Of a stretch of 64,000 nt of DNA, positions 1-64,000 are shown one piece after another. Position numbers and translations under genes: made by a program. Every line of letters starts with the position of its first letter. Within the stretch, counting starts at the first letter, position 1. The stretch spans positions 1-64,000 of the forward strand of contig JAFCZJ010000005.1 in NCBI GenBank assembly GCA_019314375.1, read 5' to 3'. Origin of the DNA: Deltaproteobacteria bacterium (GTDB lineage: Bacteria > Myxococcota > B64-G9). Below the pieces are notes generated by a model that made no database searches, was not told where the DNA came from, and saw only the letters and a program-made list of their open reading frames with translations.

Positions 1-1995
1 CGTACCCGCGGCGCTTGGCGGATTGCTGCAACCGCCTTGCCCGTCGCAGCGGTCTTCGGTGCATGGATCCCCATCGCTACAACTATAAGTCTGGCCTCCC
101 ATGCACTGGCCCAGACCATCGCAGACCTCGCCGGTCGTGCAGGGGTCCTCGTCGTCGCAAGGACTGCCCGCTTCCGGAAAAGTCTCCACACATTGAGAAC
201 TGCCATCGCAGCTTCTGCGTACCCCACAGATCGTGGTCTCGTCTTCACAAACGATGAGGGTGCCGCCACAAGCCCCTGCCCCGTCGCAGACGTCGTCGTA
301 GGTGCAAAGATTCGAGTCGTCGCAGCCTGTCTCTGAGTCTGGGAAGATTTCCACGCAGCTTGCGCTGCCGTCGCAGGAGCGCTGTACGCCGCAAGGCGGT
401 GAATCGTCGGTGCAGTCAATGGGCGTGCCGATACAGCCCCCCGTGCCGTCGCAAACATCGGTGTGAGTGCATGGTTCGGCATCATCACAGGATGTATTTG
501 CGTCCGGGAAGCTCTCAAGGCAGCTTGCGCTGCCGTCGCAGTCACGGTTCAAGCTGCAAACACCCAACTCATCCTCGCAGATGATGGTGGTGCCAAGGCA
601 AGCGCCTGCTCCGTCACAAGCATCATCATAGGTGCAGGGATCTGAATCATCGCAGTTTGTCAGGGCTCCCGGGAAGGCCTCGTCGCAGCTTGAAGTGCCA
701 TTGCAGCTGCGGAGAACCCCGCAGGTGTCCGGATCATCGATGCAGGAAACGGTGGTGCCGGCACAGGTCCCGGCCCCATTGCAGACGTCGTCGTAGCTGC
801 AAGGATCAACATCATCACAGGCTGCCGTGTTGTAGGTCTGCTGACAGCCCAAGATGGGGTCGCATGAATGGTCGGTGCAGGGGTCGCCGTCTTCGCAGTC
901 GACGGAAGTGTATTCGCAGAGGCCGGCGTTGCAGACCGGATTGATCAGGCAGGCATCGGTGGTGGCACAGTCCAAATTGACCGCGCAGCCGTAATTCAAA
1001 ATCACACCGCCGCGAGTTGGGTCCCAGGCCACGGCATATGCGTGAGTGCTGTCGACGGCGCTGACCCCGCGGATTTCCAGAGTCGCTGCCACGTCCTGGC
1101 TGATCCAGTTTGAGCCCCCATCGTCGGAAAAGCCAATCGAACCTGCTTCGCCAACAATCCATGCCAGTTGAGGTTCCCCGACGGCAAACGACAAATCCCG
1201 CCAGTTGCTTCCCAGGCCGGTGCCTAGATTGACGAAGGCAGAATTTGAATCAGCGGCAACAAAGAGTCTATCCCCTGTGCCTACTGCCCAGAGGCGACCA
1301 ACAGGCCCCTCCACGATTGAGTGCATGTTAAGGCTACTCCCGAAAAGATTATTCCAAAAAAGGCCTCCATCATCGGTCACTTGAAGGGTGTCTTCGCCAA
1401 TGCCCCGTATCGAAGCCACAAAGCCGTGGAGCGAGTCCTCAAACCAGAGTCCCTGAGGCTTGAGAAATCCGTTTGTTGGTTTGCCTGGCCCCCAAATCCC
1501 CCCTCCGTCGACGCTAGCCCACATAAAGTTTCCTGCCGGATTGGAGTCGCAGACCACAAAGCCATTGAGGGCATCAAAAAAGAATACAGCGCTCAATTCT
1601 TCGTCGCCCGAGTGTTTGAGCACGGTCCAGGTACCCGTGTCGTAGCCCAATACGCATTCTGCCTCCCCCACGGCCCATCCACGGGTCGGGGAGATGAAAT
1701 GGGCTTGGCGCAGTGTTGGCGGCGTGATGGGGGTGTTTGGTAGGGTGACCGCAGTGAAGACGACCGGCTGGATGGCGGGATTCGCGTGCAGCACCAGGCC
1801 TTGCCCTTGATTTGAGCCGAATATCCAGCAGTTATTGGCGTCGGTGCAGACCACGTCGTTGTAAACTACGTCGGTGCCAGCCACTTGGAGTTCCACCCAC
1901 TCAGCAGCCAGGGCCGAATGAGCCACCGTCAAACTAAGGCAGGCCAGGATGAAGATTTTGGTTGTTTTGGCCAGTGGCCTGCTCATGGGCTTCAT
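1..1995 (-). CDS. Secreted beta-propeller / Cys-rich repeat protein, C-terminus beyond window
   Basis: One open frame of about 665 codons runs off the left edge without a stop, so the protein is partial. It begins with a signal peptide (MKPMSRPLAKTTKIFI.., cleavage near ALA-AEW). Residues about 40-330 look like a YCF48/sialidase-type propeller with repeated 'DGG..W' Asp-box-like turns. From about residue 330 there are at least six Cys-rich repeats of roughly 63 residues with the pattern C-DD-x-DPCT-x-D-x-CDG-x-G-x-C. Such repeats are common on Myxococcota cell-surface proteins. The ATG at 1995 is preceded by GGGG at a suitable distance. In-frame ATGs also exist at 1986 and at 2028, the latter overlapping the stop of the upstream barrel gene as TGATG. 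It is the last visible gene of the 8643-to-1 unit. Function unknown; probably exported and surface exposed. Confidence 0.8.
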   Translation of the reverse strand, partial: MKPMSRPLAKTTKIFILACLSLTVAHSALAAEWVELQVAGTDVVYNDVVCTDANNCWIFGSNQGQGLVLHANPAIQPVVFTAVTLPNTPITPPTLRQAHFISPTRGWAVGEAECVLGYDTGTWTVLKHSGDEELSAVFFFDALNGFVVCDSNPAGNFMWASVDGGGIWGPGKPTNGFLKPQGLWFEDSLHGFVASIRGIGEDTLQVTDDGGLFWNNLFGSSLNMHSIVEGPVGRLWAVGTGDRLFVAADSNSAFVNLGTGLGSNWRDLSFAVGEPQLAWIVGEAGSIGFSDDGGSNWISQDVAATLEIRGVSAVDSTHAYAVAWDPTRGGVILNYGCAVNLDCATTDACLINPVCNAGLCEYTSVDCEDGDPCTDHSCDPILGCQQTYNTAACDDVDPCSYDDVCNGAGTCAGTTVSCIDDPDTCGVLRSCNGTSSCDEAFPGALTNCDDSDPCTYDDACDGAGACLGTTIICEDELGVCSLNRDCDGSASCLESFPDANTSCDDAEPCTHTDVCDGTGGCIGTPIDCTDDSPPCGVQRSCDGSASCVEIFPDSETGCDDSNLCTYDDVCDGAGACGGTLIVCEDETTICGVRRSCDGSSQCVETFPEAGSPCDDEDPCTTGEVCDGLGQCMGGQTYSCSDGDPCTEDRCDGQGGCSNPPSAAGT

Positions 1996-2027
1996 GATAG
2001 CCCCATCTGTCGCCCTGGGGCAACACA

Positions 2028-5000
2028 TCAAAGGGCCCCCTCCAATCGCAGGTAGAGGCCTTGATTGCCTGCGTTTAGATCCTGCAACAAGGGGTCAGGC
2101 ACGTCTGAGAAGCTGTAACCCAAGGCCAGGCGCGTCACGCTGGGACCCGCTTTGAGCTGGTAGAAGATTTCGCAGGCCAGGCCCATCTGAAGGCTTTCAT
2201 CGTCGCTCTCGGGCAACAGTCCTTCGTCCTGCCAGAGGCCCTGCAGGCGGCCTTCGACGGCCAGGCCCAAACCTGCCCAGAGTTCCGATCCGATGCGCAG
2301 CATGGTCAGCAAGCCTGTCTGTTGTTGGGCCTTGCGCCCATCGGTGTACCGGAATTCCCGCAGAAAGGGTGCCGCCACCAGGGTGGGTTGCAACCAGGGG
2401 GCAGGCTCAAAAAGAAGCGCCAGGCTGGTCATAAACCAGTCTTGGTTTCCCGGATAGGCATTTTCGGGGCCCAAGGGCCAAGGACGTTGCTCTCGTCCCC
2501 CCGCCGCTCGCAACATTATGCGAAGCCAGCGAAGAGAAGAGGGCCTGTATGCCAGACCCAAAGAGGCTTCCAAGAATCCGCCTTCCGGCAAACCAGGGCC
2601 GTCTTGGCCTGTCCAGGAGCCAAAACTTTCAGCCCAGGCCACCCTGCCCCCCATGCTCCATGAGGGGCTCGGCTGCCAAGCCAGGGCCATTCGAAGGACG
2701 GTCTGCCGGTGCTGGTCGGGCCCGCTGAGATCCCAAAGGTCCTCACGGACCAGAGGCAGATGCTCGTCCACCCGATATTCCCCGGCGATCTCGGCTTGGA
2801 AGGCTTTGCCCAGATAGCCCACGGCACCAAAAATCGCGTTGCGCCTGCCGGGGGCGGCCAAGGCCGCCAGGTCCAGAGCCCGGTCCCAAAAGCCCGCCGA
2901 GAATTGGTCAAGCCTTAGGACTTGATCGTCTGCCGCTTGCAACTCACTTCGCTCGTAAGCCAGTCTGAGCCGCCAGTGCTGGGCGATGGGGCCTGCCAGG
3001 CTCAATGTCTGGCCTTTGAGCTGGGCCCCCGGTTCTTGACCTACATGTTGGGCTGTGCCCAATCGCCATCCCGTCTCGCCCACGCCTGCGCTCTGACCGC
3101 TTGAGAGCCCCCCGTAGCGAATACCATGGCTGTCCGGAGCGATGCATGTGGTCGCAAAAATCCTTGATCCATCCGGCCTGTCCTCACCCAGGTTCAGCCT
3201 GAGCAAATTACCAAGCTCGGGGCCCCAACCGCCTTCCACGCCCACCTGTATTTTCTCAGGGAAAGCAAACTGAAATCCGAGGGTGCTGAGGCTTAAATCT
3301 CGCCCCATGGCACCTTGGCCATCATGCAACAATGATTGCTGGTGGCCGGCCAACAAGCTCAACCACTCCAGCACTCGGTATTGCGCATGCAAGCCCAGAA
3401 GCGCGCGCTGACCGTCTCCAAAGCCGCGCCGGAAGCCTTGAGCCAGATCATCCGCCGGCTTGGCTGCATCCAGGATGCCGGCCAGCTTAAAGGAAAGATC
3501 CGCCAGGGGAGTATAGGCCAGCTGGGCTTTTCCTTCCCACAGAGTCCCTTGCTCCCAAAAGGATGACGCAAATCTCCCGCTTACATTCCACGACGAGCCC
3601 AGTTGAATTTGACTGCTGGCGAGAAACTGGGTCAGGTCGTCGGACACAAGCCTTGCGCTGTCTGCGAAGCCGGCAAGCTGCCGCCTGAATCGCAGGGCGG
3701 TCTGGGATGCCCCAAGGGACAAGTCAGCCCCAGCCTCGTAGGCTTCACCCAGGGCGTCCGGCGCTGCTGGTGTCTGCGCCATGCTCAAGCCGCCATCCAC
3801 CGAATAGGCCGGCATCAGCAACTGACCTCGACTATCAGCCCAGGTCGCCCAAATCCGGCCAAGCCCCTTCCAGCTTACCTCCAGCTTGCTCCTGAGCAAT
3901 CGATATTCACCTGCCTGTGCTCCACTTGCCGCCATGGCTCCGGCCTCGGCACTGAGATGCAGGCCTTTGACGGGTCGCCCGTCCAGGCGAAATCCCCCTC
4001 CGTAGGCTTGATCCCGGCCGGGTACGCCAGAAGGGTCTAAGAACACGTAGTCCACCACCAGCACTTGGCTTTCGTTGCCCCCTGCCATTAGGCGGATGGG
4101 GCTGCCGGACAGTGGGGCTATATCCAGGGGCTCCGTCAACAAAATGCGTCCGCCCAAGTGATCCAGCTGGTAATCCACACCCCGTTTCAGTCTCCTCCCT
4201 GAAAGCTGCATGCCCGTTCTTCGATCTCTGTGATGCAAGACCAGCCGTTCGCTGCCCTCCACCACCCAGGCATGCCCGAGAAAATAAAGGGTGCCTCCGG
4301 TGGCCAAGAATTCTTCATGGGCAGGTTTGACGAGAAGTCCTTCGGTGGAGCTAGGTCCATAACTCGCCATGCTCGAATGGGTAAAGGGATCCGATCTGGC
4401 GTAGAAACCTTCCACGCGCAGGTCCACCCCGGCAAGCTCCTCCGGGAACCACGGTTCCAAGAGGCGCAGGCGGGTGTAGGCCCCATGCAGAACTTGACGG
4501 AACTGTCCGACTTCGTCGCTACTTATGGCGTCGTCTGTGAGGATTTGGCCCCAGGCCAAACTCGAATCACCTCGCTTCAAGCTCAGGCTGTAGCGGCCCA
4601 AACTGTGGTTGCTGTGCTGAGTGATGCTCTGATCGCCGGTCAACCAATAAGCGCCTTCCGGATCCGCCGCCCGTTGAAAAGTCCATGGGTCCCAGCTTGG
4701 GGACAAGCCCTGCTCAAGCACTTCTCCGGCAGCATAACCCGCGGTTTCGAAAGAATCAGCGCGGCCCTGTATGATCAGTTTCAGATCCCAAGGCAGCTCG
4801 GCCACCAGCTTGCCTCGAAGGCGTCCGCCCCAGACCAGGCCCCTGTCGCCATCACCGAGTCCCAAGCGCAAGCCAAGGGTTCCACTCAATGCGCCTTTCA
4901 AAAAATCGCGCTCCACTTGCCAATCTGTCTGCCCACGAAAAACGCGATGCGGGGTTTTGATGCGAAGCGGGAAGGTATTAATGCCGGGTTTCAATGTCAG

Positions 5001-5855
5001 GACAGGTCGCCAGGTCGGCTGGCCGCTGTTTCGTTGGTCGCCCAACTCGACTTCAAGCTCCGTCTGGACCTTACAACGCAGACGCAGGCTGCTGGCCGGC
5101 GGAACCGCCATCGGGTTGGGTCCCTGGCAACTGAGCAGATTGCGATTGGGTCCCGGCAGGATCAAATCCCCCTGCTTGCGCCTTCGCCAGAAGGTCAGCG
5201 CCTCATGGGCACTCAGACGCCCGTTCGGGCATTGCATGATCACCAGGCTTCGGGTCAGGCCCGGTTGGATACGGATGCGCGCCCTGAAGCCGCCGTCTGC
5301 CATTGTTGCGGCCTGTCCGTCGACCGTGACCAGGCAATCTTTGCCAGAGGCCCCTTGCAGCCAGGTCTCTATCTCGTCCAAAGCCCTGGGCGAGGCCAAG
5401 CCATCTTCGGGATTCGGCGCCTGCTCGATGGCCCGGGTCGTGGGTTCTGACCAAGAAGCCTTGCCCAGAGGAAAGTCCACCCGGACGACGGCCATGGGGA
5501 TTAACTGCACAAGCCTGCGGCCCCCGCCCGGCATGATCGTGCCCGCGGGCAGGCTGGATGAGTCCAGTTTCAGCCAAACTTGTCCACCAAGCTCATGGCC
5601 GGTTTCCAAGCGGCCCATGTGATAGCGACCTTCGTTGTCGGTGAGGACTTCCGTGCCTTCGCTGGTCCAGAGTCGAACCTCGGGCAAGCCCATGTCTCCT
5701 GATGACCAGTGCCCATCCTGGTTCAAGTCGAGAAAGACGCGGCCGATGACCAGGCCTTCGGTCGTCCGGAAATTCGCCGGGCTTGGTTCAGCGGCAGCAT
5801 AGGCCGTAAGCAAAAGACAAAGACCGAGCAGGGTTGAGGATGAGGCGCGTCTCAT
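2028..5855 (-). CDS. Large outer-membrane beta-barrel protein with N-terminal SdrD B-like domain
   Basis: 1275 residues. A signal peptide (MRRASSSTLLGLCLLL..) is followed at residues about 30-110 by a domain with the hallmark GRVFLDLNQDGHWSSGD, which resembles an SdrD B/Cna-B or carboxypeptidase-regulatory-like fold. The rest is rich in alternating aromatic/polar strands ending with a C-terminal '..GLYLRLEGAL', typical of a large outer-membrane barrel. The start at 5855 overlaps the stop of the preceding Ig-like gene as ATGA, so translation is probably coupled. A longer frame extends upstream to 5945 but would overlap that gene by 90 bases and lacks a signal peptide. Inferred role: outer-membrane pore or surface-display barrel working with the upstream Ig-like protein. 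The substrate is unknown. Confidence 0.75.
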   Translation of the reverse strand: MRRASSSTLLGLCLLLTAYAAAEPSPANFRTTEGLVIGRVFLDLNQDGHWSSGDMGLPEVRLWTSEGTEVLTDNEGRYHMGRLETGHELGGQVWLKLDSSSLPAGTIMPGGGRRLVQLIPMAVVRVDFPLGKASWSEPTTRAIEQAPNPEDGLASPRALDEIETWLQGASGKDCLVTVDGQAATMADGGFRARIRIQPGLTRSLVIMQCPNGRLSAHEALTFWRRRKQGDLILPGPNRNLLSCQGPNPMAVPPASSLRLRCKVQTELEVELGDQRNSGQPTWRPVLTLKPGINTFPLRIKTPHRVFRGQTDWQVERDFLKGALSGTLGLRLGLGDGDRGLVWGGRLRGKLVAELPWDLKLIIQGRADSFETAGYAAGEVLEQGLSPSWDPWTFQRAADPEGAYWLTGDQSITQHSNHSLGRYSLSLKRGDSSLAWGQILTDDAISSDEVGQFRQVLHGAYTRLRLLEPWFPEELAGVDLRVEGFYARSDPFTHSSMASYGPSSTEGLLVKPAHEEFLATGGTLYFLGHAWVVEGSERLVLHHRDRRTGMQLSGRRLKRGVDYQLDHLGGRILLTEPLDIAPLSGSPIRLMAGGNESQVLVVDYVFLDPSGVPGRDQAYGGGFRLDGRPVKGLHLSAEAGAMAASGAQAGEYRLLRSKLEVSWKGLGRIWATWADSRGQLLMPAYSVDGGLSMAQTPAAPDALGEAYEAGADLSLGASQTALRFRRQLAGFADSARLVSDDLTQFLASSQIQLGSSWNVSGRFASSFWEQGTLWEGKAQLAYTPLADLSFKLAGILDAAKPADDLAQGFRRGFGDGQRALLGLHAQYRVLEWLSLLAGHQQSLLHDGQGAMGRDLSLSTLGFQFAFPEKIQVGVEGGWGPELGNLLRLNLGEDRPDGSRIFATTCIAPDSHGIRYGGLSSGQSAGVGETGWRLGTAQHVGQEPGAQLKGQTLSLAGPIAQHWRLRLAYERSELQAADDQVLRLDQFSAGFWDRALDLAALAAPGRRNAIFGAVGYLGKAFQAEIAGEYRVDEHLPLVREDLWDLSGPDQHRQTVLRMALAWQPSPSWSMGGRVAWAESFGSWTGQDGPGLPEGGFLEASLGLAYRPSSLRWLRIMLRAAGGREQRPWPLGPENAYPGNQDWFMTSLALLFEPAPWLQPTLVAAPFLREFRYTDGRKAQQQTGLLTMLRIGSELWAGLGLAVEGRLQGLWQDEGLLPESDDESLQMGLACEIFYQLKAGPSVTRLALGYSFSDVPDPLLQDLNAGNQGLYLRLEGAL

Positions 5856-7957
5856 GGCTTTCGCGCCTCTTTCGTCAGATCGATGCGAATGGCTGAGGCC
5901 ACATGGTGATTCTGCTCTACCACCGTCACCAGGGCCTTTTTGCATTGGGCATCGGGAGCACTGTAGTGCAGCTCATATTGGCCGGACGACAATGGCTTCA
6001 GCGGACCCAATTGGCCACAGGAGGCCGAGGCCTTGAGTTTTGGATCCGTACCTGTGACTTTGATTCTGATTCTATGAACTCCAGGTTCTGGTCCTGCCTC
6101 CAAGTGCAAGCTTAGTTTGACAGGGGCCGCGGGGTGCAAGGGCACTTCCGCCTGAGCCACCAAGGCTTGGCCGGGCGGCAAGGCATCGTCGAGGTCTAAA
6201 GGCAACAAAACGGGGCGGTTCTCTCGCCATATCCATGCCAGGGTTTTTTCCAAAGAACCTTCGACTTGGCGAAGGAAGCAGATTGAAGGCACCGAGCCGG
6301 GCAAAGTGAGCAAAGGGATGCGGGTTCGGCCGAAAGCGTCCGTCGGCTTCGAATGCTTCATCTGCTCACCGCAGTGTAGCGATAACTTAATTCCGGAGAC
6401 CGGCAAGCCGCCCTCGTCCACCACCACCCCTTCGAGGACCCAATCTCGCGTATTCACTTTCTGCAGGGCCTGGGGGCCAATCAAGATTCTGGTGGGTACG
6501 CTCCCCGGGCGGTCGCGAACCTCGGCCCGGATTTCAGCTGTCCATGTCTTCGGGTTTTGTTCTACTTTGAGCGTACTCTTGTGCCAGCCCTGATCGTCCT
6601 GGGAGCCCTCGGTGACGTTCCCAACGTTGCTTTGCCAGCGAACCAAGTGGCCTCTAAGGACTTGTCCTGAATCATCCAGCACACGCAAGCGAAGCTGTGC
6701 TTGGCTTCGTCCGTCGGCTTCCAAAACCTCGGGGACTTGCAATTCGAGGCCATGGGCTGGGCCCTCTAGCAGGCATAGTTCCAAGCTGGCCAGATTCTTG
6801 TCTTTTTTTCCCGAGAGGAACAAGTCGATCCGATCCTTACCGTCACCCAAGCTCGCAGGCGCTTGGTAATAGGCTTCGAACAAACCTCTGTCCAGTCGGC
6901 GTAGCTTGCCAATCGTTCCGCGCCGGGCCTTGGCGCGCAGGTGGGTTCTGTCCTTGAGCATACCGAATCGGTCGATGGAGGTGATGAGGATTCGCGATCG
7001 AGCAAGACCATCGGCTTGCAGGCTGGATGGCCATGCCCAAAGCCCGAGCTGATTGGTCTCCGGTAAAAATAAGTCCACGGATCGTGTTTTCTTGTTGCCT
7101 GCCCTGTCCACGCTGGTCGCCTTGGCTCGGCCGTAACCTGGAGGCACGAGGATCGGAAGCGTGAATTTTCCCAGATTGTCGGCACGTACGGGACCGTATC
7201 GTTTGCCCGCAATCGACATGCTCATGCGAGTTCCGGGTTCGGTTCGGCCTGGTAATTCGATGCGGGCTGTGATGGGGATGACCGCGCGCGCTACCGCAAT
7301 TCTATCCATTCGCGATAGCTTGGGGCTTGAGACCAGGATGATGGCCACCTGAGGAAAAGGGTCGCCTGGTGGATGATAGCGAATCTGATAGCGTCCTTGA
7401 CCCATTTCCTGCAAGGGATCCAGACGACCCACGTTGCAACTAACTTGCAGGGGAAGTCCAGACACGGGCTTATCTGCATGATCGAAAACCATGAGATCGA
7501 GGAGACTGCTTTGGCCCAATCCCGCGATCAGCTGGGCAGGACGTACCTTCAGGGCGATGCGTCCGGCTGGATGTCTGCACAGGGGGAAGGATTCGCTCGG
7601 CAAGTAGGCCTGGTCACCCTCCAATTTGGCTTTGAGCTTGATCTCACTTGCCTTGGAATCAGAGGGTGGCCAGAAACGCATGCGGTAGAGCCCCTGCCCC
7701 AACGCCTTTACCTCATCGATTCGCCCGAAGTTGCTTTCAAAGTGGACGCTTTTTGTGGGGATTTCTCTGCCCCAGAATATCGCGTGAAGGTCCACCGGCG
7801 GTCCACCATCCGATGGCAGGCAGTCGCCGGGTGGCAAGAATCGCAAACCAGCACTGTCATTAGCCAGGCCTGTTGCGGGGAGGCAAACAAGAAAAAACAA
7901 CGCCAACAGACGTCGGCGAATCTGGGGGCTCAGCCTTTGCCCACGAACAGGCCACAT
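5852..7957 (-). CDS. Secreted protein with repeated Ig-like (invasin/Big-type) domains
   Basis: About 701 residues with a signal peptide ending near GLAN. At least five segments repeat the pattern 'L.V...VG.[LI]..L..G.G.Y...Y..P', typical of bacterial Ig-like (Big_1/invasin-like) beta-sandwich modules. A carboxypeptidase-regulatory-like segment ('VLEGVVVDEGGLPVSGIKLSL') lies near residue 505. The ATG at 7957 was chosen because GAGGA sits 9 bases upstream; the ATG at 7966 would leave no room for that site. The start overlaps the end of the zinc-ribbon gene, and the stop overlaps the start of the barrel gene as ATGA. The pair of Ig-like protein plus barrel suggests one surface complex. No catalytic motif was seen. 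Confidence 0.72.
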   Translation of the reverse strand: MWPVRGQRLSPQIRRRLLALFFLVCLPATGLANDSAGLRFLPPGDCLPSDGGPPVDLHAIFWGREIPTKSVHFESNFGRIDEVKALGQGLYRMRFWPPSDSKASEIKLKAKLEGDQAYLPSESFPLCRHPAGRIALKVRPAQLIAGLGQSSLLDLMVFDHADKPVSGLPLQVSCNVGRLDPLQEMGQGRYQIRYHPPGDPFPQVAIILVSSPKLSRMDRIAVARAVIPITARIELPGRTEPGTRMSMSIAGKRYGPVRADNLGKFTLPILVPPGYGRAKATSVDRAGNKKTRSVDLFLPETNQLGLWAWPSSLQADGLARSRILITSIDRFGMLKDRTHLRAKARRGTIGKLRRLDRGLFEAYYQAPASLGDGKDRIDLFLSGKKDKNLASLELCLLEGPAHGLELQVPEVLEADGRSQAQLRLRVLDDSGQVLRGHLVRWQSNVGNVTEGSQDDQGWHKSTLKVEQNPKTWTAEIRAEVRDRPGSVPTRILIGPQALQKVNTRDWVLEGVVVDEGGLPVSGIKLSLHCGEQMKHSKPTDAFGRTRIPLLTLPGSVPSICFLRQVEGSLEKTLAWIWRENRPVLLPLDLDDALPPGQALVAQAEVPLHPAAPVKLSLHLEAGPEPGVHRIRIKVTGTDPKLKASASCGQLGPLKPLSSGQYELHYSAPDAQCKKALVTVVEQNHHVASAIRIDLTKEARKP

Positions 7958-8400
7958 TCTGAACATTCCTCAGCGTCAGCCGGCATCGGAGTGCCACAGG
8001 CAGGGCAGTGTTCCGTGCTCATATCCTGCTGTCCTCCCAAGCCCTCCTGGTCGACCATGTTCTGGAAGTTTTTTCCAAGCAATTCCGCTGAGGCCTCTAC
8101 TTCTTCCTGGCTGACCACCAGGAGCATCATTTTGGGCGCACCCGGGATGGCTTGCGCATTGTCATCGGGGACGATGACAGAGGCCACTCGACCTTGAGCG
8201 AGCAGGGCCTTGTTTTCGCGCAAAGCATCCAGGGGGCCACGGGCGATGGGAATGAGGTCCTTGCCTTCGATGGCTTTGGCGATGGCCTCTTCGTTCAGAT
8301 TCATGGTCTCGGGCAATTGCTCAACCAGGTGTACGTCGCAGGCGGCACAACGGGTGAATCCTTTGCGATATTCATCATGGCAATTGGGACAGAATGGCAT
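7930..8400 (-). CDS. Double zinc-ribbon protein with DUF2007-like core
   Basis: 156 residues. The N-terminus has CPNCHDEYRKGFTRCAACD (two CxxC pairs) and the C-terminus has CPACGTPMPADAEECSECG (two more), so two zinc ribbons flank the protein. The middle ('RGPLDALRENKALLAQGRVASVIVPDD') resembles the DUF2007 putative signal-transducing domain. No signal peptide, so it is probably cytoplasmic. GGAG lies 8 bases before the ATG. Zinc ribbons plus DUF2007 suggest a regulatory or protein-binding role, but nothing here identifies the partner. It overlaps the start of the downstream Ig-like gene. Confidence 0.75.
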   Translation of the reverse strand: MPFCPNCHDEYRKGFTRCAACDVHLVEQLPETMNLNEEAIAKAIEGKDLIPIARGPLDALRENKALLAQGRVASVIVPDDNAQAIPGAPKMMLLVVSQEEVEASAELLGKNFQNMVDQEGLGGQQDMSTEHCPACGTPMPADAEECSECGLFVGKG

Positions 8401-8424
8401 GTCGGAGACTCCAAGAAGCGATGG

Positions 8425-8643
8425 TCACGGGCCATCGGGGGGTTCGGTATCCAAACTGACCTGCAGTTCGCCAAGTGCCGCTTCATATTTCAGACGCCAA
8501 TGCCGACCGTCTGAGCCTTTGAAGCTTGCGCTTCGCGAGAAGCTGGTCTTGGCCTCGGTAATCAAGAAGCGCAAGAAATCCTTGCGTTCCTCTTTGATTT
8601 TTTTGAGCTCTTGGAGCCCGGTTGGATCCCCAACTAAATTCAT
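8425..8643 (-). CDS. Small hypothetical protein, 72 residues
   Basis: Short charged, mostly helical protein (MNLVGDPTGLQELKKIKEER..). The start at 8643 is supported by AGGGAG six bases upstream; the frame also extends to an ATG at 8688 without a comparable site. It lies 24 bases upstream of the zinc-ribbon gene and 75 bases downstream of the glycosyltransferase-like gene, all on the same strand, so it fits as the first gene of the surface-protein set or a member of a longer unit. No recognised family. Confidence 0.55.
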   Translation of the reverse strand: MNLVGDPTGLQELKKIKEERKDFLRFLITEAKTSFSRSASFKGSDGRHWRLKYEAALGELQVSLDTEPPDGP

Positions 8644-8718
8644 GGGTGCTCCCTGGAATCGAACTTGGGGAGATGCTATCGGTTTCATCTTGTAGGGTCA
8701 AGCAGGCCTTCTGGCCTA

Positions 8719-10320
8719 TCAAAAGTCGAATATTTCCACCTTCACCCCGCTTGGCAATTCGGGTTCAAACTGACGGACACGATCAGCCAGCATGACCGCT
8801 GCTTTGCGGTTGGTGGCAAAAAAAGAAATACCGTCAAAGGCGCAGCTTTCGTTGTTCTGGATGGTCCAGCGGCTCACTCGGAACCAATTTTCAGGCAGTC
8901 CTCCAATTGAAGGTTTGGAAAACCATTCTTCATACAGAATGGCGATTTCCACATTGGCTTCTTTTGTGATGCGATCGATTGCCCGCCGGTTGTATTGACC
9001 GCTGTTTTTCAGATCGAGTACCTCGATATCAGCCAAACCGAATAGATCGACGCAGTGGATGTCGGCCAGGTGGTTGGGTGCGCCGATGTCATTAAGAGCT
9101 ACTGTCTTTCCTGTATAAAATCGGTCCAAAAACCGGGCGGTTTGAATTTGCTGGTCGTGTATGCTCCGGCTGGATGCGGGCAGCAGGTAGACCGAAGCCA
9201 CCGCGCGAATGGCCATCAGGCACAAGGTGATGACCGCCAAGCTAAACCCCAGGCGGCGGGTCCAATTTCCGTTCAATTTCTTACGCAGCAGGTAGACCGG
9301 TTCGATCATTGCGGCCATGCCCATGGCCACCAGATAGGCTTCGTAACGAAATAGCCAACCTGTCCGCGCGAACTGCAGGTGCATGGTGCAGGTCACAAGG
9401 AAAATCAACGGCCCGAAGAGGATGGACTGCTTGTCACGAGGCCCACGCTTGAGGTGAAGAATCAGCGCAAACCCCAAGATTCCCATCAAGGCCATCAGGT
9501 GCGGGTTGGAGAGCAGTTGGATTGGCCCGGTTGAGATAAACGTCAAGAACCCCGCCATGGAGTTCAGATCCGGCAAGTTGCCCTTCATCAGCAGGGAGTT
9601 GGGAAAAAAATGCCAACCCTTATGGATGGCCATCAGTCCGATGGCCGTGATGCCTGAGAGGCTCAGAAAACCGGTGACAAGGGCAAGCCGAAAACGGCGA
9701 CGGAAAAGAAGCAATACAACCACCGTTGCAACCAGAAACAGACCCTCATACCGAGCAGCCACCAGCAGCGGAGCCAAGGCAGGCAGCAAATAGCGACCCC
9801 GTCTGGTTTCTTTGGAGTCCAGGGCTTTGGCCGCGAGAAAAGCAAACCAGATGCTAAGCAAGGTGTGCAAGCTGTGCTCCATGCCGCTATAGATCAAGGC
9901 GGGCAAGGGCACGAAAAAAGCGAACAAGAGCAGGAACAGGAAAACAAGTGGCTTGCTGAGAGGCATGCGCGCCAGCCATCCGTAAACTGAAAGACAGACC
10001 AGCGATGCCAGGATCAGGTTCCAGGCGAGTGGGATGATTTCGCTGTTGCCGAAGACAAATACCGAACAAGCCAGCAGAGAGGTCCACAAGGGAGAGGAAG
10101 AAGACGATGTGAATTCATAGGGGGTGATGCCCCAGACACCATGATGGGCCAGACTGTCGGCCATGGCCAAGTGAATGTAGGGGTCGTCCAGAGGATAGAC
10201 AAGCCAAGCGATTCCGCTCCAGGCACCTGCGCTGAAAACGCCGGCCATCACCCCATACAGAATGAGCAAACAAGTCCAAAAAGGCCAGCCCGGCCATCTC
10301 GAGATGGGGGATCGAGTCAA
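8719..10320 (-). CDS. Polytopic membrane glycosyltransferase-like protein (GT39/ArnT-type fold)
   Basis: 533 residues with about nine to ten hydrophobic segments. Near the N-terminus is 'YPLDDPYIHLAMADSLA..G.WG' followed by an 'SSSSSPLWTSLLA' segment, which I associate with GT-C type membrane glycosyltransferases (mannosyltransferase/ArnT-like) carrying an acidic motif in the first periplasmic loop. A soluble C-terminal part follows ('IATNRKAAVMLADRVRQFEPELP' region). The start is a TTG overlapping the stop of the propeller gene as TTGA, with AAGG just upstream, so the two are coupled. Likely transfers a lipid-linked sugar in the periplasm; donor and acceptor unknown. Confidence 0.7.
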   Translation of the reverse strand: MTRSPISRWPGWPFWTCLLILYGVMAGVFSAGAWSGIAWLVYPLDDPYIHLAMADSLAHHGVWGITPYEFTSSSSSPLWTSLLACSVFVFGNSEIIPLAWNLILASLVCLSVYGWLARMPLSKPLVFLFLLLFAFFVPLPALIYSGMEHSLHTLLSIWFAFLAAKALDSKETRRGRYLLPALAPLLVAARYEGLFLVATVVVLLLFRRRFRLALVTGFLSLSGITAIGLMAIHKGWHFFPNSLLMKGNLPDLNSMAGFLTFISTGPIQLLSNPHLMALMGILGFALILHLKRGPRDKQSILFGPLIFLVTCTMHLQFARTGWLFRYEAYLVAMGMAAMIEPVYLLRKKLNGNWTRRLGFSLAVITLCLMAIRAVASVYLLPASSRSIHDQQIQTARFLDRFYTGKTVALNDIGAPNHLADIHCVDLFGLADIEVLDLKNSGQYNRRAIDRITKEANVEIAILYEEWFSKPSIGGLPENWFRVSRWTIQNNESCAFDGISFFATNRKAAVMLADRVRQFEPELPSGVKVEIFDF

Positions 10321-11765
10321 TGGGCCTTACGTCGTCTCAACACCATCGGCGCAACCAGAAGGAGCAGGAACATACCCCCGGCAGGCCAGGAGCCCTGCCC
10401 TGGGTTTGTGGTGGCGCAAGAGATGATGAAATCGTCATCCGGGTTGGGCACGATGACGACCCGCAGGGTCATCTGGCTATCGGGCGCGCCTCGAAGTTGA
10501 ACGGCCATCAGATTGCCTGAGTCGAGAGTTACCGGCATTTCCAATTCGTCAACCTCTCTACTGAAATCGCAGGGTCCGAAGACCTGTCCACCATTCAAGG
10601 CCACCAGTGCTGAAGTCACACGGGCGCTTCCATCTTCAAGGCCGTTCTCCAAGCAAATGTAGGCCTGGCCCGTCAAACCCGGTTGAGTGAAGGCGTCAAG
10701 GAAGGTGACGGGCTTGCCCCTCGACCGAAGATAGGTCTTGGGTCCGAAGACCGGAATGGCCGCTGAGTTTTGACAACCTTCTCCAGTGGGGGGGGGATCA
10801 TCAAAGACAAACTCAAAGAGGTAGATGTCCAAATTTTCGTTGCGATTATCGGTGAAGACCAGCCGATTGCCCGACAGGTCGTGCAAATATTGCTGGGCTG
10901 GATCGATGGTCACCTGTTCGCTGACATGCAAAACCAAAGAGTGAATCCAGATGTCGGAATCGCCCGAACCCCAGTCCTCATAGGCCACAAAGTCGCCGCT
11001 GACCGCCGGGTTGCGCTGGTACTCTGGGTCATCGGTGATCATATGAGTCGTCCCGTCGCTGATGCGATAAGCAAAAACGTCGCCCGGACTTGATCGGTTG
11101 CTGGTGAAAACAATCCAGTCGCCATCCACATCCGGCTCCCTGTCCGAGGCCAAGTCCGTGGCTACAGCCGATTCGATGCCGGTGGCCAAGTCCAACATGA
11201 AAATATCTGCGTTGTCGTTGCGATAGTCTTCCCAAACCACGATTTGCCCGCTGATGACCGGTTTGATTTGCTGCGCAGGTGAATCGGTCAGGCGAGACTC
11301 TTCTCCGGTGACCAGGTTGATGAGGTAAACGTCGGAATCACCGTTGCGATTGTCTTCAAAGACCACATAGTCACCAGAAATTGCCGGGTTGCGCTGGGCC
11401 GCCGTGTCGTCTGTCAGTTGGACGGAGCTGGCCGAGTCGATGTCGTACAAAATGATATCTGCGTTGCCTTCGCCATAGTTTGTATACACAACATGCTGAC
11501 CTGAAACGTCATTCAGGAGTTGATCACCGCCACCGGAGGTGATCTGCTGCTCCACCCCCGCCTCCAAATCATAGTAGTAGATGTCCGCGTCGGGGTTGCG
11601 CAAATCCGAGTAAACGGTGATAGCCCCCGAGATGGACGGATCGAATTGGTCAGCCGAATCCGTTGTGATCTGAGTTTCTATCCCATCGAAGCGGTATGCC
11701 AGTGCTGGTGCAGCCATCAAAGCGATCATGAACAGGGCCAAGGTCAATCGAAACATCTTTGTCAT
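10317..11765 (-). CDS. TolB/PD40-type beta-propeller protein with C-terminal anchor
   Basis: 482 residues. A signal peptide (MTKMFRLTLALFMIALMAAPALA) is followed by about seven repeats of 'VSG..VVY.D.RN.D.DIY..DL.TG...Q.T.D...Q..P', the WD40-like/TolB propeller repeat. The tail has a Gly/Pro spacer, a hydrophobic helix (MFLLLLVAPMVL) and an RRRK end, which resembles MYXO-CTERM-type sorting signals, though the usual upstream Cys pair is not clear. The ATG at 11765 has AAGGAG eight bases upstream. A consensus promoter lies at 11978-12006. Probably a periplasmic or surface propeller involved in protein or glycan interactions. Confidence 0.75.
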   Translation of the reverse strand: MTKMFRLTLALFMIALMAAPALAYRFDGIETQITTDSADQFDPSISGAITVYSDLRNPDADIYYYDLEAGVEQQITSGGGDQLLNDVSGQHVVYTNYGEGNADIILYDIDSASSVQLTDDTAAQRNPAISGDYVVFEDNRNGDSDVYLINLVTGEESRLTDSPAQQIKPVISGQIVVWEDYRNDNADIFMLDLATGIESAVATDLASDREPDVDGDWIVFTSNRSSPGDVFAYRISDGTTHMITDDPEYQRNPAVSGDFVAYEDWGSGDSDIWIHSLVLHVSEQVTIDPAQQYLHDLSGNRLVFTDNRNENLDIYLFEFVFDDPPPTGEGCQNSAAIPVFGPKTYLRSRGKPVTFLDAFTQPGLTGQAYICLENGLEDGSARVTSALVALNGGQVFGPCDFSREVDELEMPVTLDSGNLMAVQLRGAPDSQMTLRVVIVPNPDDDFIISCATTNPGQGSWPAGGMFLLLLVAPMVLRRRKAH

Positions 11766-11977
11766 GGCATGCGCTCCTTGGTATTTGCTTCGTCCCAAAA
11801 ACAAAAGCCCAAAAAAACAAAACAGCGAAAGCTTCATCCGAAAAGCCTTCGCCGCGCAAGCCCTGCATGACCATCTTCGGCGGCCTGTCTACCGCAAAAT
11901 AATCCTATGCGGCCATGGCTTTGCGCTCCAAGTTACCCTGGATTGCCTTTTCGGATGGTACAACTAAATTCCAGTTC

Positions 11978-12006
11978 AGTATAAAATGATAATTGGAAGA
12001 TGTCAA
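11978..12006 (-). promoter_or_regulatory. Sigma-70 type promoter for the propeller/glycosyltransferase unit
   Basis: On the minus strand TTGACA and TATACT are separated by exactly 17 bases. This is close to consensus and lies in the AT-rich gap between the FecR gene and the propeller gene. It would give a leader of roughly 200 bases before the ATG at 11765. No obvious operator or terminator was seen in the leader. Confidence 0.65.
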
Positions 12007-12029
12007 GAAGTAATATTCTTCGGTTTTCC

Positions 12030-13007
12030 TTATGGTTTCTTGTCCCGCCACATTTCGGGCGAGGTCTTTATCTGGAATGAATCAGCTCGGGTATCAACCG
12101 TGAATGAATGCGATCGGATTTCTTTGACGTTGTTCCCCACATCCTCGGCTTTTATTGCAACTCGATGTTTTCCATCCCCAAGTTGCAGAACCTGGCGAAA
12201 TTTGCCTCTCGGGTCCACTTCCACCACCACGCCAGCGACTCTCACCCGAGCGCCTGGCTGACAGCGACCCTTCACCAAAAGTCGTCCCGATGAGAGATTT
12301 CGCTCTTTGGGCCAGCGTACCTTGAGAAGCAGTTGTTTTGGGATGCGTATCGGATCCTCGGGCGGGCTGCCCTGCTCTACTCGCGCCATGTAGCCCGCAT
12401 CAATCTGAACGATCTTGCCTTCCGCCTCCAATTCAACCCGGCCCTTGCTGGCACCGACCGAGACCATCCCGGATTTATCCGCGTGCATCTTGAACTGACC
12501 ACCCTGGGAACGCGCCACCGCTCGTACCGCGGCCACCTCAACCAAATGTTTTGTGGCAGGCACCACGCTCGCATCAATCATGCCCTCTGCCAGAAGAAAG
12601 CGGAAAAGATTCTCCGTTAAGGATTGAACCAAGAACTCTGAGTCTGAATCCATACGTACGGCAAATACGCCTGGCATCGACAAAGTCGCGCTTGATAAAT
12701 TGCCTGTCCGGATTCTGTCTTGCGCTTGCAGCACCATGCCTTCTTCGGCATGAGACCAGTTTTTCCCATCACCACTGGCAACCTCAACCTGACCCTTAAC
12801 CTGGTTGAGAGACAGAGCCATGGGAGCGGCTTGGGCCTGGGCTTCGATTTCGGGCAGTAGTCTGACCTTTAGCCCGGTGGGCGCGATGGGTGCCTCCTGA
12901 TTTGTCCTGCTCACCGAGAGCCCGTGCTCGAACAAGATGAGGTACACGATGGGAACGCTGACGACAAACAAAATGATGGCGGATATGAAAAGCAATCGTT
13001 CCCGCAT
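12030..13007 (-). CDS. FecR-domain membrane protein
   Basis: 325 residues. One N-terminal transmembrane helix (LLFISAIILFVVSVPIVYLI) places the rest in the periplasm. The body carries a FecR-like domain ('VKGQVEVASGDGKNW..AEEGMVLQAQDRIRTG..S.A.L') starting near residue 70, and a later beta-rich segment resembling a bacterial Ig-like module ('GRLLVKGRCQPGARVRVAG'). The start overlaps the stop of the histidine kinase as TGATG. FecR domains usually bind ligands or pass signals across the envelope. Here the coupling to two kinases suggests a periplasmic partner of the sensor rather than a sigma-factor regulator. Confidence 0.75.
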   Translation of the reverse strand: MRERLLFISAIILFVVSVPIVYLILFEHGLSVSRTNQEAPIAPTGLKVRLLPEIEAQAQAAPMALSLNQVKGQVEVASGDGKNWSHAEEGMVLQAQDRIRTGNLSSATLSMPGVFAVRMDSDSEFLVQSLTENLFRFLLAEGMIDASVVPATKHLVEVAAVRAVARSQGGQFKMHADKSGMVSVGASKGRVELEAEGKIVQIDAGYMARVEQGSPPEDPIRIPKQLLLKVRWPKERNLSSGRLLVKGRCQPGARVRVAGVVVEVDPRGKFRQVLQLGDGKHRVAIKAEDVGNNVKEIRSHSFTVDTRADSFQIKTSPEMWRDKKP

Positions 13008-14842
13008 CAGGAATTTCCGATCCAAGGCAACTCGATGCGGAATAGACTGCCCTCGCCCAGCTTGCTTTCCACGTCGATCCTCCCGCCATGATCCGTAATG
13101 ATGCGATAGCTTTCGCTTAATCCCAAGCCTGTATTGGTCCAAACATCCTTGCTTGTGAAGAAGGGATCAAAAATTTTATCCACGCAATCCGACGGGATCC
13201 CAACCCCATCGTCTCTCACCTCGACGAGCAGCCTCTCTTTTCCTTCGGTCATGGTTTGAATGTTTAGCTTGCCTCCATCCGGCATGGCCGTCAATGCATT
13301 GGAGAATAGATTGAGAAAAACCTGCATCAATTGCCGATGATCACCAAGAATTTCAGGCAATTGCTCATCGAGCAACCAGTCGCTTTTTATACCCTGGGAC
13401 AAGAGCCGCTGCTCCATCAAGGAATGGGCATCGAGAAGAACCTGATTGATGTCACAGGCGCTGTGCTCGGATTCAGCATCAAGCTCGCTGAAGCGCAACA
13501 GCCTCTGGATGACATCCCGGCAGCGCTTTGCAGCGCCTTCCATTTCTTCCAGCACCTCCTGGCGCTTGGGCCATTCAGGGCCCTTGAGCTTGAGCAACTG
13601 CACGTTGCCGAGGATGCCGACAAGTGGATTGTTCACTTCATGAGCTACACCAGCACCGAGTTGACCGATGGCCGCCAGCTTGTTTGTTTGCAGCAAACGT
13701 TGATGGGCAACGGCCAGTTCGTGGGTGCGCTCTTCGACTCGTTGCGCCAATTCTCGATTGAATCCTTCAATTTCCTCTCGAGAGGCTTGCAACTCTTCGC
13801 CCATGAGGTTGAAAGTCTTGGCCAACAAGCCCAACTCATCCCGGGTTTTTACCTCCACCCGAGTCGAAAGGTCGCCTCTGGCAAATGCTTCGGCACCAGC
13901 AGCCATTTTTCTGAGATTTTTGTTGATTCGGCCGGTGAACAATCCCCCAAGCAACAACAAGGCAAGGATGGAGAACCCAGTGCCCGTCATGGTGACCAAA
14001 CGAGATCTTTTTACCTCGGCCCAAGCTGAATCGTGCTTCTCGTGCAGCACAACGCCCCATCCGGTCAGGCCCACCCGCGAATATGCGATCAGTCTGTCTT
14101 TATCAAAAAAAGCGTCTGCAATCATTCCAGCCTGCATCCTTGTCACGGCAGATTGCGTGGCCTGCAGGATACGCTCCTCCCTTTCTGCAAACCCGCCAAG
14201 AAACTGGCCGTTTTCGTCTACCAACGTGACGTTGAAACCTTGGGTGAAGGCGCTGTCCTGGATACGCTGGAGAACCCTCGACAGGCTCCACTGCAGTGCC
14301 AAAAGTTGGCCTGGCTTGCTCAGCGGAAAAAGCATGTTTAGCGAAGGGGCAGCGTTTGGGGATTTGCTAATTGAACCCAATACGACGCTTCCGGGTCCAG
14401 CCGCCTCCGCTCTGCGCATGGGCAATTGTTTGAGAAATTTTCGATGCTCGACTGCCGAAATCGCCTTTCGATGTCGATACTCTGGATACTTCTCAGGATG
14501 CGCCAAATACACACCCGGCACGAGGGCTTCTGCCTGCGGATCTACCAGGGCCACCTGAGAAATGGTTTCGCTTTGCTTGTAGATGATGCCGAGCAAACCC
14601 TTCCACTCTTCTTTATTCATATCTGAAGTCGACATGTAGCCAAGCGCAGCCTGCACCCGCTCCAAAACTTCCCTGCTCTCATCGTTCGCAATTCCGGCAA
14701 GGTGCTTCGCCGCATCCAGCCTCGCGGCGATCAGCTGTTGAGCCATCTGTTGTTCACTGTGATGCAGCACCCCTAGACCCACCAGCATCGGGATGGCGGT
14801 AGCGGCCACGACAAACAAAATCAACTGTTGATAAAGTTTCAT
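13007..14842 (-). CDS. Membrane sensor histidine kinase (Cache-like, HAMP, HisKA, HATPase)
   Basis: 611 residues. TM1 at about 5-25 and TM2 at about 285-305 enclose a periplasmic region of about 260 residues, probably Cache-like. Then come HAMP, a coiled coil, and HisKA with the H-box 'GVAHEVNNPL' near residue 400. The ATPase domain has an N-box 'NLFSNALTAM', G1 'DDGVGIP' and G2 'TGLGLSES'. It lacks a receiver domain, so the phosphate must go to another protein. The start overlaps the stop of the large hybrid kinase as ATGA, which makes that protein's receiver domains the obvious candidates. The stop overlaps the FecR gene. Confidence 0.88.
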   Translation of the reverse strand: MKLYQQLILFVVAATAIPMLVGLGVLHHSEQQMAQQLIAARLDAAKHLAGIANDESREVLERVQAALGYMSTSDMNKEEWKGLLGIIYKQSETISQVALVDPQAEALVPGVYLAHPEKYPEYRHRKAISAVEHRKFLKQLPMRRAEAAGPGSVVLGSISKSPNAAPSLNMLFPLSKPGQLLALQWSLSRVLQRIQDSAFTQGFNVTLVDENGQFLGGFAEREERILQATQSAVTRMQAGMIADAFFDKDRLIAYSRVGLTGWGVVLHEKHDSAWAEVKRSRLVTMTGTGFSILALLLLGGLFTGRINKNLRKMAAGAEAFARGDLSTRVEVKTRDELGLLAKTFNLMGEELQASREEIEGFNRELAQRVEERTHELAVAHQRLLQTNKLAAIGQLGAGVAHEVNNPLVGILGNVQLLKLKGPEWPKRQEVLEEMEGAAKRCRDVIQRLLRFSELDAESEHSACDINQVLLDAHSLMEQRLLSQGIKSDWLLDEQLPEILGDHRQLMQVFLNLFSNALTAMPDGGKLNIQTMTEGKERLLVEVRDDGVGIPSDCVDKIFDPFFTSKDVWTNTGLGLSESYRIITDHGGRIDVESKLGEGSLFRIELPWIGNS

Positions 14843-17800
14843 GCCTGGTCTTTGGACCCCTCTTTATTCCCGGTTTCCTCCAGTTCTCCCTGCACCAGGA
14901 CGCTGCCGGCCTGTTTTTTGGCCTCGGCTTTCAGCTGGGCTGCCATTTTCGCAATCTCAGCGTGACTGCACACCTGCCCCGGCTTCACGAGAATCGACGC
15001 CAAAGAGATGCTCATGATAGGAAATCGGCGCAACTCGTCAAAACGGTCAGTCGTCTCAATATATCCTTTCGACTGATCTTCCTGTTTGTAATAGAGGGGG
15101 ATCAGGCTATCGAAATTCTTGATGATGCCATGGCAAATGGCCTGGAGGGATCCTGTCTCGGTCACCAACACAAAATCGTCACCCGCGATGTGACCGACAA
15201 AGTCGCTCGGCGTACCATGTTTTTCGACCGCTTTTCGAATCACGTCCCCAGTCTGTTGAATGACACCGTCTGCCTTGGCGTATCCGTAGTAATCATTGAA
15301 GGCCTTCAGATTGTCCAAATCAAGGTAGCAAAGGCTAAAGCCTCGCAGGTCGAGCAAACGTCGATTGATTTCTCGGTCGAGAGCCAATGATCCGGGCAGC
15401 TTGGTGGTCGGGCTCGAGTCAAGCTCGCGCTCTTTCCGTTGGATGATCGTATCGACACGCGCTCCGAGTTCCAGGGTATCGAAAGGCTTGACCATGTAAT
15501 CATCGCCGCCCAATTTAAGAGCCTTAACCTTGTCTTTTGTCTGGCCCCTGGCCGAGATGAAAATGATGGGCAGGTCCTTAAGCTTTCTGTCGGAACGAAT
15601 TTGTTCGGTGACTTGAAATCCGTCCATGTCCGGCAGCATGACGTCGAGCAGGACCACATCCACTTGCTCGCGTTCAAGCCGCTTGAGCGCTTCTTCTCCA
15701 CTTCCAGCCTCAACGACCGCGTAACCTTGCTCCTCCAGTACCCCTCGAGAGACTTCGCGAATGGCCGGGTCGTCATCCACGATAAGCACCTTGAACATTC
15801 TCTTGACCAGACGTCGTTTCTCGAGCAACTCCAAAACTTGTTCGAGGAGATTCGGCACGTCCACCGGCTTGGAGAGAAATGCAGCAGCGCCCGCCTCGTA
15901 GGCCGCATGTTCTTCCTGGGCCACGCTCAATACCAAGACAGGAATTTCGCGAGTCTCGGGATCGTGGTGAAGAATATCCGTAATCTGCAATCCGTCCACA
16001 TCGGGCATGCGAATATCCATCAGGATCAGGGAGGGCAGGCGTTCTCGGGCCAATTCGAGGGCTTCCTTGCCCGAATGGGCAACGTAGACGTGGTAGCCCT
16101 GACTCATCATCAGTCCCTTGATGACGTAGGTTGTGTTGACGTCGTCGTCCACCACCAGCAAACTCGGTGCCGTCTTGAATTTGGGCAGGCTGGGCATCAG
16201 ACCGGGCAAGGTCCGAGCCTCTTCTGTCCCTTTCTGACCATCGTAAGCGGGCAGCGTGATGATAAACTCGGTCCCCTGCCCTCTTCCGCTCTCGACCCAG
16301 ATGCTGCCGCCGTGGGCATCCACAATGTTTTTCGAGATGCTCAGGCCCAGGCCCGAACCGGAAACCGCGCCAGACCGGGCTCGTTTGGCCTGCTCGAATT
16401 TGTCAAAAATTCGAGCGTGGTCTTGCTCGACAATTTCCTCCCCGTCGTTATACACACTCAATCCAATTAAGTCTGAGGTCAATGGGCTTGAGAGGACCTG
16501 GACCCGGATGGTGCCGTCCTTTTGTGTGAACTTCAGGGCGTTGGATAGAAGGTTATTCAAGACCTGGTGCAAACGATTCCGATCACCCCAGACATGCACC
16601 ATGTCCTCTGGCCGACGCAATTCCAGATGCACTTGGCGTTCTTCGGCAGCAGCCTGGTATTGGTCGATTGCCTCTTTGGCCAGTGCGTTCAAATCCAAGC
16701 GCGTCATGCGCATGTCCATTTTGCCGGAGGCATAGCGATTCAGGTCAAGCAGGTCGCTGATGATGGTGTTGAGCTTGTCGCAGCCGCCTCTCGCCAACTC
16801 GAGATATCGTTCCTGCTTCTCGTTGAGTTCTCCGGCGTAACGGTGGATCAGCAGGTCCAAGGCCCCGCCGATGCTGGTCAATGGAGTCCTGAGTTCATGG
16901 CTGACGATGGAGACGAACTCGTCCTTGCGCTCCTCCAGTCGCTTTTCCTCGGTGATGTCTCTGAGCACGACGGCCACACCCAGCAATTTGTCGTCCAGAG
17001 AGACCGGCGACACAATGGATTGGAGAACACGATCAAAAACCTGGATTTCTTCACGCAGCGCTTCCCTGTCCCGGATGGCCCAGCCTCGCACCAGATCAAA
17101 AGGATAAAATCCCAAGGTATCCTTCAAAAATCGTGTATCCACCTCTGCATCCGGCGAGAGGTGCAAAAGCTTCCGCGCCGCCGGGTTGATGACGAAGACG
17201 CTGTCTTGATCATCGACCATGATGACCCCATCGGGCAGGCTCTGAACCATCAAGCGCAAGCGCTCTTGTTCCGTTGAAAGCTGCTTGCGCAGGCCATCGA
17301 CGATCTCGGCGGTTTGGTTGGCCAGGATGTCGAGCATCTGCCCCGCATCCTCGCCCAAGCTGTCTTTTCGACTGTCGAACAACATGATCAGGCCAAGTGG
17401 TTTGTCATCCGCCTTGTGCAATACGGTGGCCACCTGAGATACAAATTCGCCATGCTCTACGTCACCAGGTTCTTGACCTGTCACCTGCAAAAGCAGTTCT
17501 TCTTCCGAGATCAATCGTCCGGTGCGTTCTCGATATGCCTCAAGTGTTTGTTTTCTGATTTCGAACAACTGTTTTTGCCCCATTGGCTTGCGGCGATGGA
17601 TGTACAAGAAAGCCTTGGCACCGCCGCCTTGTTCCAGCAGGGCGGCACAGGCGTCGAACTCGAGCATGAAGGGCAGGTATTTGAGGATCGCTCTGATGAT
17701 CTCGGGATATGAATTGGCCCGCGCGGCTTCCTTGCTCAGGTCCAAAAATACCGTCATGGCGTTAAGTCGAAGCTCGAGGTCGCTCAAGAGCTTTTCTTTG

Positions 17801-18186
17801 TCGCGGCGAAGCTGATAGGTCTCCAATCCATTGCGGATGGTGAAGAGCAGGTCGTTTAGATCCCAGGGTTTGGTGATGTAGCGATAGACTTGGCCCCGGT
17901 TGATGGCATCGATGAGATCCTTGGGCTCGGTATAGCCGGTCAGAATGATACGCATCATCTGGGGTTGAATCTTGCGGGCATGTTCAATGAGTTCGATGCC
18001 CGTCATCTCGGGCATGCGCTGGTCGGTCAGCAGCAGATCCACCTGCTGTACTCGTAAAATTTCCAGTGCTTCCGCCCCGCTCCCGGCGGTCAAAATCTCA
18101 TAATCGTCTTCCAGGGCCCGCTCAAGCACATTCAGAGCGTCCTTTTCGTCGTCCACGGCCAAGATGCGATAGCGATGTGTCGTCAT
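14839..18186 (-). CDS. Hybrid kinase: REC - GAF-like - PAS - HisKA - HATPase - REC - REC - GGDEF
   Basis: 1115 residues, soluble. REC1 (about 5-125) has phosphoacceptor Asp in LLLTDQRMPEMTG. A GAF-like region and a PAS domain ('LPDGVIMVDDQDSVFVINPAA') follow. HisKA carries 'SHELRTPLTSI' near residue 430 and the ATPase carries 'NLLSNALKFT' and 'GSGLGLSIS'. REC2 ('LILMDIRMPDVDG') and REC3 ('VVLLDVMLPDMDG') come next. The last domain is GGDEF-like, but the signature reads AGDDF near residue 1000, so diguanylate cyclase activity is doubtful. The ATG at 18186 has GGGAG upstream; an upstream extension of the frame to 18291 has no such support. First gene of the kinase-kinase-FecR unit and divergent from the PilZ-like gene. 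Confidence 0.88.
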   Translation of the reverse strand: MTTHRYRILAVDDEKDALNVLERALEDDYEILTAGSGAEALEILRVQQVDLLLTDQRMPEMTGIELIEHARKIQPQMMRIILTGYTEPKDLIDAINRGQVYRYITKPWDLNDLLFTIRNGLETYQLRRDKEKLLSDLELRLNAMTVFLDLSKEAARANSYPEIIRAILKYLPFMLEFDACAALLEQGGGAKAFLYIHRRKPMGQKQLFEIRKQTLEAYRERTGRLISEEELLLQVTGQEPGDVEHGEFVSQVATVLHKADDKPLGLIMLFDSRKDSLGEDAGQMLDILANQTAEIVDGLRKQLSTEQERLRLMVQSLPDGVIMVDDQDSVFVINPAARKLLHLSPDAEVDTRFLKDTLGFYPFDLVRGWAIRDREALREEIQVFDRVLQSIVSPVSLDDKLLGVAVVLRDITEEKRLEERKDEFVSIVSHELRTPLTSIGGALDLLIHRYAGELNEKQERYLELARGGCDKLNTIISDLLDLNRYASGKMDMRMTRLDLNALAKEAIDQYQAAAEERQVHLELRRPEDMVHVWGDRNRLHQVLNNLLSNALKFTQKDGTIRVQVLSSPLTSDLIGLSVYNDGEEIVEQDHARIFDKFEQAKRARSGAVSGSGLGLSISKNIVDAHGGSIWVESGRGQGTEFIITLPAYDGQKGTEEARTLPGLMPSLPKFKTAPSLLVVDDDVNTTYVIKGLMMSQGYHVYVAHSGKEALELARERLPSLILMDIRMPDVDGLQITDILHHDPETREIPVLVLSVAQEEHAAYEAGAAAFLSKPVDVPNLLEQVLELLEKRRLVKRMFKVLIVDDDPAIREVSRGVLEEQGYAVVEAGSGEEALKRLEREQVDVVLLDVMLPDMDGFQVTEQIRSDRKLKDLPIIFISARGQTKDKVKALKLGGDDYMVKPFDTLELGARVDTIIQRKERELDSSPTTKLPGSLALDREINRRLLDLRGFSLCYLDLDNLKAFNDYYGYAKADGVIQQTGDVIRKAVEKHGTPSDFVGHIAGDDFVLVTETGSLQAICHGIIKNFDSLIPLYYKQEDQSKGYIETTDRFDELRRFPIMSISLASILVKPGQVCSHAEIAKMAAQLKAEAKKQAGSVLVQGELEETGNKEGSKDQA

Positions 18187-18246
18187 GGATGTCTCCCGTG
18201 CCGATGCTAACACAACAGGGCGTTTTGGCAACATGAGGGCTTGCAG

Positions 18247-19023
18247 ATGATGACAACCTCGGTCATCATGGCCACGATGGAAAATCTTCAATTTAGAGTG
18301 AAGTATCGATCATGGACTGCCCTGCGCAAGGACATCGAAGAGCAAATGTCTATGTGGGGATTGCTGCTCCGCACGGAGATTCAAGCCGAGCTCTATACGC
18401 CGGTCGAACTGAACATCATCGCACCGGACGGACGATTGTTGGAGTTCAAAGCTCAGGTGCTGCAGCACATTCCGGGTCAGGGCCTCGCCTTGAAGCTAGA
18501 GCAAACGGATCCAGAGGTCCGGCGAGAGTTGGAAGCATGGCTTGCCGTGGACATCGACGACGCGGTCGATGGCGAGGATCCCAAAGTACGGCTTGCGGGC
18601 GAGGAAAGCCCTGAGCAACCTGAAAGCGCCATTCAGAAAATCGACCAAATGACCGTTACGGAAAAGCGGAGGGCCGCACTTCGAGGCAAGAAGGACATGA
18701 GGACCCTGCTCATCCGTGATCGCAACAAGACGATCCATCCCTTCATTCTCAAGAACCCGTCCATCACTTTGGACGAGATAGAGCAAATCGCAAAGATGCC
18801 GGGGGTCAATCCGGATGTGCTTCGCTTGATCGCCCGCAACCGGGACTGGACCCGCTCGACCACGGTGGTGCGCAATTTGGTGCGAAATCCCAAGACGCCC
18901 ATGAAAGAGGCCCTGACTCTGCTGAAAAAGCTACCCAAAAACGACATTCGAGCCATGGCCAAGACAGGCAACGTGCGTACCGCCATCCAGACGGCTGCTC
19001 GTAAGATCGTAAGGGAACTTTAG
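18247..19023 (+). CDS. PilZ-like protein with C-terminal helical domain
   Basis: 258 residues, no signal peptide. The N-terminal part ('ELYTPVELNIIAPDGRLLEFKAQVLQHIPGQGLALKL', spread over residues 35-75) resembles myxobacterial PilZ-like domains, but the usual RxxxR c-di-GMP motif is not evident. The C-terminal half is helical ('HPFILKNPSITLDEIEQIAK', 'RNLVRNPKTPMKEALTLL') and looks like short alpha-helical repeats. The ATG at 18247 has GAGGG seven bases upstream. It is divergent from the hybrid kinase with about 60 bases between starts, so the two may share control. Possible c-di-GMP or kinase-linked adaptor; binding is unproven. Confidence 0.65.
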   Translation: MMTTSVIMATMENLQFRVKYRSWTALRKDIEEQMSMWGLLLRTEIQAELYTPVELNIIAPDGRLLEFKAQVLQHIPGQGLALKLEQTDPEVRRELEAWLAVDIDDAVDGEDPKVRLAGEESPEQPESAIQKIDQMTVTEKRRAALRGKKDMRTLLIRDRNKTIHPFILKNPSITLDEIEQIAKMPGVNPDVLRLIARNRDWTRSTTVVRNLVRNPKTPMKEALTLLKKLPKNDIRAMAKTGNVRTAIQTAARKIVREL

Positions 19024-19028
19024 GACTT

Positions 19029-19649
19029 TTAGCGCTCGGCCCGAACCGCTTCCACCGTGAAACTAATCTGCCAGGCACCGTAAGCCGCGCTGGCAATGCC
19101 GAATCGGCTGCTTGCGCGATAACTGCTTTGCCCCGGAAGCACCCTGACCTTGACAATCCCTTTTTGACCCGGTTTGAGTGCTCCACTATGAACAGCGGCC
19201 GTGCCCAAATGGGAGTCGCTGGTGTATACCTCATCACCCCAGATGGAACCCGTGGTGCTGCCCCGTACCTCAAAGAGCAAAATCCGATCCATCTGGTTTT
19301 CGGTCAGATGCAAGACGCCCGGATCCGGACGAATGCCCAGGATCCTTCGAATCGTGTCCCTGAGAGCCACGGCCTCGTCGAGCCTGCCGAGTTTGGTGTA
19401 CTTCTCTTGCAGTGCCTGGAGCTTCACCGAGGCTTTCTTTTTGGCTGGACCCAACTCATGATCCGCCTGATCTTGGATCTCTCGAATCCGGATCTGGGCT
19501 TTGGCCATGACCGCTTTTTCCACCCTATCGAATTCCTTCACTGCAGCCATCGCCTCTTCAGGCAAGTTCGCCTGACCGGCTCGAACTTGTGCAAGGCCGG
19601 TCCACAGCAGGCCCAAAATCACCAATCCCGATAATATGTATCGATTCAT
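19029..19649 (-). CDS. Secreted LCCL-domain protein
   Basis: 206 residues with a signal peptide (MNRYILSGLVILGLLW..). A charged helical segment (about 30-110, 'EKAVMAKAQIRIREIQDQAD') precedes an LCCL domain at about 130-203. The signature residues are GSIWGDEVYTSDSHLGTAA, VHSGALKPG and the closing 'YGAWQISF'. LCCL modules occur in extracellular proteins of eukaryotes and scattered bacteria. GGAGAG lies four bases before the ATG. The frame continues upstream through an 18-base tandem repeat, which would give an artificial N-terminus. Function unknown; a periplasmic or extracellular binding role is inferred. Confidence 0.75.
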   Translation of the reverse strand: MNRYILSGLVILGLLWTGLAQVRAGQANLPEEAMAAVKEFDRVEKAVMAKAQIRIREIQDQADHELGPAKKKASVKLQALQEKYTKLGRLDEAVALRDTIRRILGIRPDPGVLHLTENQMDRILLFEVRGSTTGSIWGDEVYTSDSHLGTAAVHSGALKPGQKGIVKVRVLPGQSSYRASSRFGIASAAYGAWQISFTVEAVRAER

Positions 19650-19663
19650 GGTTCTCTCCAATG

Positions 19664-19735
19664 CGATTTTTCTTGAATGCCCGATTTTTCTTGAATGCCC
19701 GATTTTTCTTGAATGCCCGATTTTTCTTGAATGCA
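19664..19735. repeat. Four tandem copies of an 18-base unit upstream of the LCCL gene
   Basis: The unit CGATTTTTCTTGAATGCC repeats four times, the last copy differing in one base. It lies immediately upstream of the ribosome-binding site of the LCCL gene and keeps that reading frame open. Copy-number change could alter leader length. Confidence 0.9.
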
Positions 19736-19771
19736 TAGTAAGCAGGGACGCATCGGGATGGCAAAAGGTCT

Positions 19772-21052
19772 TTATTGGCCCGCGGTGGTGAAGAGGAAGG
19801 GATAGGTGACGATGACTTGACCGCCGCCTCGGGGCTTGGGAAAGCGGATTCTTCGGATGACCCTGAGCAGGCAGCCTTCTACGTTGGCGTCGCCCATGGA
19901 ACTGGCCATGGTTTGGGCGTCATCAACACGTCCGCTGCCGTCGATGACGAAGGTGGTGGTGACTTTGCCGTACAGGTTCGGCCGTCTTCCCAGCTCACGT
20001 TCGTAACAAAATTTGAACTGGGCCCAATAACGATGGATTGCCGTGCCCACCACCTTCTGGCTCAGGCCGCCGATGATGCGGCTGCGCTTTTTCGAAAAAG
20101 TCACATTGGCTTTGCCGCGGTGCCCCGGGCTCAGGTTTGTTGTGCTGTCAGCAGCCAGATTCCAGCCACCTGGGCCACCGCTTCCCCCGAGGTCGATTCC
20201 TGGTGCGCCTCCGCCCATGGGACCACCGCGCATCTCCATCCCGGCGAATCCACTTCCTGAAGCAGAGGCCGTCCCCGAGAGGGCTTCGAGTTGGGCATCC
20301 AGGTCCGGCGCCGAAGTGCCCCCGAATATGCTGCCGCCTTGTTTCCCTGCCCCGCCGCCGTGTTTTTTCAGAAGCTCCAAGATGCCCGAGCTGGTGGCCA
20401 CTTTTCGGTCATGGGCTCGTCGCTTCTCGCGGGGAATGGCGCTCTTCCCTGAGAGGCTGCTCTTCGTGAGGCTGGCCTGCTTCTTGGTCTCTTCGACGGG
20501 TTGGAAGCTCTTTTTATCCACCGTGGGCAAGGGCATGAGCATTCGTGAAAAGCGGGCCGGATCCTTGAGGTAGTCGGAGGACATGGCTTCGGCGGAGGGC
20601 GTGGTTTGGATCATGGCCCAAAGACCCAGAGCCACGATGAAAAACATGCTCCACCAGGTGGTCATGGACAGGTCTCTGACACCCATGCGGCTTCCCAGGA
20701 CAGGCCGAGGGGATTTGACGACCCGAATTTCGAGCTTGAGTTGACCCAAGCGGATATCGGCCCGGTCGCCTTCCTGCATGGCGATGTGGCTGGGCGAGAG
20801 TCGAATCGAATCCCGGTTACGCTCTGCACGATGTATGGAAAATTCCGCGTCGGGCCAGAGATGGATCAGGTAGCCTCCAAGCCCGTTTGCGGTGGCCAAT
20901 CGATGCATGGGATTTGGGATTTGATCGTCGTCCAGTTGAATGTCGGCTTTTGGACTGTGGCCGATGAATACATCCTTGTCATCGGAAAAAACTTTTGCAT
21001 CCAGCGCAACGGCTCCCCAGCACAATTTGATCGACAACTGTTCTTCTGGCAT
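19772..21052 (-). CDS. GltG-like paralogue: FHA-like domain, TM helix, TonB-like AgmX C-terminus
   Basis: 426 residues. The N-terminal 115 residues ('IKLCWGAVALDAKVFSDDKDVF') match the second domain of the GltG protein encoded upstream in the operon, but the canonical FHA domain is absent. A transmembrane helix (WWSMFFIVALGLWAMIQ) at about 130-148 and a Gly-rich linker follow. The C-terminal domain has 'YWAQFKFCYERELGRRPNL' and 'LRVIRRIRFPKPRGGGQVIV', the AgmX/PglI TonB-like signature. Inner-membrane protein spanning the periplasm. GAGGGG lies six bases before the ATG. Last gene of the Glt/Nfs operon; probably a duplication of gltG. Confidence 0.82.
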   Translation of the reverse strand: MPEEQLSIKLCWGAVALDAKVFSDDKDVFIGHSPKADIQLDDDQIPNPMHRLATANGLGGYLIHLWPDAEFSIHRAERNRDSIRLSPSHIAMQEGDRADIRLGQLKLEIRVVKSPRPVLGSRMGVRDLSMTTWWSMFFIVALGLWAMIQTTPSAEAMSSDYLKDPARFSRMLMPLPTVDKKSFQPVEETKKQASLTKSSLSGKSAIPREKRRAHDRKVATSSGILELLKKHGGGAGKQGGSIFGGTSAPDLDAQLEALSGTASASGSGFAGMEMRGGPMGGGAPGIDLGGSGGPGGWNLAADSTTNLSPGHRGKANVTFSKKRSRIIGGLSQKVVGTAIHRYWAQFKFCYERELGRRPNLYGKVTTTFVIDGSGRVDDAQTMASSMGDANVEGCLLRVIRRIRFPKPRGGGQVIVTYPFLFTTAGQ

Positions 21053-21128
21053 GACGGACCCCTCTCATGGCGAACGGCCTTGAGACAGACTCAGGCCGGA
21101 GAGGTTCCGGTTGTGAGAGGATCGTCAG

Positions 21129-21809
21129 TTAGAAATTATAAATAATCGAGCCGGAGGCACTCAATGCGGGGATCATGGTGGGTATGACGTAGTAGAAGTT
21201 GGATTCTATGGCCACCGTGAAGTGTCTCAGAAGAGTGTAGTACTCGAATCGGAAGCCGCCGAAGACATCGCCGTCCACCACTCCCTGATCCGGATCGGCT
21301 TCGGGGTTGATGATGACGACCCCGCCACCCAGACGGGCTTCTATGGCCCAGCGTTCCGCGCCATAGAGATCGTAGTCGGCTGACAAGTTGATGAAAGTCA
21401 TGCCGAAATCGTAATGATAATCAGGATGGTCATAAGGATCTTGCAAGGGGTTGGCCGCCTGGTATCCCGAGGCATAGGCCAATTGGACACTGAGTTCCTC
21501 GTTGATGTCGTATCCAAATTCGAAGCCGAAGAAGGGTTGTCCGTCCGAATATCCTCGGCTGCCTCCAAAGGTCAGGAACACGCCACCTCGGCCTTCAAAA
21601 TAGAAGCCCGTCAGACGTTCGAAAATGATTTCTTCACTTACGTCCACGACAGCAGGGGCTTTCACTTCAGGCTTCACTTCAGGCTTCGCTTCAGGCTTCG
21701 CTTCAGGCTTCGCTTCAGCTTCCGTTGCCTCCGTTTCGCCCTGAGCAAAAGCAGCTGTGGCGAAGCAGGTCAAGAGCAATACAAGCAGGGGAAGGGATCT
21801 CGATTTCAT
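21129..21809 (-). CDS. gltH: Outer-membrane beta-barrel protein, GltH/NfsH position
   Basis: 226 residues. Signal peptide (MKSRSLPLLVLLLTCFATAAFA), then an acidic/Pro linker of repeated 'KPEAKPEVKPE', then a barrel beginning 'FYFEGRGGVFLTFGGSRGYS' and ending in 'SASGSIIYNF' with a terminal Phe as expected for Bam-inserted barrels. It lies between gltG and the gltG paralogue, the place of GltH/NfsH in the Myxococcus order. The symbol rests on position plus barrel type. GAGG sits nine bases before the ATG. Inferred role: outer-membrane pore or anchor of the complex. Confidence 0.7.
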   Translation of the reverse strand: MKSRSLPLLVLLLTCFATAAFAQGETEATEAEAKPEAKPEAKPEVKPEVKAPAVVDVSEEIIFERLTGFYFEGRGGVFLTFGGSRGYSDGQPFFGFEFGYDINEELSVQLAYASGYQAANPLQDPYDHPDYHYDFGMTFINLSADYDLYGAERWAIEARLGGGVVIINPEADPDQGVVDGDVFGGFRFEYYTLLRHFTVAIESNFYYVIPTMIPALSASGSIIYNF

Positions 21810-21820
21810 CTTGTCGGACC

Positions 21821-23752
21821 TCAGCCAGCCGTGGTGAACATGAAGGGATAGGTGACGATGACCTGACCACCACCGCGCGGGGTCGGGAAGCGAATGCGGC
21901 GAATGACGCGCAGCAAGCAATTTTCCACGTTGGCGTTGTGCATGGAACTCTGGATCACTTGAGCCTCGGTCACCCGACCGTTGCCGGCGATGGTGAAGGT
22001 GGTCGTGATCTTACCGTAGAGATTGGGTGCCTTGGACAATTCGCGTTCGTAACAGAATTTGAACTGGGCCCAATAGCGTTTGATGTATTTGCCGACAACT
22101 TCTTGGCTCAAACCGCCAACAATGCGCGTCCGACCCTTGACCACCCTGACGCCGGCCTTGCCGCGATGGCCAATCTTGACCGAGCCATAACCCGCGCCTG
22201 AACCACGACCATAACCGGCCGTACCCATGCCGCCCAATCCCAGACCACCACCACCGCCGCCAGGACCGCCTCCGCGAGTGCCCAGACCACCAAAGCCACT
22301 GGAGTCCATGCCTCCCTTGGAAAGCCCTTCCAGTTGGTCATCCAGGCTGGTCATGGCCGCGCCACCAAAAACGCTGGAGGCATTGTCGCCGGTGCTGCCA
22401 CCGCGACCTTTAAGAAGGCCCAGGATACCTGCGTTGGTTGCCGCTTTGCGATCTTGCTCCCGCTTGACTTCTCGTGGGACTTCCGCGGAATCCTTGGTTT
22501 TGTTTTTTGCGATGACTTTTTTCCATTTGGCGTCGTCCGCGGTCTTTGGCTCTTCTTCCTTCTTCTTCTTGATCTCGTCGAAAGTCTTCTTATCTTCGGT
22601 TTGTTGCGCAGGCAAGATCATCTTGGCGAAGCGTGAAGGATCCTTAAGATAATCCGAGGCATCCAACTCTGCTTTTGGGGTCGCCTCGATCATGAACCAC
22701 ACACCGGCGGCGATAATGAAAAACATGCCCCACCAGGAAGTCATGGTCAGGTCTTTGGAGGCCATGCCCGCCGGGCGAATGCCTTTGGCCTGGGACACAT
22801 ACTCGACCACGAAGGCGACTTGCCCAATCATGATTCGAGCCCTGTCACCAAGCCTCAAGGAATAGGAACGAACCGCGCCCTGGCTTGGCAAATCGCCAAC
22901 GTCAACCAGCTTGCCCTCGTGGCGGACTTCCAATTCCATACCCGAAGCGATGTGAATCACATGACCGTCTTTGCCGCCTGGGCTTGCCAGCGTGAAAAGT
23001 TCTCCAGGAAAGCGGTCCGTCGAGAGCTGAAAACTGGCCTTGGGATGTTCGCCGACCGTGATGACGGAACCCTCGACAAAGTGTTTGGACTCTAAGGCAA
23101 TTCGTCCCCAGAGAACTTTGACTTCCAGGGCCTTGTCTCCCTGCCGTGCTTTTTCGAGCGAGTTGACTTCCCGCTGGAAAAAGACCTCACCAGACTTCGG
23201 TGCTTTTGTGTCAATTTGGCGCGGAATTTCACGCTTGCGGACAATTTGAGTACCGGTACCCGTCTCGACCGCTCGGGCGGGTGCGGGTTTTGGCTGCGTC
23301 TTTTTGGCCGCTTCGCGAACCGGCGGCTTGCGAGGCGGTTTGGCCTTGGGGGATGCTTTTTTTTGACCTGCATCGGGCCTGGTGGGACCATCCTTCATGG
23401 CTTTCTTCGGAGCCCTTTCGGCCTTGGTTTCTACCGCATCAGAACCAACGCCGATGACAAAGACTTCCACATCGCCGATGCGGATGGTATCGCCTCGCTG
23501 CACATTGGCTTCTCGGAGGACCTCTTGGTCGTTGACCGTGGTGCCCTCTTCTGAACCCAAGTCGCTGATCAGGGCCACGCCCTCATCCGGACTTGCCCGA
23601 AGAATGGCGTGAACGCCGGATACCGACTCGTCATCGACCTGAAGGTTGGCACCAGGTCCGGAGCCCAGGATGACGCTCTTTTCTCCCTTGAACTCGCGTC
23701 GTTCACCAGCATGTTCGATGATAATTGTAAGCATTTCGCTTTTTTTAGCCAT
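21821..23752 (-). CDS. gltG: GltG-like inner-membrane protein: FHA, FHA-like, TM, TonB-like C-terminus
   Basis: 643 residues. A clear FHA domain at about 25-105 has 'GSGPGANLQVDDESVSGVHA' and 'GTTVND'. A Lys/Pro-rich linker and a second FHA-like domain (about 205-330) follow. A single TM helix (SWWGMFFIIAAGVWFMI) lies at about 337-358, then a charged segment, a Gly-rich stretch and a C-terminal AgmX/PglI domain ('YWAQFKFCYERELSKAPNL', 'NCLLRVIRRIRFPTPRGGG'). The FHA side is cytoplasmic and may read Thr phosphorylation; the TonB-like end reaches toward the outer membrane. GAGGG precedes the ATG by seven bases. In the Myxococcus model GltG links the inner-membrane motor to periplasmic subunits. 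Confidence 0.85.
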   Translation of the reverse strand: MAKKSEMLTIIIEHAGERREFKGEKSVILGSGPGANLQVDDESVSGVHAILRASPDEGVALISDLGSEEGTTVNDQEVLREANVQRGDTIRIGDVEVFVIGVGSDAVETKAERAPKKAMKDGPTRPDAGQKKASPKAKPPRKPPVREAAKKTQPKPAPARAVETGTGTQIVRKREIPRQIDTKAPKSGEVFFQREVNSLEKARQGDKALEVKVLWGRIALESKHFVEGSVITVGEHPKASFQLSTDRFPGELFTLASPGGKDGHVIHIASGMELEVRHEGKLVDVGDLPSQGAVRSYSLRLGDRARIMIGQVAFVVEYVSQAKGIRPAGMASKDLTMTSWWGMFFIIAAGVWFMIEATPKAELDASDYLKDPSRFAKMILPAQQTEDKKTFDEIKKKKEEEPKTADDAKWKKVIAKNKTKDSAEVPREVKREQDRKAATNAGILGLLKGRGGSTGDNASSVFGGAAMTSLDDQLEGLSKGGMDSSGFGGLGTRGGGPGGGGGGLGLGGMGTAGYGRGSGAGYGSVKIGHRGKAGVRVVKGRTRIVGGLSQEVVGKYIKRYWAQFKFCYERELSKAPNLYGKITTTFTIAGNGRVTEAQVIQSSMHNANVENCLLRVIRRIRFPTPRGGGQVIVTYPFMFTTAG

Positions 23753-23776
23753 GTCTTAGCCCTCTTCCTGTTCCGC

Positions 23777-24052
23777 TCAGAGGTTGTCTACACTTTTGAT
23801 CATTTCGGGCAAAAAGTTGTCTCTGACCCGAATGAGCAAGTTGAAATTGGCCTTTTTCTTGTTCATCAAATAAGACCCCTCCGGTTTGGTTAACTCGCCG
23901 GTGATGGTCACATCCGAAAAATCGATGATGGTGGTCTGCTTGTAAACCTTTTGGACTTCACCTTCTTCGGCGCCCTGCGCAAAAGAGGGCTGGGCTGAAA
24001 GAAGCAGTCCGAGGGCGGCTGTTATAATGAGAATCCACTTCATCACTGTCAT
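23777..24052 (-). CDS. gltF: Small periplasmic protein, GltF/NfsF-like
   Basis: 91 residues with a signal peptide (MTVMKWILIITAALGLLLSA). The mature part reads 'VYKQTTIIDFSDVTITGELT' then 'YLMNKKKANFNLLI..R.NFLPEM'. I recognise this as the small conserved protein between GltE and GltG in Glt/Nfs clusters. A divergent counterpart lies at 60378-60650 in the second cluster. AGGAGGAAAAG directly precedes the ATG at 24052, which decides the start over a longer frame. Confidence 0.75.
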   Translation of the reverse strand: MTVMKWILIITAALGLLLSAQPSFAQGAEEGEVQKVYKQTTIIDFSDVTITGELTKPEGSYLMNKKKANFNLLIRVRDNFLPEMIKSVDNL

Positions 24053-24154
24053 CTTTTCCTCCTTGGGGAACCTGATGCAAGCGAGTGTAGCTTGCGACAT
24101 CCAACCTGTCTTTAGGTTCCGAAACATCACCAAATTCTTTCAAAAAACAAGATC

Positions 24155-25711
24155 TCAGCCAGCCTTTTTGTCTTCTTTCGCCTTGGCTGGAGCATCCTTT
24201 TTCGTATCCTCAGCCTTGGGCTTGTCGGCAGCTTTGTCCTTGGCAGCCTTGTCCTTGGGCTTGTCGGCAGCTTTGTCCTTGGGCTTGTCGGCAGCCTTGT
24301 CCTTGGGCTTGTCGGCAGCTTTGTCCTTGGGCTTGTCGGCGGCTTTGTCCTTGGACCCTTCTGTACCCGTATCCGGCAGTGTCTCTCCCTCAGTCGGGAC
24401 AGGTTCGGCGTCTTCTCCGGCCTTCAGCATTTCCTGTAGTTTTTGCTGACCGGCTTTGCCCTTCGTGGTGTCCTTCTTCGCAGCCGCTGCTCGGGCTTTA
24501 CGTTTCTTTTTTTCTTCTTCTTGTTGCTTCCGGTCGTCCTCTGCCTGATCTACCTTCATCTGGCGAGCCATTTCAAGGCGAGCCTGAGCACCTTGCAGGC
24601 GGTTGTGGACGGGATCGCTTTTGCTTACCTTCCCCACTACTTTCTTGTACCGTTTGTAGTACTCAACAGCCTTGGCGTAATTCCTGAGCAGACTGTCTTG
24701 AATGAGGCCCACCGCATAGATGCTTTGGGCATCCTTGGGCTCGCGGTGCAAAACCTTCTCGAACATTTCAAGGGATTTTTTGCCGTCTCCCAAACCGAAT
24801 ACGGCAAAGGCAAGCCCTTTGATGGCGATCAAGTTGTTCCTGTCTTTTGAGAGAACCTGCTCGTATGCCTTGCTTGCGCGCTGATAGTCGCGGAAGCGAT
24901 GCGCCATGGCCGCGATATTGATCAGGGCTTCATTGTAATTCGGATCAATTTTCAAGGCCTTCTCAAACTGGGACTGGGCCTCTCGGAATCGTTTTTGGCC
25001 GATAAATATCATGCCCAAATTGTTGTAGATGCCCGCGTCCTCAGGAATGGACTTGTCTTCTTTCCTGAGCTTCTCAAGCATTTTGCCGGCATTGATGGCC
25101 AGCAACTCGGCCTTTTTGAACTCCTTCTGATCGTAGTAGATAAGGGTCATGTTCTTGTAGGCTTCCACGTTGGTGGGTGCCCTGGCCAGAAGCTTGTAAC
25201 CCGTTTTGACTGCCTTGTTGTATTCCTTGTTCAGTCGATAGACCACGATGAGATTATTCATCAACTGGGGGTCGCGGGGTACCGTTTTCAGGGCTTCGCG
25301 ATAATGGGCGATGGCCTTGTCGAACTTGTTTTGCCGCCTGAACACCACACCCAAATTCAGCAGGGCCTGACGGTGATCGGGTTTGATCTTGAGCGTCTCA
25401 GCATATTCCGTGGCTGCACCATTCAGGTCATTTTGTTTCATCAGAATCACGCCCACGTTGAAGTGTGCGTCGACCAGTTTTCCGTCATTGCCCTTGTAAT
25501 GGGTCAGTGATTTCCTGAGCAGAGCCACTCCCTGCTCCAGTTTTCCCGCTTCAATGGCCGCCAGCCCTTCATTGAAATAGGCCTCGGCGGGTTTGATCTT
25601 GATTACTTTTTGTATTTTCGTGTCGGGCTTGACCACCACCTTTTCGGGGCAGCCCGTCGCAAATACCGCAGCAACGACGACGATGGGCAGGATCGAATGA
25701 TTCATGCGCAT
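24155..25711 (-). CDS. gltE: TPR lipoprotein, GltE/NfsE-like
   Basis: 518 residues. Lipobox FATGC with Cys at 21. About ten TPR units follow ('AYFNEGLAAIEAGKLEQGVA', 'ALLNLGVVFRRQNKFDKAIA' and so on). The C-terminal third is a charged, low-complexity tail with an Ala/Lys-rich coiled segment and six or so near-perfect DKAADKPK repeats. GltE in Myxococcus is a TPR lipoprotein of the periplasmic part of the motility complex. GAGGA lies nine bases upstream of the ATG at 25711. The gap to gltD upstream is 40 bases and to gltF downstream about 100 bases. Confidence 0.85.
   Translation of the reverse strand: MRMNHSILPIVVVAAVFATGCPEKVVVKPDTKIQKVIKIKPAEAYFNEGLAAIEAGKLEQGVALLRKSLTHYKGNDGKLVDAHFNVGVILMKQNDLNGAATEYAETLKIKPDHRQALLNLGVVFRRQNKFDKAIAHYREALKTVPRDPQLMNNLIVVYRLNKEYNKAVKTGYKLLARAPTNVEAYKNMTLIYYDQKEFKKAELLAINAGKMLEKLRKEDKSIPEDAGIYNNLGMIFIGQKRFREAQSQFEKALKIDPNYNEALINIAAMAHRFRDYQRASKAYEQVLSKDRNNLIAIKGLAFAVFGLGDGKKSLEMFEKVLHREPKDAQSIYAVGLIQDSLLRNYAKAVEYYKRYKKVVGKVSKSDPVHNRLQGAQARLEMARQMKVDQAEDDRKQQEEEKKKRKARAAAAKKDTTKGKAGQQKLQEMLKAGEDAEPVPTEGETLPDTGTEGSKDKAADKPKDKAADKPKDKAADKPKDKAADKPKDKAAKDKAADKPKAEDTKKDAPAKAKEDKKAG
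24219..24351. repeat. 24-base coding repeats in the tail of the GltE-like protein
   Basis: In-frame tandem units encoding KDKAADKP repeat about five times with one shortened unit. The bases are highly uniform, so copy number may vary among strains. Confidence 0.85.
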
Positions 25712-25751
25712 GGCTAGACTTCCTCGTTTCGCTTGTCGTTCCATCAGGGCC

Positions 25752-28700
25752 TCAAGAGGTCGGCTCAGCGCCGGTTTCCTGTCCAGGAGCACCTGGGGTT
25801 CCCTTGACTGCCGGCACCACCGGAACTTCCTTCGGCTCCGGCACGTCAAGCTTGTTCAGTTGAGGGCCCGCATCATAGAAAAACTCGGTGGACACCAGCC
25901 CGGCCGAATAGACAGCCGGGTATTTATTGGTCTCGAAAGTACGCACCAGGTCTTGGGCCATCAAGGTCCAGCTGCCGTAAATGCCTTTCGCGTTGGACAC
26001 GCTGATCGCCTTGTTCAGGAAAACAATGGCTTTTTCTTCCAGCGGCAAGGCCTGTTTCTGTAGTTCTTCTACATAAATGTCCTGTTGTTCCATCGTCAAA
26101 CCGCCTGGCACCGGGGCGTCCAGCATGGCCCGGCCAAGATCCTTGCTCAGTTCGGCGATGCGAACGAGGGCCGCCACCGACCAGTCAGGATCCCCGAATC
26201 CGATGATTTCTTGATACTTCTTTTCCAGCTTGGGGCGGATGTCGATTTTCTTGAACAGGTTGCGCTTGAGTGTGCGTGGCGGCAAAACCAGCTTCAAGGC
26301 GATGAACTCTTCAAACTCGGGCTGAACCTGCAAGAAGCGGGAGTGAGCCGCGGCCAGACGCGCCTCCGGATTTCGAGCCTTTTCTTCAAGCTTGTTGTAG
26401 CCCTCGATGATCTTGTCCAGCAGCTTGTCTGAGTCTTTGGTCTTGCCCATCTTCCGGAGGGCCATGGCATGTCGATACAAGACGTTGAGCATACGCCCAG
26501 GACTTGAGCGCTCGACGAATTTCTCCAAATAACCATCAAAAACGCGATCGGCGTTGCGCCATTTGCCCTGTTGCTCGTAGATTTTGCCAACCTTCAAGAA
26601 GAGGTCAGGGGTGTCGTCCTTGTCAGGGAAGTGCTTGATGTAGAGTCCGTAGTTTTTGATGGCCTTGGCATACTGCCCCATGGATTCGCGCAGAAGTCCG
26701 GCGTTGAATAGCGAGTCGGAGGCCTCTTTGTCCGTGATCAGGACGACCTTCGTCTCCTCTTTCTTCTTTCCGCGTCGACGCCGACTTCTCTTTTTGGCCT
26801 TTTTTCTTTTCCCTTTTTTACCCTTTTTGACCGTCTTGCCCTCTTGTTCGAGCCATTTGTTGAAAAGTTTTTCATTAAAGACCGCGGCCGTCCCGAAGTC
26901 GGCGATCCGATCGTAAAACGATGCCAGGTAGCCGATGGTCGGGTTGATGCGATCCGACTTCTTGTAATTTTTCAGCAATCGCTTGCCCGCACGGATGGCC
27001 AGATCCAGTTGGTTTGCTTCGTCGTAGATGACCATGGCCGCGTACAAGGCCCGATGCGAGTATTTGCTCTTGGGAAAATCGTTGGCGAATTTGTCGAATC
27101 CGGTTGCGGCCCCCAAGGAATCGGTCTTCCGCAAGGCCAAGACCACGTTGTAGCCGGACTCTTCCACGAGACTTTGGATCTCGGGGGCGAATTTTTGTTT
27201 CTTGGCCACCGGGCTTTTCATCAAAACTTCGTTCTTTTGGAAGGTCAGGGCCCAATAATTGACCGCCTTCCATGATGCGTTTCGATCCTTTTCCTCGTCG
27301 GACAAGGTGGCCTTCATGTACAGGCTGTTCAGCGAGAGGCGCACGGCTTTCAGTGCGTATTCGTTCCGCGGATAGCGTTCGATGATCTCGCCAAAGCGTT
27401 TGGCCATCTCCGCAAAGTGCCGGTACTTGTAAAAGACGAAGGCGCTCTTGAAGCGAATGGGGATGTACATGTCATGCTTGGCGGCTGCGCTCGAATATAC
27501 ATCCGCCGCGGCCAAGAACTTCTTTTCAAAGAATGGGATGTCTTTTTTGACCAGTTTGTCCTTGGACACCGTGCCGGATTGGACAAAGGACATTTTCTGG
27601 TGCTTGATGATTTTGCTCTCTTCTTTTCCGAGTTTGCCTTTGCCTCTTTTGGCTTTCCAATCACGGCAATCCTTTTTCTGGGTGTCGCGCATGACCATGC
27701 ACTTCTCCCAGCAAAGCACCGCATTGTAAGAGGCCTCGGGCGAGTACACACCATCCCGCTTCTTTTCCACCACCAGGGCATACTGCTGACCAGCGGTGTA
27801 AAAGTCGCCCATCTTGTAAAGGATGTCAGAGTAGTACCAGCGCAACTTGTACGCATACAGACTATCCGGGAAGGTCTCCAGGTACTTGGCATAAATGCTC
27901 TTGGCCAAATTGTAGGTATCCCAGCTTTTGGTCTCCTGTGCCTCTTTGTGGTAGCTGGTCACGAGGTCCCGAAGTGACTCTTCCACCATGGTGTTGGCCT
28001 TGGCGATGGCCATTTTGTTGGCTTTGTTGACTTCAGCCCAATGGGAGCCCGGTCGGTACTGATCGATCAGTCGGTTGACTTCTTGTTTGACCTTGTTCCG
28101 CTTGTTCATCTTGCGATAAGCCATGACGACGGAGTTGTGGAAGGCAGGACAATTGGGATCCGTGGGGTACTCGTTAAGCAACAAGCGGTTGGACTTGACG
28201 GTCATCTCCGCCTTGCCCTGTTTTTCATAGGTTCGGGCCAGCTTGCGAAGAAACCTGAGTGTTTCTTTCTTGCCCACTTGGCTCAGATAGTACTCTTGTG
28301 CTGATTCCAGCGCTTCGATTTGGGCGAAAGACAGGACCATGTCCTGCAGGGCCTCACGCTTAAGCTGGATCTTATTCTTGTCACCGCCCGATTTTTGCGA
28401 TTCCTGGGTGGCCAGTTCCGCCACCAACTTGAACTTCTCCAGCGCTTTTTCGTACTCGCCCAGGTTGTAGTCACACCAACTCAGCTTATAAAGAGCAAAA
28501 GTGTAAACCTTGGATTCCTTGAATTTAAGCGCCCGCTCGTAGGCCTTCTTGGCGTTGAAGACGTCGTCCGCGTTGAAGTAATGCTCGCCCATGGCCAGGT
28601 AGGCATCGGGCACGAAACGGCTCTCCGGATGGCCCTTGATTAAGTCCCAGTACATCTTGACGCCTTCGGACTTGTTGCCACTCTCGTAGAGGTTGTAGCC

Positions 28701-29366
28701 CATCGTGAAGAGTACTTCGTCCCGGCGGTGATAGTTCTTGTACTTTTTCAAGATGACGGAATACACGTCCATGGTCTGCTTTGTGTAAACTTGGCTTTTC
28801 CGATTGTCGATCTTGGGTTCGGCGGCGTTGGGATCGGTTTCGCGCTTGGCGAACCATGCCTGAACGGCCTTGTCGTATGTCTGCATCTCCGTGTAGTAGA
28901 TGGAGCGAGCTTTTTCGTAGTAACGCTCAGCCAATCGGAAAAGCAGATCGGCTTTGATCGGGCCGTCGGACGTGGTTTGGATAATCTCGCGCAGCTGGCC
29001 GATCTCGTCGTCCAACAACTTCTCTTCCAGGGTGGCGCCCGCGGCCTTTTTCTCTTCGACCATGGGCAGCTTGATCTTGGCGGGACCTGCGTCTTCTTCT
29101 TTCTCGTCTTGTTTCTTTTCTTTCTTTTTGTCGAATTCCGGTACCTCGGAGAACTCGAGACTACGACCCCGTTTCTTCTTTTTTCTTTTCTTCCTCTTCT
29201 TGCGTTTTGATCTTTTCTTTTTTCTCTTTTTCTTTTTCTTGCTTTTGGCCACCAGCGTACCTTCGTGAAAAACGCCGGCCTGAATAGTCGTCGGGGCCAA
29301 GGCACCAAGGCCAAAGGCTATGATCAGGCAAAGGACCCAGGTTTTCATTGTGCCAAACAGGTTCAT
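25752..29366 (-). CDS. gltD: Large periplasmic TPR protein, GltD/AgmU-like
   Basis: 1204 residues. Signal peptide to about residue 30, then a strikingly basic Lys/Arg tract (about 40-66). The bulk is TPR/Sel1-like helical repeats ('LLFRLAERYYEKARSIYY', 'ALYKLSWCDYNLGEYEKALE'). A second Lys/Arg tract lies near residue 860. The C-terminus has 'DAPVPGGLTMEQQDIYVEEL', which is closely matched in the second-cluster protein at 56165-59251. AgmU/GltD is a large periplasmic TPR component of the gliding complex. GGAGG lies six bases upstream of the ATG. The basic tracts are unusual for a periplasmic protein. Confidence 0.85.
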   Translation of the reverse strand: MNLFGTMKTWVLCLIIAFGLGALAPTTIQAGVFHEGTLVAKSKKKKKRKKKRSKRKKRKKRKKKKRGRSLEFSEVPEFDKKKEKKQDEKEEDAGPAKIKLPMVEEKKAAGATLEEKLLDDEIGQLREIIQTTSDGPIKADLLFRLAERYYEKARSIYYTEMQTYDKAVQAWFAKRETDPNAAEPKIDNRKSQVYTKQTMDVYSVILKKYKNYHRRDEVLFTMGYNLYESGNKSEGVKMYWDLIKGHPESRFVPDAYLAMGEHYFNADDVFNAKKAYERALKFKESKVYTFALYKLSWCDYNLGEYEKALEKFKLVAELATQESQKSGGDKNKIQLKREALQDMVLSFAQIEALESAQEYYLSQVGKKETLRFLRKLARTYEKQGKAEMTVKSNRLLLNEYPTDPNCPAFHNSVVMAYRKMNKRNKVKQEVNRLIDQYRPGSHWAEVNKANKMAIAKANTMVEESLRDLVTSYHKEAQETKSWDTYNLAKSIYAKYLETFPDSLYAYKLRWYYSDILYKMGDFYTAGQQYALVVEKKRDGVYSPEASYNAVLCWEKCMVMRDTQKKDCRDWKAKRGKGKLGKEESKIIKHQKMSFVQSGTVSKDKLVKKDIPFFEKKFLAAADVYSSAAAKHDMYIPIRFKSAFVFYKYRHFAEMAKRFGEIIERYPRNEYALKAVRLSLNSLYMKATLSDEEKDRNASWKAVNYWALTFQKNEVLMKSPVAKKQKFAPEIQSLVEESGYNVVLALRKTDSLGAATGFDKFANDFPKSKYSHRALYAAMVIYDEANQLDLAIRAGKRLLKNYKKSDRINPTIGYLASFYDRIADFGTAAVFNEKLFNKWLEQEGKTVKKGKKGKRKKAKKRSRRRRGKKKEETKVVLITDKEASDSLFNAGLLRESMGQYAKAIKNYGLYIKHFPDKDDTPDLFLKVGKIYEQQGKWRNADRVFDGYLEKFVERSSPGRMLNVLYRHAMALRKMGKTKDSDKLLDKIIEGYNKLEEKARNPEARLAAAHSRFLQVQPEFEEFIALKLVLPPRTLKRNLFKKIDIRPKLEKKYQEIIGFGDPDWSVAALVRIAELSKDLGRAMLDAPVPGGLTMEQQDIYVEELQKQALPLEEKAIVFLNKAISVSNAKGIYGSWTLMAQDLVRTFETNKYPAVYSAGLVSTEFFYDAGPQLNKLDVPEPKEVPVVPAVKGTPGAPGQETGAEPTS

Positions 29367-29379
29367 CGACTTCCTCCGG

Positions 29380-30978
29380 TCACTTCGATGCCTCAGATGG
29401 ACAAGCACGCCGTACTGTGTATTCGTAGAAACCCATCTCGTCGTCCCAATACTCTCTCTTGAACGGCCAGTAGTTGTGGGTTTCGTCGGGAACTTTGGGA
29501 CGCGGGGCCAACTTCCCGCGTTGTTCAGCCTTGATATTCAGGCCCGCCTTGAGCAAGAGGCGCTCACGGGTCGTGATCTCCAGATTGACCATCTTGGCAT
29601 GCCCAACGAAGCCTAAGATGGTTTGGTAGCTCTGCATCAAGTTGGCTTTGACGAAGCCACCGGCTGTCTTTTCAAGCAGGCTGCGCTGCATCGTCACGAC
29701 ACCGCCCAGCTCTTCAGCCAAGCGACTGCCTTTCCACTCACCAACCTGAACGATGGCCTTGGCTTCCCGGTCCAGTGAACGCAGGAAATGGCGAAAGTTT
29801 TCCACGCGGGGATTGTCGAGCAAAGCCTGGCGCACTTTCCCGGGCACCTTGGCCATCGGATCAGAAGCGTCCAACTTATCTCTGAGCAAGAGAGAAGCAA
29901 ATTGCTCATTGGTCAAGGAGCCGCCGACCAGGTTTTTCAATGTAGGCAGCAAGACTTCATAGTTGTCTCTGTAATAGGCCAGAGCCGTTTTGGCCTCGTC
30001 GTAGAGGCAAACCTGGAAGTAAACCGTGGCTTTGAGTATCCAGCTCTCGGGATGCAGCAGGTCTTTGTATCGTGGTGCATGCAGAGAATGCAGAGCGCCC
30101 AGGGCCTTGCCGTATTCTTGTCGCATATAGAAGGCCCAGCCGATTTCAAACATGGAGTCGGCCCAATCCTGGCTAAGGCGCGGGATGCGTGAGTAGTACA
30201 TCACCGCCTTGTCGTAGTCACCCTTGCCGTAATACGATCGCGCCAAATTCAAGGTGCAAAGTTGCCAAATGCGCTGGATATCCTCGTAAGTTGCCAGGGC
30301 GCGAAGGGCTTTGGCCTTTGTGCGTCCCGACAGGTCCACGATTTGCTCGAATAGCTTGATGGCCAAGTCGTATTCTTGCTGCATTTTCGATTCCGAGCCG
30401 GCCAGATTGTAGCGCACACCCAAGCGGGTGTGAATGATGGCTTGCAAGAAGAGCGACTTGGCAAAGACAGGGCTCTTGGTGTCCACGGCCCCGAGGAAGG
30501 CCAGGCTCTCCGCATATTTTTCCTGACGGTACAACAACAAGCCCACGTAAAAGTTGATCCGACTTAATGACATGGGATCCATGCCGGCAAACTCTTGGCT
30601 GTTGTAATATTTGTTAATTTGCGAAGGGATCAGGGTGTCGTCTCTGAGCGACTTGGCAACTTTGATCAGGCCCTCGGCACCCTTAAGGTAATAGGGGTGC
30701 GCCGGACCCGCGACAAAGACCGCATTATAATAGGCCAAGGCCGATTGGTACATCCCCATCTTGAACAGGGACTGGGCAAGGTAGTATTCGGCCTGGGTCC
30801 GATTGGCTGCCACGGTATCGGTCATGCGAACCTGGTAGAAAAGCAAGGATGCGCGACCGAGGTCTTCGTTGTTGTAGGCCTCAACGGCCTGGTTGAGCAT
30901 GCCCCCTGCCCCCTGGGCCATAGCCAGGGATGGAGCTGCGAGAGCGATCAATACGAACAAGGCAATGTGCCGTCTCAT
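29380..30978 (-). CDS. gltC: Periplasmic TPR protein, GltC/NfsC-like
   Basis: 532 residues. Signal peptide (MRRHIALFVLIALAAPSLAMA) and helical repeats ('YLAQSLFKMGMYQSALAYYN', 'FEIGWAFYMRQEYGKALGAL'). The tail 'YWPFKREYWDDEMGFYEY' is echoed by 'YWPYDGEEWPDEFE' at the end of the second-cluster homologue. GGAG is eight bases upstream of the ATG at 30978. The frame extends to 31029, where it would overlap gltB as ATGA, but without a signal peptide. Expected to bridge outer-membrane barrels and GltD. Confidence 0.8.
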   Translation of the reverse strand: MRRHIALFVLIALAAPSLAMAQGAGGMLNQAVEAYNNEDLGRASLLFYQVRMTDTVAANRTQAEYYLAQSLFKMGMYQSALAYYNAVFVAGPAHPYYLKGAEGLIKVAKSLRDDTLIPSQINKYYNSQEFAGMDPMSLSRINFYVGLLLYRQEKYAESLAFLGAVDTKSPVFAKSLFLQAIIHTRLGVRYNLAGSESKMQQEYDLAIKLFEQIVDLSGRTKAKALRALATYEDIQRIWQLCTLNLARSYYGKGDYDKAVMYYSRIPRLSQDWADSMFEIGWAFYMRQEYGKALGALHSLHAPRYKDLLHPESWILKATVYFQVCLYDEAKTALAYYRDNYEVLLPTLKNLVGGSLTNEQFASLLLRDKLDASDPMAKVPGKVRQALLDNPRVENFRHFLRSLDREAKAIVQVGEWKGSRLAEELGGVVTMQRSLLEKTAGGFVKANLMQSYQTILGFVGHAKMVNLEITTRERLLLKAGLNIKAEQRGKLAPRPKVPDETHNYWPFKREYWDDEMGFYEYTVRRACPSEASK

Positions 30979-31025
30979 CTTAGGGTCTCCTCCGCTGCGT
31001 CTGCGTCCGTTGTCCGCCCTGGCCA

Positions 31026-31829
31026 TCACTTATACGGGCTCCAGATTTCGACAGGGTCCTCACCGCCGAACAGGAAGCTCAAGCCCAGATTGACGAACAA
31101 GGTGTTGCGAATCTTGGTCTCATCCTGGGCGATGGTGGCCGCGGATGCTTCACCCTTAACCCGAGCGGCGAAGGTGTAATCTCGCACATCCAAGCGAATG
31201 GCGAACCATCGGCTAAGGAAGATACGGAAGCCCAGACCGAAGGTGCCCACGAAGTAGTTGCCCGTGTCGACCCAGTAGCCGCTTGCGTTTTTGAACTCGG
31301 TGGAGGCCATGCCGCCGCCTGCGCTCAGGTAGAAGTCAGCGTGGCCCAAAACTCGATTGAACAGGGTCCACTTGCCGTAAATGGGGCTGAACTGGATGTT
31401 GATGCCCACGAAGTTGTTGATCATGGCCAAGTCGGCGTTGGATGGGCTGAGCTGGGCGTCTTTTTTCACTTCGTCGTAAGCCGTGGTGTAGTGGTTGCCG
31501 AAGCGCAGGCCATCACCCTTGTAAGTGGCCGGGTCGCTGCCTTCAACCTTGTCGCCCATGGCGAAAGGCACCTTGCAGGACATCCAAATGGCCTCCAGGG
31601 CAAAGGCCTCGTCCAGGTGGTAGTCGAAAGCCAGGGTGCCCGAGTAATGCTGGGTGAAGATGTCGTCCACGCTCAGGCCACCGAAAAGCGCCACTTCAAA
31701 TTTGTTCTTGACCGAATAATCACGTTTCTGAATCACGTGCACACGTTCGTTCTGGCTCTGTGCCCAGACCGTCGGGGCCAGTAAGCAGACCGTCAAGATG
31801 GCGAACAGGACTCGCGTAATCCGCGTCAT
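31026..31829 (-). CDS. gltB: Outer-membrane beta-barrel protein, GltB/NfsB-like
   Basis: 267 residues. Signal peptide (MTRITRVLFAILTVCLLAPTVWA), then 'KNKFEVALFGGLSVDDIFTQHYSGTL' beginning a barrel of about eight to ten strands. Strand motifs include 'DFYLSAGGGMA', 'FGLGFRIFLSRWFAIRLDVR' and 'TLFVNLGLSFLF'. The protein at 51530-52186 shares the sequence feel 'HFDIYLSAGLGV..GLGIKIFSTSWMSVRVDLRD', supporting a paralogous pair. GAGGTG precedes the ATG at 31829. Barrel subunits of Glt/Nfs sit in the outer membrane and contact the substratum or capsule. Confidence 0.78.
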   Translation of the reverse strand: MTRITRVLFAILTVCLLAPTVWAQSQNERVHVIQKRDYSVKNKFEVALFGGLSVDDIFTQHYSGTLAFDYHLDEAFALEAIWMSCKVPFAMGDKVEGSDPATYKGDGLRFGNHYTTAYDEVKKDAQLSPSNADLAMINNFVGINIQFSPIYGKWTLFNRVLGHADFYLSAGGGMASTEFKNASGYWVDTGNYFVGTFGLGFRIFLSRWFAIRLDVRDYTFAARVKGEASAATIAQDETKIRNTLFVNLGLSFLFGGEDPVEIWSPYK

Positions 31830-31849
31830 GGTGTCACCTCGCTCCCATT

Positions 31850-32578
31850 CTAAAAGGCATAACACACGCCGAGACGGAACATGACGACGTGGACAAAGTC
31901 CTCGAGCATCTTGTCTTCCACGGTCGTGCCCGAAGGTTTGTGTTGGGCATCGTATTTGTCGTAGATGAATTGGTCACGGATTTCCACCCGGAGACTCCAG
32001 TCCTCGACGAAGTGCAGGCGCAGTCCGCCGCCGAAATAGACCATGGGTTGGAAACCCGCATCCACTTTGATTTTTTGGTAGGTCCCGCCAGACCAATTCA
32101 ATTCGGAGTAATTGTAGTGCGCAATTCCCGCCCCGCCCACCAGGTATAGGTGGAAGCTGACGGCAAGCTCAGCCGACAGGTTGAGCTTGCCGTAGAGAGG
32201 ATTGAGCACGAAGCCGGCCGTGGACCAAAAGTCGAAATATTTCAGATCGGTCAGCGGCAGGCGTTGGATGCCGTCCAGGTTCTCGGCGGTGCCTAAGATC
32301 TCGTCTAACAGTTTTCGATCCCCGTTGATGAAGGCATAGCCGATATCCAACTCCAGACCGATGTAATCGTTGAAGTAGTACGCTACACCGGCCGAGGTCC
32401 CGATATGCCGAGTATACTTATCGAAGGTCGAGAGGGATGGCGTAAGCATGATCTCCAGCCGTCCATCCATGTTGTAGAGTTGGTTTGCCACGGTCAGGCC
32501 GTCCGCCCGGCTTGTGGCCGGTGCCGCCAGGACCAGGCAACATAACAAGAATTTGGGTAGAATCCGCAGGTTTCGCAT
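31850..32578 (-). CDS. gltA: Outer-membrane beta-barrel protein, GltA/NfsA-like
   Basis: 242 residues. Signal peptide (MRNLRILPKFLLCCLVLAAPATSRA). The mature protein shows barrel strands ('AGVAYYFNDYIGLELDIGYA', 'HLYLVGGAGIAHYNYSEL', 'GGGLRLHFVEDWSLRVEIRD') and ends in LGVCYAF with terminal Phe. It is the first gene of the Glt/Nfs operon and overlaps nothing; gltB follows 20 bases later. GGAG lies 11 bases upstream of the ATG. The assignment of A versus B depends on gene order as well as sequence. Confidence 0.75.
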   Translation of the reverse strand: MRNLRILPKFLLCCLVLAAPATSRADGLTVANQLYNMDGRLEIMLTPSLSTFDKYTRHIGTSAGVAYYFNDYIGLELDIGYAFINGDRKLLDEILGTAENLDGIQRLPLTDLKYFDFWSTAGFVLNPLYGKLNLSAELAVSFHLYLVGGAGIAHYNYSELNWSGGTYQKIKVDAGFQPMVYFGGGLRLHFVEDWSLRVEIRDQFIYDKYDAQHKPSGTTVEDKMLEDFVHVVMFRLGVCYAF

Positions 32579-32768
32579 GTTCCGGTATTCTCCGCTGCGC
32601 GTGGGTGAAGTGAACAATCTCATGGTCGAAATTGTGTATAATAGAGGCCCTGCCAACGCAAGGAAATTCTTTGTTTCCTTAGTGCTTATCCTACAGCTCG
32701 CACAGATTCACACAAAGGATCACAGGGGGGTTGAAGGGGGGTACAAGAGGACAGCAGGGTCAAAAATT

Positions 32769-33440
32769 CTATTTCAGAAGAGCCTTCTTTTTGGCGCTAC
32801 GCTGCTTTTTGACGGCTTTTTGCACCATCACCAGCCCGTTTTTGGCACCAGGGATAGCGCCCTTGATGAGTAGGAGGTTGCGCTCGGTGTCCACCTTGAG
32901 CAGACGCAGGTTTTGGATGGTCACCCGCTTGTTGCCCATCTGACCAGGCAAGCGGCGACCCTTCCAGACCTTGCCGGGGAACTCGCAGTTGCCGATGGAG
33001 CCCGGATGGCGCATGTTTTCGTGGGTGCCGCGTGTCGCGGTGCCACCAGCCATGCCGTACTTTTTGACGACACCCTGAAATCCGCGACCCTTGCTGACGG
33101 CCACGACATCGACGAAATCCCCATCTTCGAAAATGGACACGGTGATCTGATCACCGATTTTATACGCATCCACTTCTTCAGGGGTCATGCGCACCTCGCG
33201 CAGATAGCGCTGGGTTTTCAGATCGAGACGCTCAAAGGTACCCAGCCTGGGCTTGTTGAGTTTGCGGCCCGGGATTTCTTCGAAGCCAATTTGAATCGCG
33301 CTATATTTGTGCTTGGCGGGGGTACGCTTCTGCACCACAATGTTCGGCGAAGCAGCCAGCACGGTCACCGGAATTCGGTGTCCGACATCGTCAAAGATTT
33401 GCGTCATACCCAATTTCTTTCCAAGAATTGCTCTAGACAT
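32769..33440 (-). CDS. rplC: Ribosomal protein uL3
   Basis: 223 residues, full length. Begins MSRAILGKKLGMTQIFDDVG and has the conserved loop 'RGTHENMRHPGSIGNCEFPG' followed by 'KGRRLPGQMGN' and 'ERNLLLIKGAIPG'. uL3 binds 23S rRNA near the peptidyl transferase centre. The Gln that PrmB methylates in E. coli is Asn here (GSIGN). The gene is not flanked by rpsJ, rplD or any other S10-operon member. AAGGAG is eight bases before the ATG and a near-consensus promoter lies upstream. The Lys-rich tail (KKQRSAKKKALLK) is longer than usual. Confidence 0.95.
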   Translation of the reverse strand: MSRAILGKKLGMTQIFDDVGHRIPVTVLAASPNIVVQKRTPAKHKYSAIQIGFEEIPGRKLNKPRLGTFERLDLKTQRYLREVRMTPEEVDAYKIGDQITVSIFEDGDFVDVVAVSKGRGFQGVVKKYGMAGGTATRGTHENMRHPGSIGNCEFPGKVWKGRRLPGQMGNKRVTIQNLRLLKVDTERNLLLIKGAIPGAKNGLVMVQKAVKKQRSAKKKALLK

Positions 33441-33527
33441 CTCAAATGCTCCTTCGTGTGCTTTTGTGCCTGCACTTACCAGTTTTCGCGCCGGTCCTTC
33501 ATGAGACCGAAGCCCAGCGAGCGTGGA

Positions 33528-33555
33528 ATTATATTCAGAAGCAATAGGAAATCAA
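33528..33555 (-). promoter_or_regulatory. Sigma-70 type promoter of rplC
   Basis: On the minus strand TTGATT and a perfect TATAAT are separated by 16 bases. The leader to the ATG at 33440 would be about 80 bases. It is long enough for autoregulatory structure, but I did not see a convincing hairpin. Confidence 0.65.
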
Positions 33556-33585
33556 GCTTTTTTTGAGTTTTCCTTCAGATTTCCT

Positions 33586-35187
33586 TTAGTTCGCATCCGG
33601 GATTGAGTCCCAAATGGGCAGGACTTCCAAACGAAGGCTGAGTTGTTCCTCGGGCATCGAACTGGGCGCCTGAATCAGCCAAACCTCCACACCCCGCTGG
33701 AAATAGATTTCCTGCATCCTTCCCCTAGCCGCCCCTTTAAGCCACCAGGCCTGAACGTCTCCAATTTCTTTCAGGATAACCCCCATATCATAATTGACTT
33801 TTTTCTTTCGAAGTTCGGTCTGGATATGCACCTGGCGGGGGTTCACCCAGGCTTGCTCAAAAGCCTGGGTCGCCCTGGCCTCGTCGCCCAGATCAACCCA
33901 TGTCATTTGCCAGGCCTGACCGCTCTTGCTGTTGCGGTATCCGACTGAATGCACATCATTATTTTCCTTTTGATGATTCATCCATGGCTGATTTCGGTGC
34001 TTTCGATAACGATGACTCAGTGGCTGGCTCCCGAGTGAGCGCAGTTCTTCTCCTTCCGCGATGGCTTCTGGCAGTTTGGACCAGAAAGAGGCCATCCGAA
34101 GGTCGTAGGTCAGACCCGTGGGTTCGGCAAGGCTGTCGACAGTGATAAGCCTTTCGAGCAAGTCCGAGTCATTAAAGATCATCATCCAGAGACGCTTGCC
34201 ATCCGGCCCAAGGCACATCCAGGCTGTCATCGAGCCGCCTTCCTTGATTGCCCGGTGTTTTGATCCCAAGTGGATGTGTTCGACAACCCAGAGTTTCATC
34301 TTGCCCCAAGGCATGAGCCTGCTTGCATGTACCGGCAACTCTTTGAGCACCAGCGGCGCTTTGGGCTTTTTGATGGGCACCTTTTTCCGGCGGCGCTTTG
34401 TCCTGCGTTTACTCCTGCGTTTGCGTTTGCGCTTGCGTTTGCGCTTGTGCTTGAGCTTGGCTTTCGCTTCGGCTTCCAGTGCCTCTTCTGATATGGGCTC
34501 TACCACGAATTTCAGCAACCAATTATAGGCCGATTTGATCTGCTCGGGGGAGGCTGGCTCCTCGAATCGACCAGCAAGCCAAAGGACCTGTCCATCACCT
34601 TCGCCATCAGTGTTGTATTGTGCCTCGGCGGTGCCGGCAAAACCCAACTTGCCAAAACCCTTCGACAGACGGGGCGGGGACAGGCGCCCAGGGGGCACGG
34701 GTATGCCCCTCAATCCTTTCGGATCTTCTGTGATCAAAAATCGATGCAAGCGATCCTGGCCCGGGGTTGGCAGGAGGCGGGCCATGTTTTCGATGGCCTC
34801 CAGCCCTTCTGGACTTGTTGCTGAGGCACTCTTCTCTTCATCGAGAAGAGTATAAGCACGGAAGTCCAGTACCTCGAGTCGATTCCCCAGACCCCCGCTA
34901 AGTTGTTTGCTCCGGGAACGCGCTTCTCCTTTCGAGGAAAAGCCACAGAGCGTCACCCGATGCAATACCCCCTGCCCCTTCTTGCTCAGACTCAAGGCAA
35001 TCGCTCGCTCAAATTGCTTGCCTTGGTTCTGATATTGCTCTGCTCGCTTGGCCGCAACCGCCGCTGAAGGACTCCTCTCCAGCACGATGAAGTAGGGCGA
35101 TTTCTCATCCGGACCTGATTTTTGGCAGGCCATCAACAGGCCGGTGATGCATAGCGTGATGGCCAGGCCCATTGCCGCACGGGCCAT
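33586..35187 (-). CDS. Lipoprotein with SPOR-like N-terminal region and basic tract
   Basis: 533 residues. Lipobox LLMAC with Cys at 21. The region 'YFIVLERSPSAAVAAKRAEQ' to about residue 105 has the look of a SPOR domain (peptidoglycan binding), though this is a weak call. A tract of alternating Lys/Arg (LKHKRKRKRKRKRRSKRR) lies near residue 265. The remaining beta-rich part has no recognised family. GGGGAGG six bases before the ATG gives a strong start. It starts two bases after the stop of the coiled-coil gene, so the two are co-transcribed. Confidence 0.6.
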   Translation of the reverse strand: MARAAMGLAITLCITGLLMACQKSGPDEKSPYFIVLERSPSAAVAAKRAEQYQNQGKQFERAIALSLSKKGQGVLHRVTLCGFSSKGEARSRSKQLSGGLGNRLEVLDFRAYTLLDEEKSASATSPEGLEAIENMARLLPTPGQDRLHRFLITEDPKGLRGIPVPPGRLSPPRLSKGFGKLGFAGTAEAQYNTDGEGDGQVLWLAGRFEEPASPEQIKSAYNWLLKFVVEPISEEALEAEAKAKLKHKRKRKRKRKRRSKRRTKRRRKKVPIKKPKAPLVLKELPVHASRLMPWGKMKLWVVEHIHLGSKHRAIKEGGSMTAWMCLGPDGKRLWMMIFNDSDLLERLITVDSLAEPTGLTYDLRMASFWSKLPEAIAEGEELRSLGSQPLSHRYRKHRNQPWMNHQKENNDVHSVGYRNSKSGQAWQMTWVDLGDEARATQAFEQAWVNPRQVHIQTELRKKKVNYDMGVILKEIGDVQAWWLKGAARGRMQEIYFQRGVEVWLIQAPSSMPEEQLSLRLEVLPIWDSIPDAN

Positions 35188-35189
35188 GC

Positions 35190-35996
35190 TTACCTCCCCT
35201 GCAGGCTGTCGATGAGAGCGGCGACCTTGTCCAAGTCTTGATAGTATTTGCTGAGCACGGAATGCTTGATTTTTTTGTCGTAGAGATCTTCCCCGACATC
35301 GGCCAGCACGTCTTTTAGATGCATCTGGCTTCGCTTGATATCGGATTCTTTCTCCAGCATTTGTTTCTCAAGTTCCTCCCGCAAACTGCCTGAATCCTTC
35401 GCGCCTTTACTCTTCTCTTCGTATTCGGCAATCTGCTTTTTCAGTTCCTCTACATCTTTGTCCAGTTGCTTGGCTGGATTTTCGTATTGCTTGATTTCTT
35501 TTTTCATATTCCGCAAGGCCTTCTTGCGCTTAAGTATCTCGATTTTGATGCGCTTGACATTTGTCTGGTAATCATTGGCCTTGTCGAATTCTTCTCGCTC
35601 TTTATAGCGTTTCACTTTGTCCATCTCATCGCGCAAGCCCTTCTCCACGAATTTGATATCGTATTCGGCACCCGCGAGTTTGGACCGCAATGGGCTGGCT
35701 TTGCCCTTCTTGGCATCCCGCTTCCCCGTTTTGATGCGCAATTCTTCTTTGATTTGGGCCATCTCTTCTTCCTGGTTTTCCTTGGCCTGCCCCGTGTCTT
35801 CAATCGTCCGTTTGATTTCCGATTCCAGCATTTCCAATTCAAACTTGCGATCGCCAAGGGCTTCTTTGGCGCGAAGGTACTTTTTGTGAATTGTCGGATC
35901 CGCCTTGTCGAGTTCGTCGACCATCTCCGCGCGGGTTCCCAATTCTCTAAGAAGTCTTTCGTAGGCGATCTGGGCTTTTTCGAGTTTGGTGGCCAT
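35190..35996 (-). CDS. Long coiled-coil protein
   Basis: 268 residues, almost entirely charged helix with heptad-like patterns ('LEMLESEIKRTIEDTGQ', 'IEILKRKKALRNMKKEIKQ', 'LDKDVEELKKQIAEYEEKSK'). No signal peptide or TM helix, so cytoplasmic. GGAGGG eight bases before the ATG at 35996 decides the start over the frame's upstream extension to 36017. It lies between the Ser/Thr kinase and the SPOR-like lipoprotein on the same strand. It could be a scaffold; many Ser and Thr residues are possible kinase targets, which is inference only. Confidence 0.7.
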   Translation of the reverse strand: MATKLEKAQIAYERLLRELGTRAEMVDELDKADPTIHKKYLRAKEALGDRKFELEMLESEIKRTIEDTGQAKENQEEEMAQIKEELRIKTGKRDAKKGKASPLRSKLAGAEYDIKFVEKGLRDEMDKVKRYKEREEFDKANDYQTNVKRIKIEILKRKKALRNMKKEIKQYENPAKQLDKDVEELKKQIAEYEEKSKGAKDSGSLREELEKQMLEKESDIKRSQMHLKDVLADVGEDLYDKKIKHSVLSKYYQDLDKVAALIDSLQGR

Positions 35997-36022
35997 AAGG
36001 GACACCCTCCATGTCATTCGAC

Positions 36023-37534
36023 TTATTTAAAACTATCGGCAGTCCAGTCCTGGAAAACCTGGATCTCCATCTTCTTGCCGCTGGCTTCCCAGTCTGCAGG
36101 CAGGACCATGCGTGAGTGGGGCGTGTATCCCTCCATGGTCATCACCAGTTCATATTCCTTTGCGGGGTTTATGTTGCGAATTCGCATGTTGGTCGTGCCT
36201 TGTTTCTGATTGCCGAAATAAACGGCGGCACCACTGGGCCTGGACCGGATGTACAGAGTGCCCAGTTCTTTTTGCGCCAGGCGCTCGGCACTCTCGTCGA
36301 CCACGTTGCCGATGGTAGAAAAGATCCTTGCGATCTCCTGGCGATAAATCAGCCCGCCGGCGACCAGCACCGTCAGTACCACCAAGGTGATCATCCACCT
36401 GATGCGTCGACCGGCACGCATATAGCTGAAGTCGTCATCAAGTTCGCCGTCTTCCAGAAGCATCAAATTCTGGTCGGCGGATTGCTGGGCCGCGGCAAGA
36501 AGAGAGTCAGGAGCAACCGGCGCTTGGACCGATGCTGGGGGTTGAGCCATTTGGGGTTGTACAACAGGCGCAGGAGGTTCCGAGGCCCTTAATGCTATGC
36601 TCTCCTGAATCTCCTCGGCGAATACCTTTTTCATATACAGAGACAAGGTCTGGGATGAAGGCACATCGCGCAGGCTGAACAGCAAGCGTGACAATTCCGT
36701 ACGCATTTCCCCGGCTGTCTGGAAGCGAGCAGCCGGGTCCCGAGCCAGGGCTTTGAAAAGAATGGCGTCCAGCCGCGGGGGCAAGGCCGGGTTGACCGAG
36801 CTGGGGGTGGGCACGTCCGCCCGCTTGACCCGGTCGATGACCACCGCGTCATTTTCAGCAAAGAAGAGCCGCTCCAGGGTCAACATTTCATAAAGGAGAA
36901 TGCCGACCGCGAAGATGTCACTACGGGCATCAACAGCTTCGCCGCAGGCTTGTTCCGGGGACATGTACCCAAACTTGCCCTTGATCACCCCGGCCCGGGT
37001 TTCGTGTACTTTGGTCGCTGCTCGGGCAATACCAAAGTCCACCACCTTCACCTCACCCTCATAAGAGATGAGGATGTTCTGTGGTGAGACATCACGATGG
37101 ACAATGCCCACTGGCCGGCCGGCATCGTCGGTCTTTCGGTGTGCATAATCCAAACCAGCAAGCATTTCCGAGGCGACATAAAGGCCATGGGGTATCGACA
37201 AGGGCACATTCAGTTCGATGGTTTGGTCTAAGACTTCACCCAAGTTTTTGCCATCGATCCAGTCCATGGCGATGAAGTAAATGCCGTCGATTTGGCCCAA
37301 CTCGAATACCGGGACGATGTTGCCGTGGTTCAAAGAAACCGTGATCTTGGCTTCGTCGATGAACATCTGGATGAACTCGCGTTGCTTGGCGTATTGGGGA
37401 AGGATCTGCTTGACCACCAGGTTCTTTTCAAAACCATCTACGCCATGCATTTTGGCCCGAAAAATCTCGGCCATACCGCCGACTGCCACTCGCTCGTGGA
37501 GTATGTATTTACCAAAAGGCTGGGGGTTTTGCAT
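36023..37534 (-). CDS. Ser/Thr protein kinase with TM helix and PEGA domain
   Basis: 503 residues. Kinase domain at about 8-270: 'HERVAVGGMAEIFRAK' (Gly-rich loop), Lys in 'NLVVKQIL', catalytic loop HRDVSPQN near 146, DFG in 'VVDFGIARA', and 'YMSPEQA'. A linker rich in Pro/Gln leads to a TM helix (WMITLVVLTVLVAGGLIY) at about 380. Then a PEGA domain ('GTLYIRSRPSGAAVYFGN') lies in the periplasm. The ATG at 37534 has GAGGTG nine bases upstream. Myxobacteria encode many such kinases. An FHA protein encoded 13 kb away (gltG) is a conceivable reader of its phosphorylation, but nothing ties them directly. Confidence 0.9.
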   Translation of the reverse strand: MQNPQPFGKYILHERVAVGGMAEIFRAKMHGVDGFEKNLVVKQILPQYAKQREFIQMFIDEAKITVSLNHGNIVPVFELGQIDGIYFIAMDWIDGKNLGEVLDQTIELNVPLSIPHGLYVASEMLAGLDYAHRKTDDAGRPVGIVHRDVSPQNILISYEGEVKVVDFGIARAATKVHETRAGVIKGKFGYMSPEQACGEAVDARSDIFAVGILLYEMLTLERLFFAENDAVVIDRVKRADVPTPSSVNPALPPRLDAILFKALARDPAARFQTAGEMRTELSRLLFSLRDVPSSQTLSLYMKKVFAEEIQESIALRASEPPAPVVQPQMAQPPASVQAPVAPDSLLAAAQQSADQNLMLLEDGELDDDFSYMRAGRRIRWMITLVVLTVLVAGGLIYRQEIARIFSTIGNVVDESAERLAQKELGTLYIRSRPSGAAVYFGNQKQGTTNMRIRNINPAKEYELVMTMEGYTPHSRMVLPADWEASGKKMEIQVFQDWTADSFK

Positions 37535-37683
37535 CGACGGCTGCACCTCTTTCGCAGTGTCAAAACGGCTTGAAAGATAACAGGCACAGGTGTGGGCCGT
37601 CAAGCGCATCTGCTGCTAAGCAGGTCAGATTCTTGCACTTTGCCCCCCTTCAGACTACGATTAATTGACGGGAAGTGAAAGAC

Positions 37684-38694
37684 ATGAGCAGCGGGCCCAA
37701 GAAACCCCGATACATCGTGCCCAGAAAAACTGGGAAGAAGCGGAAGCCCACCGATTCTACCCGCATGGCGCCCAATCCAGGCAAACCGCAGGCTCTCCCC
37801 ACGATCGAAGATGATTTTGATCTGGATATCGACATCACGGATTGGGGAAATGCGCCACCTCCTCCCCTGGCCGAAGCCGATCCCGAGCAGGTTCCGGACG
37901 TCTCTGATTTTTTCGGAGATGAGGACGAAGCGACCGTGGAGCTCTCCGCTTTCCAGGACCAGCAAGCGAGCGAGCGGGGCACCCGGGCTGAGCCCGTGCG
38001 TAAACCCGGGCCGAAAGCCAGAAGCGAGCCGGAAGAGTATCAACTTGAAGCCCCCCTTCAATCAGAAGACCTCCAGCCCTTGTACCGGCCGGCCATCGGC
38101 GCGGAAGGAGTCATCGCCGAACCCGTCGAGACCCTGTCCACACCGGATATGTCCGATCGCTCGGCGCCCAAAGGGGGGCGGCTGAAACGGGGCGGTCTTT
38201 TTGATGATCTTTCTGAAGAGAAGTCCATGAAGACCGTGTCGGTGGCCCCAGCACCGAAAAGGCCACCCAATCCCCAAACCACGCCACCGCCGGTGAAGCT
38301 TTCTTCCAAGAAACCGAAGCGCAAGGGTCGTTTCAGCACTGGACTAACAGCCGGCATGCAGCCTCTGGACCTGAGTCGCTTCGGCGGCGGGTCCTTGCCT
38401 GAAAAGAACCAACAAAAGATCACCCCACGCAGCTTCGACGATCGACCTGATGATCTTCTTCCCATGGCTCATGCCAGGCGGGTTCGACGTCGACGCATCG
38501 GTCTGCAAGAGGTCTTGCTGCTGTTTTTGATCCTCATGCTGGGTCTGGGCGTATGGGTGGGCTACAAGATCTACCGCAGCCACCAATTCGAAAAAGAGGC
38601 AGCGGCCATGGATGTAAGTCGAGAGCAGTTTCAAAAATTGAAAGATGACGTCATCAAAAGCAACAAGCCAAAAAAAGAAATGGATGCGCCATAG
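37684..38694 (+). CDS. Tail-anchored-type membrane protein with long disordered cytoplasmic region
   Basis: 336 residues. The first 260 or so are low-complexity and rich in Pro, Lys and acidic stretches ('PTIEDDFDLDIDITDWG'). A single TM helix (EVLLLFLILMLGLGVWVGYKI) lies at about 275-295, followed by a short periplasmic helix. No signal peptide. The ATG at 37684 was preferred to a GTG three codons upstream because GGGAAG is then at a workable distance. It is divergent from the Ser/Thr kinase. No recognised family; the many Thr/Ser near acidic patches would suit a kinase or FHA partner, which is inference. Confidence 0.65.
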   Translation: MSSGPKKPRYIVPRKTGKKRKPTDSTRMAPNPGKPQALPTIEDDFDLDIDITDWGNAPPPPLAEADPEQVPDVSDFFGDEDEATVELSAFQDQQASERGTRAEPVRKPGPKARSEPEEYQLEAPLQSEDLQPLYRPAIGAEGVIAEPVETLSTPDMSDRSAPKGGRLKRGGLFDDLSEEKSMKTVSVAPAPKRPPNPQTTPPPVKLSSKKPKRKGRFSTGLTAGMQPLDLSRFGGGSLPEKNQQKITPRSFDDRPDDLLPMAHARRVRRRRIGLQEVLLLFLILMLGLGVWVGYKIYRSHQFEKEAAAMDVSREQFQKLKDDVIKSNKPKKEMDAP

Positions 38695-38711
38695 TATCCA
38701 CTACAAAAAGA

Positions 38712-40145
38712 TTATGGTGCCGACTTGAGCTTGCTGGTGACACTGTAGGCCCAAACCGCGCCCATCAGACCCCCCAGTGTTCGACTGACCAGTGGTCCTC
38801 CACTACCAAACAGCCCGAAGAAAAAACCACCCAAGATCGCGCCAAGCAGCCTTCCGCTTGATGAACCGATGCCGTAAGCCCAGGCGCTGCTCAGTGCGGC
38901 CTTCCAAGGCTTTGCCGCGCCGATGACCTTGGCCTGTTTGCGCCGCAGCAAGATCCATTCCGCCAGGCCCAGTAGCAAGGCTGCAATCGGAATCGCCAGG
39001 AAAGGCATGAAGGGATGCAGCAAGCCTTCGAACAACCAGGCAAGGGTCAAAGGGCCTCGGGCCAGGTTTTTCAGACCCCCGGTGTGCAAAGCAAGAAAGC
39101 TGCCCAAGGCTGCGCCGATATACATCCAGGAAAAGTAGCCCAAAGAAGCGCCCCAGAGTGCCGAACCCACCTCGCTACGCGCCAGCAAGTGGCCCAGGGC
39201 CGCGCCGGCAGAAGCCAAAATGGCCGTGTGTAACGACAGGCGCGCGGCGGCACTCCAGCGATTGTCTACGATTTCCGGCGCAGGTCCTTTCTTTTGCCGG
39301 CGCGGGCCGGCGGCAGCAAGCGCCGCGGCGACCACCAACAGGGCCCCCGACATGCGCAAGATCGAGCCCAGCGCAACCATGATGGTGTTTGCTTCATGGA
39401 AGGCCTGCATCGCTGACAAAATTCCATAAGCCTCCATCGCCGCCACCATGCCGAAAACCATGCCGAGGGACCGGGGAATGCGCTGCCAGTTCGGGTCCAG
39501 CGGGAAGCGAACCCGACATGACTCCGCCCTGCCCGCGGCCTCTTGGAGAGCTGGTTCAAATGCCGTCCAGAGTCTGGCCACCAGAAACAAAACAACGAAT
39601 GCCACCACCATCTTGGGCAGCCATCCAGGCCCGCCCATCAGTTCGAAGGCCAAAAGGTCGACCATAAAAGTCATCAGAGCGATGCCGATGATGCAGGTCG
39701 TTACGGCCAGGCCACATAGCAATACGAAACGGCTTCGAGCAGAGCCAGCCGAAACCCGAAGGGACCCCGCACAAATATTTCCTTTGCAAGCGTCTACCAG
39801 AGCCCAGTTTCCTGTCCGGTCAGGCTCACCGAAGACCCAGAATGGAGCAAAGAGGATCTTGTCGCCGTTTTTGATTTCCAGGGCCTGCCCCTGGCGGGCT
39901 GGTGGTTCGCCGGAGCACGCTCTCTTGCGAACCGTCTGTGCCGGCATGGACAGCGTGGAAAGAAGTGGATGATCGTCTGAATCCAGTGCTGCTTTGCGTT
40001 GACTCAGGTTGAAAGGCACCCAAATGAGCTTGGCCTTTAATCCCTCAATCTCTTCGTCGAAAGCCTGGGCCCAGTCCAGCCGGAGCAGGCGCCTGCGGGC
40101 CGCATTCTCGGCCAGGGCCACGGGGCTGTGTAGAGAACTTGTCAC
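38712..40145 (-). CDS. Polytopic membrane protein of unknown function
   Basis: 477 residues. The N-terminal third is soluble and includes 'NGDKILFAPFWVFGEPDRTG'. About nine hydrophobic segments follow (for example 'FVLLCGLAVTTCIIGIALMT' and 'LGGLMGAVWAYSVTS'). The start is a GTG overlapping the stop of the next upstream gene as GTGA, so the two are coupled. An in-frame Gly-rich segment 'GRLLGAILGGFFFGLFGSGG' near the C-terminus resembles glycine-zipper membrane segments. No family recognised. Confidence 0.65.
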   Translation of the reverse strand: MTSSLHSPVALAENAARRRLLRLDWAQAFDEEIEGLKAKLIWVPFNLSQRKAALDSDDHPLLSTLSMPAQTVRKRACSGEPPARQGQALEIKNGDKILFAPFWVFGEPDRTGNWALVDACKGNICAGSLRVSAGSARSRFVLLCGLAVTTCIIGIALMTFMVDLLAFELMGGPGWLPKMVVAFVVLFLVARLWTAFEPALQEAAGRAESCRVRFPLDPNWQRIPRSLGMVFGMVAAMEAYGILSAMQAFHEANTIMVALGSILRMSGALLVVAAALAAAGPRRQKKGPAPEIVDNRWSAAARLSLHTAILASAGAALGHLLARSEVGSALWGASLGYFSWMYIGAALGSFLALHTGGLKNLARGPLTLAWLFEGLLHPFMPFLAIPIAALLLGLAEWILLRRKQAKVIGAAKPWKAALSSAWAYGIGSSSGRLLGAILGGFFFGLFGSGGPLVSRTLGGLMGAVWAYSVTSKLKSAP

Positions 40146-40855
40146 TTGCCCATGCCGCCCAGCAGAATGCCGAAGCCATCACCGCCCATGCCGAAAAAGA
40201 CCAGCGACCAAGCCACGGACAGGAAGATCAAAATAGACAGCATCGTACGCAGGACAGGGTTCTGCCGGAGCAAAGGAGTCCTTTTTAGCAAGTTCTTGAG
40301 TCCCAGAACAAAACGATGCGCGGTGGCAGCAAGGGCCATGCCGGTCCAGCCTTTCCAGCGCCAGGCGGAGAAGAGCAAGCCCAGCAAAGCAAAGGCGGCA
40401 AACAACAAGGCCTCTTTCCACAGTGGCTGTATGATCAGATGCTCTGTTTTTTCGGACAGCATCAATCCGCGTTGCATGGCCATGACTTTTCTGTTGGCCT
40501 GCATGTGGCAAAAAACCGAGGCTGAATTGCTTTCATAAGAAGGATGCTCTTTCTGGCATCGTTTGATCAGGATCGCCAAGGTCGTCATGCGTTCATTGTA
40601 CAATTGCTGGGTTGAGGCCTTGGGGTCCAGATCCGAGGACCTCAGAAACCTGTGCGGTCCGTACACCGGCAACGATTCCAGCTCTGCATGTCCACGAGGC
40701 GTCTTGGGCGGAAGCCTGCGCGCATAGTCACGCTGAACTTTCTCCCACATCGCATGAATCTTATCTTGTTCGGAGACCTGCCCCTGGCCGCAGGTGCACA
40801 GCAGTAACAGGCTGGCCAGCAGAAGAACCAATCTTCTCATCATGTAGGCAGTCAT
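40142..40855 (-). CDS. Membrane protein with N-terminal signal and two C-terminal TM helices
   Basis: About 237 residues. The N-terminus (MRRLVLLLASLLLLCTCGQG) is a signal sequence; the Cys is a possible lipoprotein site but the lipobox is poor. A soluble part (about 30-140) is followed by hydrophobic segments 'EALLFAAFALLGLLFSAW' and 'TMLSILIFLSVAWSLVFFGM'. No clear ribosome-binding site separates ATGs at 40855, 40843 and 40840. It is coupled to the polytopic protein downstream. Function unknown; the two probably form one membrane complex. Confidence 0.6.
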   Translation of the reverse strand: MTAYMMRRLVLLLASLLLLCTCGQGQVSEQDKIHAMWEKVQRDYARRLPPKTPRGHAELESLPVYGPHRFLRSSDLDPKASTQQLYNERMTTLAILIKRCQKEHPSYESNSASVFCHMQANRKVMAMQRGLMLSEKTEHLIIQPLWKEALLFAAFALLGLLFSAWRWKGWTGMALAATAHRFVLGLKNLLKRTPLLRQNPVLRTMLSILIFLSVAWSLVFFGMGGDGFGILLGGMGK

Positions 40856-40886
40856 GAAGACATTCAATAACACAGATTCTGTTGCT

Positions 40887-42506
40887 TCACTCGAAGGAAA
40901 TAAGACGAAGACCGTAGGGGGGCAATTCTTCCAGCATGTGCCTGGATCGTTCTGCCGGGAAGCTGAGTTCCCTGTCGTCAAACAGGTCCCTGCCTTTCAG
41001 GACCTCTCCCGTCCGTCCCACCCCGCTCAAATCAACGGTGCTTGTTTTTTCGGTTTCAGAGAAGTTAAGCAACACGAGAATCGATCCGGCTCCTCGCCCG
41101 CGCAACATGGCATAGACTGCGCTTTGATCCGTCGTCAGCATGACCCGCTCATCCGAGCGCATTGCCGGCCATTGTCGGCGCAAGGCGATCATCCTTCGGG
41201 TCAGGTTCAACAAACTGTCCGGATTCGCGGCCTGGGTTTCTACGTTGACGGTCGCCGAATCCTCCGCCGGCGCAGTCCAGGGCTCGACCGAGGAGAAGCC
41301 CGCCCCCGGGCCAGCTTGCCAGGCCATGGGGGCTCGTCGACAGACATCGCCCTGGCAGCTTAAGGCATTGGCCATGCCGAGCTCTTCTCCGTAATACAGG
41401 AAGGGCGTCCCCGGCAGACTGAGCAGGAGCGCCATGGCGGGCCGCAATGGGCCTGTCGCTCCATTCAGGGAAGTGCGCAGTCTGTCCATGTCGTGGTTGG
41501 TCAGAAAAGGTGCGTCGAAACCTCTTTTAGAAAAGCCCTGTTCTGTCCGGCGCAGGCAGCGTTCGATTTCCAAAGGCTCCTCGGCCATCAGGGCGATGGG
41601 GATTACCTGGGCCAAGTCGAAATTGAAGGCCAGATCAAACTCGTCGTTGTCGCCAGCGTATGTGGCCACGATTTCGGTTGTGGTCCAGGCTTCTGCCAAC
41701 CACAGTCCGTCCTCGTCCACCTCGCGCAAATGTCTCTTGAGATCCTTGGCCAGGGCATGGGTGGCATGCGTGTCTGCCTGTTCTCCGCTCTCTTCCTCGA
41801 TGAGGTAGCGAGCGGCGTCCACCCTGAAACCATCCACGCCCTGTTCGGACCAAAAGTGCATGGCCTCGATCATGGCCTTGACCGTAAGCGGTTGGCGCAG
41901 GTTGAGATCCGGCATGCCGGACCAAAACAAGCCGTAGTAGTAGTGCTCAGCCTGCGGATGCCAAACAGGGCCACCACCCCAGGGTCGGGTCCAACCTGGA
42001 TCCGAATCTCGCCAGATGTACCAGTCCCGCTTTGACTCGTCCGCAAACCAAGGATGCGCGATGGAACTGTGGTTCAAGACCCAGTCGATGATTACCCTCA
42101 TGCCTCGTTGATGCGCTTCTTTGCAAAGTCTTTTGAAATCTTCCAGGCTTCCATATTGCGGATTGATGGCCTGGTAGTCGGTCACGTCATAGCCGTGGTA
42201 TGAGGGCGAGGGATGGATGGGCATCAGGTAAAGCAGATTCACCTCAAGGTCGGTCCCGCCGGCCTTTCCGTCGTTCAAATAGTCCAGCTTGGAAATGAGC
42301 CCATTCAGGTCGCCGATGCCATCGCCATTCGAATCGGCGAAGGAACGAACGAAAATCTGGTATCCCACCGCATCCCGGGTCCAGTCCGGAGAAGACAGGT
42401 CCACCCTGCTGCCTGATCTTGGCTGGCAGGTCATGCCCATGGACAACAAAGCGAAAACCAAAGCGAGCAGAAGTACAGAATATCGCCTTTTGCGGGCTGA
42501 TTTCAT
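40887..42506 (-). CDS. Secreted alpha-amylase family (GH13) glycoside hydrolase
   Basis: 539 residues. An N-terminal signal (KRRYSVLLLALVFALLSMGM) is followed by Cys, a weak lipobox. The TIM-barrel motifs are all present: 'DWVLNHSS' (region I), 'GVDGFRVDAARY' with nucleophile Asp near 229, 'WLAEAW' with acid/base Glu near 272, and 'LTNHDMDR' with the third Asp near 338. The start of the fold, 'YQIFVRSFADSNGDGIGDL', with an Asn/Asp calcium-site-like loop, is typical of alpha-glucosidase or amylase members. Cleaves alpha-1,4-glucans outside the cytoplasm. The C-terminal beta domain is short. It is on the same strand as a small basic protein gene just upstream. Confidence 0.92.
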   Translation of the reverse strand: MKSARKRRYSVLLLALVFALLSMGMTCQPRSGSRVDLSSPDWTRDAVGYQIFVRSFADSNGDGIGDLNGLISKLDYLNDGKAGGTDLEVNLLYLMPIHPSPSYHGYDVTDYQAINPQYGSLEDFKRLCKEAHQRGMRVIIDWVLNHSSIAHPWFADESKRDWYIWRDSDPGWTRPWGGGPVWHPQAEHYYYGLFWSGMPDLNLRQPLTVKAMIEAMHFWSEQGVDGFRVDAARYLIEEESGEQADTHATHALAKDLKRHLREVDEDGLWLAEAWTTTEIVATYAGDNDEFDLAFNFDLAQVIPIALMAEEPLEIERCLRRTEQGFSKRGFDAPFLTNHDMDRLRTSLNGATGPLRPAMALLLSLPGTPFLYYGEELGMANALSCQGDVCRRAPMAWQAGPGAGFSSVEPWTAPAEDSATVNVETQAANPDSLLNLTRRMIALRRQWPAMRSDERVMLTTDQSAVYAMLRGRGAGSILVLLNFSETEKTSTVDLSGVGRTGEVLKGRDLFDDRELSFPAERSRHMLEELPPYGLRLISFE

Positions 42507-42551
42507 GTCGATGGCAATCTGGAACTTGGGTCCTGCCTGCCGCGGGCAGAA

Positions 42552-42707
42552 TCAGGTCACTTGTTCCCAATCCTTGACGAGTTGCTTCATCGCGGCTTTC
42601 GTGGGGGGCTTCTTCTGGTTCTGCGTGCTGGTGGTACGGCGTTTGCTGGTGGTCGATTTCGTTTTGCGGGTTCCGTTTCCGCCCTTGCCGGCTTTCGCGT
42701 CAGCCAT
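42552..42707 (-). CDS. Very small basic protein, 51 residues
   Basis: Reads MADAKAGKGGNGTRKTKSTT and continues Lys/Arg/Thr-rich to '..TKAAMKQLVKDWEQVT' and a TGA stop. AGGAGG lies about ten bases before the ATG, the strongest ribosome-binding site in this stretch, which supports a real gene despite its size. It resembles disordered histone-H1-like or nucleic-acid-binding tails followed by a short amphipathic helix. It sits 46 bases upstream of the amylase gene on the same strand. Function unknown. Confidence 0.55.
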   Translation of the reverse strand: MADAKAGKGGNGTRKTKSTTSKRRTTSTQNQKKPPTKAAMKQLVKDWEQVT

Positions 42708-42854
42708 ATTAAGAACACCTCCTGAGATAAGTTACCGCAGTCTTTTACTTGTTTTCGGCCAGCCATGAACACGAATAGTCGCGATCGTGGCGCAGAAGAT
42801 CGAAAATAATGATTATCGAGGCATCTGTCAAGTGGAGCGAGGGAAAACAGGTAC

Positions 42855-44660
42855 TTAGGCCTGCCTGGTCCCCCTTCGTCGAAGGAAAATCATCGCCAAG
42901 AAGAAGAAGGCGAGACCGCCGGTGGGGCTTCCCGCGCCGGCGCAGCCGCAAGATTCTTCGCTCTCCGGCTCCCAGCCCGGAGGGGCACAACCGATTCCCT
43001 CGTAGTCCACCAGACCATCCGGGCAATTGGAGCCGGTCTGGTCGCCCGACGAGCTGCCCGCATCTTCTAATCCGGCGTCTACCTCACCGGCGTCTTCTCC
43101 ACCGGCGTCTACCCCGCCAGCGTCTACCCCACCAGCGTCTACCCCACCGGCGTCTACCCCACCGGCGTCTACCCCACCAGCGTCTACCCCACCAGCGTCT
43201 ACCCCACCAGCGTCCACCCCACCGGCGTCCACCCCACCGGCGTCTACCCCACCAGCGTCCACCCCACCGGCGTCTACCCCACCAGCGTCCACCCCACCGG
43301 CATCCTCGGTGCCTGCGTCAGGAAAACCCCCGTCGAGATCACCTGCGTCCACATCACCACCGTCGGGTTCCGGGGCCTCACAGAAGCTTGAGGGAAGACA
43401 GTAGAAATCGTTGTCATCGATGTCGGCGCAGCATCCGCCAGGGAAATCCGCCAGGCAATCCGACTCGCTCTCACAGGGCTTGGAGCAGAATGAGTCGGTC
43501 GAACTATACAGGCAAGTCAGGGCACCCAGGTTGGGGTTGCAAAAAGGGCCGTCTGAATCATAGGGATTGCCGCAGGGCTCGCCCAGTGCCCCCATGAAAT
43601 CGTAGGTCGTCTGCGTTTGACAGCTTCCAGCACCCGGGGTGAATTCGACTTCGAGGTGGTACAGGCCTGCCTGTTCCACGCCGCTGGAGTTGACGAAAGT
43701 GTCCGCCACCAAATAATAGCGACCGCAGACATCGATGGGCAGATCCAGCATGCTGTCATGCCGAGCAAAACAATCGCGCTCGGCGACATCCCGATACAGA
43801 TGCACGTCGATGTCGACCCCGGTGCCGTCTGTGACCGTCACGAAAAGCTGTCCCGGTTGTTGAATATCGAAGACATAGATGAACTCTCGTCCCGATTCGT
43901 TGGTGCCCGGCATGGCCCCGCAGGCATCCAGCAAGTCGGAAGGCGCATTGAGGGTGTTGCGATCATCGCTATAAGGAAAAGAACTGATAACGATGGGGTT
44001 GCTCAAGGTACCCAGATCGGAGCCGCCGTCGGTGATGTCATCAAAGCGGATTCGGTCGAAGCCGGACACGCCGGACCAACTCGACACCGGGTTGAGCCAG
44101 GTCACCGGCGGCATGGCCTCGAAGTAGCGAAGGCTGCCATCGGGCAGTCGGTCGTAAAACAAAGTAATGTGGTAGCCCGGTTCGTTGAAGGCGTCCCCAG
44201 GCAGCAGATCGTTGTCCGAGGTGAAAACCGAGGTTACTGCCTCAATGGTCCAGGTGCCGTAGTGGCCGGTGTTCCAGACCACGCTCACGTAACCCGAGCA
44301 ATCCACGCCCGTCGTACAACTCGCGACGTCGCCGCCCACCGGCGTGCCCGCCCCGTATCCATTGGCGATTCGTTCATCAAAATCATGCAAAGTCACATAG
44401 CCGCCCCAATCGTAGGGCAAGCCCATGTGATCGCCGATGACGAATTCGCTGGAATAGCCCGACAGGCAACTCGCTTGCAGGTTGTCCGAGTCGCAAGTCC
44501 AGGGATGAAGACAATAAGCCCGAGCCCGGTCGATGACCTCGGCGCGGGAAATGGCTTGGCTGGTGGATGGCCAGAAGGCGACCAAAACCGCCATGAGAAA
44601 TAATGAATGCATCAAAGACTTCAGCAAAGACTTCAGCAAAGACTTCAGCAAAGACTTCAT
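42855..44660 (-). CDS. NlpC/P60-like cysteine hydrolase with VDAGG linker and MYXO-CTERM-like anchor
   Basis: 601 residues. The N-terminus is a run of KSLL units and then a signal peptide ending ALVAFWPSTSQA. Residues about 60-180 have 'GLPYDWGGY', catalytic-type Cys in 'VDCSGYVS' near 118 and His in 'PGYHITLFYD' near 163, the NlpC/P60 layout. A beta-rich domain follows, then a Cys-rich segment ('CESESDCLADFPGGCC'). About 14 VDAGG repeats form a linker near 450-525. The end has a Cys pair (ESCGCAGAG), a hydrophobic helix and RRR, as in MYXO-CTERM anchors. Probably a surface-held peptidoglycan amidase or peptidase. The start overlaps the stop of the propeller gene as ATGA. Confidence 0.78.
   Translation of the reverse strand: MKSLLKSLLKSLLKSLMHSLFLMAVLVAFWPSTSQAISRAEVIDRARAYCLHPWTCDSDNLQASCLSGYSSEFVIGDHMGLPYDWGGYVTLHDFDERIANGYGAGTPVGGDVASCTTGVDCSGYVSVVWNTGHYGTWTIEAVTSVFTSDNDLLPGDAFNEPGYHITLFYDRLPDGSLRYFEAMPPVTWLNPVSSWSGVSGFDRIRFDDITDGGSDLGTLSNPIVISSFPYSDDRNTLNAPSDLLDACGAMPGTNESGREFIYVFDIQQPGQLFVTVTDGTGVDIDVHLYRDVAERDCFARHDSMLDLPIDVCGRYYLVADTFVNSSGVEQAGLYHLEVEFTPGAGSCQTQTTYDFMGALGEPCGNPYDSDGPFCNPNLGALTCLYSSTDSFCSKPCESESDCLADFPGGCCADIDDNDFYCLPSSFCEAPEPDGGDVDAGDLDGGFPDAGTEDAGGVDAGGVDAGGVDAGGVDAGGVDAGGVDAGGVDAGGVDAGGVDAGGVDAGGVDAGGVDAGGVDAGGEDAGEVDAGLEDAGSSSGDQTGSNCPDGLVDYEGIGCAPPGWEPESEESCGCAGAGSPTGGLAFFFLAMIFLRRRGTRQA
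43085..43312. repeat. 15-base coding repeats (VDAGG linker)
   Basis: About 15 tandem in-frame units of the type ACCCCACCAGCGTCT (plus strand) encode the VDAGG linker. Unit-to-unit differences are confined to a few third positions, which suggests recent expansion and likely copy-number variation. Confidence 0.9.
44614..44660. repeat. 12-base repeats at the start of the NlpC/P60-like gene
   Basis: Three full units of AAAGACTTCAGC and one partial unit sit directly after the start codon, encoding KSLLKSLLKSLLKSL on the minus strand. The repeat changes the length and charge of the signal-peptide n-region without changing the frame. Confidence 0.85.
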
Positions 44661-45586
44661 GGCATCCCCCAAGCCCAGACCTGAAGCCCGTCAGCTACCG
44701 GGTGCAGCATCACGCAGCGTTGATCGCGACAGGAGAAGCGACCATAGGGGACATAGAGCCAATCGGAAGCAAGATCGAGACGAGCGCCGACCTGACCATC
44801 CTCAATGCGCACAACAGAACGCCTGACAGTACTCGGGCCGTCGGCCACTTCCAGCTCAAGCAGCAAGTCCTTTCCCATGCAAGGAGATGCAAAACGGACC
44901 GAGCGCAAACCCTCACCCAGGTCAAGCTCAGTCCAACGCTGCCCATCGCCCTCTCTCCCCCGCACCGGCCCCGTCGTGCCTTCCTTCAAGGCGAGCCGCA
45001 CGAGACCATCCTGCTCCAGTCTCAGCCCGCATCCTTGCAAGCTCCCAACCGGTCCATGTCGCCTGTCCAAGCGGACCGCCTTAAGACCCCGAGGCGCATC
45101 AGGCCCCCCAAGCATAAACCGCTCACCAAAGGCGTTTTCCATTTCCACTTCGCCTAAGGGGGTTATGGCCAAACTGCGCACGGTACCCAAATGCAAAGAA
45201 ACCGGCAGGCTGCCCAGATGATCACCATCCGAGTCCAAAACCTCCACAGCCCGAAGATGCCTGCGCCAAAGCGCCACACGTCCGTCCGAGCCCACCGCCA
45301 AAAGATCACAATGTCCCGGCAGTTTGATGCTGCGCAACAAGCGCCCAGATTCGCTAAGCACCTGCACCCGATCGTCCAGGCCATCCAAAATCCAGATCTC
45401 GCCCTCGGGCCCCAAGCTCACCGCCCCCGGCCCCTGCACCGGCCGCCCCTCACCACCCGAATCCAAATAAAACGGTGCCGCGGCCCAAGGCAGTTCAAAA
45501 AGAAGCTCAGCCGACGGAGCAGCCGAAACGGTCCCAAAGCCAGTCAGCAAAAACAAAAGAAATGAAATCCCAAGCGATCGATACAA
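44657..45586 (-). CDS. Secreted six-bladed (NHL-like) beta-propeller protein
   Basis: 309 residues. Signal peptide (MYRSLGISFLLFLLTGFGTVSA). Repeats such as 'GPGAVSLGPEGEIWILDGLDDRV', 'LAVGSDGRVALW' and 'VRSLAITPLGEVEM' have the blade spacing of NHL/SMP-30-like propellers. The start is a TTG with GGGAGGG four to five bases upstream. Its stop overlaps the next gene's ATG as ATGA, so it is coupled with the NlpC/P60-like protein. No catalytic residues are identifiable; probably a periplasmic recognition partner. Confidence 0.68.
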   Translation of the reverse strand: MYRSLGISFLLFLLTGFGTVSAAPSAELLFELPWAAAPFYLDSGGEGRPVQGPGAVSLGPEGEIWILDGLDDRVQVLSESGRLLRSIKLPGHCDLLAVGSDGRVALWRRHLRAVEVLDSDGDHLGSLPVSLHLGTVRSLAITPLGEVEMENAFGERFMLGGPDAPRGLKAVRLDRRHGPVGSLQGCGLRLEQDGLVRLALKEGTTGPVRGREGDGQRWTELDLGEGLRSVRFASPCMGKDLLLELEVADGPSTVRRSVVRIEDGQVGARLDLASDWLYVPYGRFSCRDQRCVMLHPVADGLQVWAWGMP

Positions 45587-45698
45587 AATACCCTCCCAGG
45601 CGAGCTGCGATTCCTACCAAATTCTTATGAAAGAGGCAATGCCAGGAAACGGAGGAACCGCGTTGTCAGATGTGTTCTGCAAAAAAGGATGGGACGCT

Positions 45699-45745
45699 GT
45701 GGGGTTTTCATTATCGAAAGGGTTTGCTTGTCCGTAAACGTCCGA
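45699..45745 (-). pseudogene. Remnant of the 3' end of a PIN toxin gene
   Basis: On the minus strand this stretch encodes 'GRLRTSKPFR' and a TAA stop. It matches the end of the intact PIN gene, 'HGVRINNPFR' with TAA at 47257, and the base similarity continues about 15 bases past the stop. No start, catalytic residues or upstream coding similarity remain nearby. It marks a lost copy of the toxin module or the edge of a duplication. Confidence 0.55.
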
Positions 45746-45834
45746 CCGACCACGTCGAATATGCCCGACACAATGTGGCACTCAACCAATGCCAGTCGCG
45801 GGTGTAGTAAATCGGCGATTGGCGTTGCAAGACA

Positions 45835-46446
45835 TTACCTCCGCCCCCGATTTCTGTCCCGATTTCTCTTGTTGCCTTGTTGGGGATTGGGGTAACCACC
45901 CAGGCGGACAATCTTGAAGACAACTTTCGGAGATAATGCATATGGAGGTCTCAATGTTTCTTTCCATTCTGCCAACAGGATTTGAAGAGGAATTTTTCGG
46001 TACCAAGCATCTGCACATTTCTCGTTACGGACTTTCGGCCCCAGCGATGAGCTAACTCTTTTTTGCTTCAAGAATGCCAAATCTTTGTCCCCCACCAGTA
46101 AGACAACGGCCTGTCCCCAAACTTCATCATCTGAGGTGTCGACCTCTTGTTCCCAACAGCAAGTCATCTTGTACCTGTATGGCGATTTCGCCAACCCGGC
46201 ACCAGGTGTTCGGAAAGGCCCCCCCAAGAGTAATTGGGGACGAGAACAAGGAATTGTTCTTTCAATTATTTTATTCTGATAGCTGTTTTGGTTGAGGGCA
46301 AGCTCCTCAAGGCCTACTACTCCATTCTGATCCAGGCTCACCCTTTCCAAATTGTCCACAACTGCTTCTTGAGCACGAACCTCTTCAGCATCCTGCCTAC
46401 AAGAAACACATAAGACTAGGAAAACCATCGCGGTCTTCAAACCCAT
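45835..46446 (-). CDS. Putative lipoprotein of unknown function
   Basis: 203 residues. The start MGLKTAMVFLVLCVSC has a signal sequence with a Cys at 16 in a weak lipobox. AGGAG lies six bases before the ATG, which decides it over a longer frame to 46530. The body has two Cys-containing segments ('TIPCSRPQLLLGGPF', 'YKMTCCWEQEVD') and a very Arg/Asn-rich tail (PNPQQGNKRNRDRNRGRR). No family recognised. It lies in the toxin-antitoxin island between two module remnants, so it may be horizontally acquired. Confidence 0.55.
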   Translation of the reverse strand: MGLKTAMVFLVLCVSCRQDAEEVRAQEAVVDNLERVSLDQNGVVGLEELALNQNSYQNKIIERTIPCSRPQLLLGGPFRTPGAGLAKSPYRYKMTCCWEQEVDTSDDEVWGQAVVLLVGDKDLAFLKQKRVSSSLGPKVRNEKCADAWYRKIPLQILLAEWKETLRPPYALSPKVVFKIVRLGGYPNPQQGNKRNRDRNRGRR

Positions 46447-46551
46447 TACCAACTCCTGCAATTTGATACGAGCATTCCGACCCCAAAAAGGTGCCATACG
46501 AGTCGTACTATTGTTGGGGTTCTCGGTCACTTCTAGGGATTCTCGACTACC

Positions 46552-47064
46552 TTATTTTTCGGAAGCGACCAATTTCCTTGCGGTCTCGTCGAGGTACCAT
46601 TTCCATCGTTCGAACAGTCGTTTCACGTTTGCCTCTCGGCTCCCAAGATCCGGCCCGTCCATCGGCATGTACCTGACGAACTTCACTATTTGCTCCGGGT
46701 AATCAAAATCTGCGTAAACTTCCTCGACTTTTTGCAAAGGGTCTTGGTGCGCATCACGATTCTCGTAGAGCCACGCCAGTACGAGGTAAAGCCATCTGTT
46801 GCGAATATCATTCTCTGAGCGAGGGGGGTCACCATCCGCAAGTTTGTTGATTGGCCCCATTATTGGATTGTCTTTTTCTGCGCTGGCAAGGTCAACTAAA
46901 GCTGCCGATGGCTGTTCGAGTCCGGCGGCCTGTTCGATGGCTAGCTCGACCGGTGCCCAAGGGTCGAGCAGCTCTTTATCGAGTCCGAAGCGAACCTCTC
47001 GCCAACTCATACGAACCAGCCCCCTGATAAATTCGTATGGGATACTCAAACGCACAATGTCCAT
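46552..47064 (-). CDS. DUF2247-like protein
   Basis: 170 residues, soluble. The opening 'IPYEFIRGLVRMSWREVRFG' with 'DPWAPVELAIEQA' and the later 'DIRNRWLYLVLAWLYENRD' correspond to what I recall of the DUF2247 family, small proteins often found in toxin/immunity or phage-linked loci. GAGGT lies six bases before the ATG. It is alone on this strand between the lipoprotein and the PIN module. An immunity-type role is possible but unproven. Confidence 0.6.
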   Translation of the reverse strand: MDIVRLSIPYEFIRGLVRMSWREVRFGLDKELLDPWAPVELAIEQAAGLEQPSAALVDLASAEKDNPIMGPINKLADGDPPRSENDIRNRWLYLVLAWLYENRDAHQDPLQKVEEVYADFDYPEQIVKFVRYMPMDGPDLGSREANVKRLFERWKWYLDETARKLVASEK

Positions 47065-47169
47065 ATCATCACCTCGTAATTTAGTTCGGTAAGCCGGTTA
47101 TGCTCCCACCAGGAATGAAGCGTTGATGAGTTACAGCGCCACTCGCTTCGAGTATATATTCGAATATCC

Positions 47170-47220
47170 CAGCTCGACTTGGTCTTGCAAAAGTCGCACA
47201 ACGGAAAGACATCCGGTTAG
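47170..47220 (+). pseudogene. Remnant of the 3' end of an MNT nucleotidyltransferase gene
   Basis: The plus strand encodes '[16 protein letters not shown]' and a TAG. The intact MNT gene ends 'LVLQKSHEGKTSD' with TAG at 48805. Base similarity extends into the sequence after both stops ('TTAGGCT' in each). The catalytic GSx10DxD part is missing. It lies head-on to the end of the PIN gene. Confidence 0.6.
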
Positions 47221-47256
47221 GCTGCTGGTCTTCGTTTTTTCATCGTGGGATGTTCA

Positions 47257-47679
47257 TTATCGGAAGGGATTGTTTATCCGGACACCGTGGATGATTTGGC
47301 CGTCGGACATGTCTTCGGACAGCAGCACCTCCGCGCCGCCGCGGACCGCGGCCTGGACGATCATGGAATCCCAGAATGACAGTTTGTAGCGGTTATAGAT
47401 GTCGATGGCCGCCAGTATCGAATCGCCGTCGTTGATGACCACGGTCCACTTGAGCAGGTCCTCGATGACTTGTCTTGCGCTTGCGGATTCTACGGGTTTG
47501 GCGATCTTTCTCGTCAAGGTTGTGAAAAATTCCTGAAGAACCTGCGTGCTGAGAATGCCCATGCCGCTTTCCCACAGCTCCAAGAGGGTATCACGAGCGA
47601 TCTCATTCTTGCGGCCTGCCGAATTGTCATGGGCATACACGAGTACATTCGTGTCCAGAAAGATTCTAGTCCCTTTCAT
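47257..47679 (-). CDS. PIN-domain toxin ribonuclease (VapC-like)
   Basis: 140 residues, normal for the family. Acidic catalytic positions are present: Asp in 'IFLDTNVLVYAHD' near the N-terminus, Glu in 'QVLQEFFTTL', Asp in 'SFWDSMIVQAA' and Asp in 'LLSEDMSDG'. PIN toxins cleave tRNA or rRNA in a Mg-dependent way. The start overlaps the end of the antitoxin gene by 14 bases, the usual coupling. A truncated copy of its 3' end lies at 45699-45745. Confidence 0.88.
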   Translation of the reverse strand: MKGTRIFLDTNVLVYAHDNSAGRKNEIARDTLLELWESGMGILSTQVLQEFFTTLTRKIAKPVESASARQVIEDLLKWTVVINDGDSILAAIDIYNRYKLSFWDSMIVQAAVRGGAEVLLSEDMSDGQIIHGVRINNPFR

Positions 47680-47911
47680 GCAGTTCCTCCCTGGATACCT
47701 TGATCTGCCCCTTTGTGCCGAGATCGAAGGAGTGCATTAATGTGTGCCTGTGCCGTCGGCGTGCTTTGCGATAACCCGAATCCTCTTGGACTCGCTCTTC
47801 GATAGACTCTCGGACGAGCTCGCTCAGTGAAATCTCTTTGCGTGCAGCAAGTATTTTTGCCTTTTTCAACAAGCCCTTGGGCAAAGAAAGGGTCAAATTC
47901 TGCTTTTCCAT
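47666..47911 (-). CDS. Ribbon-helix-helix type antitoxin
   Basis: 81 residues. The N-terminal half ('NLTLSLPKGLLKKAKILAA', 'ISLSELVRESIEER') has the strand-helix-helix plan of RHH DNA-binding antitoxins. The C-terminal half, basic then acidic, would wrap the PIN toxin. GGAGAGGAGG precedes the ATG. A perfect palindrome at 47937-47967 lies just upstream and is the likely autoregulatory operator. Confidence 0.82.
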   Translation of the reverse strand: MEKQNLTLSLPKGLLKKAKILAARKEISLSELVRESIEERVQEDSGYRKARRRHRHTLMHSFDLGTKGQIKVSREELHERD

Positions 47912-47936
47912 GCTTTGTTTTCCTCCTCTCCTGTGT

Positions 47937-47967
47937 CACATTAATATGTGTACCACATATTAATGTG
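47937..47967. promoter_or_regulatory. Perfect palindrome, probable operator of the PIN/RHH operon
   Basis: Arms CACATTAATATGTG and CACATATTAATGTG are exact reverse complements of 14 bases separated by TAC. Each arm is itself nearly palindromic, giving two half-sites. It sits 26 bases upstream of the antitoxin ATG, overlapping where the promoter should lie (TTGAAG lies just upstream on the minus strand). Fits RHH dimer pairs. Confidence 0.75.
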
Positions 47968-48092
47968 ATCTTCAACCACGCCGAACGCTGCCGGTATCAA
48001 ATGAGGCTTCGGCCGACGTACTTGACCCGGCATGTCGGCCTGGATACTGTTTTGGAGAAGACGCGCTTTTGCCCCAAAAAGGACGACGGTCC

Positions 48093-48494
48093 ATGAACGA
48101 AACGCTTTCACTCGAAGCCCTTAAAAAGGCGCTGGCTCAGCTGGAAAAGGGAATCGAACAAGCCGGCCTGAATCCTGGCGACGAGCTGATGCGGGACGGC
48201 GTGATCCAGCGATTCGAATACAGCATGGACATCTGCTGGAAAACCATTCAGCGCTACTTGAAGACCGTCGCTGGAGTGCAAGACTCAGCCATTCGCTCCA
48301 AGAAAGATCTTTTTCGCGAAGCGGCCCGGCTTGCTCTGGTCCAAAGCGCCGAAGCCTGGATCGGTCATTACGAAGCGCGCAACGTAACCTCCCATTCCTA
48401 CAATGCCCGGATGGCGCAACAGGTCTTTGAGCGAGCCCAACTTTTCCTCGTTGACGCAAAGTCCCTGCTTGCCGAATTGCAAAATGACGCTTGA
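48093..48494 (+). CDS. hepT: HEPN-domain protein (HepT/HI0074-like toxin)
   Basis: 133 residues, helical. The sequence 'RNVTSHSY' near residue 96 matches the RX4HXY motif of HEPN RNases/toxins, and 'DGVIQRFEYSMDICWKTIQRYL' is the HI0074-like helix. HEPN/MNT pairs form type VII toxin-antitoxins in which the MNT protein modifies the HEPN Tyr. The ATG at 48093 was chosen over an upstream extension to 48069 that lacks family similarity. The stop overlaps the MNT gene by 11 bases. Confidence 0.85.
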   Translation: MNETLSLEALKKALAQLEKGIEQAGLNPGDELMRDGVIQRFEYSMDICWKTIQRYLKTVAGVQDSAIRSKKDLFREAARLALVQSAEAWIGHYEARNVTSHSYNARMAQQVFERAQLFLVDAKSLLAELQNDA

Positions 48495-48807
48495 CGTCCG
48501 AGCCGATCATCTGGCGATGGTCCAGTCCATCCTCGGCAAACGCATCCCAAACCAGGAGGTCTGGGCCTTTGGTTCCCGGGTGACCGGTGGCGCAAACGCC
48601 GTGTCAGATCTGGATCTGGTCATCATCTCGGATGAGGCCCTCTCCTTTGAAACCCTGGCCGCCCTGCGAGATGATTTCAGCGAATCAAACATCCCCTACA
48701 AGGTCGATGTACTCGATTGGGCCATGACCGATCCGTCTTTCCAAACAATCATCCGCCAACAACACCTGGTCCTGCAAAAGTCCCACGAGGGAAAGACATC
48801 CGATTAG
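48484..48807 (+). CDS. mntA: MNT-domain nucleotidyltransferase antitoxin (MntA/HI0073-like)
   Basis: 107 residues. Exact GSx10DxD motif: 'GSRVTGGANAVSDLDL', with a third carboxylate candidate in 'YKVDVLDW'. In characterised systems this enzyme transfers AMP groups to the HEPN Tyr and blocks its RNase activity. It overlaps hepT by 11 bases, so both are made together. A second 3' end of such a gene is present at 47170-47220. Confidence 0.88.
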   Translation: MTLDVRADHLAMVQSILGKRIPNQEVWAFGSRVTGGANAVSDLDLVIISDEALSFETLAALRDDFSESNIPYKVDVLDWAMTDPSFQTIIRQQHLVLQKSHEGKTSD

Positions 48808-48819
48808 GCTACTACTCCC

Positions 48820-50154
48820 ATGCGCAGACTTTTCCTTTTGCTCCTGCTGTGTTTGACCATGCTGGCCTGCCAGGATAAAAACGATCCGGCCAAGGCGACC
48901 GGAGACAAGACCGCTTCGGCGATTGACGACTTTCCCGTCCCCGAGCAGCGCTTCGCCCAGGCGACGCCGCCTGCCCAGCACAGGCCCTTCACCCCGCCGG
49001 CCAGCGACTTGCCCCTCTATGTTTCAAAGGGTTTCGGTGCCTTGTTCGATATGGGCATGGCCGATCCCCGCGACTGCGCCTATCGGCAGGTGAAGGTGCG
49101 CCTGGCCGACTCGGAGGACGGGGACGCGGGCCTGCACGGCATCCACGCCTGGGTCTACACGCAGCCCAAGACGGGGCCTCGGGCCATCGCCTGGAACGGC
49201 CTGGTCTATCCGACCGAAGAGCTGGGCCCGCCCGCCGACCTGGTGGCCGACGTGGAGGCCATGTTGATACGGGACAGCCAGCCCAGCCCCCATGGGCCCT
49301 ACCGCCGGGGGCTTTTGCTGGAAGACTTCGAAAGCGCGTCCCATGAAGTCTTGCTGCCCGGCCGGGCAGCCCTGCTCCACCGCCTGGGCCGAGGCGAGCT
49401 GGCCCAGCGGGTCTGGGGGCAATGGGCCAAGAGCGTGCGCCCGGACCTCAAAGCAAAAATATTGCTGCCCATGCGCCACGACTTCATGTGGGCTTTGTTC
49501 GTCCGGGGCTTCGGTGCCCACATGCGCGGCGACGACGCCCGGGCCCTGCCCTATCTGCGCCAGTCCCTGGCGGCCTGGAACCATTCGGGCACGACCGTGA
49601 TGGATGATGTCGCCCGGGCCGCCAAGTGGCTGTATCTGGATCAGCGCCGCCGCCAAAAGCAAAAGCCCCACCCCTCGGCTCTAAGCCAGGGACGCCAAGC
49701 CTTTGCCCGCCAGCAGGACTGGATCGACGCCTTGATCGTGGATCTGGAAAACGTGCGGCTTCGCCCCCGGGACGCCTCCCCCCGAGATCCCGTGTGCCTG
49801 GCCCTGCTGGACGAAGGCCCGGCCGCGGTGGAGGCCCTGCTGAAAACCCTGGCCTGGGACCCGCGCCTGACCCGCCTGGTCAAGCGGGAAGGTCCCAGGA
49901 ATTTCCATCGCCGACTTTTTTTCACCCAGGACATCGCCTACGAGCTGCTGGTGCGCATCTTCGACTACAAGGACTTCCCCACCCTGCCCCTCTGGGACGA
50001 CATCTCAAAAAACACCGCGGCCCGCTACCGGGAACAAGCCCGCATCATGGGCGAGTGGTGGAAGCGTTACGGCCTCTTGAGCCCGGTCCAACGCAAGCTG
50101 AAACAATGGGTCGACGAGCTGTCATATTCCGACGTCTTGTTCGGCAGAAGATAG
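48820..50154 (+). CDS. Lipoprotein of unknown function
   Basis: 444 residues. Lipobox TMLAC with Cys at 17. A Pro/Ala-rich linker leads to a soluble region with 'HGIHAWVYTQPKTGPRAIAW' and helical segments including 'RGFGAHMRGDDARALPYLRQ' (TPR-like). No recognised family. The codon use is visibly richer in G and C (CCC, GGC, CTG) than in neighbours, suggesting a different history. There is no clear ribosome-binding site; it starts 13 bases after the MNT stop. Confidence 0.65.
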   Translation: MRRLFLLLLLCLTMLACQDKNDPAKATGDKTASAIDDFPVPEQRFAQATPPAQHRPFTPPASDLPLYVSKGFGALFDMGMADPRDCAYRQVKVRLADSEDGDAGLHGIHAWVYTQPKTGPRAIAWNGLVYPTEELGPPADLVADVEAMLIRDSQPSPHGPYRRGLLLEDFESASHEVLLPGRAALLHRLGRGELAQRVWGQWAKSVRPDLKAKILLPMRHDFMWALFVRGFGAHMRGDDARALPYLRQSLAAWNHSGTTVMDDVARAAKWLYLDQRRRQKQKPHPSALSQGRQAFARQQDWIDALIVDLENVRLRPRDASPRDPVCLALLDEGPAAVEALLKTLAWDPRLTRLVKREGPRNFHRRLFFTQDIAYELLVRIFDYKDFPTLPLWDDISKNTAARYREQARIMGEWWKRYGLLSPVQRKLKQWVDELSYSDVLFGRR

Positions 50155-50266
50155 CTGCGATGCGCGCCAGGCAAATGCGTCTTTTGTGGATCGCTTGATC
50201 GAAATTCCCATGTATCATCGGCGATTTGGGTTTGACATGGATTGGGGCTCGGCATAATCTGCCGCC

Positions 50267-50722
50267 ATGGGCGCAGCCAGCAACAGGCGCCGTTTTTGGG
50301 CCCTTGTTTTCTGTCTTGTGGGCTTGGGTTCGGCCTGTGGAACCGTGGATCCGGGTGAGGTGACTTTGGCCCGACCACAACGGCTGCCGGACCCGGTTCG
50401 TTTTGCTTCTGCTGTTCATCCTGCCTTGACCCAGGATTCAGGCTGCGCCGCGACTGAATGCCATGCGCGTTCGGCTTTGTTTCCTTTGCATACGGCGGAT
50501 GCCTTGCCTTCGGATAGCGAGATTGCGCATCCCTTGGATTTGCCCGAGCCCTTTCGCTCCGATTACTACACGGTCTTGTCGCGGGTGAACTTTGATAACC
50601 CGACGGCCAGTGTTTTGTTTCGCTGGGCGGATGGAGATGAGGCCGACCACCCTGGCGGTGATGCGCTCGACGCCGCAAGCCGACAGATGCTCTTGGATTG
50701 GCTGGCCGGGGTTGGGCCATGA
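50267..50722 (+). CDS. Lipoprotein with cytochrome-like Cx4CH motif
   Basis: 151 residues. Lipobox GLGSAC, Cys at 24. The segment 'FASAVHPALTQDSGCAATECH' resembles myxobacterial/planctomycete cytochrome-c-type modules, but the spacing is Cx4CH instead of CxxCH, so haem attachment is uncertain. The C-terminus ('PGGDALDAASRQMLLDWLAG') also fits that family. No ribosome-binding site is visible. TTGACA lies 35 bases before the ATG with CATAAT after it, so a nearly leaderless transcript is possible. The stop overlaps the next gene as ATGA, placing it first in the second Glt-like operon. Confidence 0.65.
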   Translation: MGAASNRRRFWALVFCLVGLGSACGTVDPGEVTLARPQRLPDPVRFASAVHPALTQDSGCAATECHARSALFPLHTADALPSDSEIAHPLDLPEPFRSDYYTVLSRVNFDNPTASVLFRWADGDEADHPGGDALDAASRQMLLDWLAGVGP

Positions 50723-51498
50723 ATTGGGCCGTAAGGTTGTTGCTGCTGGGGACCAGCCTGTTTTTGTGCTCAGGTCTTGTTCAAGCTGCTGATTACTCGG
50801 CCCGGGATGTGCAACTTCGGGTCATGGCCACTTCGGTCCCCGTCAGAGCAGGTCCCGGGGGCTCGTATCAGGAATTGGGCCGGGTTGGGAAGGGACAAGT
50901 TTATCAAGCCCTGGATCGAAGCCCGGATGGTGCCTGGTATCGCATTCGTTTGGCCCGAGGAGTCAGTGGATGGGTTTTGTCCGAGTTGGTCTGGCCCTTT
51001 GAGGTGGTGGACGAAGGCGCAACGGCTCGAGCCAGGGGTTGGATGCGGCAAAACGTCCTGGGAAAAAGCCCGATAGGTGACGGTGGTCTGCGGTTTGCTT
51101 TCGCGGGCGGTGCTTTGGATAGCGATGGTTATTTCGCTCTTCGACTGGGTTATGCCCCGAGTCGACATTATGCCTTCGAACTTTTGGCCAGTCAGTCTTC
51201 CGGGGGATTGGGCAGCTTAAGTCTCTATGGTGCTGAGTTGGTCGTGTCCTTCGGTCCCTGGCGCTCTTTGGTGCCCTTTGCAGCGGTGGGCGGCGGGGGC
51301 GCCACCGCCCTGCCCCACCGCGAAAGTCGCCTTTTCGCCGAGCGCACCCTGCCCATGCTCATGGCGGGCGGCGGTTTGATGTTGGCGCTAAAGGGTGGGT
51401 TCTCTTTGCGCTTCGACGCGCGACGAGTGATGGTTTTTTCCGCCGACGAGACCTGGGGCATGGTGGCTTTGCTGGGTGGTTTGATGTTGACGTATTGA
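50719..51498 (+). CDS. SH3-domain protein fused to an outer-membrane barrel (GltA-like position)
   Basis: 259 residues. Signal peptide (MNWAVRLLLLGTSLFLCSG). A bacterial SH3 domain lies at about 30-92 ('VPVRAGPGGSYQELGRVGKG', closing 'GVSGWVLSELV'). The rest is a small barrel with strands such as 'GYFALRLGYAPSRHYAFELL', 'LVPFAAVGGGGATAL' and 'GGFSLRFDARRVMVF'. SH3b domains usually bind peptidoglycan. The barrel half resembles the GltA-like protein of cluster 1. ATGA overlap with the preceding lipoprotein gene. Would anchor an outer-membrane pore to the cell wall, by inference. Confidence 0.7.
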   Translation: MNWAVRLLLLGTSLFLCSGLVQAADYSARDVQLRVMATSVPVRAGPGGSYQELGRVGKGQVYQALDRSPDGAWYRIRLARGVSGWVLSELVWPFEVVDEGATARARGWMRQNVLGKSPIGDGGLRFAFAGGALDSDGYFALRLGYAPSRHYAFELLASQSSGGLGSLSLYGAELVVSFGPWRSLVPFAAVGGGGATALPHRESRLFAERTLPMLMAGGGLMLALKGGFSLRFDARRVMVFSADETWGMVALLGGLMLTY

Positions 51499-51529
51499 AT
51501 CGGCCCGAAAGGGCTGCGAGGAGTCTGTT

Positions 51530-52186
51530 TTGTTGAGAATTGCCCGATGCGCGTTCCTGATGGTCCTTTGGCTGGCCTGCCTTGCGGTGCCGCCGGCGCA
51601 GGCCCGATGCCCAGAACCGCCCGAAACCGATCAAGGTGGACGGAAAGGTCTTGCCCAACGGCTTTTCGCCAAAAAACTGAGGCATGAGATTCATGTCTTC
51701 GGGGGGCTTTACGCCAGCGACTTGATGGGGACGGCACCCTATGCAGGGCTGAGTTACAGTTTTCATCTGAATGAGGATTTTGCTCTGGAAGCCGGCCTGG
51801 CTTGGGCCCATTTTGCCTCCAGTCTTCAGGGCCCCGTGGAAGATTTCACAGGCTACACCTTGCTGGAAAGCCATCATGCGATGATGTATTCGGGCGCTCT
51901 GGTTTGGCACCCCATTCACGGCAAGTTCATGCTCTTTCATCGATTCATTCCCCACTTTGACATCTACCTGAGCGCCGGTCTGGGCGTGACCGATAGCCGC
52001 AGCGCCAAAGGTTTGACTTACAATCTGGGTCTTGGCATCAAGATTTTCTCGACCTCCTGGATGTCCGTACGCGTCGATCTCAGGGATCACATTTATGTCC
52101 AACAGTTGATGGCCTCCGAAACCATCACCAACAACATTTCGGTGACCCTGGGAGCCGGTTTTTGGATTCCATTCGAAAACACCTGA
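51530..52186 (+). CDS. Outer-membrane beta-barrel protein, GltB-like
   Basis: 218 residues. Signal peptide (MLRIARCAFLMVLWLACLAV). Strands include 'HEIHVFGGLYASDLMGTAPY', 'FALEAGLAWAHFASSLQG', 'HFDIYLSAGLGVTDS' and 'SWMSVRVDLRDHIY', paralleling the GltB-like protein at 31026-31829. Starts with TTG supported by GAGGAG six bases upstream. Ends 25 bases inside the next gene, so coupled. Confidence 0.75.
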   Translation: MLRIARCAFLMVLWLACLAVPPAQARCPEPPETDQGGRKGLAQRLFAKKLRHEIHVFGGLYASDLMGTAPYAGLSYSFHLNEDFALEAGLAWAHFASSLQGPVEDFTGYTLLESHHAMMYSGALVWHPIHGKFMLFHRFIPHFDIYLSAGLGVTDSRSAKGLTYNLGLGIKIFSTSWMSVRVDLRDHIYVQQLMASETITNNISVTLGAGFWIPFENT

Positions 52187-53502
52187 GCTGGGTTTGGCTC
52201 TTATTCTTCTGTGCCGGACTGCTGCAAGGCGCTTGCACGGCTGAGCGCACCGCGGCGCGCGAGGTCCTGGCCGATCCGCTCATGCGCTTTGGCCCGGCAC
52301 GGGCCATCGATGCGCCGAACGCCCCCCCGGTCAGGGATGACTCAAGCTTGCCGGTGGACACGGTTCGCGCCTCGGTGGACATGAGCATGGAACCAGGCAG
52401 CGATGTGCAGGCGACTCACCTTGTGAGCGGGATAAGAACCGCCGTGGGCATCTGGGCGGGCTTGGGCTTAGAGGCCGGCTACGGCACCGACTTGGACAAG
52501 CTCAAGGTCTTCAAACGAGACGGTGTGGCGGATCCGCTTCCTTTGGATCGTCTGTCCCACGGACCGGACGCAGCCATCGTCTACGATGACGGCACCAGTG
52601 TTTTGCGCTTGGGATATCGCTATCGCCACGCCTGGGACGGCGACCTGCATGAGCCCTCCATCCGCGCCCGGACCGCCGTCTTGAGACGAGATACCGTGAT
52701 CGAGGTCGACTATCGCCACAAGCGTCAGGCTCTGCAAGTGGGCTCCGGGCATCACCCCGCTGAAGAGGCCGTGGATGCTAAAGCCCAATCGGATGCATTC
52801 TCCTTGGCCCTGGAGCAGGGCTGGGTCCCTGGCTGGAACCTGCGTTTGGAAGTGCTCGGCCGGGTCGAGTCGGGCTTCTTGCAAGACCCTTATCGCCTGG
52901 TGTCTCTTTGGAGTCATCGGGCCGAAGACCTGCTCGATGGGCCGGCCGACACGCCTCGCTCGGAGGCCGAACGGCATCCTGGCGAACGTGTTCGTTGGGC
53001 TTCCATGCTGCGTTTGCGCAAAGCCATCCCCGCATGGGGCAGCGTGCTCGAACTGGGCATCGGCAGGGGATCGGGCTCCTGGCGGGTTGAACAAAGTCGG
53101 GCCCTGATCGGCTGGTCACAAAGGATGGGAAACCATGTTCGCCTGGGACTGACCGGCGGGGCCTACCACCAAACCCGGGCGTCGTTTTACCGTGACGACT
53201 ATCCGGCGGGTCCCCCAGGTGCCTACTGGAGCGCGGACCGAAGCCTGAGTTCTTACTGGGCCTGGTGGTCGAGCCTGGAACTCTGTCTGGGTTGGTTGGC
53301 CGGTGACGGGCGATTGATGGGCATGTTCAAGTACATCGATTTGCGCTTGGCCGGTCGCTTGCTGCGGGCGGATTACAATTTCGAGGGTCTGGATTCGGCC
53401 AACGGCTTTACGGATTATGCCGATGAGGACTTCACCGACCGGCAGGTTTTCGACGGCGCTTGGGTTTTTGGCGGCTTGTTTGTTTTCGAAGCTGGTTTTT
53501 GA
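52162..53502 (+). CDS. Lipoprotein: DUF4266-like segment fused to DUF3570-like barrel
   Basis: 446 residues. Lipobox LLQGAC, Cys at 25. Residues 26-45 ('TAAREVLADPLMRF') resemble the small DUF4266 lipoproteins normally encoded beside DUF3570 genes. The rest looks like a DUF3570 outer-membrane barrel: 'GFLQDPYRLVSLW', many alternating strands, and a final '..GGLFVFEAGF' with terminal Phe. Starts at TTG with GGGAG seven bases upstream, inside the preceding barrel gene. TGATG overlap with downstream candidates. The function of DUF3570 is unknown; an outer-membrane location is likely. Confidence 0.6.
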   Translation: MDSIRKHLSWVWLLFFCAGLLQGACTAERTAAREVLADPLMRFGPARAIDAPNAPPVRDDSSLPVDTVRASVDMSMEPGSDVQATHLVSGIRTAVGIWAGLGLEAGYGTDLDKLKVFKRDGVADPLPLDRLSHGPDAAIVYDDGTSVLRLGYRYRHAWDGDLHEPSIRARTAVLRRDTVIEVDYRHKRQALQVGSGHHPAEEAVDAKAQSDAFSLALEQGWVPGWNLRLEVLGRVESGFLQDPYRLVSLWSHRAEDLLDGPADTPRSEAERHPGERVRWASMLRLRKAIPAWGSVLELGIGRGSGSWRVEQSRALIGWSQRMGNHVRLGLTGGAYHQTRASFYRDDYPAGPPGAYWSADRSLSSYWAWWSSLELCLGWLAGDGRLMGMFKYIDLRLAGRLLRADYNFEGLDSANGFTDYADEDFTDRQVFDGAWVFGGLFVFEAGF

Positions 53503-53519
53503 TGAAGCGAGAGGGACAC

Positions 53520-54308
53520 ATGAAAAGGAAAGCTGGAAGCTGCCTTCCCAGATCTCCTACCTCAGCAGCCCGGGCTTCCAGATGTGCCTGTAATGCAAGG
53601 AGGAGCAGTAGATTCGGCCGGAGGCGTGGTCTCTCCACGTCGAGGACCGAATCTGCTGATTCGACGAAGCAGTACAGGTGCAGCTGGGAGATCCGGGGCC
53701 TTGCGGTCCTGTTGGCGCTATCCCTTTGCACGACGGCCACGGCGGGACCAAAAGACGGGGAAAAGACAGAATCGCCGACGGTCGCGGAGAAAAAGCCCAT
53801 ACAGCCCCTGGATCCCAAAGCCCTTCGCGAATTGGGTTTGGAGCACAGCCGCAGCCGGGATGCCCTGCTCGCGGCCGAGGCTCGACTGAGCCTTTTGGCC
53901 GAAAAACTCTTCGACAGTCGGCTGGAGGTGGTTTATCGGGGCGAGTTGGATTCTCCTTTCTCTCTGGCGCGGGTTGAGCTCTGGTTGGATGGCGGCTTGG
54001 CCTATCGCAAGGATTTCTCCAAAGCGCCAAGCGTTCAGATGCTCAAACTTTTTGACGGGTATTTGCCCCCAGGTTCTCATCTCTTGGAAGTGAAAGTCTT
54101 CGCGCATGGACCGAAGGCCGCCAAGTCCGACCTGCCCGGTTACGTGGCCGGCAGCGGCCTGGTGGTTTTGCTTAAGGAAAAAACACAGGGCAGTTTGGTT
54201 TTCGAGGCCGAACAAGATGGAGAACCGGCCGAAGCTTCGGATGCGGAACCCGAAGCCAGTTGGGACGTGGAAATCGAAGCGCGGTTTGAGACCCAGGCAA
54301 AGGAGTGA
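53520..54308 (+). CDS. Periplasmic protein resembling the adaptor ('dihydrolipoamide acetyltransferase'-labelled) of Glt-like clusters
   Basis: 262 residues. The mature region has 'EVVYRGELDSPFSLARVELW', 'LFDGYLPPGSHLLEVKVFAH' and 'GSLVFEAEQDG', a pattern I recall from proteins beside AgmU-like TPR genes that databases often mislabel. The N-terminus is odd: MKRK is followed by about 55 Arg/Ser/Cys-rich residues before a good signal sequence (RGLAVLLALSLCTTATAG). That odd stretch coincides with a large inverted repeat at 53537-53698, so the original signal peptide may have been split by an insertion. GAGAGGG precedes the ATG. No other in-frame start exists nearer the signal sequence. Confidence 0.6.
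   Translation: MKRKAGSCLPRSPTSAARASRCACNARRSSRFGRRRGLSTSRTESADSTKQYRCSWEIRGLAVLLALSLCTTATAGPKDGEKTESPTVAEKKPIQPLDPKALRELGLEHSRSRDALLAAEARLSLLAEKLFDSRLEVVYRGELDSPFSLARVELWLDGGLAYRKDFSKAPSVQMLKLFDGYLPPGSHLLEVKVFAHGPKAAKSDLPGYVAGSGLVVLLKEKTQGSLVFEAEQDGEPAEASDAEPEASWDVEIEARFETQAKE
53537..53698. repeat. Imperfect inverted repeat (about 160 bases) inside the 5' end of a gene
   Basis: Inner arms 53579-53619 and 53644-53686 pair over about 40 bases at roughly 80 percent (for example CAGATGTGCCTGTAATGC against CAGCTGCACCTGTACTGC after reversal). Outer arms near 53537-53547 and 53686-53698 also match (GATCTCC). It can form a long hairpin. It looks like a small non-autonomous element or a REP-type sequence; no transposase is present. 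Confidence 0.6.
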
Positions 54309-54318
54309 CGCGGAAAAG

Positions 54319-56178
54319 ATGAAGATTGGAAGATACAGCTTCTTGCTGATCGTGGCGCTGCTCTTGGATTACGGCGTGGCCGGTGCCCAGATGCCTACTT
54401 TCGGCTCCGCCGAGGCACAGCTTCGCGCCTGGTTGCTGCGCCAGCAAAGCGGCAAACAGCCAGCGACGCCCAAAGAGTTAGGCACCATTCTGCAGTCGCT
54501 TGAAATTGTCCGACTTGACGGAGGAGACAGGTCCGCGGCCGTCCGCTTCGGCGCTTTGGTGCTGGACCCCGCTTTTCAGAAACTGGCTGGGACGCCGGAT
54601 TTTGATGCGGTTCGTTTTCATCTTGCGGCTTCCCTGGCCCGGCAAGGGGCCATGGGGCAGGCCCGGGAAATCTTGCTGGGCCTTTTGGCCGCCAAGCCGG
54701 CCTCTTCCATGCGCGCGCCTGCTTGGCGAAAGCTTTCCGACATCAGCCTGGCAAGCGGGCAATTGGATGCCAGCCTGGGTGCCCTGGCTCGACTGGGAAG
54801 TCTCAACGAGCCGGATGCAATCAGCGAAGTGGCTTATCTCAAGGGCAAGGCTCTGGCCTTGATGGGCCATACTGATGCCGCCCTGAGCGCGCTCAAGGTG
54901 GTGGAGCGAAACAGCAGACGATTTGCCCAGGCGGTTTTCCTGACCGGCGCGCTCAAACTGGAATCCGGCCAGGCAGAGGCTGCCGAGGACGCTTTCTGTC
55001 GACTGGTGCACCAGCCGGGCGATGGACGCTTTACTTTCTATTTTAACGAGATGACCGACGCGGTTTTGCAACAGACCTGGTTGGCCCTGGCCAGAATGCG
55101 ACATGACGCCGGTGAATTCGGCCGTGCCTTGGAAACCTACGCACGGGTCCCCGAAGGTGGGTCGGCGGGTCGTCGCGCTCTTTATGAATCGAGTTGGACC
55201 TTGTTTCGTATGGGCCGCATGCGTGAAGTCAGGCTCCGCCTGCGGCGTTTACTGAGCGGCTCATTGCTTCCTTCGGAATCCCCTTCCGCTCGTCTGTTGT
55301 TGGCTTATGCAAGCTTGGGTGATTGCATGTTCGATGAATCTCGAAGCTTGCTCGACAGACTCGACAAAGACCTGGTTGGGGTTTCAGAAACCGCCGACGA
55401 CCTCCTGGGTGCCGGACTAAACGAGCCCTGGCCCTTGCCGAGCAAAGCCCGACATTGGATGCCGCTTGAGGCAAGTCAACGCCGATTGCAGGCCTTGGCC
55501 GACAAGATCCGCGATGCACTGATCCGGAGTCGCTTGGCCCAGGGGGCCTTGGCGAATTTGGCCCAGTCCGAACTGGAAACGTCCGTGCAACTTCCAGGGC
55601 AGATCAAAGCAGCGGCGCTTACCAGGGATCTGGCCAAGGCGCGCTCATTGCAGCAGCGCATCGCAAATCTTCGAGCACAGATCGGTTCGGCCAAGGGCGA
55701 GCAAAACAAACGTCAGCGATTGATTGAGCTCAGCCGCCAGGTTGACGAGGCCGCCCACCGGGCCCGGCAGGCCTTGAACAAGCTCAGGGGTTTGCAGGTG
55801 GGCAGTTTGCCGACGGGATTCGTCAAAGGCGCCGACCTGCCCGCGGCATATCTGCAGGCGGAGATGACGGCTTTAGCCAAATTGGGGGGAGACCTGGTGA
55901 AACAGCTGCAGCGTGTCCAGTCTCTTGGAAAAGACGACATTCGGCACCGCAGTTTTGAATTGTCCACCAAGGTTAAAGGATGGACCCGCCAGGCTGCCCT
56001 GGGGCGCATTGACGCAATCTTGGGTGAAAAGCAGGCCCTGGAGCTCGAGGTGCAGAACTTGGCTTTGGGCCGCTATCCCTTGAGCTTGCTTCGCGAGCTT
56101 ATCGAGGCGGGGCAATTGGATGCCGATTTGGAGTACTGGCCTTACGACGGAGAAGAGTGGCCGGATGAGTTTGAGTAA
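54319..56178 (+). CDS. Periplasmic helical-repeat protein, GltC-like (second cluster)
   Basis: 619 residues. Signal peptide (MKIGRYSFLLIVALLLDYGVAGA). Helical repeats ('FHLAASLARQGAMGQAREIL', 'ALYESSWTLFRMGRMREVRL') and a coiled-coil-like segment near 430-520. The C-terminus 'YWPYDGEEWPDEFE' matches the tail of the cluster 1 GltC-like protein ('YWPFKREYWDDE'). This shared ending, plus position before a GltD-like gene, supports the assignment. Start at 54319 follows AGGAGTGACGCGG; the ribosome-binding site is loose. Overlaps the next gene by 14 bases. Confidence 0.75.
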   Translation: MKIGRYSFLLIVALLLDYGVAGAQMPTFGSAEAQLRAWLLRQQSGKQPATPKELGTILQSLEIVRLDGGDRSAAVRFGALVLDPAFQKLAGTPDFDAVRFHLAASLARQGAMGQAREILLGLLAAKPASSMRAPAWRKLSDISLASGQLDASLGALARLGSLNEPDAISEVAYLKGKALALMGHTDAALSALKVVERNSRRFAQAVFLTGALKLESGQAEAAEDAFCRLVHQPGDGRFTFYFNEMTDAVLQQTWLALARMRHDAGEFGRALETYARVPEGGSAGRRALYESSWTLFRMGRMREVRLRLRRLLSGSLLPSESPSARLLLAYASLGDCMFDESRSLLDRLDKDLVGVSETADDLLGAGLNEPWPLPSKARHWMPLEASQRRLQALADKIRDALIRSRLAQGALANLAQSELETSVQLPGQIKAAALTRDLAKARSLQQRIANLRAQIGSAKGEQNKRQRLIELSRQVDEAAHRARQALNKLRGLQVGSLPTGFVKGADLPAAYLQAEMTALAKLGGDLVKQLQRVQSLGKDDIRHRSFELSTKVKGWTRQAALGRIDAILGEKQALELEVQNLALGRYPLSLLRELIEAGQLDADLEYWPYDGEEWPDEFE

Positions 56179-59100
56179 AATACAGCACCTGTTTATGGCT
56201 TTTGGGCTCTTGGCCCTTTGGCTTTGCAGCCAGCCGGCTTTGGCGGCTGAGGCATCAGCCCAGCCCCGCTGTGCTCCTCAGCCTGGGGAGCCCGGCTGGC
56301 TTGAGTTCCAGTTGCAGCGAAAAGAAGGGTCCTTGGCGCAGCGGCGAAACGAAGCCATCCGTTTGCTGAAGCAGTTTTTGGCCGAACACCCCAAGGCCTC
56401 CCAGCGAGCCGATGCCCTCTATCGCCTGGCCGAGCTGAGTTGGGAACAAGCCGAGGCCGATCTTTTGGTCGCCATGCGGGAATACGAACGCAGGCTCGAG
56501 GAGTTCAGGCTCGGTCAACTCAAGAAACGTCCGCCCGAACCGAGTATCCAGCTCGATGCCTCCATTCTTATTTATGAAGAGATGTTGGAAAAGCACCCGA
56601 ACTTCGATCGATGCGACATGGTGCTGTATCTTTACGGTTTCGCTTTGAATGAGCAAGGAGACGAAGACACGGCCTTGGCCATCTATCGTTCTTTGCTCAA
56701 GCGCTTTCCGCACAGTACCTTCGCGGCGGACGCCAATCTGGCCATCGCCGAGTTTCACTTCGCAAAGGCCCAGTACAAACCTGCCCTGAAGGCTTATGCC
56801 CGTGTTTTGGCCTTTCCCAAATCGGTGCTTTTGGATCTGGCGCTCTACAAAACGGCCTGGTGTCATTTCAAATTGGGCCGAGCCAAGGATGCCGCCAAAT
56901 TTTTCAAGCGGGTATTGGACCGCTCGCGCAAACAGAAAACAGAAGGCAACAAGCAGGCTTCGCCCGGCGGCGATTTGGAACGGGAAGCATTAGAAGATCT
57001 GGCTTTGACTTTCAGCGAATACGGCGGCGCCAAAGAAGCCTACCTATTTATGAAGCAGGTGGGCGGCGAGCAGTACTCGATCCGGGTTTTGGAAAACCTG
57101 GGCGAGGTCTTTTTTCGCCAGGCCCGATACGACAAGGCCATCGACAGCTATCGCATGTTGGTTCAGCGTTTTCCCTTGGCCAAAGACAGCCCGGGGCACC
57201 AGCAACAAATCGCTTTGGCCTTTGAAAAGGAAGGCAAGCTGGAAGCCTCTTTGACCGAGCGCAATCGGCTGGCGGACAGCTATGGTCCCGGGTCTTCTTG
57301 GGCCAAGCATCACGCGGCCAAGCCCGAGGTCCAAAAGATGGGTTTGGGTCTCGCGGAAAACGCCTTGCGTTACGTCGCGATGGCTCGACACAAACAAGCC
57401 CAGAAAGGCACAAGCGACAAGGCCTACAAGAAGGCGGAGCAAGCCTATCGAAAATACCTGGAGCGATTCGGCAAAACCGAACAAGCACCCCGGATTCACT
57501 TTTATCTCGGCGAAGTTTTGTTCAAGCTCAAGCGATTCGATAAGGCGGCTGAGCATTACAGCAAAGCGGTTCACTCCGGCAAAGAACAAGCGCTGAAACA
57601 AGAAGCGGCTTATGCCGCGATTTTGGCCTGGGACAAACAAAGAGACTTACAGCCCAAGAATGAAAAGCCCCCGGCCAAACCTCAGGACTTGAGTCCGGCT
57701 GAACAGGGATTTTTGCGCACGGTGAATGAATTCACCAAGCTTGCGCCCGACGATCCCAAGCTTGCCCAACTTCGATTTGAAGTGGGTCGAATCCATCATC
57801 TTCGGGGACAATTTCCCAGGGCGGCCAAGCATCTTTTGGCTTTGGTTGCGGCCAAGCCCAAGGGCGAATATTCGGAAGCGGCCGCGGACCTGGCCCTGGA
57901 TTGTTATGCCAAGGCCGGCCTTTGGACCGATGTAGAACGCGAGGCTCGTCGTTTTGACAAGGAAGGATGGTATCGAGGCAAGGACTTAGGCGGTCTACTC
58001 AAGGACATCATGGCCGGGGCTATTTTTCAGCATGCCGCGTCGAGGTCCAAAGCGGACGAGCATGGCAAGGCCGCGAAAGAGTACCTGCGCATGGCGCAGG
58101 AGTTTCCAAAAAATGAACGCGCTTCCAAGGCCCTGTACAATGCGGCGGTGGCCCAGGAAAAGGCGGGAGAGAAAGCCCAGGCGGTCAAGCTGTATCAGCG
58201 AGTCATCGCCGAATACCCCACTCGCGCGGCGGATGCCTTGTTCGTCATCGCCGGCATTCATGAACGGCAGTATGACTACCAACAGGCATCGGATAGTTTT
58301 GCGAAATTCAGCAAGCAATTCGACTCGGACAAGCGAGCGCAGGACGCCTTGTTGCAAGCGGCCTTGCTCCTTGGCGCTCTCGGACAATTCGACCGGGAAG
58401 CGGCCCTTTTGCAGGATTTCACCAAACGATTTGCGGCCCATGCCAAAGCGCCAGAAGCCCTATTTCGGGCGGGTTTGGCCCAGGAAAAAGCCAAAAAATT
58501 CAAGAAAGCTGAAAAACTCTTTTTTGTCTATCAACGAAAACATGGTCTCAAGCTGGGGCATGCTCGAGAGGCCGGCCTTCATCTCGGACGCTGTCTTTTG
58601 GCGCAAAAACGTACGCGCTCGGCAAAAAAGTGGTTTGAACGATGCGGAAAATTCAAAGCCAGGCGCTCGCCTGCCGGCTCGGAGCTTGCCGCCGCTGCTG
58701 AATGTCGCTTCCTCTTGGGTGAGTTGGTTTTTGAGGAATACGAAAAGATTGTTTTGCGACCGCCCATGCGCAGGCTGGCCAAATTGTTGAACCACAAGGC
58801 CACCATGCTGAAGAAAGCGGAGGCCTTATTCGCCAAGGTGGTGGAGGCGGGGCATCCCGAATGGGCCTCGGCGGCTCTTTACCGCATCGGTGACATGTAC
58901 TCCAAGTTTGCTCGCGCCATCTACGACGCGCCTTTGCCCAAGGGTTTGAGCGAGCGTGAATTGGAGATCTACCGACAAGAACTACAGACCTTGGCCTTCC
59001 CCATCGAAGACAAGGCGCTCAACGCTTTCGTCATCAGCCTGGGGGTCGCGCAAAAGCAACGCTACTTCAGCACCTGGAGCAACAAAACCTTGCAGATGTT

Positions 59101-59251
59101 ACGCAAGCTGGATCCGGCTCAATACCCGAAAGAAGAAGAGATCCGTCCGGGTACGGGTTGGGCTGACTCTTTCACCCGTTTCCCCCTGAATCTCAAGCGC
59201 ATCAAGGTGCCCCAAAAGCCCGCCAAGAAGAAAAAAGGGGGCGCTTCATGA
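56165..59251 (+). CDS. Large periplasmic TPR protein, GltD/AgmU-like (second cluster)
   Basis: 1028 residues. Signal peptide (MSLSKIQHLFMAFGLLALWL..). TPR-like units run nearly the whole length ('LYGFALNEQGDEDTALAIYR', 'ALYKTAWCHFKLGRAKDAAK'). The C-terminal 'DAPLPKGLSERELEIYRQEL' parallels 'DAPVPGGLTMEQQDIYVEEL' in the cluster 1 protein, strong evidence of common origin. It lacks the two Lys/Arg tracts of that protein. The ATG at 56165 lies inside the end of the GltC-like gene; the stop overlaps the next gene as ATGA. Confidence 0.82.
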   Translation: MSLSKIQHLFMAFGLLALWLCSQPALAAEASAQPRCAPQPGEPGWLEFQLQRKEGSLAQRRNEAIRLLKQFLAEHPKASQRADALYRLAELSWEQAEADLLVAMREYERRLEEFRLGQLKKRPPEPSIQLDASILIYEEMLEKHPNFDRCDMVLYLYGFALNEQGDEDTALAIYRSLLKRFPHSTFAADANLAIAEFHFAKAQYKPALKAYARVLAFPKSVLLDLALYKTAWCHFKLGRAKDAAKFFKRVLDRSRKQKTEGNKQASPGGDLEREALEDLALTFSEYGGAKEAYLFMKQVGGEQYSIRVLENLGEVFFRQARYDKAIDSYRMLVQRFPLAKDSPGHQQQIALAFEKEGKLEASLTERNRLADSYGPGSSWAKHHAAKPEVQKMGLGLAENALRYVAMARHKQAQKGTSDKAYKKAEQAYRKYLERFGKTEQAPRIHFYLGEVLFKLKRFDKAAEHYSKAVHSGKEQALKQEAAYAAILAWDKQRDLQPKNEKPPAKPQDLSPAEQGFLRTVNEFTKLAPDDPKLAQLRFEVGRIHHLRGQFPRAAKHLLALVAAKPKGEYSEAAADLALDCYAKAGLWTDVEREARRFDKEGWYRGKDLGGLLKDIMAGAIFQHAASRSKADEHGKAAKEYLRMAQEFPKNERASKALYNAAVAQEKAGEKAQAVKLYQRVIAEYPTRAADALFVIAGIHERQYDYQQASDSFAKFSKQFDSDKRAQDALLQAALLLGALGQFDREAALLQDFTKRFAAHAKAPEALFRAGLAQEKAKKFKKAEKLFFVYQRKHGLKLGHAREAGLHLGRCLLAQKRTRSAKKWFERCGKFKARRSPAGSELAAAAECRFLLGELVFEEYEKIVLRPPMRRLAKLLNHKATMLKKAEALFAKVVEAGHPEWASAALYRIGDMYSKFARAIYDAPLPKGLSERELEIYRQELQTLAFPIEDKALNAFVISLGVAQKQRYFSTWSNKTLQMLRKLDPAQYPKEEEIRPGTGWADSFTRFPLNLKRIKVPQKPAKKKKGGAS

Positions 59252-60381
59252 AGCGAATATCTTGGATGCTTGGTTTCTTGATGCTGCTTTTGTTTGTTGC
59301 GGCTTGCACCACTACCAAAGCCCCGATCCGCAAAGGGCCTGATCCCCTGATGCAGCGACGCAAGGCTGTCTTGGCATACAACCGAGCGGTCAAGACCCTC
59401 GGCTCCAAACGTGCGAACTACCACACAGCGGTCCAGGATTTGGAAAAGGCCTTGGCATTGGATCCAAAGTTTTACGAGGCTCATTACAACCTGGGGCTGC
59501 TCATGGCTCGCGGCAACGATCCAAAGCGCTCCGAGCAGGAATACAAAAAGGCCCTGAAGCTCAAACCAGGAGACCGCAAGACCCTCTTCAATCTAACCGA
59601 GCTCTTCGTATCACTAAAACGCTACGATGCGGCCGTGGAGGTCTTGGAAGCCTTGGTGGAAGACAACCCGGGCGATCAAGAAGCCCGAAACAACCTGGCC
59701 GTCATCTACCGCCTAAAAGGCGACCACAAGAAAGCCACCGAACAGGCCCGCTACGTGCTCGATCGCAATCCCAAGCAAGTCATGGCCTACAACAATCTGG
59801 CCACCATCTTCAGCGAGCAAGGTCGTCACGAAATGGCTGAGGACTTGTTCCGTCGCGCCCTGGCCTTGGAGCCTGACAACCCCCGAGTGCTGAACAACCT
59901 GGGCCTGGCACGCCTGAAGCAGGGCAAGGTCCAAGAAGGCTTGGAAATGTTCGAAAAGGCCATCAAGGCCAACCCCCGCCTGACCGAAGCCGGCCTGAAC
60001 GCCGCGGTCGTCTTCATGGCCTCCGGCGCTTACAACCGCGCTCGTTTGGCTTATCGCAAGGTAGTCCGCTCCGTCCCCGGATTCTTGCCCGCTTTGGTGG
60101 GTCAGGCTGTGGCGGAACGGGCCATGGGACGCTTCAACCAGGCGGAAAAAGCCTATCAGCAAATCTTAGGCCTCGATGCAGACAACACCGAAAGCCTCTT
60201 CAACCTGGGCTTGCTCTACATGCGCCACAAAGAAAAACCAGCCTGGGCCTGCGAGGCCTTCAAGAAAGCCCTGAACTCCAAAAGAATCAACAAAGAACAA
60301 GTCAAACAAGCCAAGGGTTTCTTAGAAGACCTGCGCTTGAACCACCCAAAAAAATGCGGCAAAGGGAGCAAAAGCCCATGA
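59248..60381 (+). CDS. TPR lipoprotein, GltE-like (second cluster)
   Basis: 377 residues. Lipobox FVAAC, Cys at 20. Eight or so TPRs ('AHYNLGLLMARGNDPKRSEQ', 'VLNNLGLARLKQGKVQEGLE', 'SLFNLGLLYMRHKEKPAWAC'). Shorter than the cluster 1 GltE-like protein because the acidic/Lys tail is missing. ATGA overlaps at both ends. Expected to sit at the outer-membrane inner face or periplasm between the GltD-like and GltG-like proteins. Confidence 0.82.
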   Translation: MKRISWMLGFLMLLLFVAACTTTKAPIRKGPDPLMQRRKAVLAYNRAVKTLGSKRANYHTAVQDLEKALALDPKFYEAHYNLGLLMARGNDPKRSEQEYKKALKLKPGDRKTLFNLTELFVSLKRYDAAVEVLEALVEDNPGDQEARNNLAVIYRLKGDHKKATEQARYVLDRNPKQVMAYNNLATIFSEQGRHEMAEDLFRRALALEPDNPRVLNNLGLARLKQGKVQEGLEMFEKAIKANPRLTEAGLNAAVVFMASGAYNRARLAYRKVVRSVPGFLPALVGQAVAERAMGRFNQAEKAYQQILGLDADNTESLFNLGLLYMRHKEKPAWACEAFKKALNSKRINKEQVKQAKGFLEDLRLNHPKKCGKGSKSP

Positions 60382-60650
60382 GGTTTATCAGCCGATTGTT
60401 GCTAGCCTGCCTGGTCTTCGCAAGCCTCATCTTCGCCCCCGATTACGCCCAGGCCAAGACCAAAAAGCCAAAGGCAGGCTCCGTCCGAGTCTACCGCTTC
60501 GACAACCTGGACGTAGAGGGCAACGTAAAAACCCCCCAACTCATGTACTTCCTCAAAAGAATCCGCAAACGATTTCGTTCCTTCCGCCTACCCAAACAAA
60601 ATTTCTCCAATAAAATCCTGAAAGCCAAGGAAGAAGCCGACTTTCTCTAG
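60378..60650 (+). CDS. Small periplasmic protein, GltF-like (second cluster)
   Basis: 90 residues. Signal peptide (MRFISRLLLACLVFASLIFA). The mature part 'VRVYRFDNLDVEGNVKTPQL' then 'RKRFRSFRLPKQNFSNKI' aligns in plan with the cluster 1 GltF-like protein: [KR]VY, DV.[EG], KP/TP, Y, F..L/F..R/K.NF. Position directly after the GltE-like gene is the same in both clusters. ATGA overlap with the preceding gene. Confidence 0.65.
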   Translation: MRFISRLLLACLVFASLIFAPDYAQAKTKKPKAGSVRVYRFDNLDVEGNVKTPQLMYFLKRIRKRFRSFRLPKQNFSNKILKAKEEADFL

Positions 60651-60745
60651 GCTTGGGCTGATCTACGACTAAGAAAGAATACTTTATCAACGGAAAAGAT
60701 ATCTTTCTTTGAGGCCAGCCAAGAGAAGCAAAGGGCCTACTCAAA

Positions 60746-60800
60746 GGCACCCCGTTCCCCAACTATTCGCCTGGCACCCCGTTCTAGGGGCACCCCGTTC
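60746..60800. repeat. Three copies of GGCACCCCGTTC in a short intergenic stretch
   Basis: Copies at 60746, 60773 and 60789, the last two extended to GGCACCCCGTTCTAGG. They lie between the GltF-like gene and the end of the antisense hydrolase. They could be a recombination scar. Confidence 0.75.
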
Positions 60801-60830
60801 TAGGGTTTTAGGCTCAGATGGTAACCAGGC

Positions 60831-62066
60831 TTAGAAATCGGGGAAGGTTTCCAGCTCTGCAAGGATGGTTTTGGCTAGGGAATAGAGCCCCTGAGTGTTC
60901 GCTGTGTTGGACAGTAACACCACCACGGCAGGGGGATTCAGGGTGAATACCACCTGGCTGCTGAAGCCTGGAACACCCCCGTTCTTGGAGTAGTAAGCCT
61001 TGCCTTCGGGATCCTCGATGTTAATAAGGAGGCCGGTTTTGGCGTCGACCCCGTTGGGGCTGTCTCGGTATGGGGTTATCACCAGGGTCCAGGCCGGGTC
61101 TGTTCCGGAGAGCGCACCCTCGAAGAAGCGCAACACCTCATCTCCTGTGGAACGTAGCATGCCGCCACCATGTAAAGGCTCACCGATGTCCACGGGGGGC
61201 GCTTCCGCACCGCTGCTGTACCCCATTGCTTTGCGCAGGAGCTGGCTGGTGTCGAGTACAGTAGTAGTGTCAACAAGACCAAAGGGTTCGCAGATCTCAC
61301 GATGCACCAGCGCATCGAAAGTGACCTCTCCAGAGGCCGTGACTGCAATGTAGCCCAAGATGCCGGAGCCAAGGTTAGAGTACGCATAGGTCGTTCCAGG
61401 CTCGTGTAAAAGCGTGGCGGTAGAAAGGTACTCTTCAAGCAAGGCCACAGTGTAGTTTCGGGCTGGGTTGATATCCCCAGGGTAAAGCACATTGTCAGGA
61501 AAGTTTTCCAAACCTGAGGTGTGGGTCGCGAGATCCAGCAACGAGATGGAGCGCTGGGTCCCGGTGGGAACGTTCAGACCGAAAGTATCCTCCAGACTGT
61601 CGGTGAGCGCTACCTCATTCCGGTCGATACCCCGGGCCAGGAGGTATCCGGAGTAAACCTTGGTCACTGAGCCGATCTCGTAAATAGAGTCGGCTCCTGG
61701 TGGGGTACTTCCTCTTAGCGTAGTCGCACCGAAGCCGGTCACATATCGAGAGCTAGGCGTAGCCACACCTACCACAAGGCCAATAGCCTTGCCCTGCGAG
61801 TAGTCTGGATTCACAGAGCTTGCGGTGAGTTCTTGGAGCAGGCAGTGGATCGGTGGACCATCCTGGCATTCTGCGCCACCATCGTGGTCCGCATCCAGTC
61901 CGGCATCTTGCGCAGCATCCAGACCGGCATCTTGCGCAGCATCCAGTCCGGCATCTTGCGCAGCATCCAGTCCGGCATCAAAAGTAGCCGAAGAATCTGA
62001 GCACCCGGTCAGTATCGAGCTCAACACCAACACCATCACCAAAATAGAGAGTATGGGTGTCTTCAT
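60831..62066 (-). CDS. Beta-lactamase-fold serine hydrolase lipoprotein
   Basis: 411 residues. Lipobox ILTGC, Cys at 22. A linker of DAAQDAGL repeats (24-base units, about 61905-61981) leads to a serine beta-lactamase/DD-peptidase fold. The Ser-x-x-Lys motif is SVTK near 131 ('YEIGSVTKVYSGYLL'), the Tyr motif YSN lies near 227 ('YAYSNLGSGIL'), and the third motif region is 'YYSKNGGVPGFSS'. Such proteins are class C beta-lactamase-like esterases or carboxypeptidases. It runs against the Glt-like genes on either side and splits them. No strong ribosome-binding site at the ATG. Confidence 0.85.
   Translation of the reverse strand: MKTPILSILVMVLVLSSILTGCSDSSATFDAGLDAAQDAGLDAAQDAGLDAAQDAGLDADHDGGAECQDGPPIHCLLQELTASSVNPDYSQGKAIGLVVGVATPSSRYVTGFGATTLRGSTPPGADSIYEIGSVTKVYSGYLLARGIDRNEVALTDSLEDTFGLNVPTGTQRSISLLDLATHTSGLENFPDNVLYPGDINPARNYTVALLEEYLSTATLLHEPGTTYAYSNLGSGILGYIAVTASGEVTFDALVHREICEPFGLVDTTTVLDTSQLLRKAMGYSSGAEAPPVDIGEPLHGGGMLRSTGDEVLRFFEGALSGTDPAWTLVITPYRDSPNGVDAKTGLLINIEDPEGKAYYSKNGGVPGFSSQVVFTLNPPAVVVLLSNTANTQGLYSLAKTILAELETFPDF
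61905..61981. repeat. 24-base coding repeats in the hydrolase linker
   Basis: Three near-identical units encoding DAAQDAGL follow the lipoprotein Cys, with a fourth partial unit. They form a flexible tether between the lipid anchor and the catalytic domain. Confidence 0.85.
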
Positions 62067-62314
62067 GCCGATTTCATTTTTCCAGGCCGCAAGGTTTTCA
62101 GGTCTAGATTTTCCAACTCGAACTCGCATTTGTCGCATATCGAACCTGCTCATACTGTACCGCACCCGGTTCTTTGGACACAAGTAAGCACCAGGCCGCC
62201 TCAGTCAAGGCCAGGTTGATCGATGGTATGCAGATGGTGTTTGTGTTTCAAGGCCCGGGAACCTTATGACGGCTTGACACGTCAAAGACATTACACGAGA
62301 ATCCGGACCAAGAC

Positions 62315-63712
62315 ATGGCAAGCTCGACTCAAAGCATCTTGAACTGTTCGATCATCTGGCAAAATACCATGATGGAGGAACGAGCTTTCCCCGCCGGACG
62401 ACGGATTACCGTCGGCGAAGATCATCGAGCTACCTTCACCTTGCCCGCCAACCTGGGTAAAAAGCGCTGCTTATTCAGGCCCAAACCGAACTCTTGTGAG
62501 TTGTGGTTGCAGGAAGGGATGTTGGGTCGGGTTCAGATCAAGGGCCGCACCTGGGAGGTCGATGAGTTGTTGACGGACCCTCAGGGTTTGGCGGATCGAA
62601 AAGGCCAGTCGATAGTCTATGAGCTTGAGCCCGGCGATGGCGGCGTGCTTGTGTTCGGCTCGGTGGGCCTGGCGTTTCAATTGGGGAAGGCGGCGCCCGC
62701 CCTGCCCCCCTCCAGTGTTGGGCAAATCTTGGGGGCGGACAAGACGGTCACCCGTGCTTTTGGGGCCAGCGTCGCGCTTATGGTGATGCTCATGCTGGTG
62801 TCTCGGCTTTTGGGCGCGCCGGGAACGGCTTTTTCGATTGAGCAGTTGCCTGATCGATTTGTGTCTTTTGTGGTGGACGATCCGAGTTTGGTCAAGGATT
62901 TCAAAAAAGACCTGAAGGAATTAGAGAAAAAACAGGCTGAAGAAATCAAGAAACGTCTGAAACCCAAGCGCAGCAGGCCCGAGGAACGCCGGCCCGAGAA
63001 GAAGGCGGTGGAATCGCCGGCGGATGATGCGGAAACCAAGCGCATCCGGGAAAAAGTGGCCAAAAAAGGCATGGTGGCTGAGTTATCCAAGGCCCGCAGG
63101 CGCAACAGCGCATTGGCGCATGTGCTCAACGACGGTGGTCTGGGCATGAGCATCGATTCCGCCATGTCGGCCATGCGCCACGGCAAGGCACGCGCCCGCT
63201 TGTTGACCTCCAAGGGTGCGGGCGGCATCGTCGTCCCCAGCTTGGTCTCGCGGCGCGGCAGCGAAGAGGCCCTGGGCGAAGGCATCTCCGACGCGGGCCC
63301 CAAGACGGGCCGAACCGCTCGTCGCGTGGCGAGCGGCAGCCGTTTGGCCGAGAGGGCCGAGGCCAGTTTGTCTTTGCCTTCAGCTGCCTCCACCACGGTC
63401 ACCGGCGGCACCCTGTCGAAGAAGGCCATCGCCAAGGTCATCATGCGCAACAAAGGTGCCATCAAGTACTGCTATGAGTCCCAGCTCACACGCTTCCCCA
63501 CCCTGCGAGGCAAGGTGGTTGTGGATTTCATCATCGAAATGAACGGCAGCGTACGCACGGCCAAGGTTTCCAGCAACAAGCTCAACAAGGCTGCGGCCAA
63601 GGGAAAAGTGGCAAGCTGCCTCATGCGATTTGTTCGACGATGGCAGTTTCCCAAGCCGCAAGGCGGCAAGGTGCGCGTCATTTACCCTTTCACCTTTGGT
63701 CGAAAAAGATGA
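62315..63712 (+). CDS. GltG-like protein: FHA-like domain, TM, TonB-like AgmX C-terminus (second cluster)
   Basis: 465 residues. N-terminal domain (about 1-130) resembles the second FHA-like domain of cluster 1 GltG. TM helix 'FGASVALMVMLMLVSRLL' at about 148-168, then a highly charged segment ('KKDLKELEKKQAEEIKKRLK'). The C-terminal domain has 'MRNKGAIKYCYESQLTRFPT' and 'CLMRFVRRWQFPKPQGGKVR', the AgmX/PglI signature. No canonical FHA domain. TTGACA lies 41 bases upstream and no clear ribosome-binding site is present. Overlaps the next gene as ATGA. Inner-membrane part of the second machine. Confidence 0.82.
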   Translation: MASSTQSILNCSIIWQNTMMEERAFPAGRRITVGEDHRATFTLPANLGKKRCLFRPKPNSCELWLQEGMLGRVQIKGRTWEVDELLTDPQGLADRKGQSIVYELEPGDGGVLVFGSVGLAFQLGKAAPALPPSSVGQILGADKTVTRAFGASVALMVMLMLVSRLLGAPGTAFSIEQLPDRFVSFVVDDPSLVKDFKKDLKELEKKQAEEIKKRLKPKRSRPEERRPEKKAVESPADDAETKRIREKVAKKGMVAELSKARRRNSALAHVLNDGGLGMSIDSAMSAMRHGKARARLLTSKGAGGIVVPSLVSRRGSEEALGEGISDAGPKTGRTARRVASGSRLAERAEASLSLPSAASTTVTGGTLSKKAIAKVIMRNKGAIKYCYESQLTRFPTLRGKVVVDFIIEMNGSVRTAKVSSNKLNKAAAKGKVASCLMRFVRRWQFPKPQGGKVRVIYPFTFGRKR

Positions 63713-64000
63713 AACGACGCAGCCTGAGAACACTTCTGTGCATGGGCTTGATGAGCATCGCCCTTTATGCTTGCGAGGCCGAGCGCTATTTCGGTCCCTA
63801 TGATGTAGCGGTGCCGACGGCCTTCGGCGAGAGCTCGGCGGCGCGGACCTTCGAGATGCCCCTGGACGCCACGGATGTGTCCGAGTTGGAAGAATTGGAT
63901 CTTTGCCTTGAGTTTGAGCTCGAGCGAGAGCTGCCCTGCATCTGCGATTACCCTGGAATCAGTCTGGATGAGCAAGACACCCGCATCGACTATCGACTGG
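63709..64000 (+). CDS. Lipoprotein, truncated by window edge
   Basis: The first 97 codons are visible. Signal sequence MKRRSLRTLLCMGLMSIALYAC with Cys at 22 and a fair lipobox. The mature part is acidic ('LDATDVSELEELDLCLEFEL') and has 'LPCICDYPG' with three more Cys residues. The ATG overlaps the stop of the GltG-like gene as ATGA, so it belongs to the second Glt-like operon. No family recognised from the part present. Confidence 0.65.
   Translation, partial: MKRRSLRTLLCMGLMSIALYACEAERYFGPYDVAVPTAFGESSAARTFEMPLDATDVSELEELDLCLEFELERELPCICDYPGISLDEQDTRIDYRL

Follow-up and report, generated by a model that had tools for sequence, protein, structure and literature searches.

Why does an operon resembling those of the M. 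xanthus gliding (Glt) and spore-coat (Nfs) machines hold two GltG-type genes, the second of which encodes a protein without the N-terminal FHA domain? The question is raised by the 64,000-nucleotide stretch of DNA that we analysed (the window), which comes from a draft genome (G000; 370 contigs, completeness 97.6%, contamination 5.8%). Cluster 1 of the window is read right to left on the minus strand, in the order gltA, gltB, gltC, gltD, gltE, gltF, gltG, gltH and then the gene for the short protein, P0001:

36023..37609, minus strand: Ser/Thr kinase with a PEGA domain, upstream of cluster 1 (domain search)
31850..32656, minus strand: gltA-like outer-membrane barrel (profile, operon comparison)
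31026..31865, minus strand: gltB-like outer-membrane barrel (profile, operon comparison)
29380..31029, minus strand: gltC-like (NF033756, 238 bits, below cut-off)
25752..29408, minus strand: gltD-like TPR protein (placed by position, and by 28-32% identity with the D genes of the two Myxococcus-like operons)
24155..25849, minus strand: gltE-like TPR protein (profile match)
23777..24133, minus strand: gltF/CglF-like (NF033764, 66 bits, below the cut-off of 90)
21821..23752, minus strand: FHA-containing GltG/NfsG-type protein P0002, 643 aa (Pfam, NCBIfam)
23474..23674, minus strand: FHA domain of P0002, residues 27-93, with GS for GR and EG for NG (Pfam, alignment)
21129..21920, minus strand: gltH/CglE-like ORF as listed (NF033755, 138.1 bits, above cut-off, residues 104-263)
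19772..21052, minus strand: FHA-less GltG/NfsG-type paralogue P0001, 426 aa (Pfam, NCBIfam, alignment)

P0001 starts 76 bp beyond gltH on the same strand, and the true start of the gltH ORF probably lies further in than listed. The operon thus holds two TonB-like proteins, P0002 and P0001, as the earlier note on this DNA, made from the sequence alone, had said. The Ser/Thr kinase is a possible signalling partner of the cluster.

Directly upstream of gltA is the gene for ribosomal protein L3 (32769-33440, minus strand), a neighbour that is the same in the relative G001 (L042 479-1135). Directly after P0001 comes a small protein with an LCCL-like domain (19029-19736, minus strand), for which BLAST gave no match in ten loci of seven relatives; an 18-bp tandem repeat (19664-19734, 3.9 perfect copies) lies between P0001 and this gene, and the repeats also lengthen the LCCL ORF on the 5' side of the probable start. 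Downstream of the LCCL gene, on the minus strand, are a 1150-aa protein (14839-18291) and a histidine kinase (13007-14842); together with a FecR protein they make up a stretch (12030-18291, minus strand) whose order is kept in G007, G005 and G008 and parts of which are seen in G001, G006 and G002. The distance from gltH to the 1150-aa gene runs from about 20 bp (G007) up to 4.7 kb (G006).

The features of the P0001 gene and of its product are:

21135..21164, minus strand: promoter-like TTGAGT-18-TATAAT 5' of P0001, in the 3' end of gltH (by consensus match alone)
21059..21066, minus strand: ribosome-binding-site-like GAGAGGGG before the P0001 ATG (sequence)
20708..21046, minus strand: middle FHA-like domain of P0001, residues 3-115 (homology, with the model made on the P0002 copy)
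20603..20671, minus strand: TM helix of P0001, about residues 128-150 (sequence reading, and a model helix at 123-150)
19787..20062, minus strand: TonB_C / myxo_SS_tail domain of P0001, residues 331-422 (Pfam, NCBIfam, Foldseek)

The ribosome-site-like sequence stands 6 bases upstream of the ATG, and promoter-like sites of the kind noted occur four times in 3.1 kb where 1.0 would be expected. The open frame measures 430 aa from stop to stop and opens just four codons 5' of the ATG, so that no in-frame FHA domain is hidden upstream. The synonymous-codon score of P0001 is 0.139, compared with 0.033-0.044 for three overlapping plus-strand ORFs, which is mild support only because two neighbouring genes score 0.044 and 0.050. 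The ribosome-site-like sequence and, to a mild degree, codon usage favour P0001 being a real gene.

P0001 aligns with residues 206-643 of P0002 (45% identity, E 2e-121) and with profile positions 204-649 of the 650 in the NCBIfam GltG model NF033760 (174.9 bits); the first ~203 residues of the GltG-type protein, that is the FHA domain and its linker, are absent from it. Pfam finds FHA (27-93) and TonB_C in P0002, and in P0001 TonB_C alone (21.2 bits, below the cut-off of 24.6); an HMM built from 23 GltG/NfsG FHA domains, like Pfam, gave no FHA match in P0001. The equivalog cut-off of NF033760 (650 bits) is reached neither by P0001 nor by P0002 (297.9). The TonB C-terminal domain of P0001 is better recognised by TIGR01352 (30.5 bits, cut-off 27.1) and NF033768 (93.1, cut-off 40), and a PDB sequence search with P0001 returned weak TonB matches only (E 0.54 and 0.69). 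A protein search of genome contigs gave two loci. The earlier note's description of a GltG paralogue that lacks the first FHA domain and keeps the TM helix and TonB-like end is therefore borne out: the order is middle domain, TM, TonB_C, inside a glt/nfs-type operon. The kind of protein is already known and the FHA-less architecture is a variant of it. We found no description of FHA-less GltG/NfsG copies in the literature as searched, with most subscription papers and all bioRxiv preprints outside the search.

The second, FHA-like domain that P0001 had been said to keep was modelled on the P0002 copy. Of the five models (mean pLDDT 81.8, 80.0, 79.4, 68.3 and 51.9) the best aligned with the Ki67 FHA domain at Z 9.4 and rmsd 2.4 over 96 residues, and most of the 50 entries listed for it are FHA proteins; these Z-scores come from a re-alignment of Foldseek's own list of matches, and Foldseek itself returned nothing at E <= 0.001 (best 1.7e-3). 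A profile comparison of the middle domains (69 of the 72 proteins, three being omitted for length) with the family's FHA domains gave a probability of 89% and E 2.3e-6. This supports an FHA fold for the middle domain of P0002. The corresponding domain of P0001, which is 30% identical, would have the same fold by homology; the full-length P0001 model has a mean pLDDT of 54, is of low confidence there, and is reliable at the TonB end alone. Searched with Foldseek, that model gave a TonB C-terminal domain as best match (E 2.1e-3), and its list included FHA matches (kanadaptin, prob 0.95, E 0.098).

Which machine does cluster 1 encode? The best match of P0002 in the Myxococcus-like genome G136 is an NfsG-like protein (39%; GltG 29%), and a tree of 72 proteins places P0002 in a branch with Myxococcus NfsG-like proteins (36 rows, support 97/97), Myxococcus GltG being in a separate branch (26 rows, 100/99). 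We accordingly call cluster 1 Nfs-type; the G136 protein is itself probably NfsG, judging from its operon and its distance to GltG. P0001 shares with NfsG the middle domain, TM, TonB_C and a place in an A-to-H operon, and P0002 shares with it the GR-to-GS change in the FHA domain; P0001 differs in having no FHA domain, and the nfs-like operon of G136 shows no short copy. The likeness of P0001 to GltG (PglI, MXAN_4867; in M. xanthus 640 aa with FHA at 26-90, according to Table 1 of PMC3169522) lies likewise in the middle domain, TM, TonB_C and NF033760 match, but it is FHA-less, falls below the 650-bit cut-off and belongs to another tree branch. The closest relative of Myxococcus GltG in G000 is instead on contig C137 (NF033760, 599 bits, cut-off 650), in a D-E-F-G-H row; that contig also holds a GltJ-like match of 156 bits, below cut-off.

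The Nfs and Glt machines of M. xanthus are described as using one common motor, AglRQS, via NfsG and GltG, and two-hybrid tests are described in which AglR bound both (available text of PMC3858216 and PMC3169522). No motor gene (MotA/ExbB match) was found on the window's contig, and six lie on other G000 contigs; a motor shared by P0001 and P0002 can for this reason be proposed but not read from the locus. Another row of the same genome (L211, contig C338, 2822-11979) encodes GltD/E-like TPR proteins, ExbB, two ExbD proteins and an FHA-less GltG of 457 aa, together with one protein without a Pfam match and one cyclic-nucleotide-binding protein. By its gene content this row would seem to form an entire unit of motor and transducer, and it resembles the core complex described in the accessible part of PMC3169522. 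Since it pairs an FHA-less GltG with motor genes, this class of protein may work without FHA.

We next compared which residues of P0001 have been kept, taking as reference those invariant in the eight cluster-1 FHA+ proteins (a choice that favours the set's own members) and as controls six more distant FHA+ proteins. P0001 keeps 13/14 invariants in the TM/juxtamembrane part (residues 116-180), 55/60 in TonB_C, 36/62 in the linker and 12/26 in the middle domain; the controls keep 3-6, 35-47, 33-41 and 10-14 respectively. Fisher tests of P0001 against each control gave p 0.0003 to 0.013 for the TM part and, for TonB_C, p below 0.002 in five of six cases and 0.07 in the other. The middle domain and linker are thus as drifted as those of distant relatives and the TM part and TonB_C are not, so that only the parts which would be expected to face the motor and the outer membrane stay near the level of orthologues. 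The two Cys residues of TonB_C are conserved in all 72 proteins. Recent gene conversion was considered as a cause of the conserved ends and is not supported: same-codon use at shared residues is near the codon-usage expectation (TonB_C 39/79 against 31.1 expected). The short copy of G007 is like P0001 (TM 12/14, TonB_C 56/60), and those of G006, G002 and G001 keep 12, 10 and 12 of 14 TM and 46, 47 and 39 of 60 TonB_C invariants. The sharp pattern is confined to P0001 and the G007 copy; in TonB_C the G001 copy keeps no more than distant FHA+ proteins do, and Glt-type short copies show no clear pattern (for example G008: middle 17/28, TM 23/32, TonB_C 53/70). Short copies evolve fast, the end branch being 0.68 for P0001 against 0.15 for its own GltG, P0002.

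Is this pairing peculiar to one genome? Within the order (here the same set as the family; nine genomes) cluster-1 GltG with FHA is present in eight, and a short copy grouping with it in five: inside the cluster in G000 and G002, and on other contigs in G007, G001 and G006, so that the short copy is not everywhere part of the same machine. In G000 and G002 alike the short copy has gltH on one side and the 1150-aa gene on the other, G000 having an additional gene in this interval. A wider survey of 69 genomes (the nine of the order, 34, and 26) found FHA+ and FHA- neighbours in at least eight operons of at least seven genomes (G000, G002, G008, G103 with two operons, G111, G141 and G157), in some cases with gltF or gltH between the two; in L183 and L185 the short copy retains TM and TonB_C but is reduced in the middle domain too, of which part or most is gone. 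The pair that the earlier note suggested looking for in other Glt/Nfs operons therefore recurs. It is not universal, and the result that would have refuted the note, both copies in all Glt operons, does not hold: the GltG locus and the NfsG locus of G136 each show a single copy. In nine more stretches (G034, G030, G037, G024, G009, G025, G161, G104 and G151; each 7 to 12 kb, picked for looking short, that of G104 being at a contig end) the sole GltG-type protein seen is FHA-less, and all nine of these proteins fall in the Nfs-type branch. Apart from the missing FHA region, the one in G104 (L197 4977-6548) closely resembles an FHA+ NfsG-type protein of G103, and the loss there appears to be recent.

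On the 72-protein tree, 15 switches between presence and absence of FHA are needed, 13 of them demanded by well-supported branches, where shuffled labels average 24; this count indicates repeated change and gives no rate, since the tree was partly selected for short forms and most of its 23 added rows were picked as apparent pairs or short forms. The contig-cut GltG of G004 was excluded from this count; the first tree and the 72-protein tree omit L005, L006, L071, L125, L129, L135, L137 and L138 (partial, duplicate or with another N-terminal part), and the latter also omits G028_766, G136_762 and G027_760 (long or doubtful branches). The eight cluster-1 FHA+ proteins and P0001 fall together in a 13-member group (support 100/100). 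A further, widespread branch (100/99) holds ten FHA-less proteins, including the copy on C338, whose companions there are FHA-less proteins from eight further genomes, and, on a long branch, a protein of the window's cluster 2 (62315-63712). Cluster 2 itself (51530-63712, plus strand) is likewise Glt-like and comprises a GltB-like barrel, GltC/D/E-like TPR proteins and this TonB-like protein without FHA.

How the short copies of the order arose is addressed by AU tests on 18 rows, in which the groups tested were named after the first tree and long branches are in play. These rejected a recent duplication within G000 that would put P0001 in one clade with its own GltG (p-AU 0.0056), a single origin of all five short copies (0.0134), and the eight FHA+ proteins as one clade with the short copies outside (0.0004); a single origin of four short copies, without that of G006, was not rejected (0.086). 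The trees disagree: the first joins four short copies (100/100), and the 72-protein tree leaves P0001 and the G007 copy unresolved. In an 18-row tree with three starred branches the G002 short copy stands beside the GltG of G002, and so may be a separate event.

We think it somewhat probable, on the sequence evidence, that in P0001 the Nfs/Glt-type machine of cluster 1 has a second TonB arm, coupled to the motor but no longer docked in the cytoplasm. The gene would derive from the duplication of a GltG-type gene belonging to this cluster lineage, and the copy would then have lost the N-terminal FHA domain and linker. The TM helices of P0001 and P0002 would share one AglRQS/ExbBD-type motor, whose genes lie elsewhere in the genome, and the TonB-like ends of both would reach the same outer-membrane partners, so that P0001 would be a parallel arm free of docking by the FHA module in the cytoplasm. 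The homology, the loss of one domain, the operon position, the region-by-region conservation and the recurrence are observed; binding of the motor, action in the same machine and freedom from control are what P0001 would be predicted to show. Like TonB and TolA it has a TM anchor, a long linker and a TonB C-terminal fold, and by analogy could transmit motor force to the outer membrane; unlike TonB, whose cytoplasmic N-terminus is described as short in the accessible text of PMC9389320, it has a cytoplasmic FHA-like domain. Against the second arm, the fast evolution of the short copies also fits drift to another task.

A special case of the second arm, raised also by the earlier note and in our view possible but less likely than not, is a hetero-oligomer in which one motor carries both an FHA+ and an FHA- copy. 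The TM motif is similar in P0001 and P0002, and there is a parallel in the Glt machine of Myxococcus, for which two TonB-like proteins, GltG and GltJ, both TolA/TonB-like, are described (available text of PMC5349195 and PMC9389320). The M. xanthus Nfs machine is reported, in the part of PMC3858216 available, to be without a GltJ paralogue, and P0001 could fill this place. P0001 resembles GltJ (AgmX) in being a second TonB-like protein beside a GltG and in the C-terminal SS-tail domain common to both. Orthology to GltJ was however rejected: NF033761 gives 19.5 bits against a cut-off of 450, through residues 349-421 of P0001 and profile positions 600-671 only, and the cytoplasmic half has no match. 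Nor, among the matches listed, was a neighbouring pair seen in 62 of the 69 genomes.

Alternatively P0001 might serve another machine, remaining in the cluster 1 operon only by descent. That G007, G001 and G006 carry their related short copies away from the cluster, on other contigs, is in keeping with this, but P0001 stays close to the cluster's GltG orthologues in its TM region and TonB_C, and the G000 and G002 copies share their place between gltH and the 1150-aa gene (even if that of G002 may have arisen separately), and we consider this alternative unlikely.

The earlier note took the lost domain to be a phospho-threonine reader, and offered, as one possibility, a regulated and an unregulated version of the link. 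Under such a scheme the FHA copy would be gated by a phosphorylated partner, perhaps via the upstream Ser/Thr kinase with its PEGA domain, which is on the same strand, and the short copy would be constitutive. The conserved blocks of FHA domains are given as GR, SxxH and NG (in the text available of PMC4238996). The FHA domain of P0002 matches Pfam at the level of the fold (48.6 bits) and has S-G-V-H at SxxH, but GS at GR and E-G at NG. In an alignment of 34 FHA domains, grouped according to the 72-protein tree, the GR Arg is present in all 15 Glt-type and in none of the 19 Nfs-type domains (18 Ser, 1 Lys); the Asn of the presumed NG block, a column chosen by our reading of the alignment, is absent from all 34 (33 with another residue, one gap). 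With Ser for the GR Arg and Glu for the NGT Asn, the FHA domain of P0002 is unlikely to read phospho-threonine, and the proposed pair loses its premise in cluster 1, where we regard it as distinctly improbable. The FHA domain of P0002 may dock a partner without phosphate. Since the Glt-type domains keep the Arg, a regulated and an unregulated copy stay possible for the pairs of G008, G103 (L182) and G111. The literature searched, so far as its text was available, gave no explanation of the role of the FHA domain in GltG/NfsG.

That P0001 is a decaying duplicate without function, as its fast evolution and eroded middle domain might hint, is highly improbable given the intact ORF with its ribosome-site-like sequence, the 55/60 TonB_C invariants and both Cys kept, and same-codon use at about chance.

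Returning to the second arm, it may be that Glt/Nfs-type machines repeatedly evolve a two-arm transducer (an FHA-docked GltG and an undocked one on one proton motor) and that in Nfs-type machines, with the phosphate-binding Arg lost, the FHA copy can vanish and leave the short protein to run the machine alone; we put this forward as speculation, and doubt it rather than believe it. Natural operons in which no GltG-type protein but an FHA-less one was seen, or which have both forms, amount to domain deletions made by nature. From them the FHA domain of GltG/NfsG would seem to be an accessory dock with no part in force transmission, and the single-form and two-form operons together separate the Glt-type FHA domains, which keep the Arg, from the Nfs-type domains that have lost it. 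Elsewhere in the window, 42855-44672 (minus strand) encodes a protein of 605 aa with VDAGG repeated many times in succession.

Follow-up and report, generated by a model that had tools for sequence, protein, structure and literature searches.

In this study, we describe a Glt-like gene cluster, the second of its kind in the analysed window (a stretch of 64,000 nucleotides from a member of the Myxococcota; contig JAFCZJ010000005.1) and called C2 here. C2 appears to be a hitherto undescribed relative of the myxobacterial gliding machine, present in one bacterial family. In a GltD tree it forms a fifth paralogous lineage of Glt-like machines, with G4 as its sister group and apart from Glt, Nfs and G5. 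Its unusual parts are a Cx4CH lipoprotein (gene A), a DUF3570 beta-barrel protein (gene D) and the SH3 domain on a further presumed barrel protein (gene B). The outer-membrane end of C2 would combine these recruited parts (A and D) and the modified barrel (B) with ordinary components of such machines (C and I).

Results

Five contiguous open reading frames, A to E, occupy positions 50267-54308 of the plus strand, where the earlier note had placed them. They had been described as overlapping or nearly so, which the spacing bears out, with gaps from -25 to +31 bp (A/B -4, B/C +31, C/D -25, D/E -1; E is followed by GltC after +10 bp). The gene order A-B-C-D-E-GltC-GltD-GltE-GltF(-GltG) is identical in all nine sampled genera as far as the contigs extend; these genera, each represented by one genome, belong to a single Myxococcota family. 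The proposed neighbourhood search thus found GltC-F-like genes after the set in each genus sampled from the family, and an order kept in nine genera rules out that A to E stand beside Glt genes by chance. D is present as a single copy in each of the nine family genomes and in 0 of 137 other genomes. A search with A returned the same nine genomes, in one of which the gene is split across two contigs, and among the genomes sampled the complete A-E set is absent outside the family. A GltF-based scan of named genomes yielded only eight loci of the C2 type, and the named records with such loci are Deltaproteobacteria or Myxococcota metagenome bins. One bin, CSMAG_234, harbors two C2 loci (L039 and L040); their coverages of 128 and 11 suggest that the bin is mixed. 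Upstream of the block, two small overlapping genes on the minus strand (47257-47911) resemble a PIN-domain toxin-antitoxin pair.

The block is followed on the plus strand by a Glt-like chassis: a GltC-like periplasmic TPR protein (54319..56178), a GltD-like TPR protein (56165..59251), a GltE-like TPR lipoprotein (59248..60381), a GltF/CglF-like small protein (60378..60650) and a GltG-like protein with an AgmX/PglI C-terminal domain (62315..63712). The Glt-like core, consisting of GltC, GltD, GltE and GltG homologues, is therefore present together in the C2 locus. An opposite-strand gene lies between GltF and GltG (60831-62183, minus strand); in G007 there is a gap of ~5 kb at this position. 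After GltG follow gene H, a conserved lipoprotein (plus strand, 63709..64000 and running past the window to 64344), and, beyond the window, gene I (64334-64924), a CglE/GltH-like barrel whose match to CglE is below the cut-off. H and I follow GltG in 4/4 genomes whose contigs reach that far (L022 3709-4921, corresponding to window coordinates 63709-64924), so that the outer-membrane module is larger than the five genes originally assigned to it. None of the genes called downstream was recognised as a TolQR/AglRQS-type motor gene, and no motor could be tied to C2. The Nfs motor is likewise encoded elsewhere (PMC3858216), and own motor genes are therefore not essential for a machine of the Glt-like class.

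In a GltD tree, five lineages are separated (Glt, Nfs, G4, G5 and C2). The C2 sequences, all from the one family, are monophyletic (100/100) and sister to all G4 sequences (100/98), which are themselves monophyletic without C2 (100/100). C2 GltD thus falls in neither the Glt nor the Nfs clade and, as a sister of G4, not inside G4 either. Consistently, a C2 GltD profile scored 1128-1837 bits in eight family genomes versus at most 546 bits in all others. According to GltC-based mapping, the family genomes also carry Glt, Nfs-like, G5-type and mglBA-linked G4-type clusters. The Nfs-like cluster is cluster 1 of the window (19772-33440) and adjoins rplC, as it does in G049 (L104); a minus-strand open reading frame at 19029-19736 starts with the tandem repeat MHSRKIGHSRKIGHSRKIGHSRKI.

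The note had set the module against Glt clusters as having other genes instead of plain GltA/B barrels. This is wrong for gene C (51530..52186, plus strand), which is itself a GltA/GltB-type beta-barrel: it scores 112 bits against TIGR04565 (cut-off 60), a model that also covers the Glt barrels of the same genome, and aligns with GltA/B by hhalign at E 8e-30. The family of C is found phylum-wide (174/189 genomes). Gene B (50719..51498, plus strand) encodes a signal peptide followed by an SH3_3 domain and a presumed outer-membrane barrel. Of its description as an SH3-barrel, the SH3 part stands (SH3_3, E 7e-11). The barrel part is weakly supported, with 19.8 bits against TIGR04565 (below the 60-bit cut-off) and nothing significant in an hhalign comparison to GltA/B. 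The full-length B profile finds this family only, and its weak matches elsewhere are to the SH3 domain, except for one short match to the second half.

Gene D (52162..53502, plus strand) encodes a DUF3570 beta-barrel preceded, in the same protein, by a lipobox and a DUF4266-like start. The DUF3570 assignment holds, with 30.6 bits against PF12094 (gathering cut-off 25), and the model matched 9/9 D proteins of the family (G008 at 24.3 bits, just under the cut-off; G004 was missed in one search). D also aligns with a set of ten further DUF3570 proteins from Myxococcota (hhalign E 1.3e-18), and a D profile search found three distant DUF3570 proteins outside the family. The DUF4266 part of the original description applies at the profile level only (hhalign 77%, E 2e-5 over 25 columns), as the Pfam DUF4266 model did not match the start of D. 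Two [ST]xA[ST] sites are present in 9/10 of the other Myxococcota DUF3570 proteins (the tenth has one) versus 0/9 D proteins; paired [ST]GA[ST]-type ApbE sites are likewise absent in 9/9 D proteins, and D has no CxC motif. D was also considered as a GltH or GltA/B barrel and rejected after hhalign comparisons without a match. No relative of D was found among solved structures by sequence, and a low-confidence structural model (pLDDT 59, from a shallow alignment) is strand-rich, with generic outer-membrane barrels as the best fold matches.

Gene A (50267..50722, plus strand) had been called a Cx4CH lipoprotein and is one: it has a lipobox Cys, and the Cx4CH motif is invariant in 9/9 homologues, together with a distal HPG and a Trp. 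At an identity of about 36-48% between genera, the C, C and H of the motif and the distal His do not vary, suggesting that a cofactor has been retained. A did not match any Pfam cytochrome and has no relative among solved structures. Its model (pLDDT 70, pTM 0.63, shallow alignment) places one helix ahead of Cx4CH (residues 43-56) and another at the C-terminus (136-147), and pLDDT falls below 50 in the loops that carry Cx4CH and the distal His; a fold search with it gave no useful match and none to a cytochrome. Nevertheless, the modelled order of helix, motif, distal His and helix can be read as that of a small c-type cytochrome, and A is possibly a monohaem c-type protein. Genes for cytochrome c assembly are found in 7/8 family genomes. 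A redox function is therefore kept open, given these genes and the invariant motif and distal His of A.

A is homologous to Cx4CH lipoproteins that are encoded beside DUF3570 genes in other Myxococcota families (hhalign E 2.7e-11). Outside the C2 family, the A and DUF3570 profiles both match in six genomes of three families, a co-occurrence with P 0.004 when counted by family and 5e-8 when counted by genome, the latter overstating independence. In 5/6 of these genomes the DUF3570 gene and a Cx4CH lipoprotein gene share a contig and are no more than a few kilobases apart, and G131 has them on separate contigs; in G031 a Cx4CH lipoprotein also neighbours a DUF3570 gene. These neighbourhoods contain thioredoxin-like, CxC DUF4266 and CxxCH genes and no Glt genes, and in three genomes of family f8 an ApbE gene is located a few kilobases away. 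Hence, the possibility that the set occurs independently of Glt genes is answered in two parts: in the genomes sampled the whole set never does so, whereas A and D have distant homologues that pair without Glt genes. A related cluster is known from the literature, in which DUF3570 proteins with [ST]GA[ST] sites are flavinylated by ApbE and DUF4266 proteins end in CxC (PMC8238504). The paired motifs of the Myxococcota DUF3570 redox clusters (L036, L037, L038, L171-L177) are mostly [ST]xA[ST] and depart from strict [ST]GA[ST]; flavinylation of the Myxococcota proteins is therefore presumed by analogy. D is homologous to the DUF3570 protein of the DUF4266-DUF3570-thioredoxin-ApbE cluster and has a DUF4266-like start, and A is homologous to the Cx4CH lipoprotein beside DUF3570 in the Myxococcota versions. 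In contrast to this cluster, D lacks the flavin-site-like motifs and CxC, and no ApbE, thioredoxin-like or separate CxC DUF4266 gene adjoins C2.

Gene E (53502..54308, plus strand) encodes a periplasmic protein that had been taken for a C-tail adaptor. We found no support for this; E has its homologue in the gene that follows mglA in G4 clusters (hhalign E 1.3e-8). A dispersed palindromic repeat (about 53580..53700) separates D from the part of E that is conserved, and a copy elsewhere in the genome (G000:C137:11-132) is 93% identical over 122 bp. The true start of E is uncertain because of this repeat at its 5' end.

Discussion

The view that the five-gene set lies outside the described Glt and Nfs complexes holds in so far as the set is absent from the Glt, Nfs, G4 and G5 clusters examined and from the published description of the M. 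xanthus clusters (PMC3169522), but E is part of an older chassis, that of G4. M. xanthus has G3 (nfs), G4 (MXAN_1922) and G5 (MXAN_1327) (PMC3169522), and the corresponding loci of the Myxococcus-like genome G049 were given these names here by position and gene content. C2 shares the E-GltC-GltD-GltE-GltF-GltG chassis with the mglBA-linked G4 cluster, including a homologous gene E and a sister GltD clade. In contrast to G4, C2 lacks mglBA and TolQ-TolR-TolR genes and has the additional genes A-B-C-D and H-I, and both clusters coexist in the same genomes. In many Myxococcota families a Glt-like G4 cluster that includes TolQ/TolR-like genes directly follows mglBA (L113, L114, L116, L118-L123, L125). 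Mutation of the gltD homologues of G4 and G5 in M. xanthus caused no motility phenotype (PMC3169522), and the closest relative therefore offers no clue to the function of C2. The Glt gliding machine of M. xanthus (G1+G2) resembles C2 in having barrels before GltC, the order GltD-E-F-G and a GltH/CglE-type barrel after GltG, but differs in its GltD clade and in lacking a Cx4CH lipoprotein, an SH3 barrel and a DUF3570 barrel. The Nfs spore-coat machine has the same core set as C2 and a separate GltD clade.

On balance, we favor, with some reserve, a reading of C2 as a trans-envelope force-transmitting machine with a structural role and a borrowed motor, whose platform includes a recruited, former redox pair. 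A TolQR/AglRQS-type proton motor from another locus would drive GltG in the inner membrane, and periplasmic GltC, GltD, GltE, GltF and E would pass the force to an outer-membrane platform. The barrels of this platform would be C (GltA/B type), I (CglE/GltH type), B (with its SH3 domain) and D (DUF3570, lipidated), and the lipoproteins A and H would serve them. A and D may have been recruited from a DUF4266-DUF3570 redox cluster; D would have become a structural barrel, and A, with its haem-type motif kept, may bind a haem or, in the manner of CglC, serve as a lipoprotein for assembly. The role of the platform is probably not standard gliding but the movement or anchoring of a polymer or adhesin at the cell surface.

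CglC/GltK, a lipoprotein of the outer membrane that faces the periplasm, promotes integration of GltB/GltA (PMC4488436), and A might likewise have become a barrel-assembly lipoprotein that no longer binds haem, with the motif as a structural or metal remnant. In favor of this, A heads the barrel block and D has lost its redox motifs; against it, the invariant C, C, H and distal His suggest a kept cofactor. We regard this reading as rather unlikely. Alternatively, A and D might form a working, porin-cytochrome-like electron-transfer unit in the outer membrane, with the Glt-like proteins as scaffold or energy-coupled partner. The pairing of their homologues in redox clusters with thioredoxin-like, CxC DUF4266, ApbE and CxxCH proteins, the invariant motif of A and the cytochrome c assembly genes would fit such a unit. 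The loss of flavin-site-like motifs and CxC in D, the lack of ApbE in 5/8 family genomes, the lack of any multihaem protein seen beside C2 and the A model without a cytochrome match argue against it, and we consider it improbable.

That C2 is merely two unrelated operons which are neighbours by chance might be suspected from the A and D homologues found elsewhere without Glt genes. The overlapping or nearly overlapping genes, their constant order in nine genera and the GltA/B-type barrel C within the block stand against this; synteny largely refutes it, and it is very unlikely indeed. A bolder extension of the force-transmission reading, which we judge improbable, is that C2 might be a proton-motor Glt-type machine with a haem lipoprotein at its outer-membrane end, in which surface redox state or electron transfer would be coupled to mechanical work.

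Conclusions

In summary, the motor family of gliding and spore-coat transport gains a fifth lineage. If A and D were recruited as proposed, the outer-membrane end of a Glt-type machine can be rebuilt with parts from an electron-transfer cluster. C2 moreover provides a concrete and testable parts list with which to address the role of the uncharacterised Glt-like copies.
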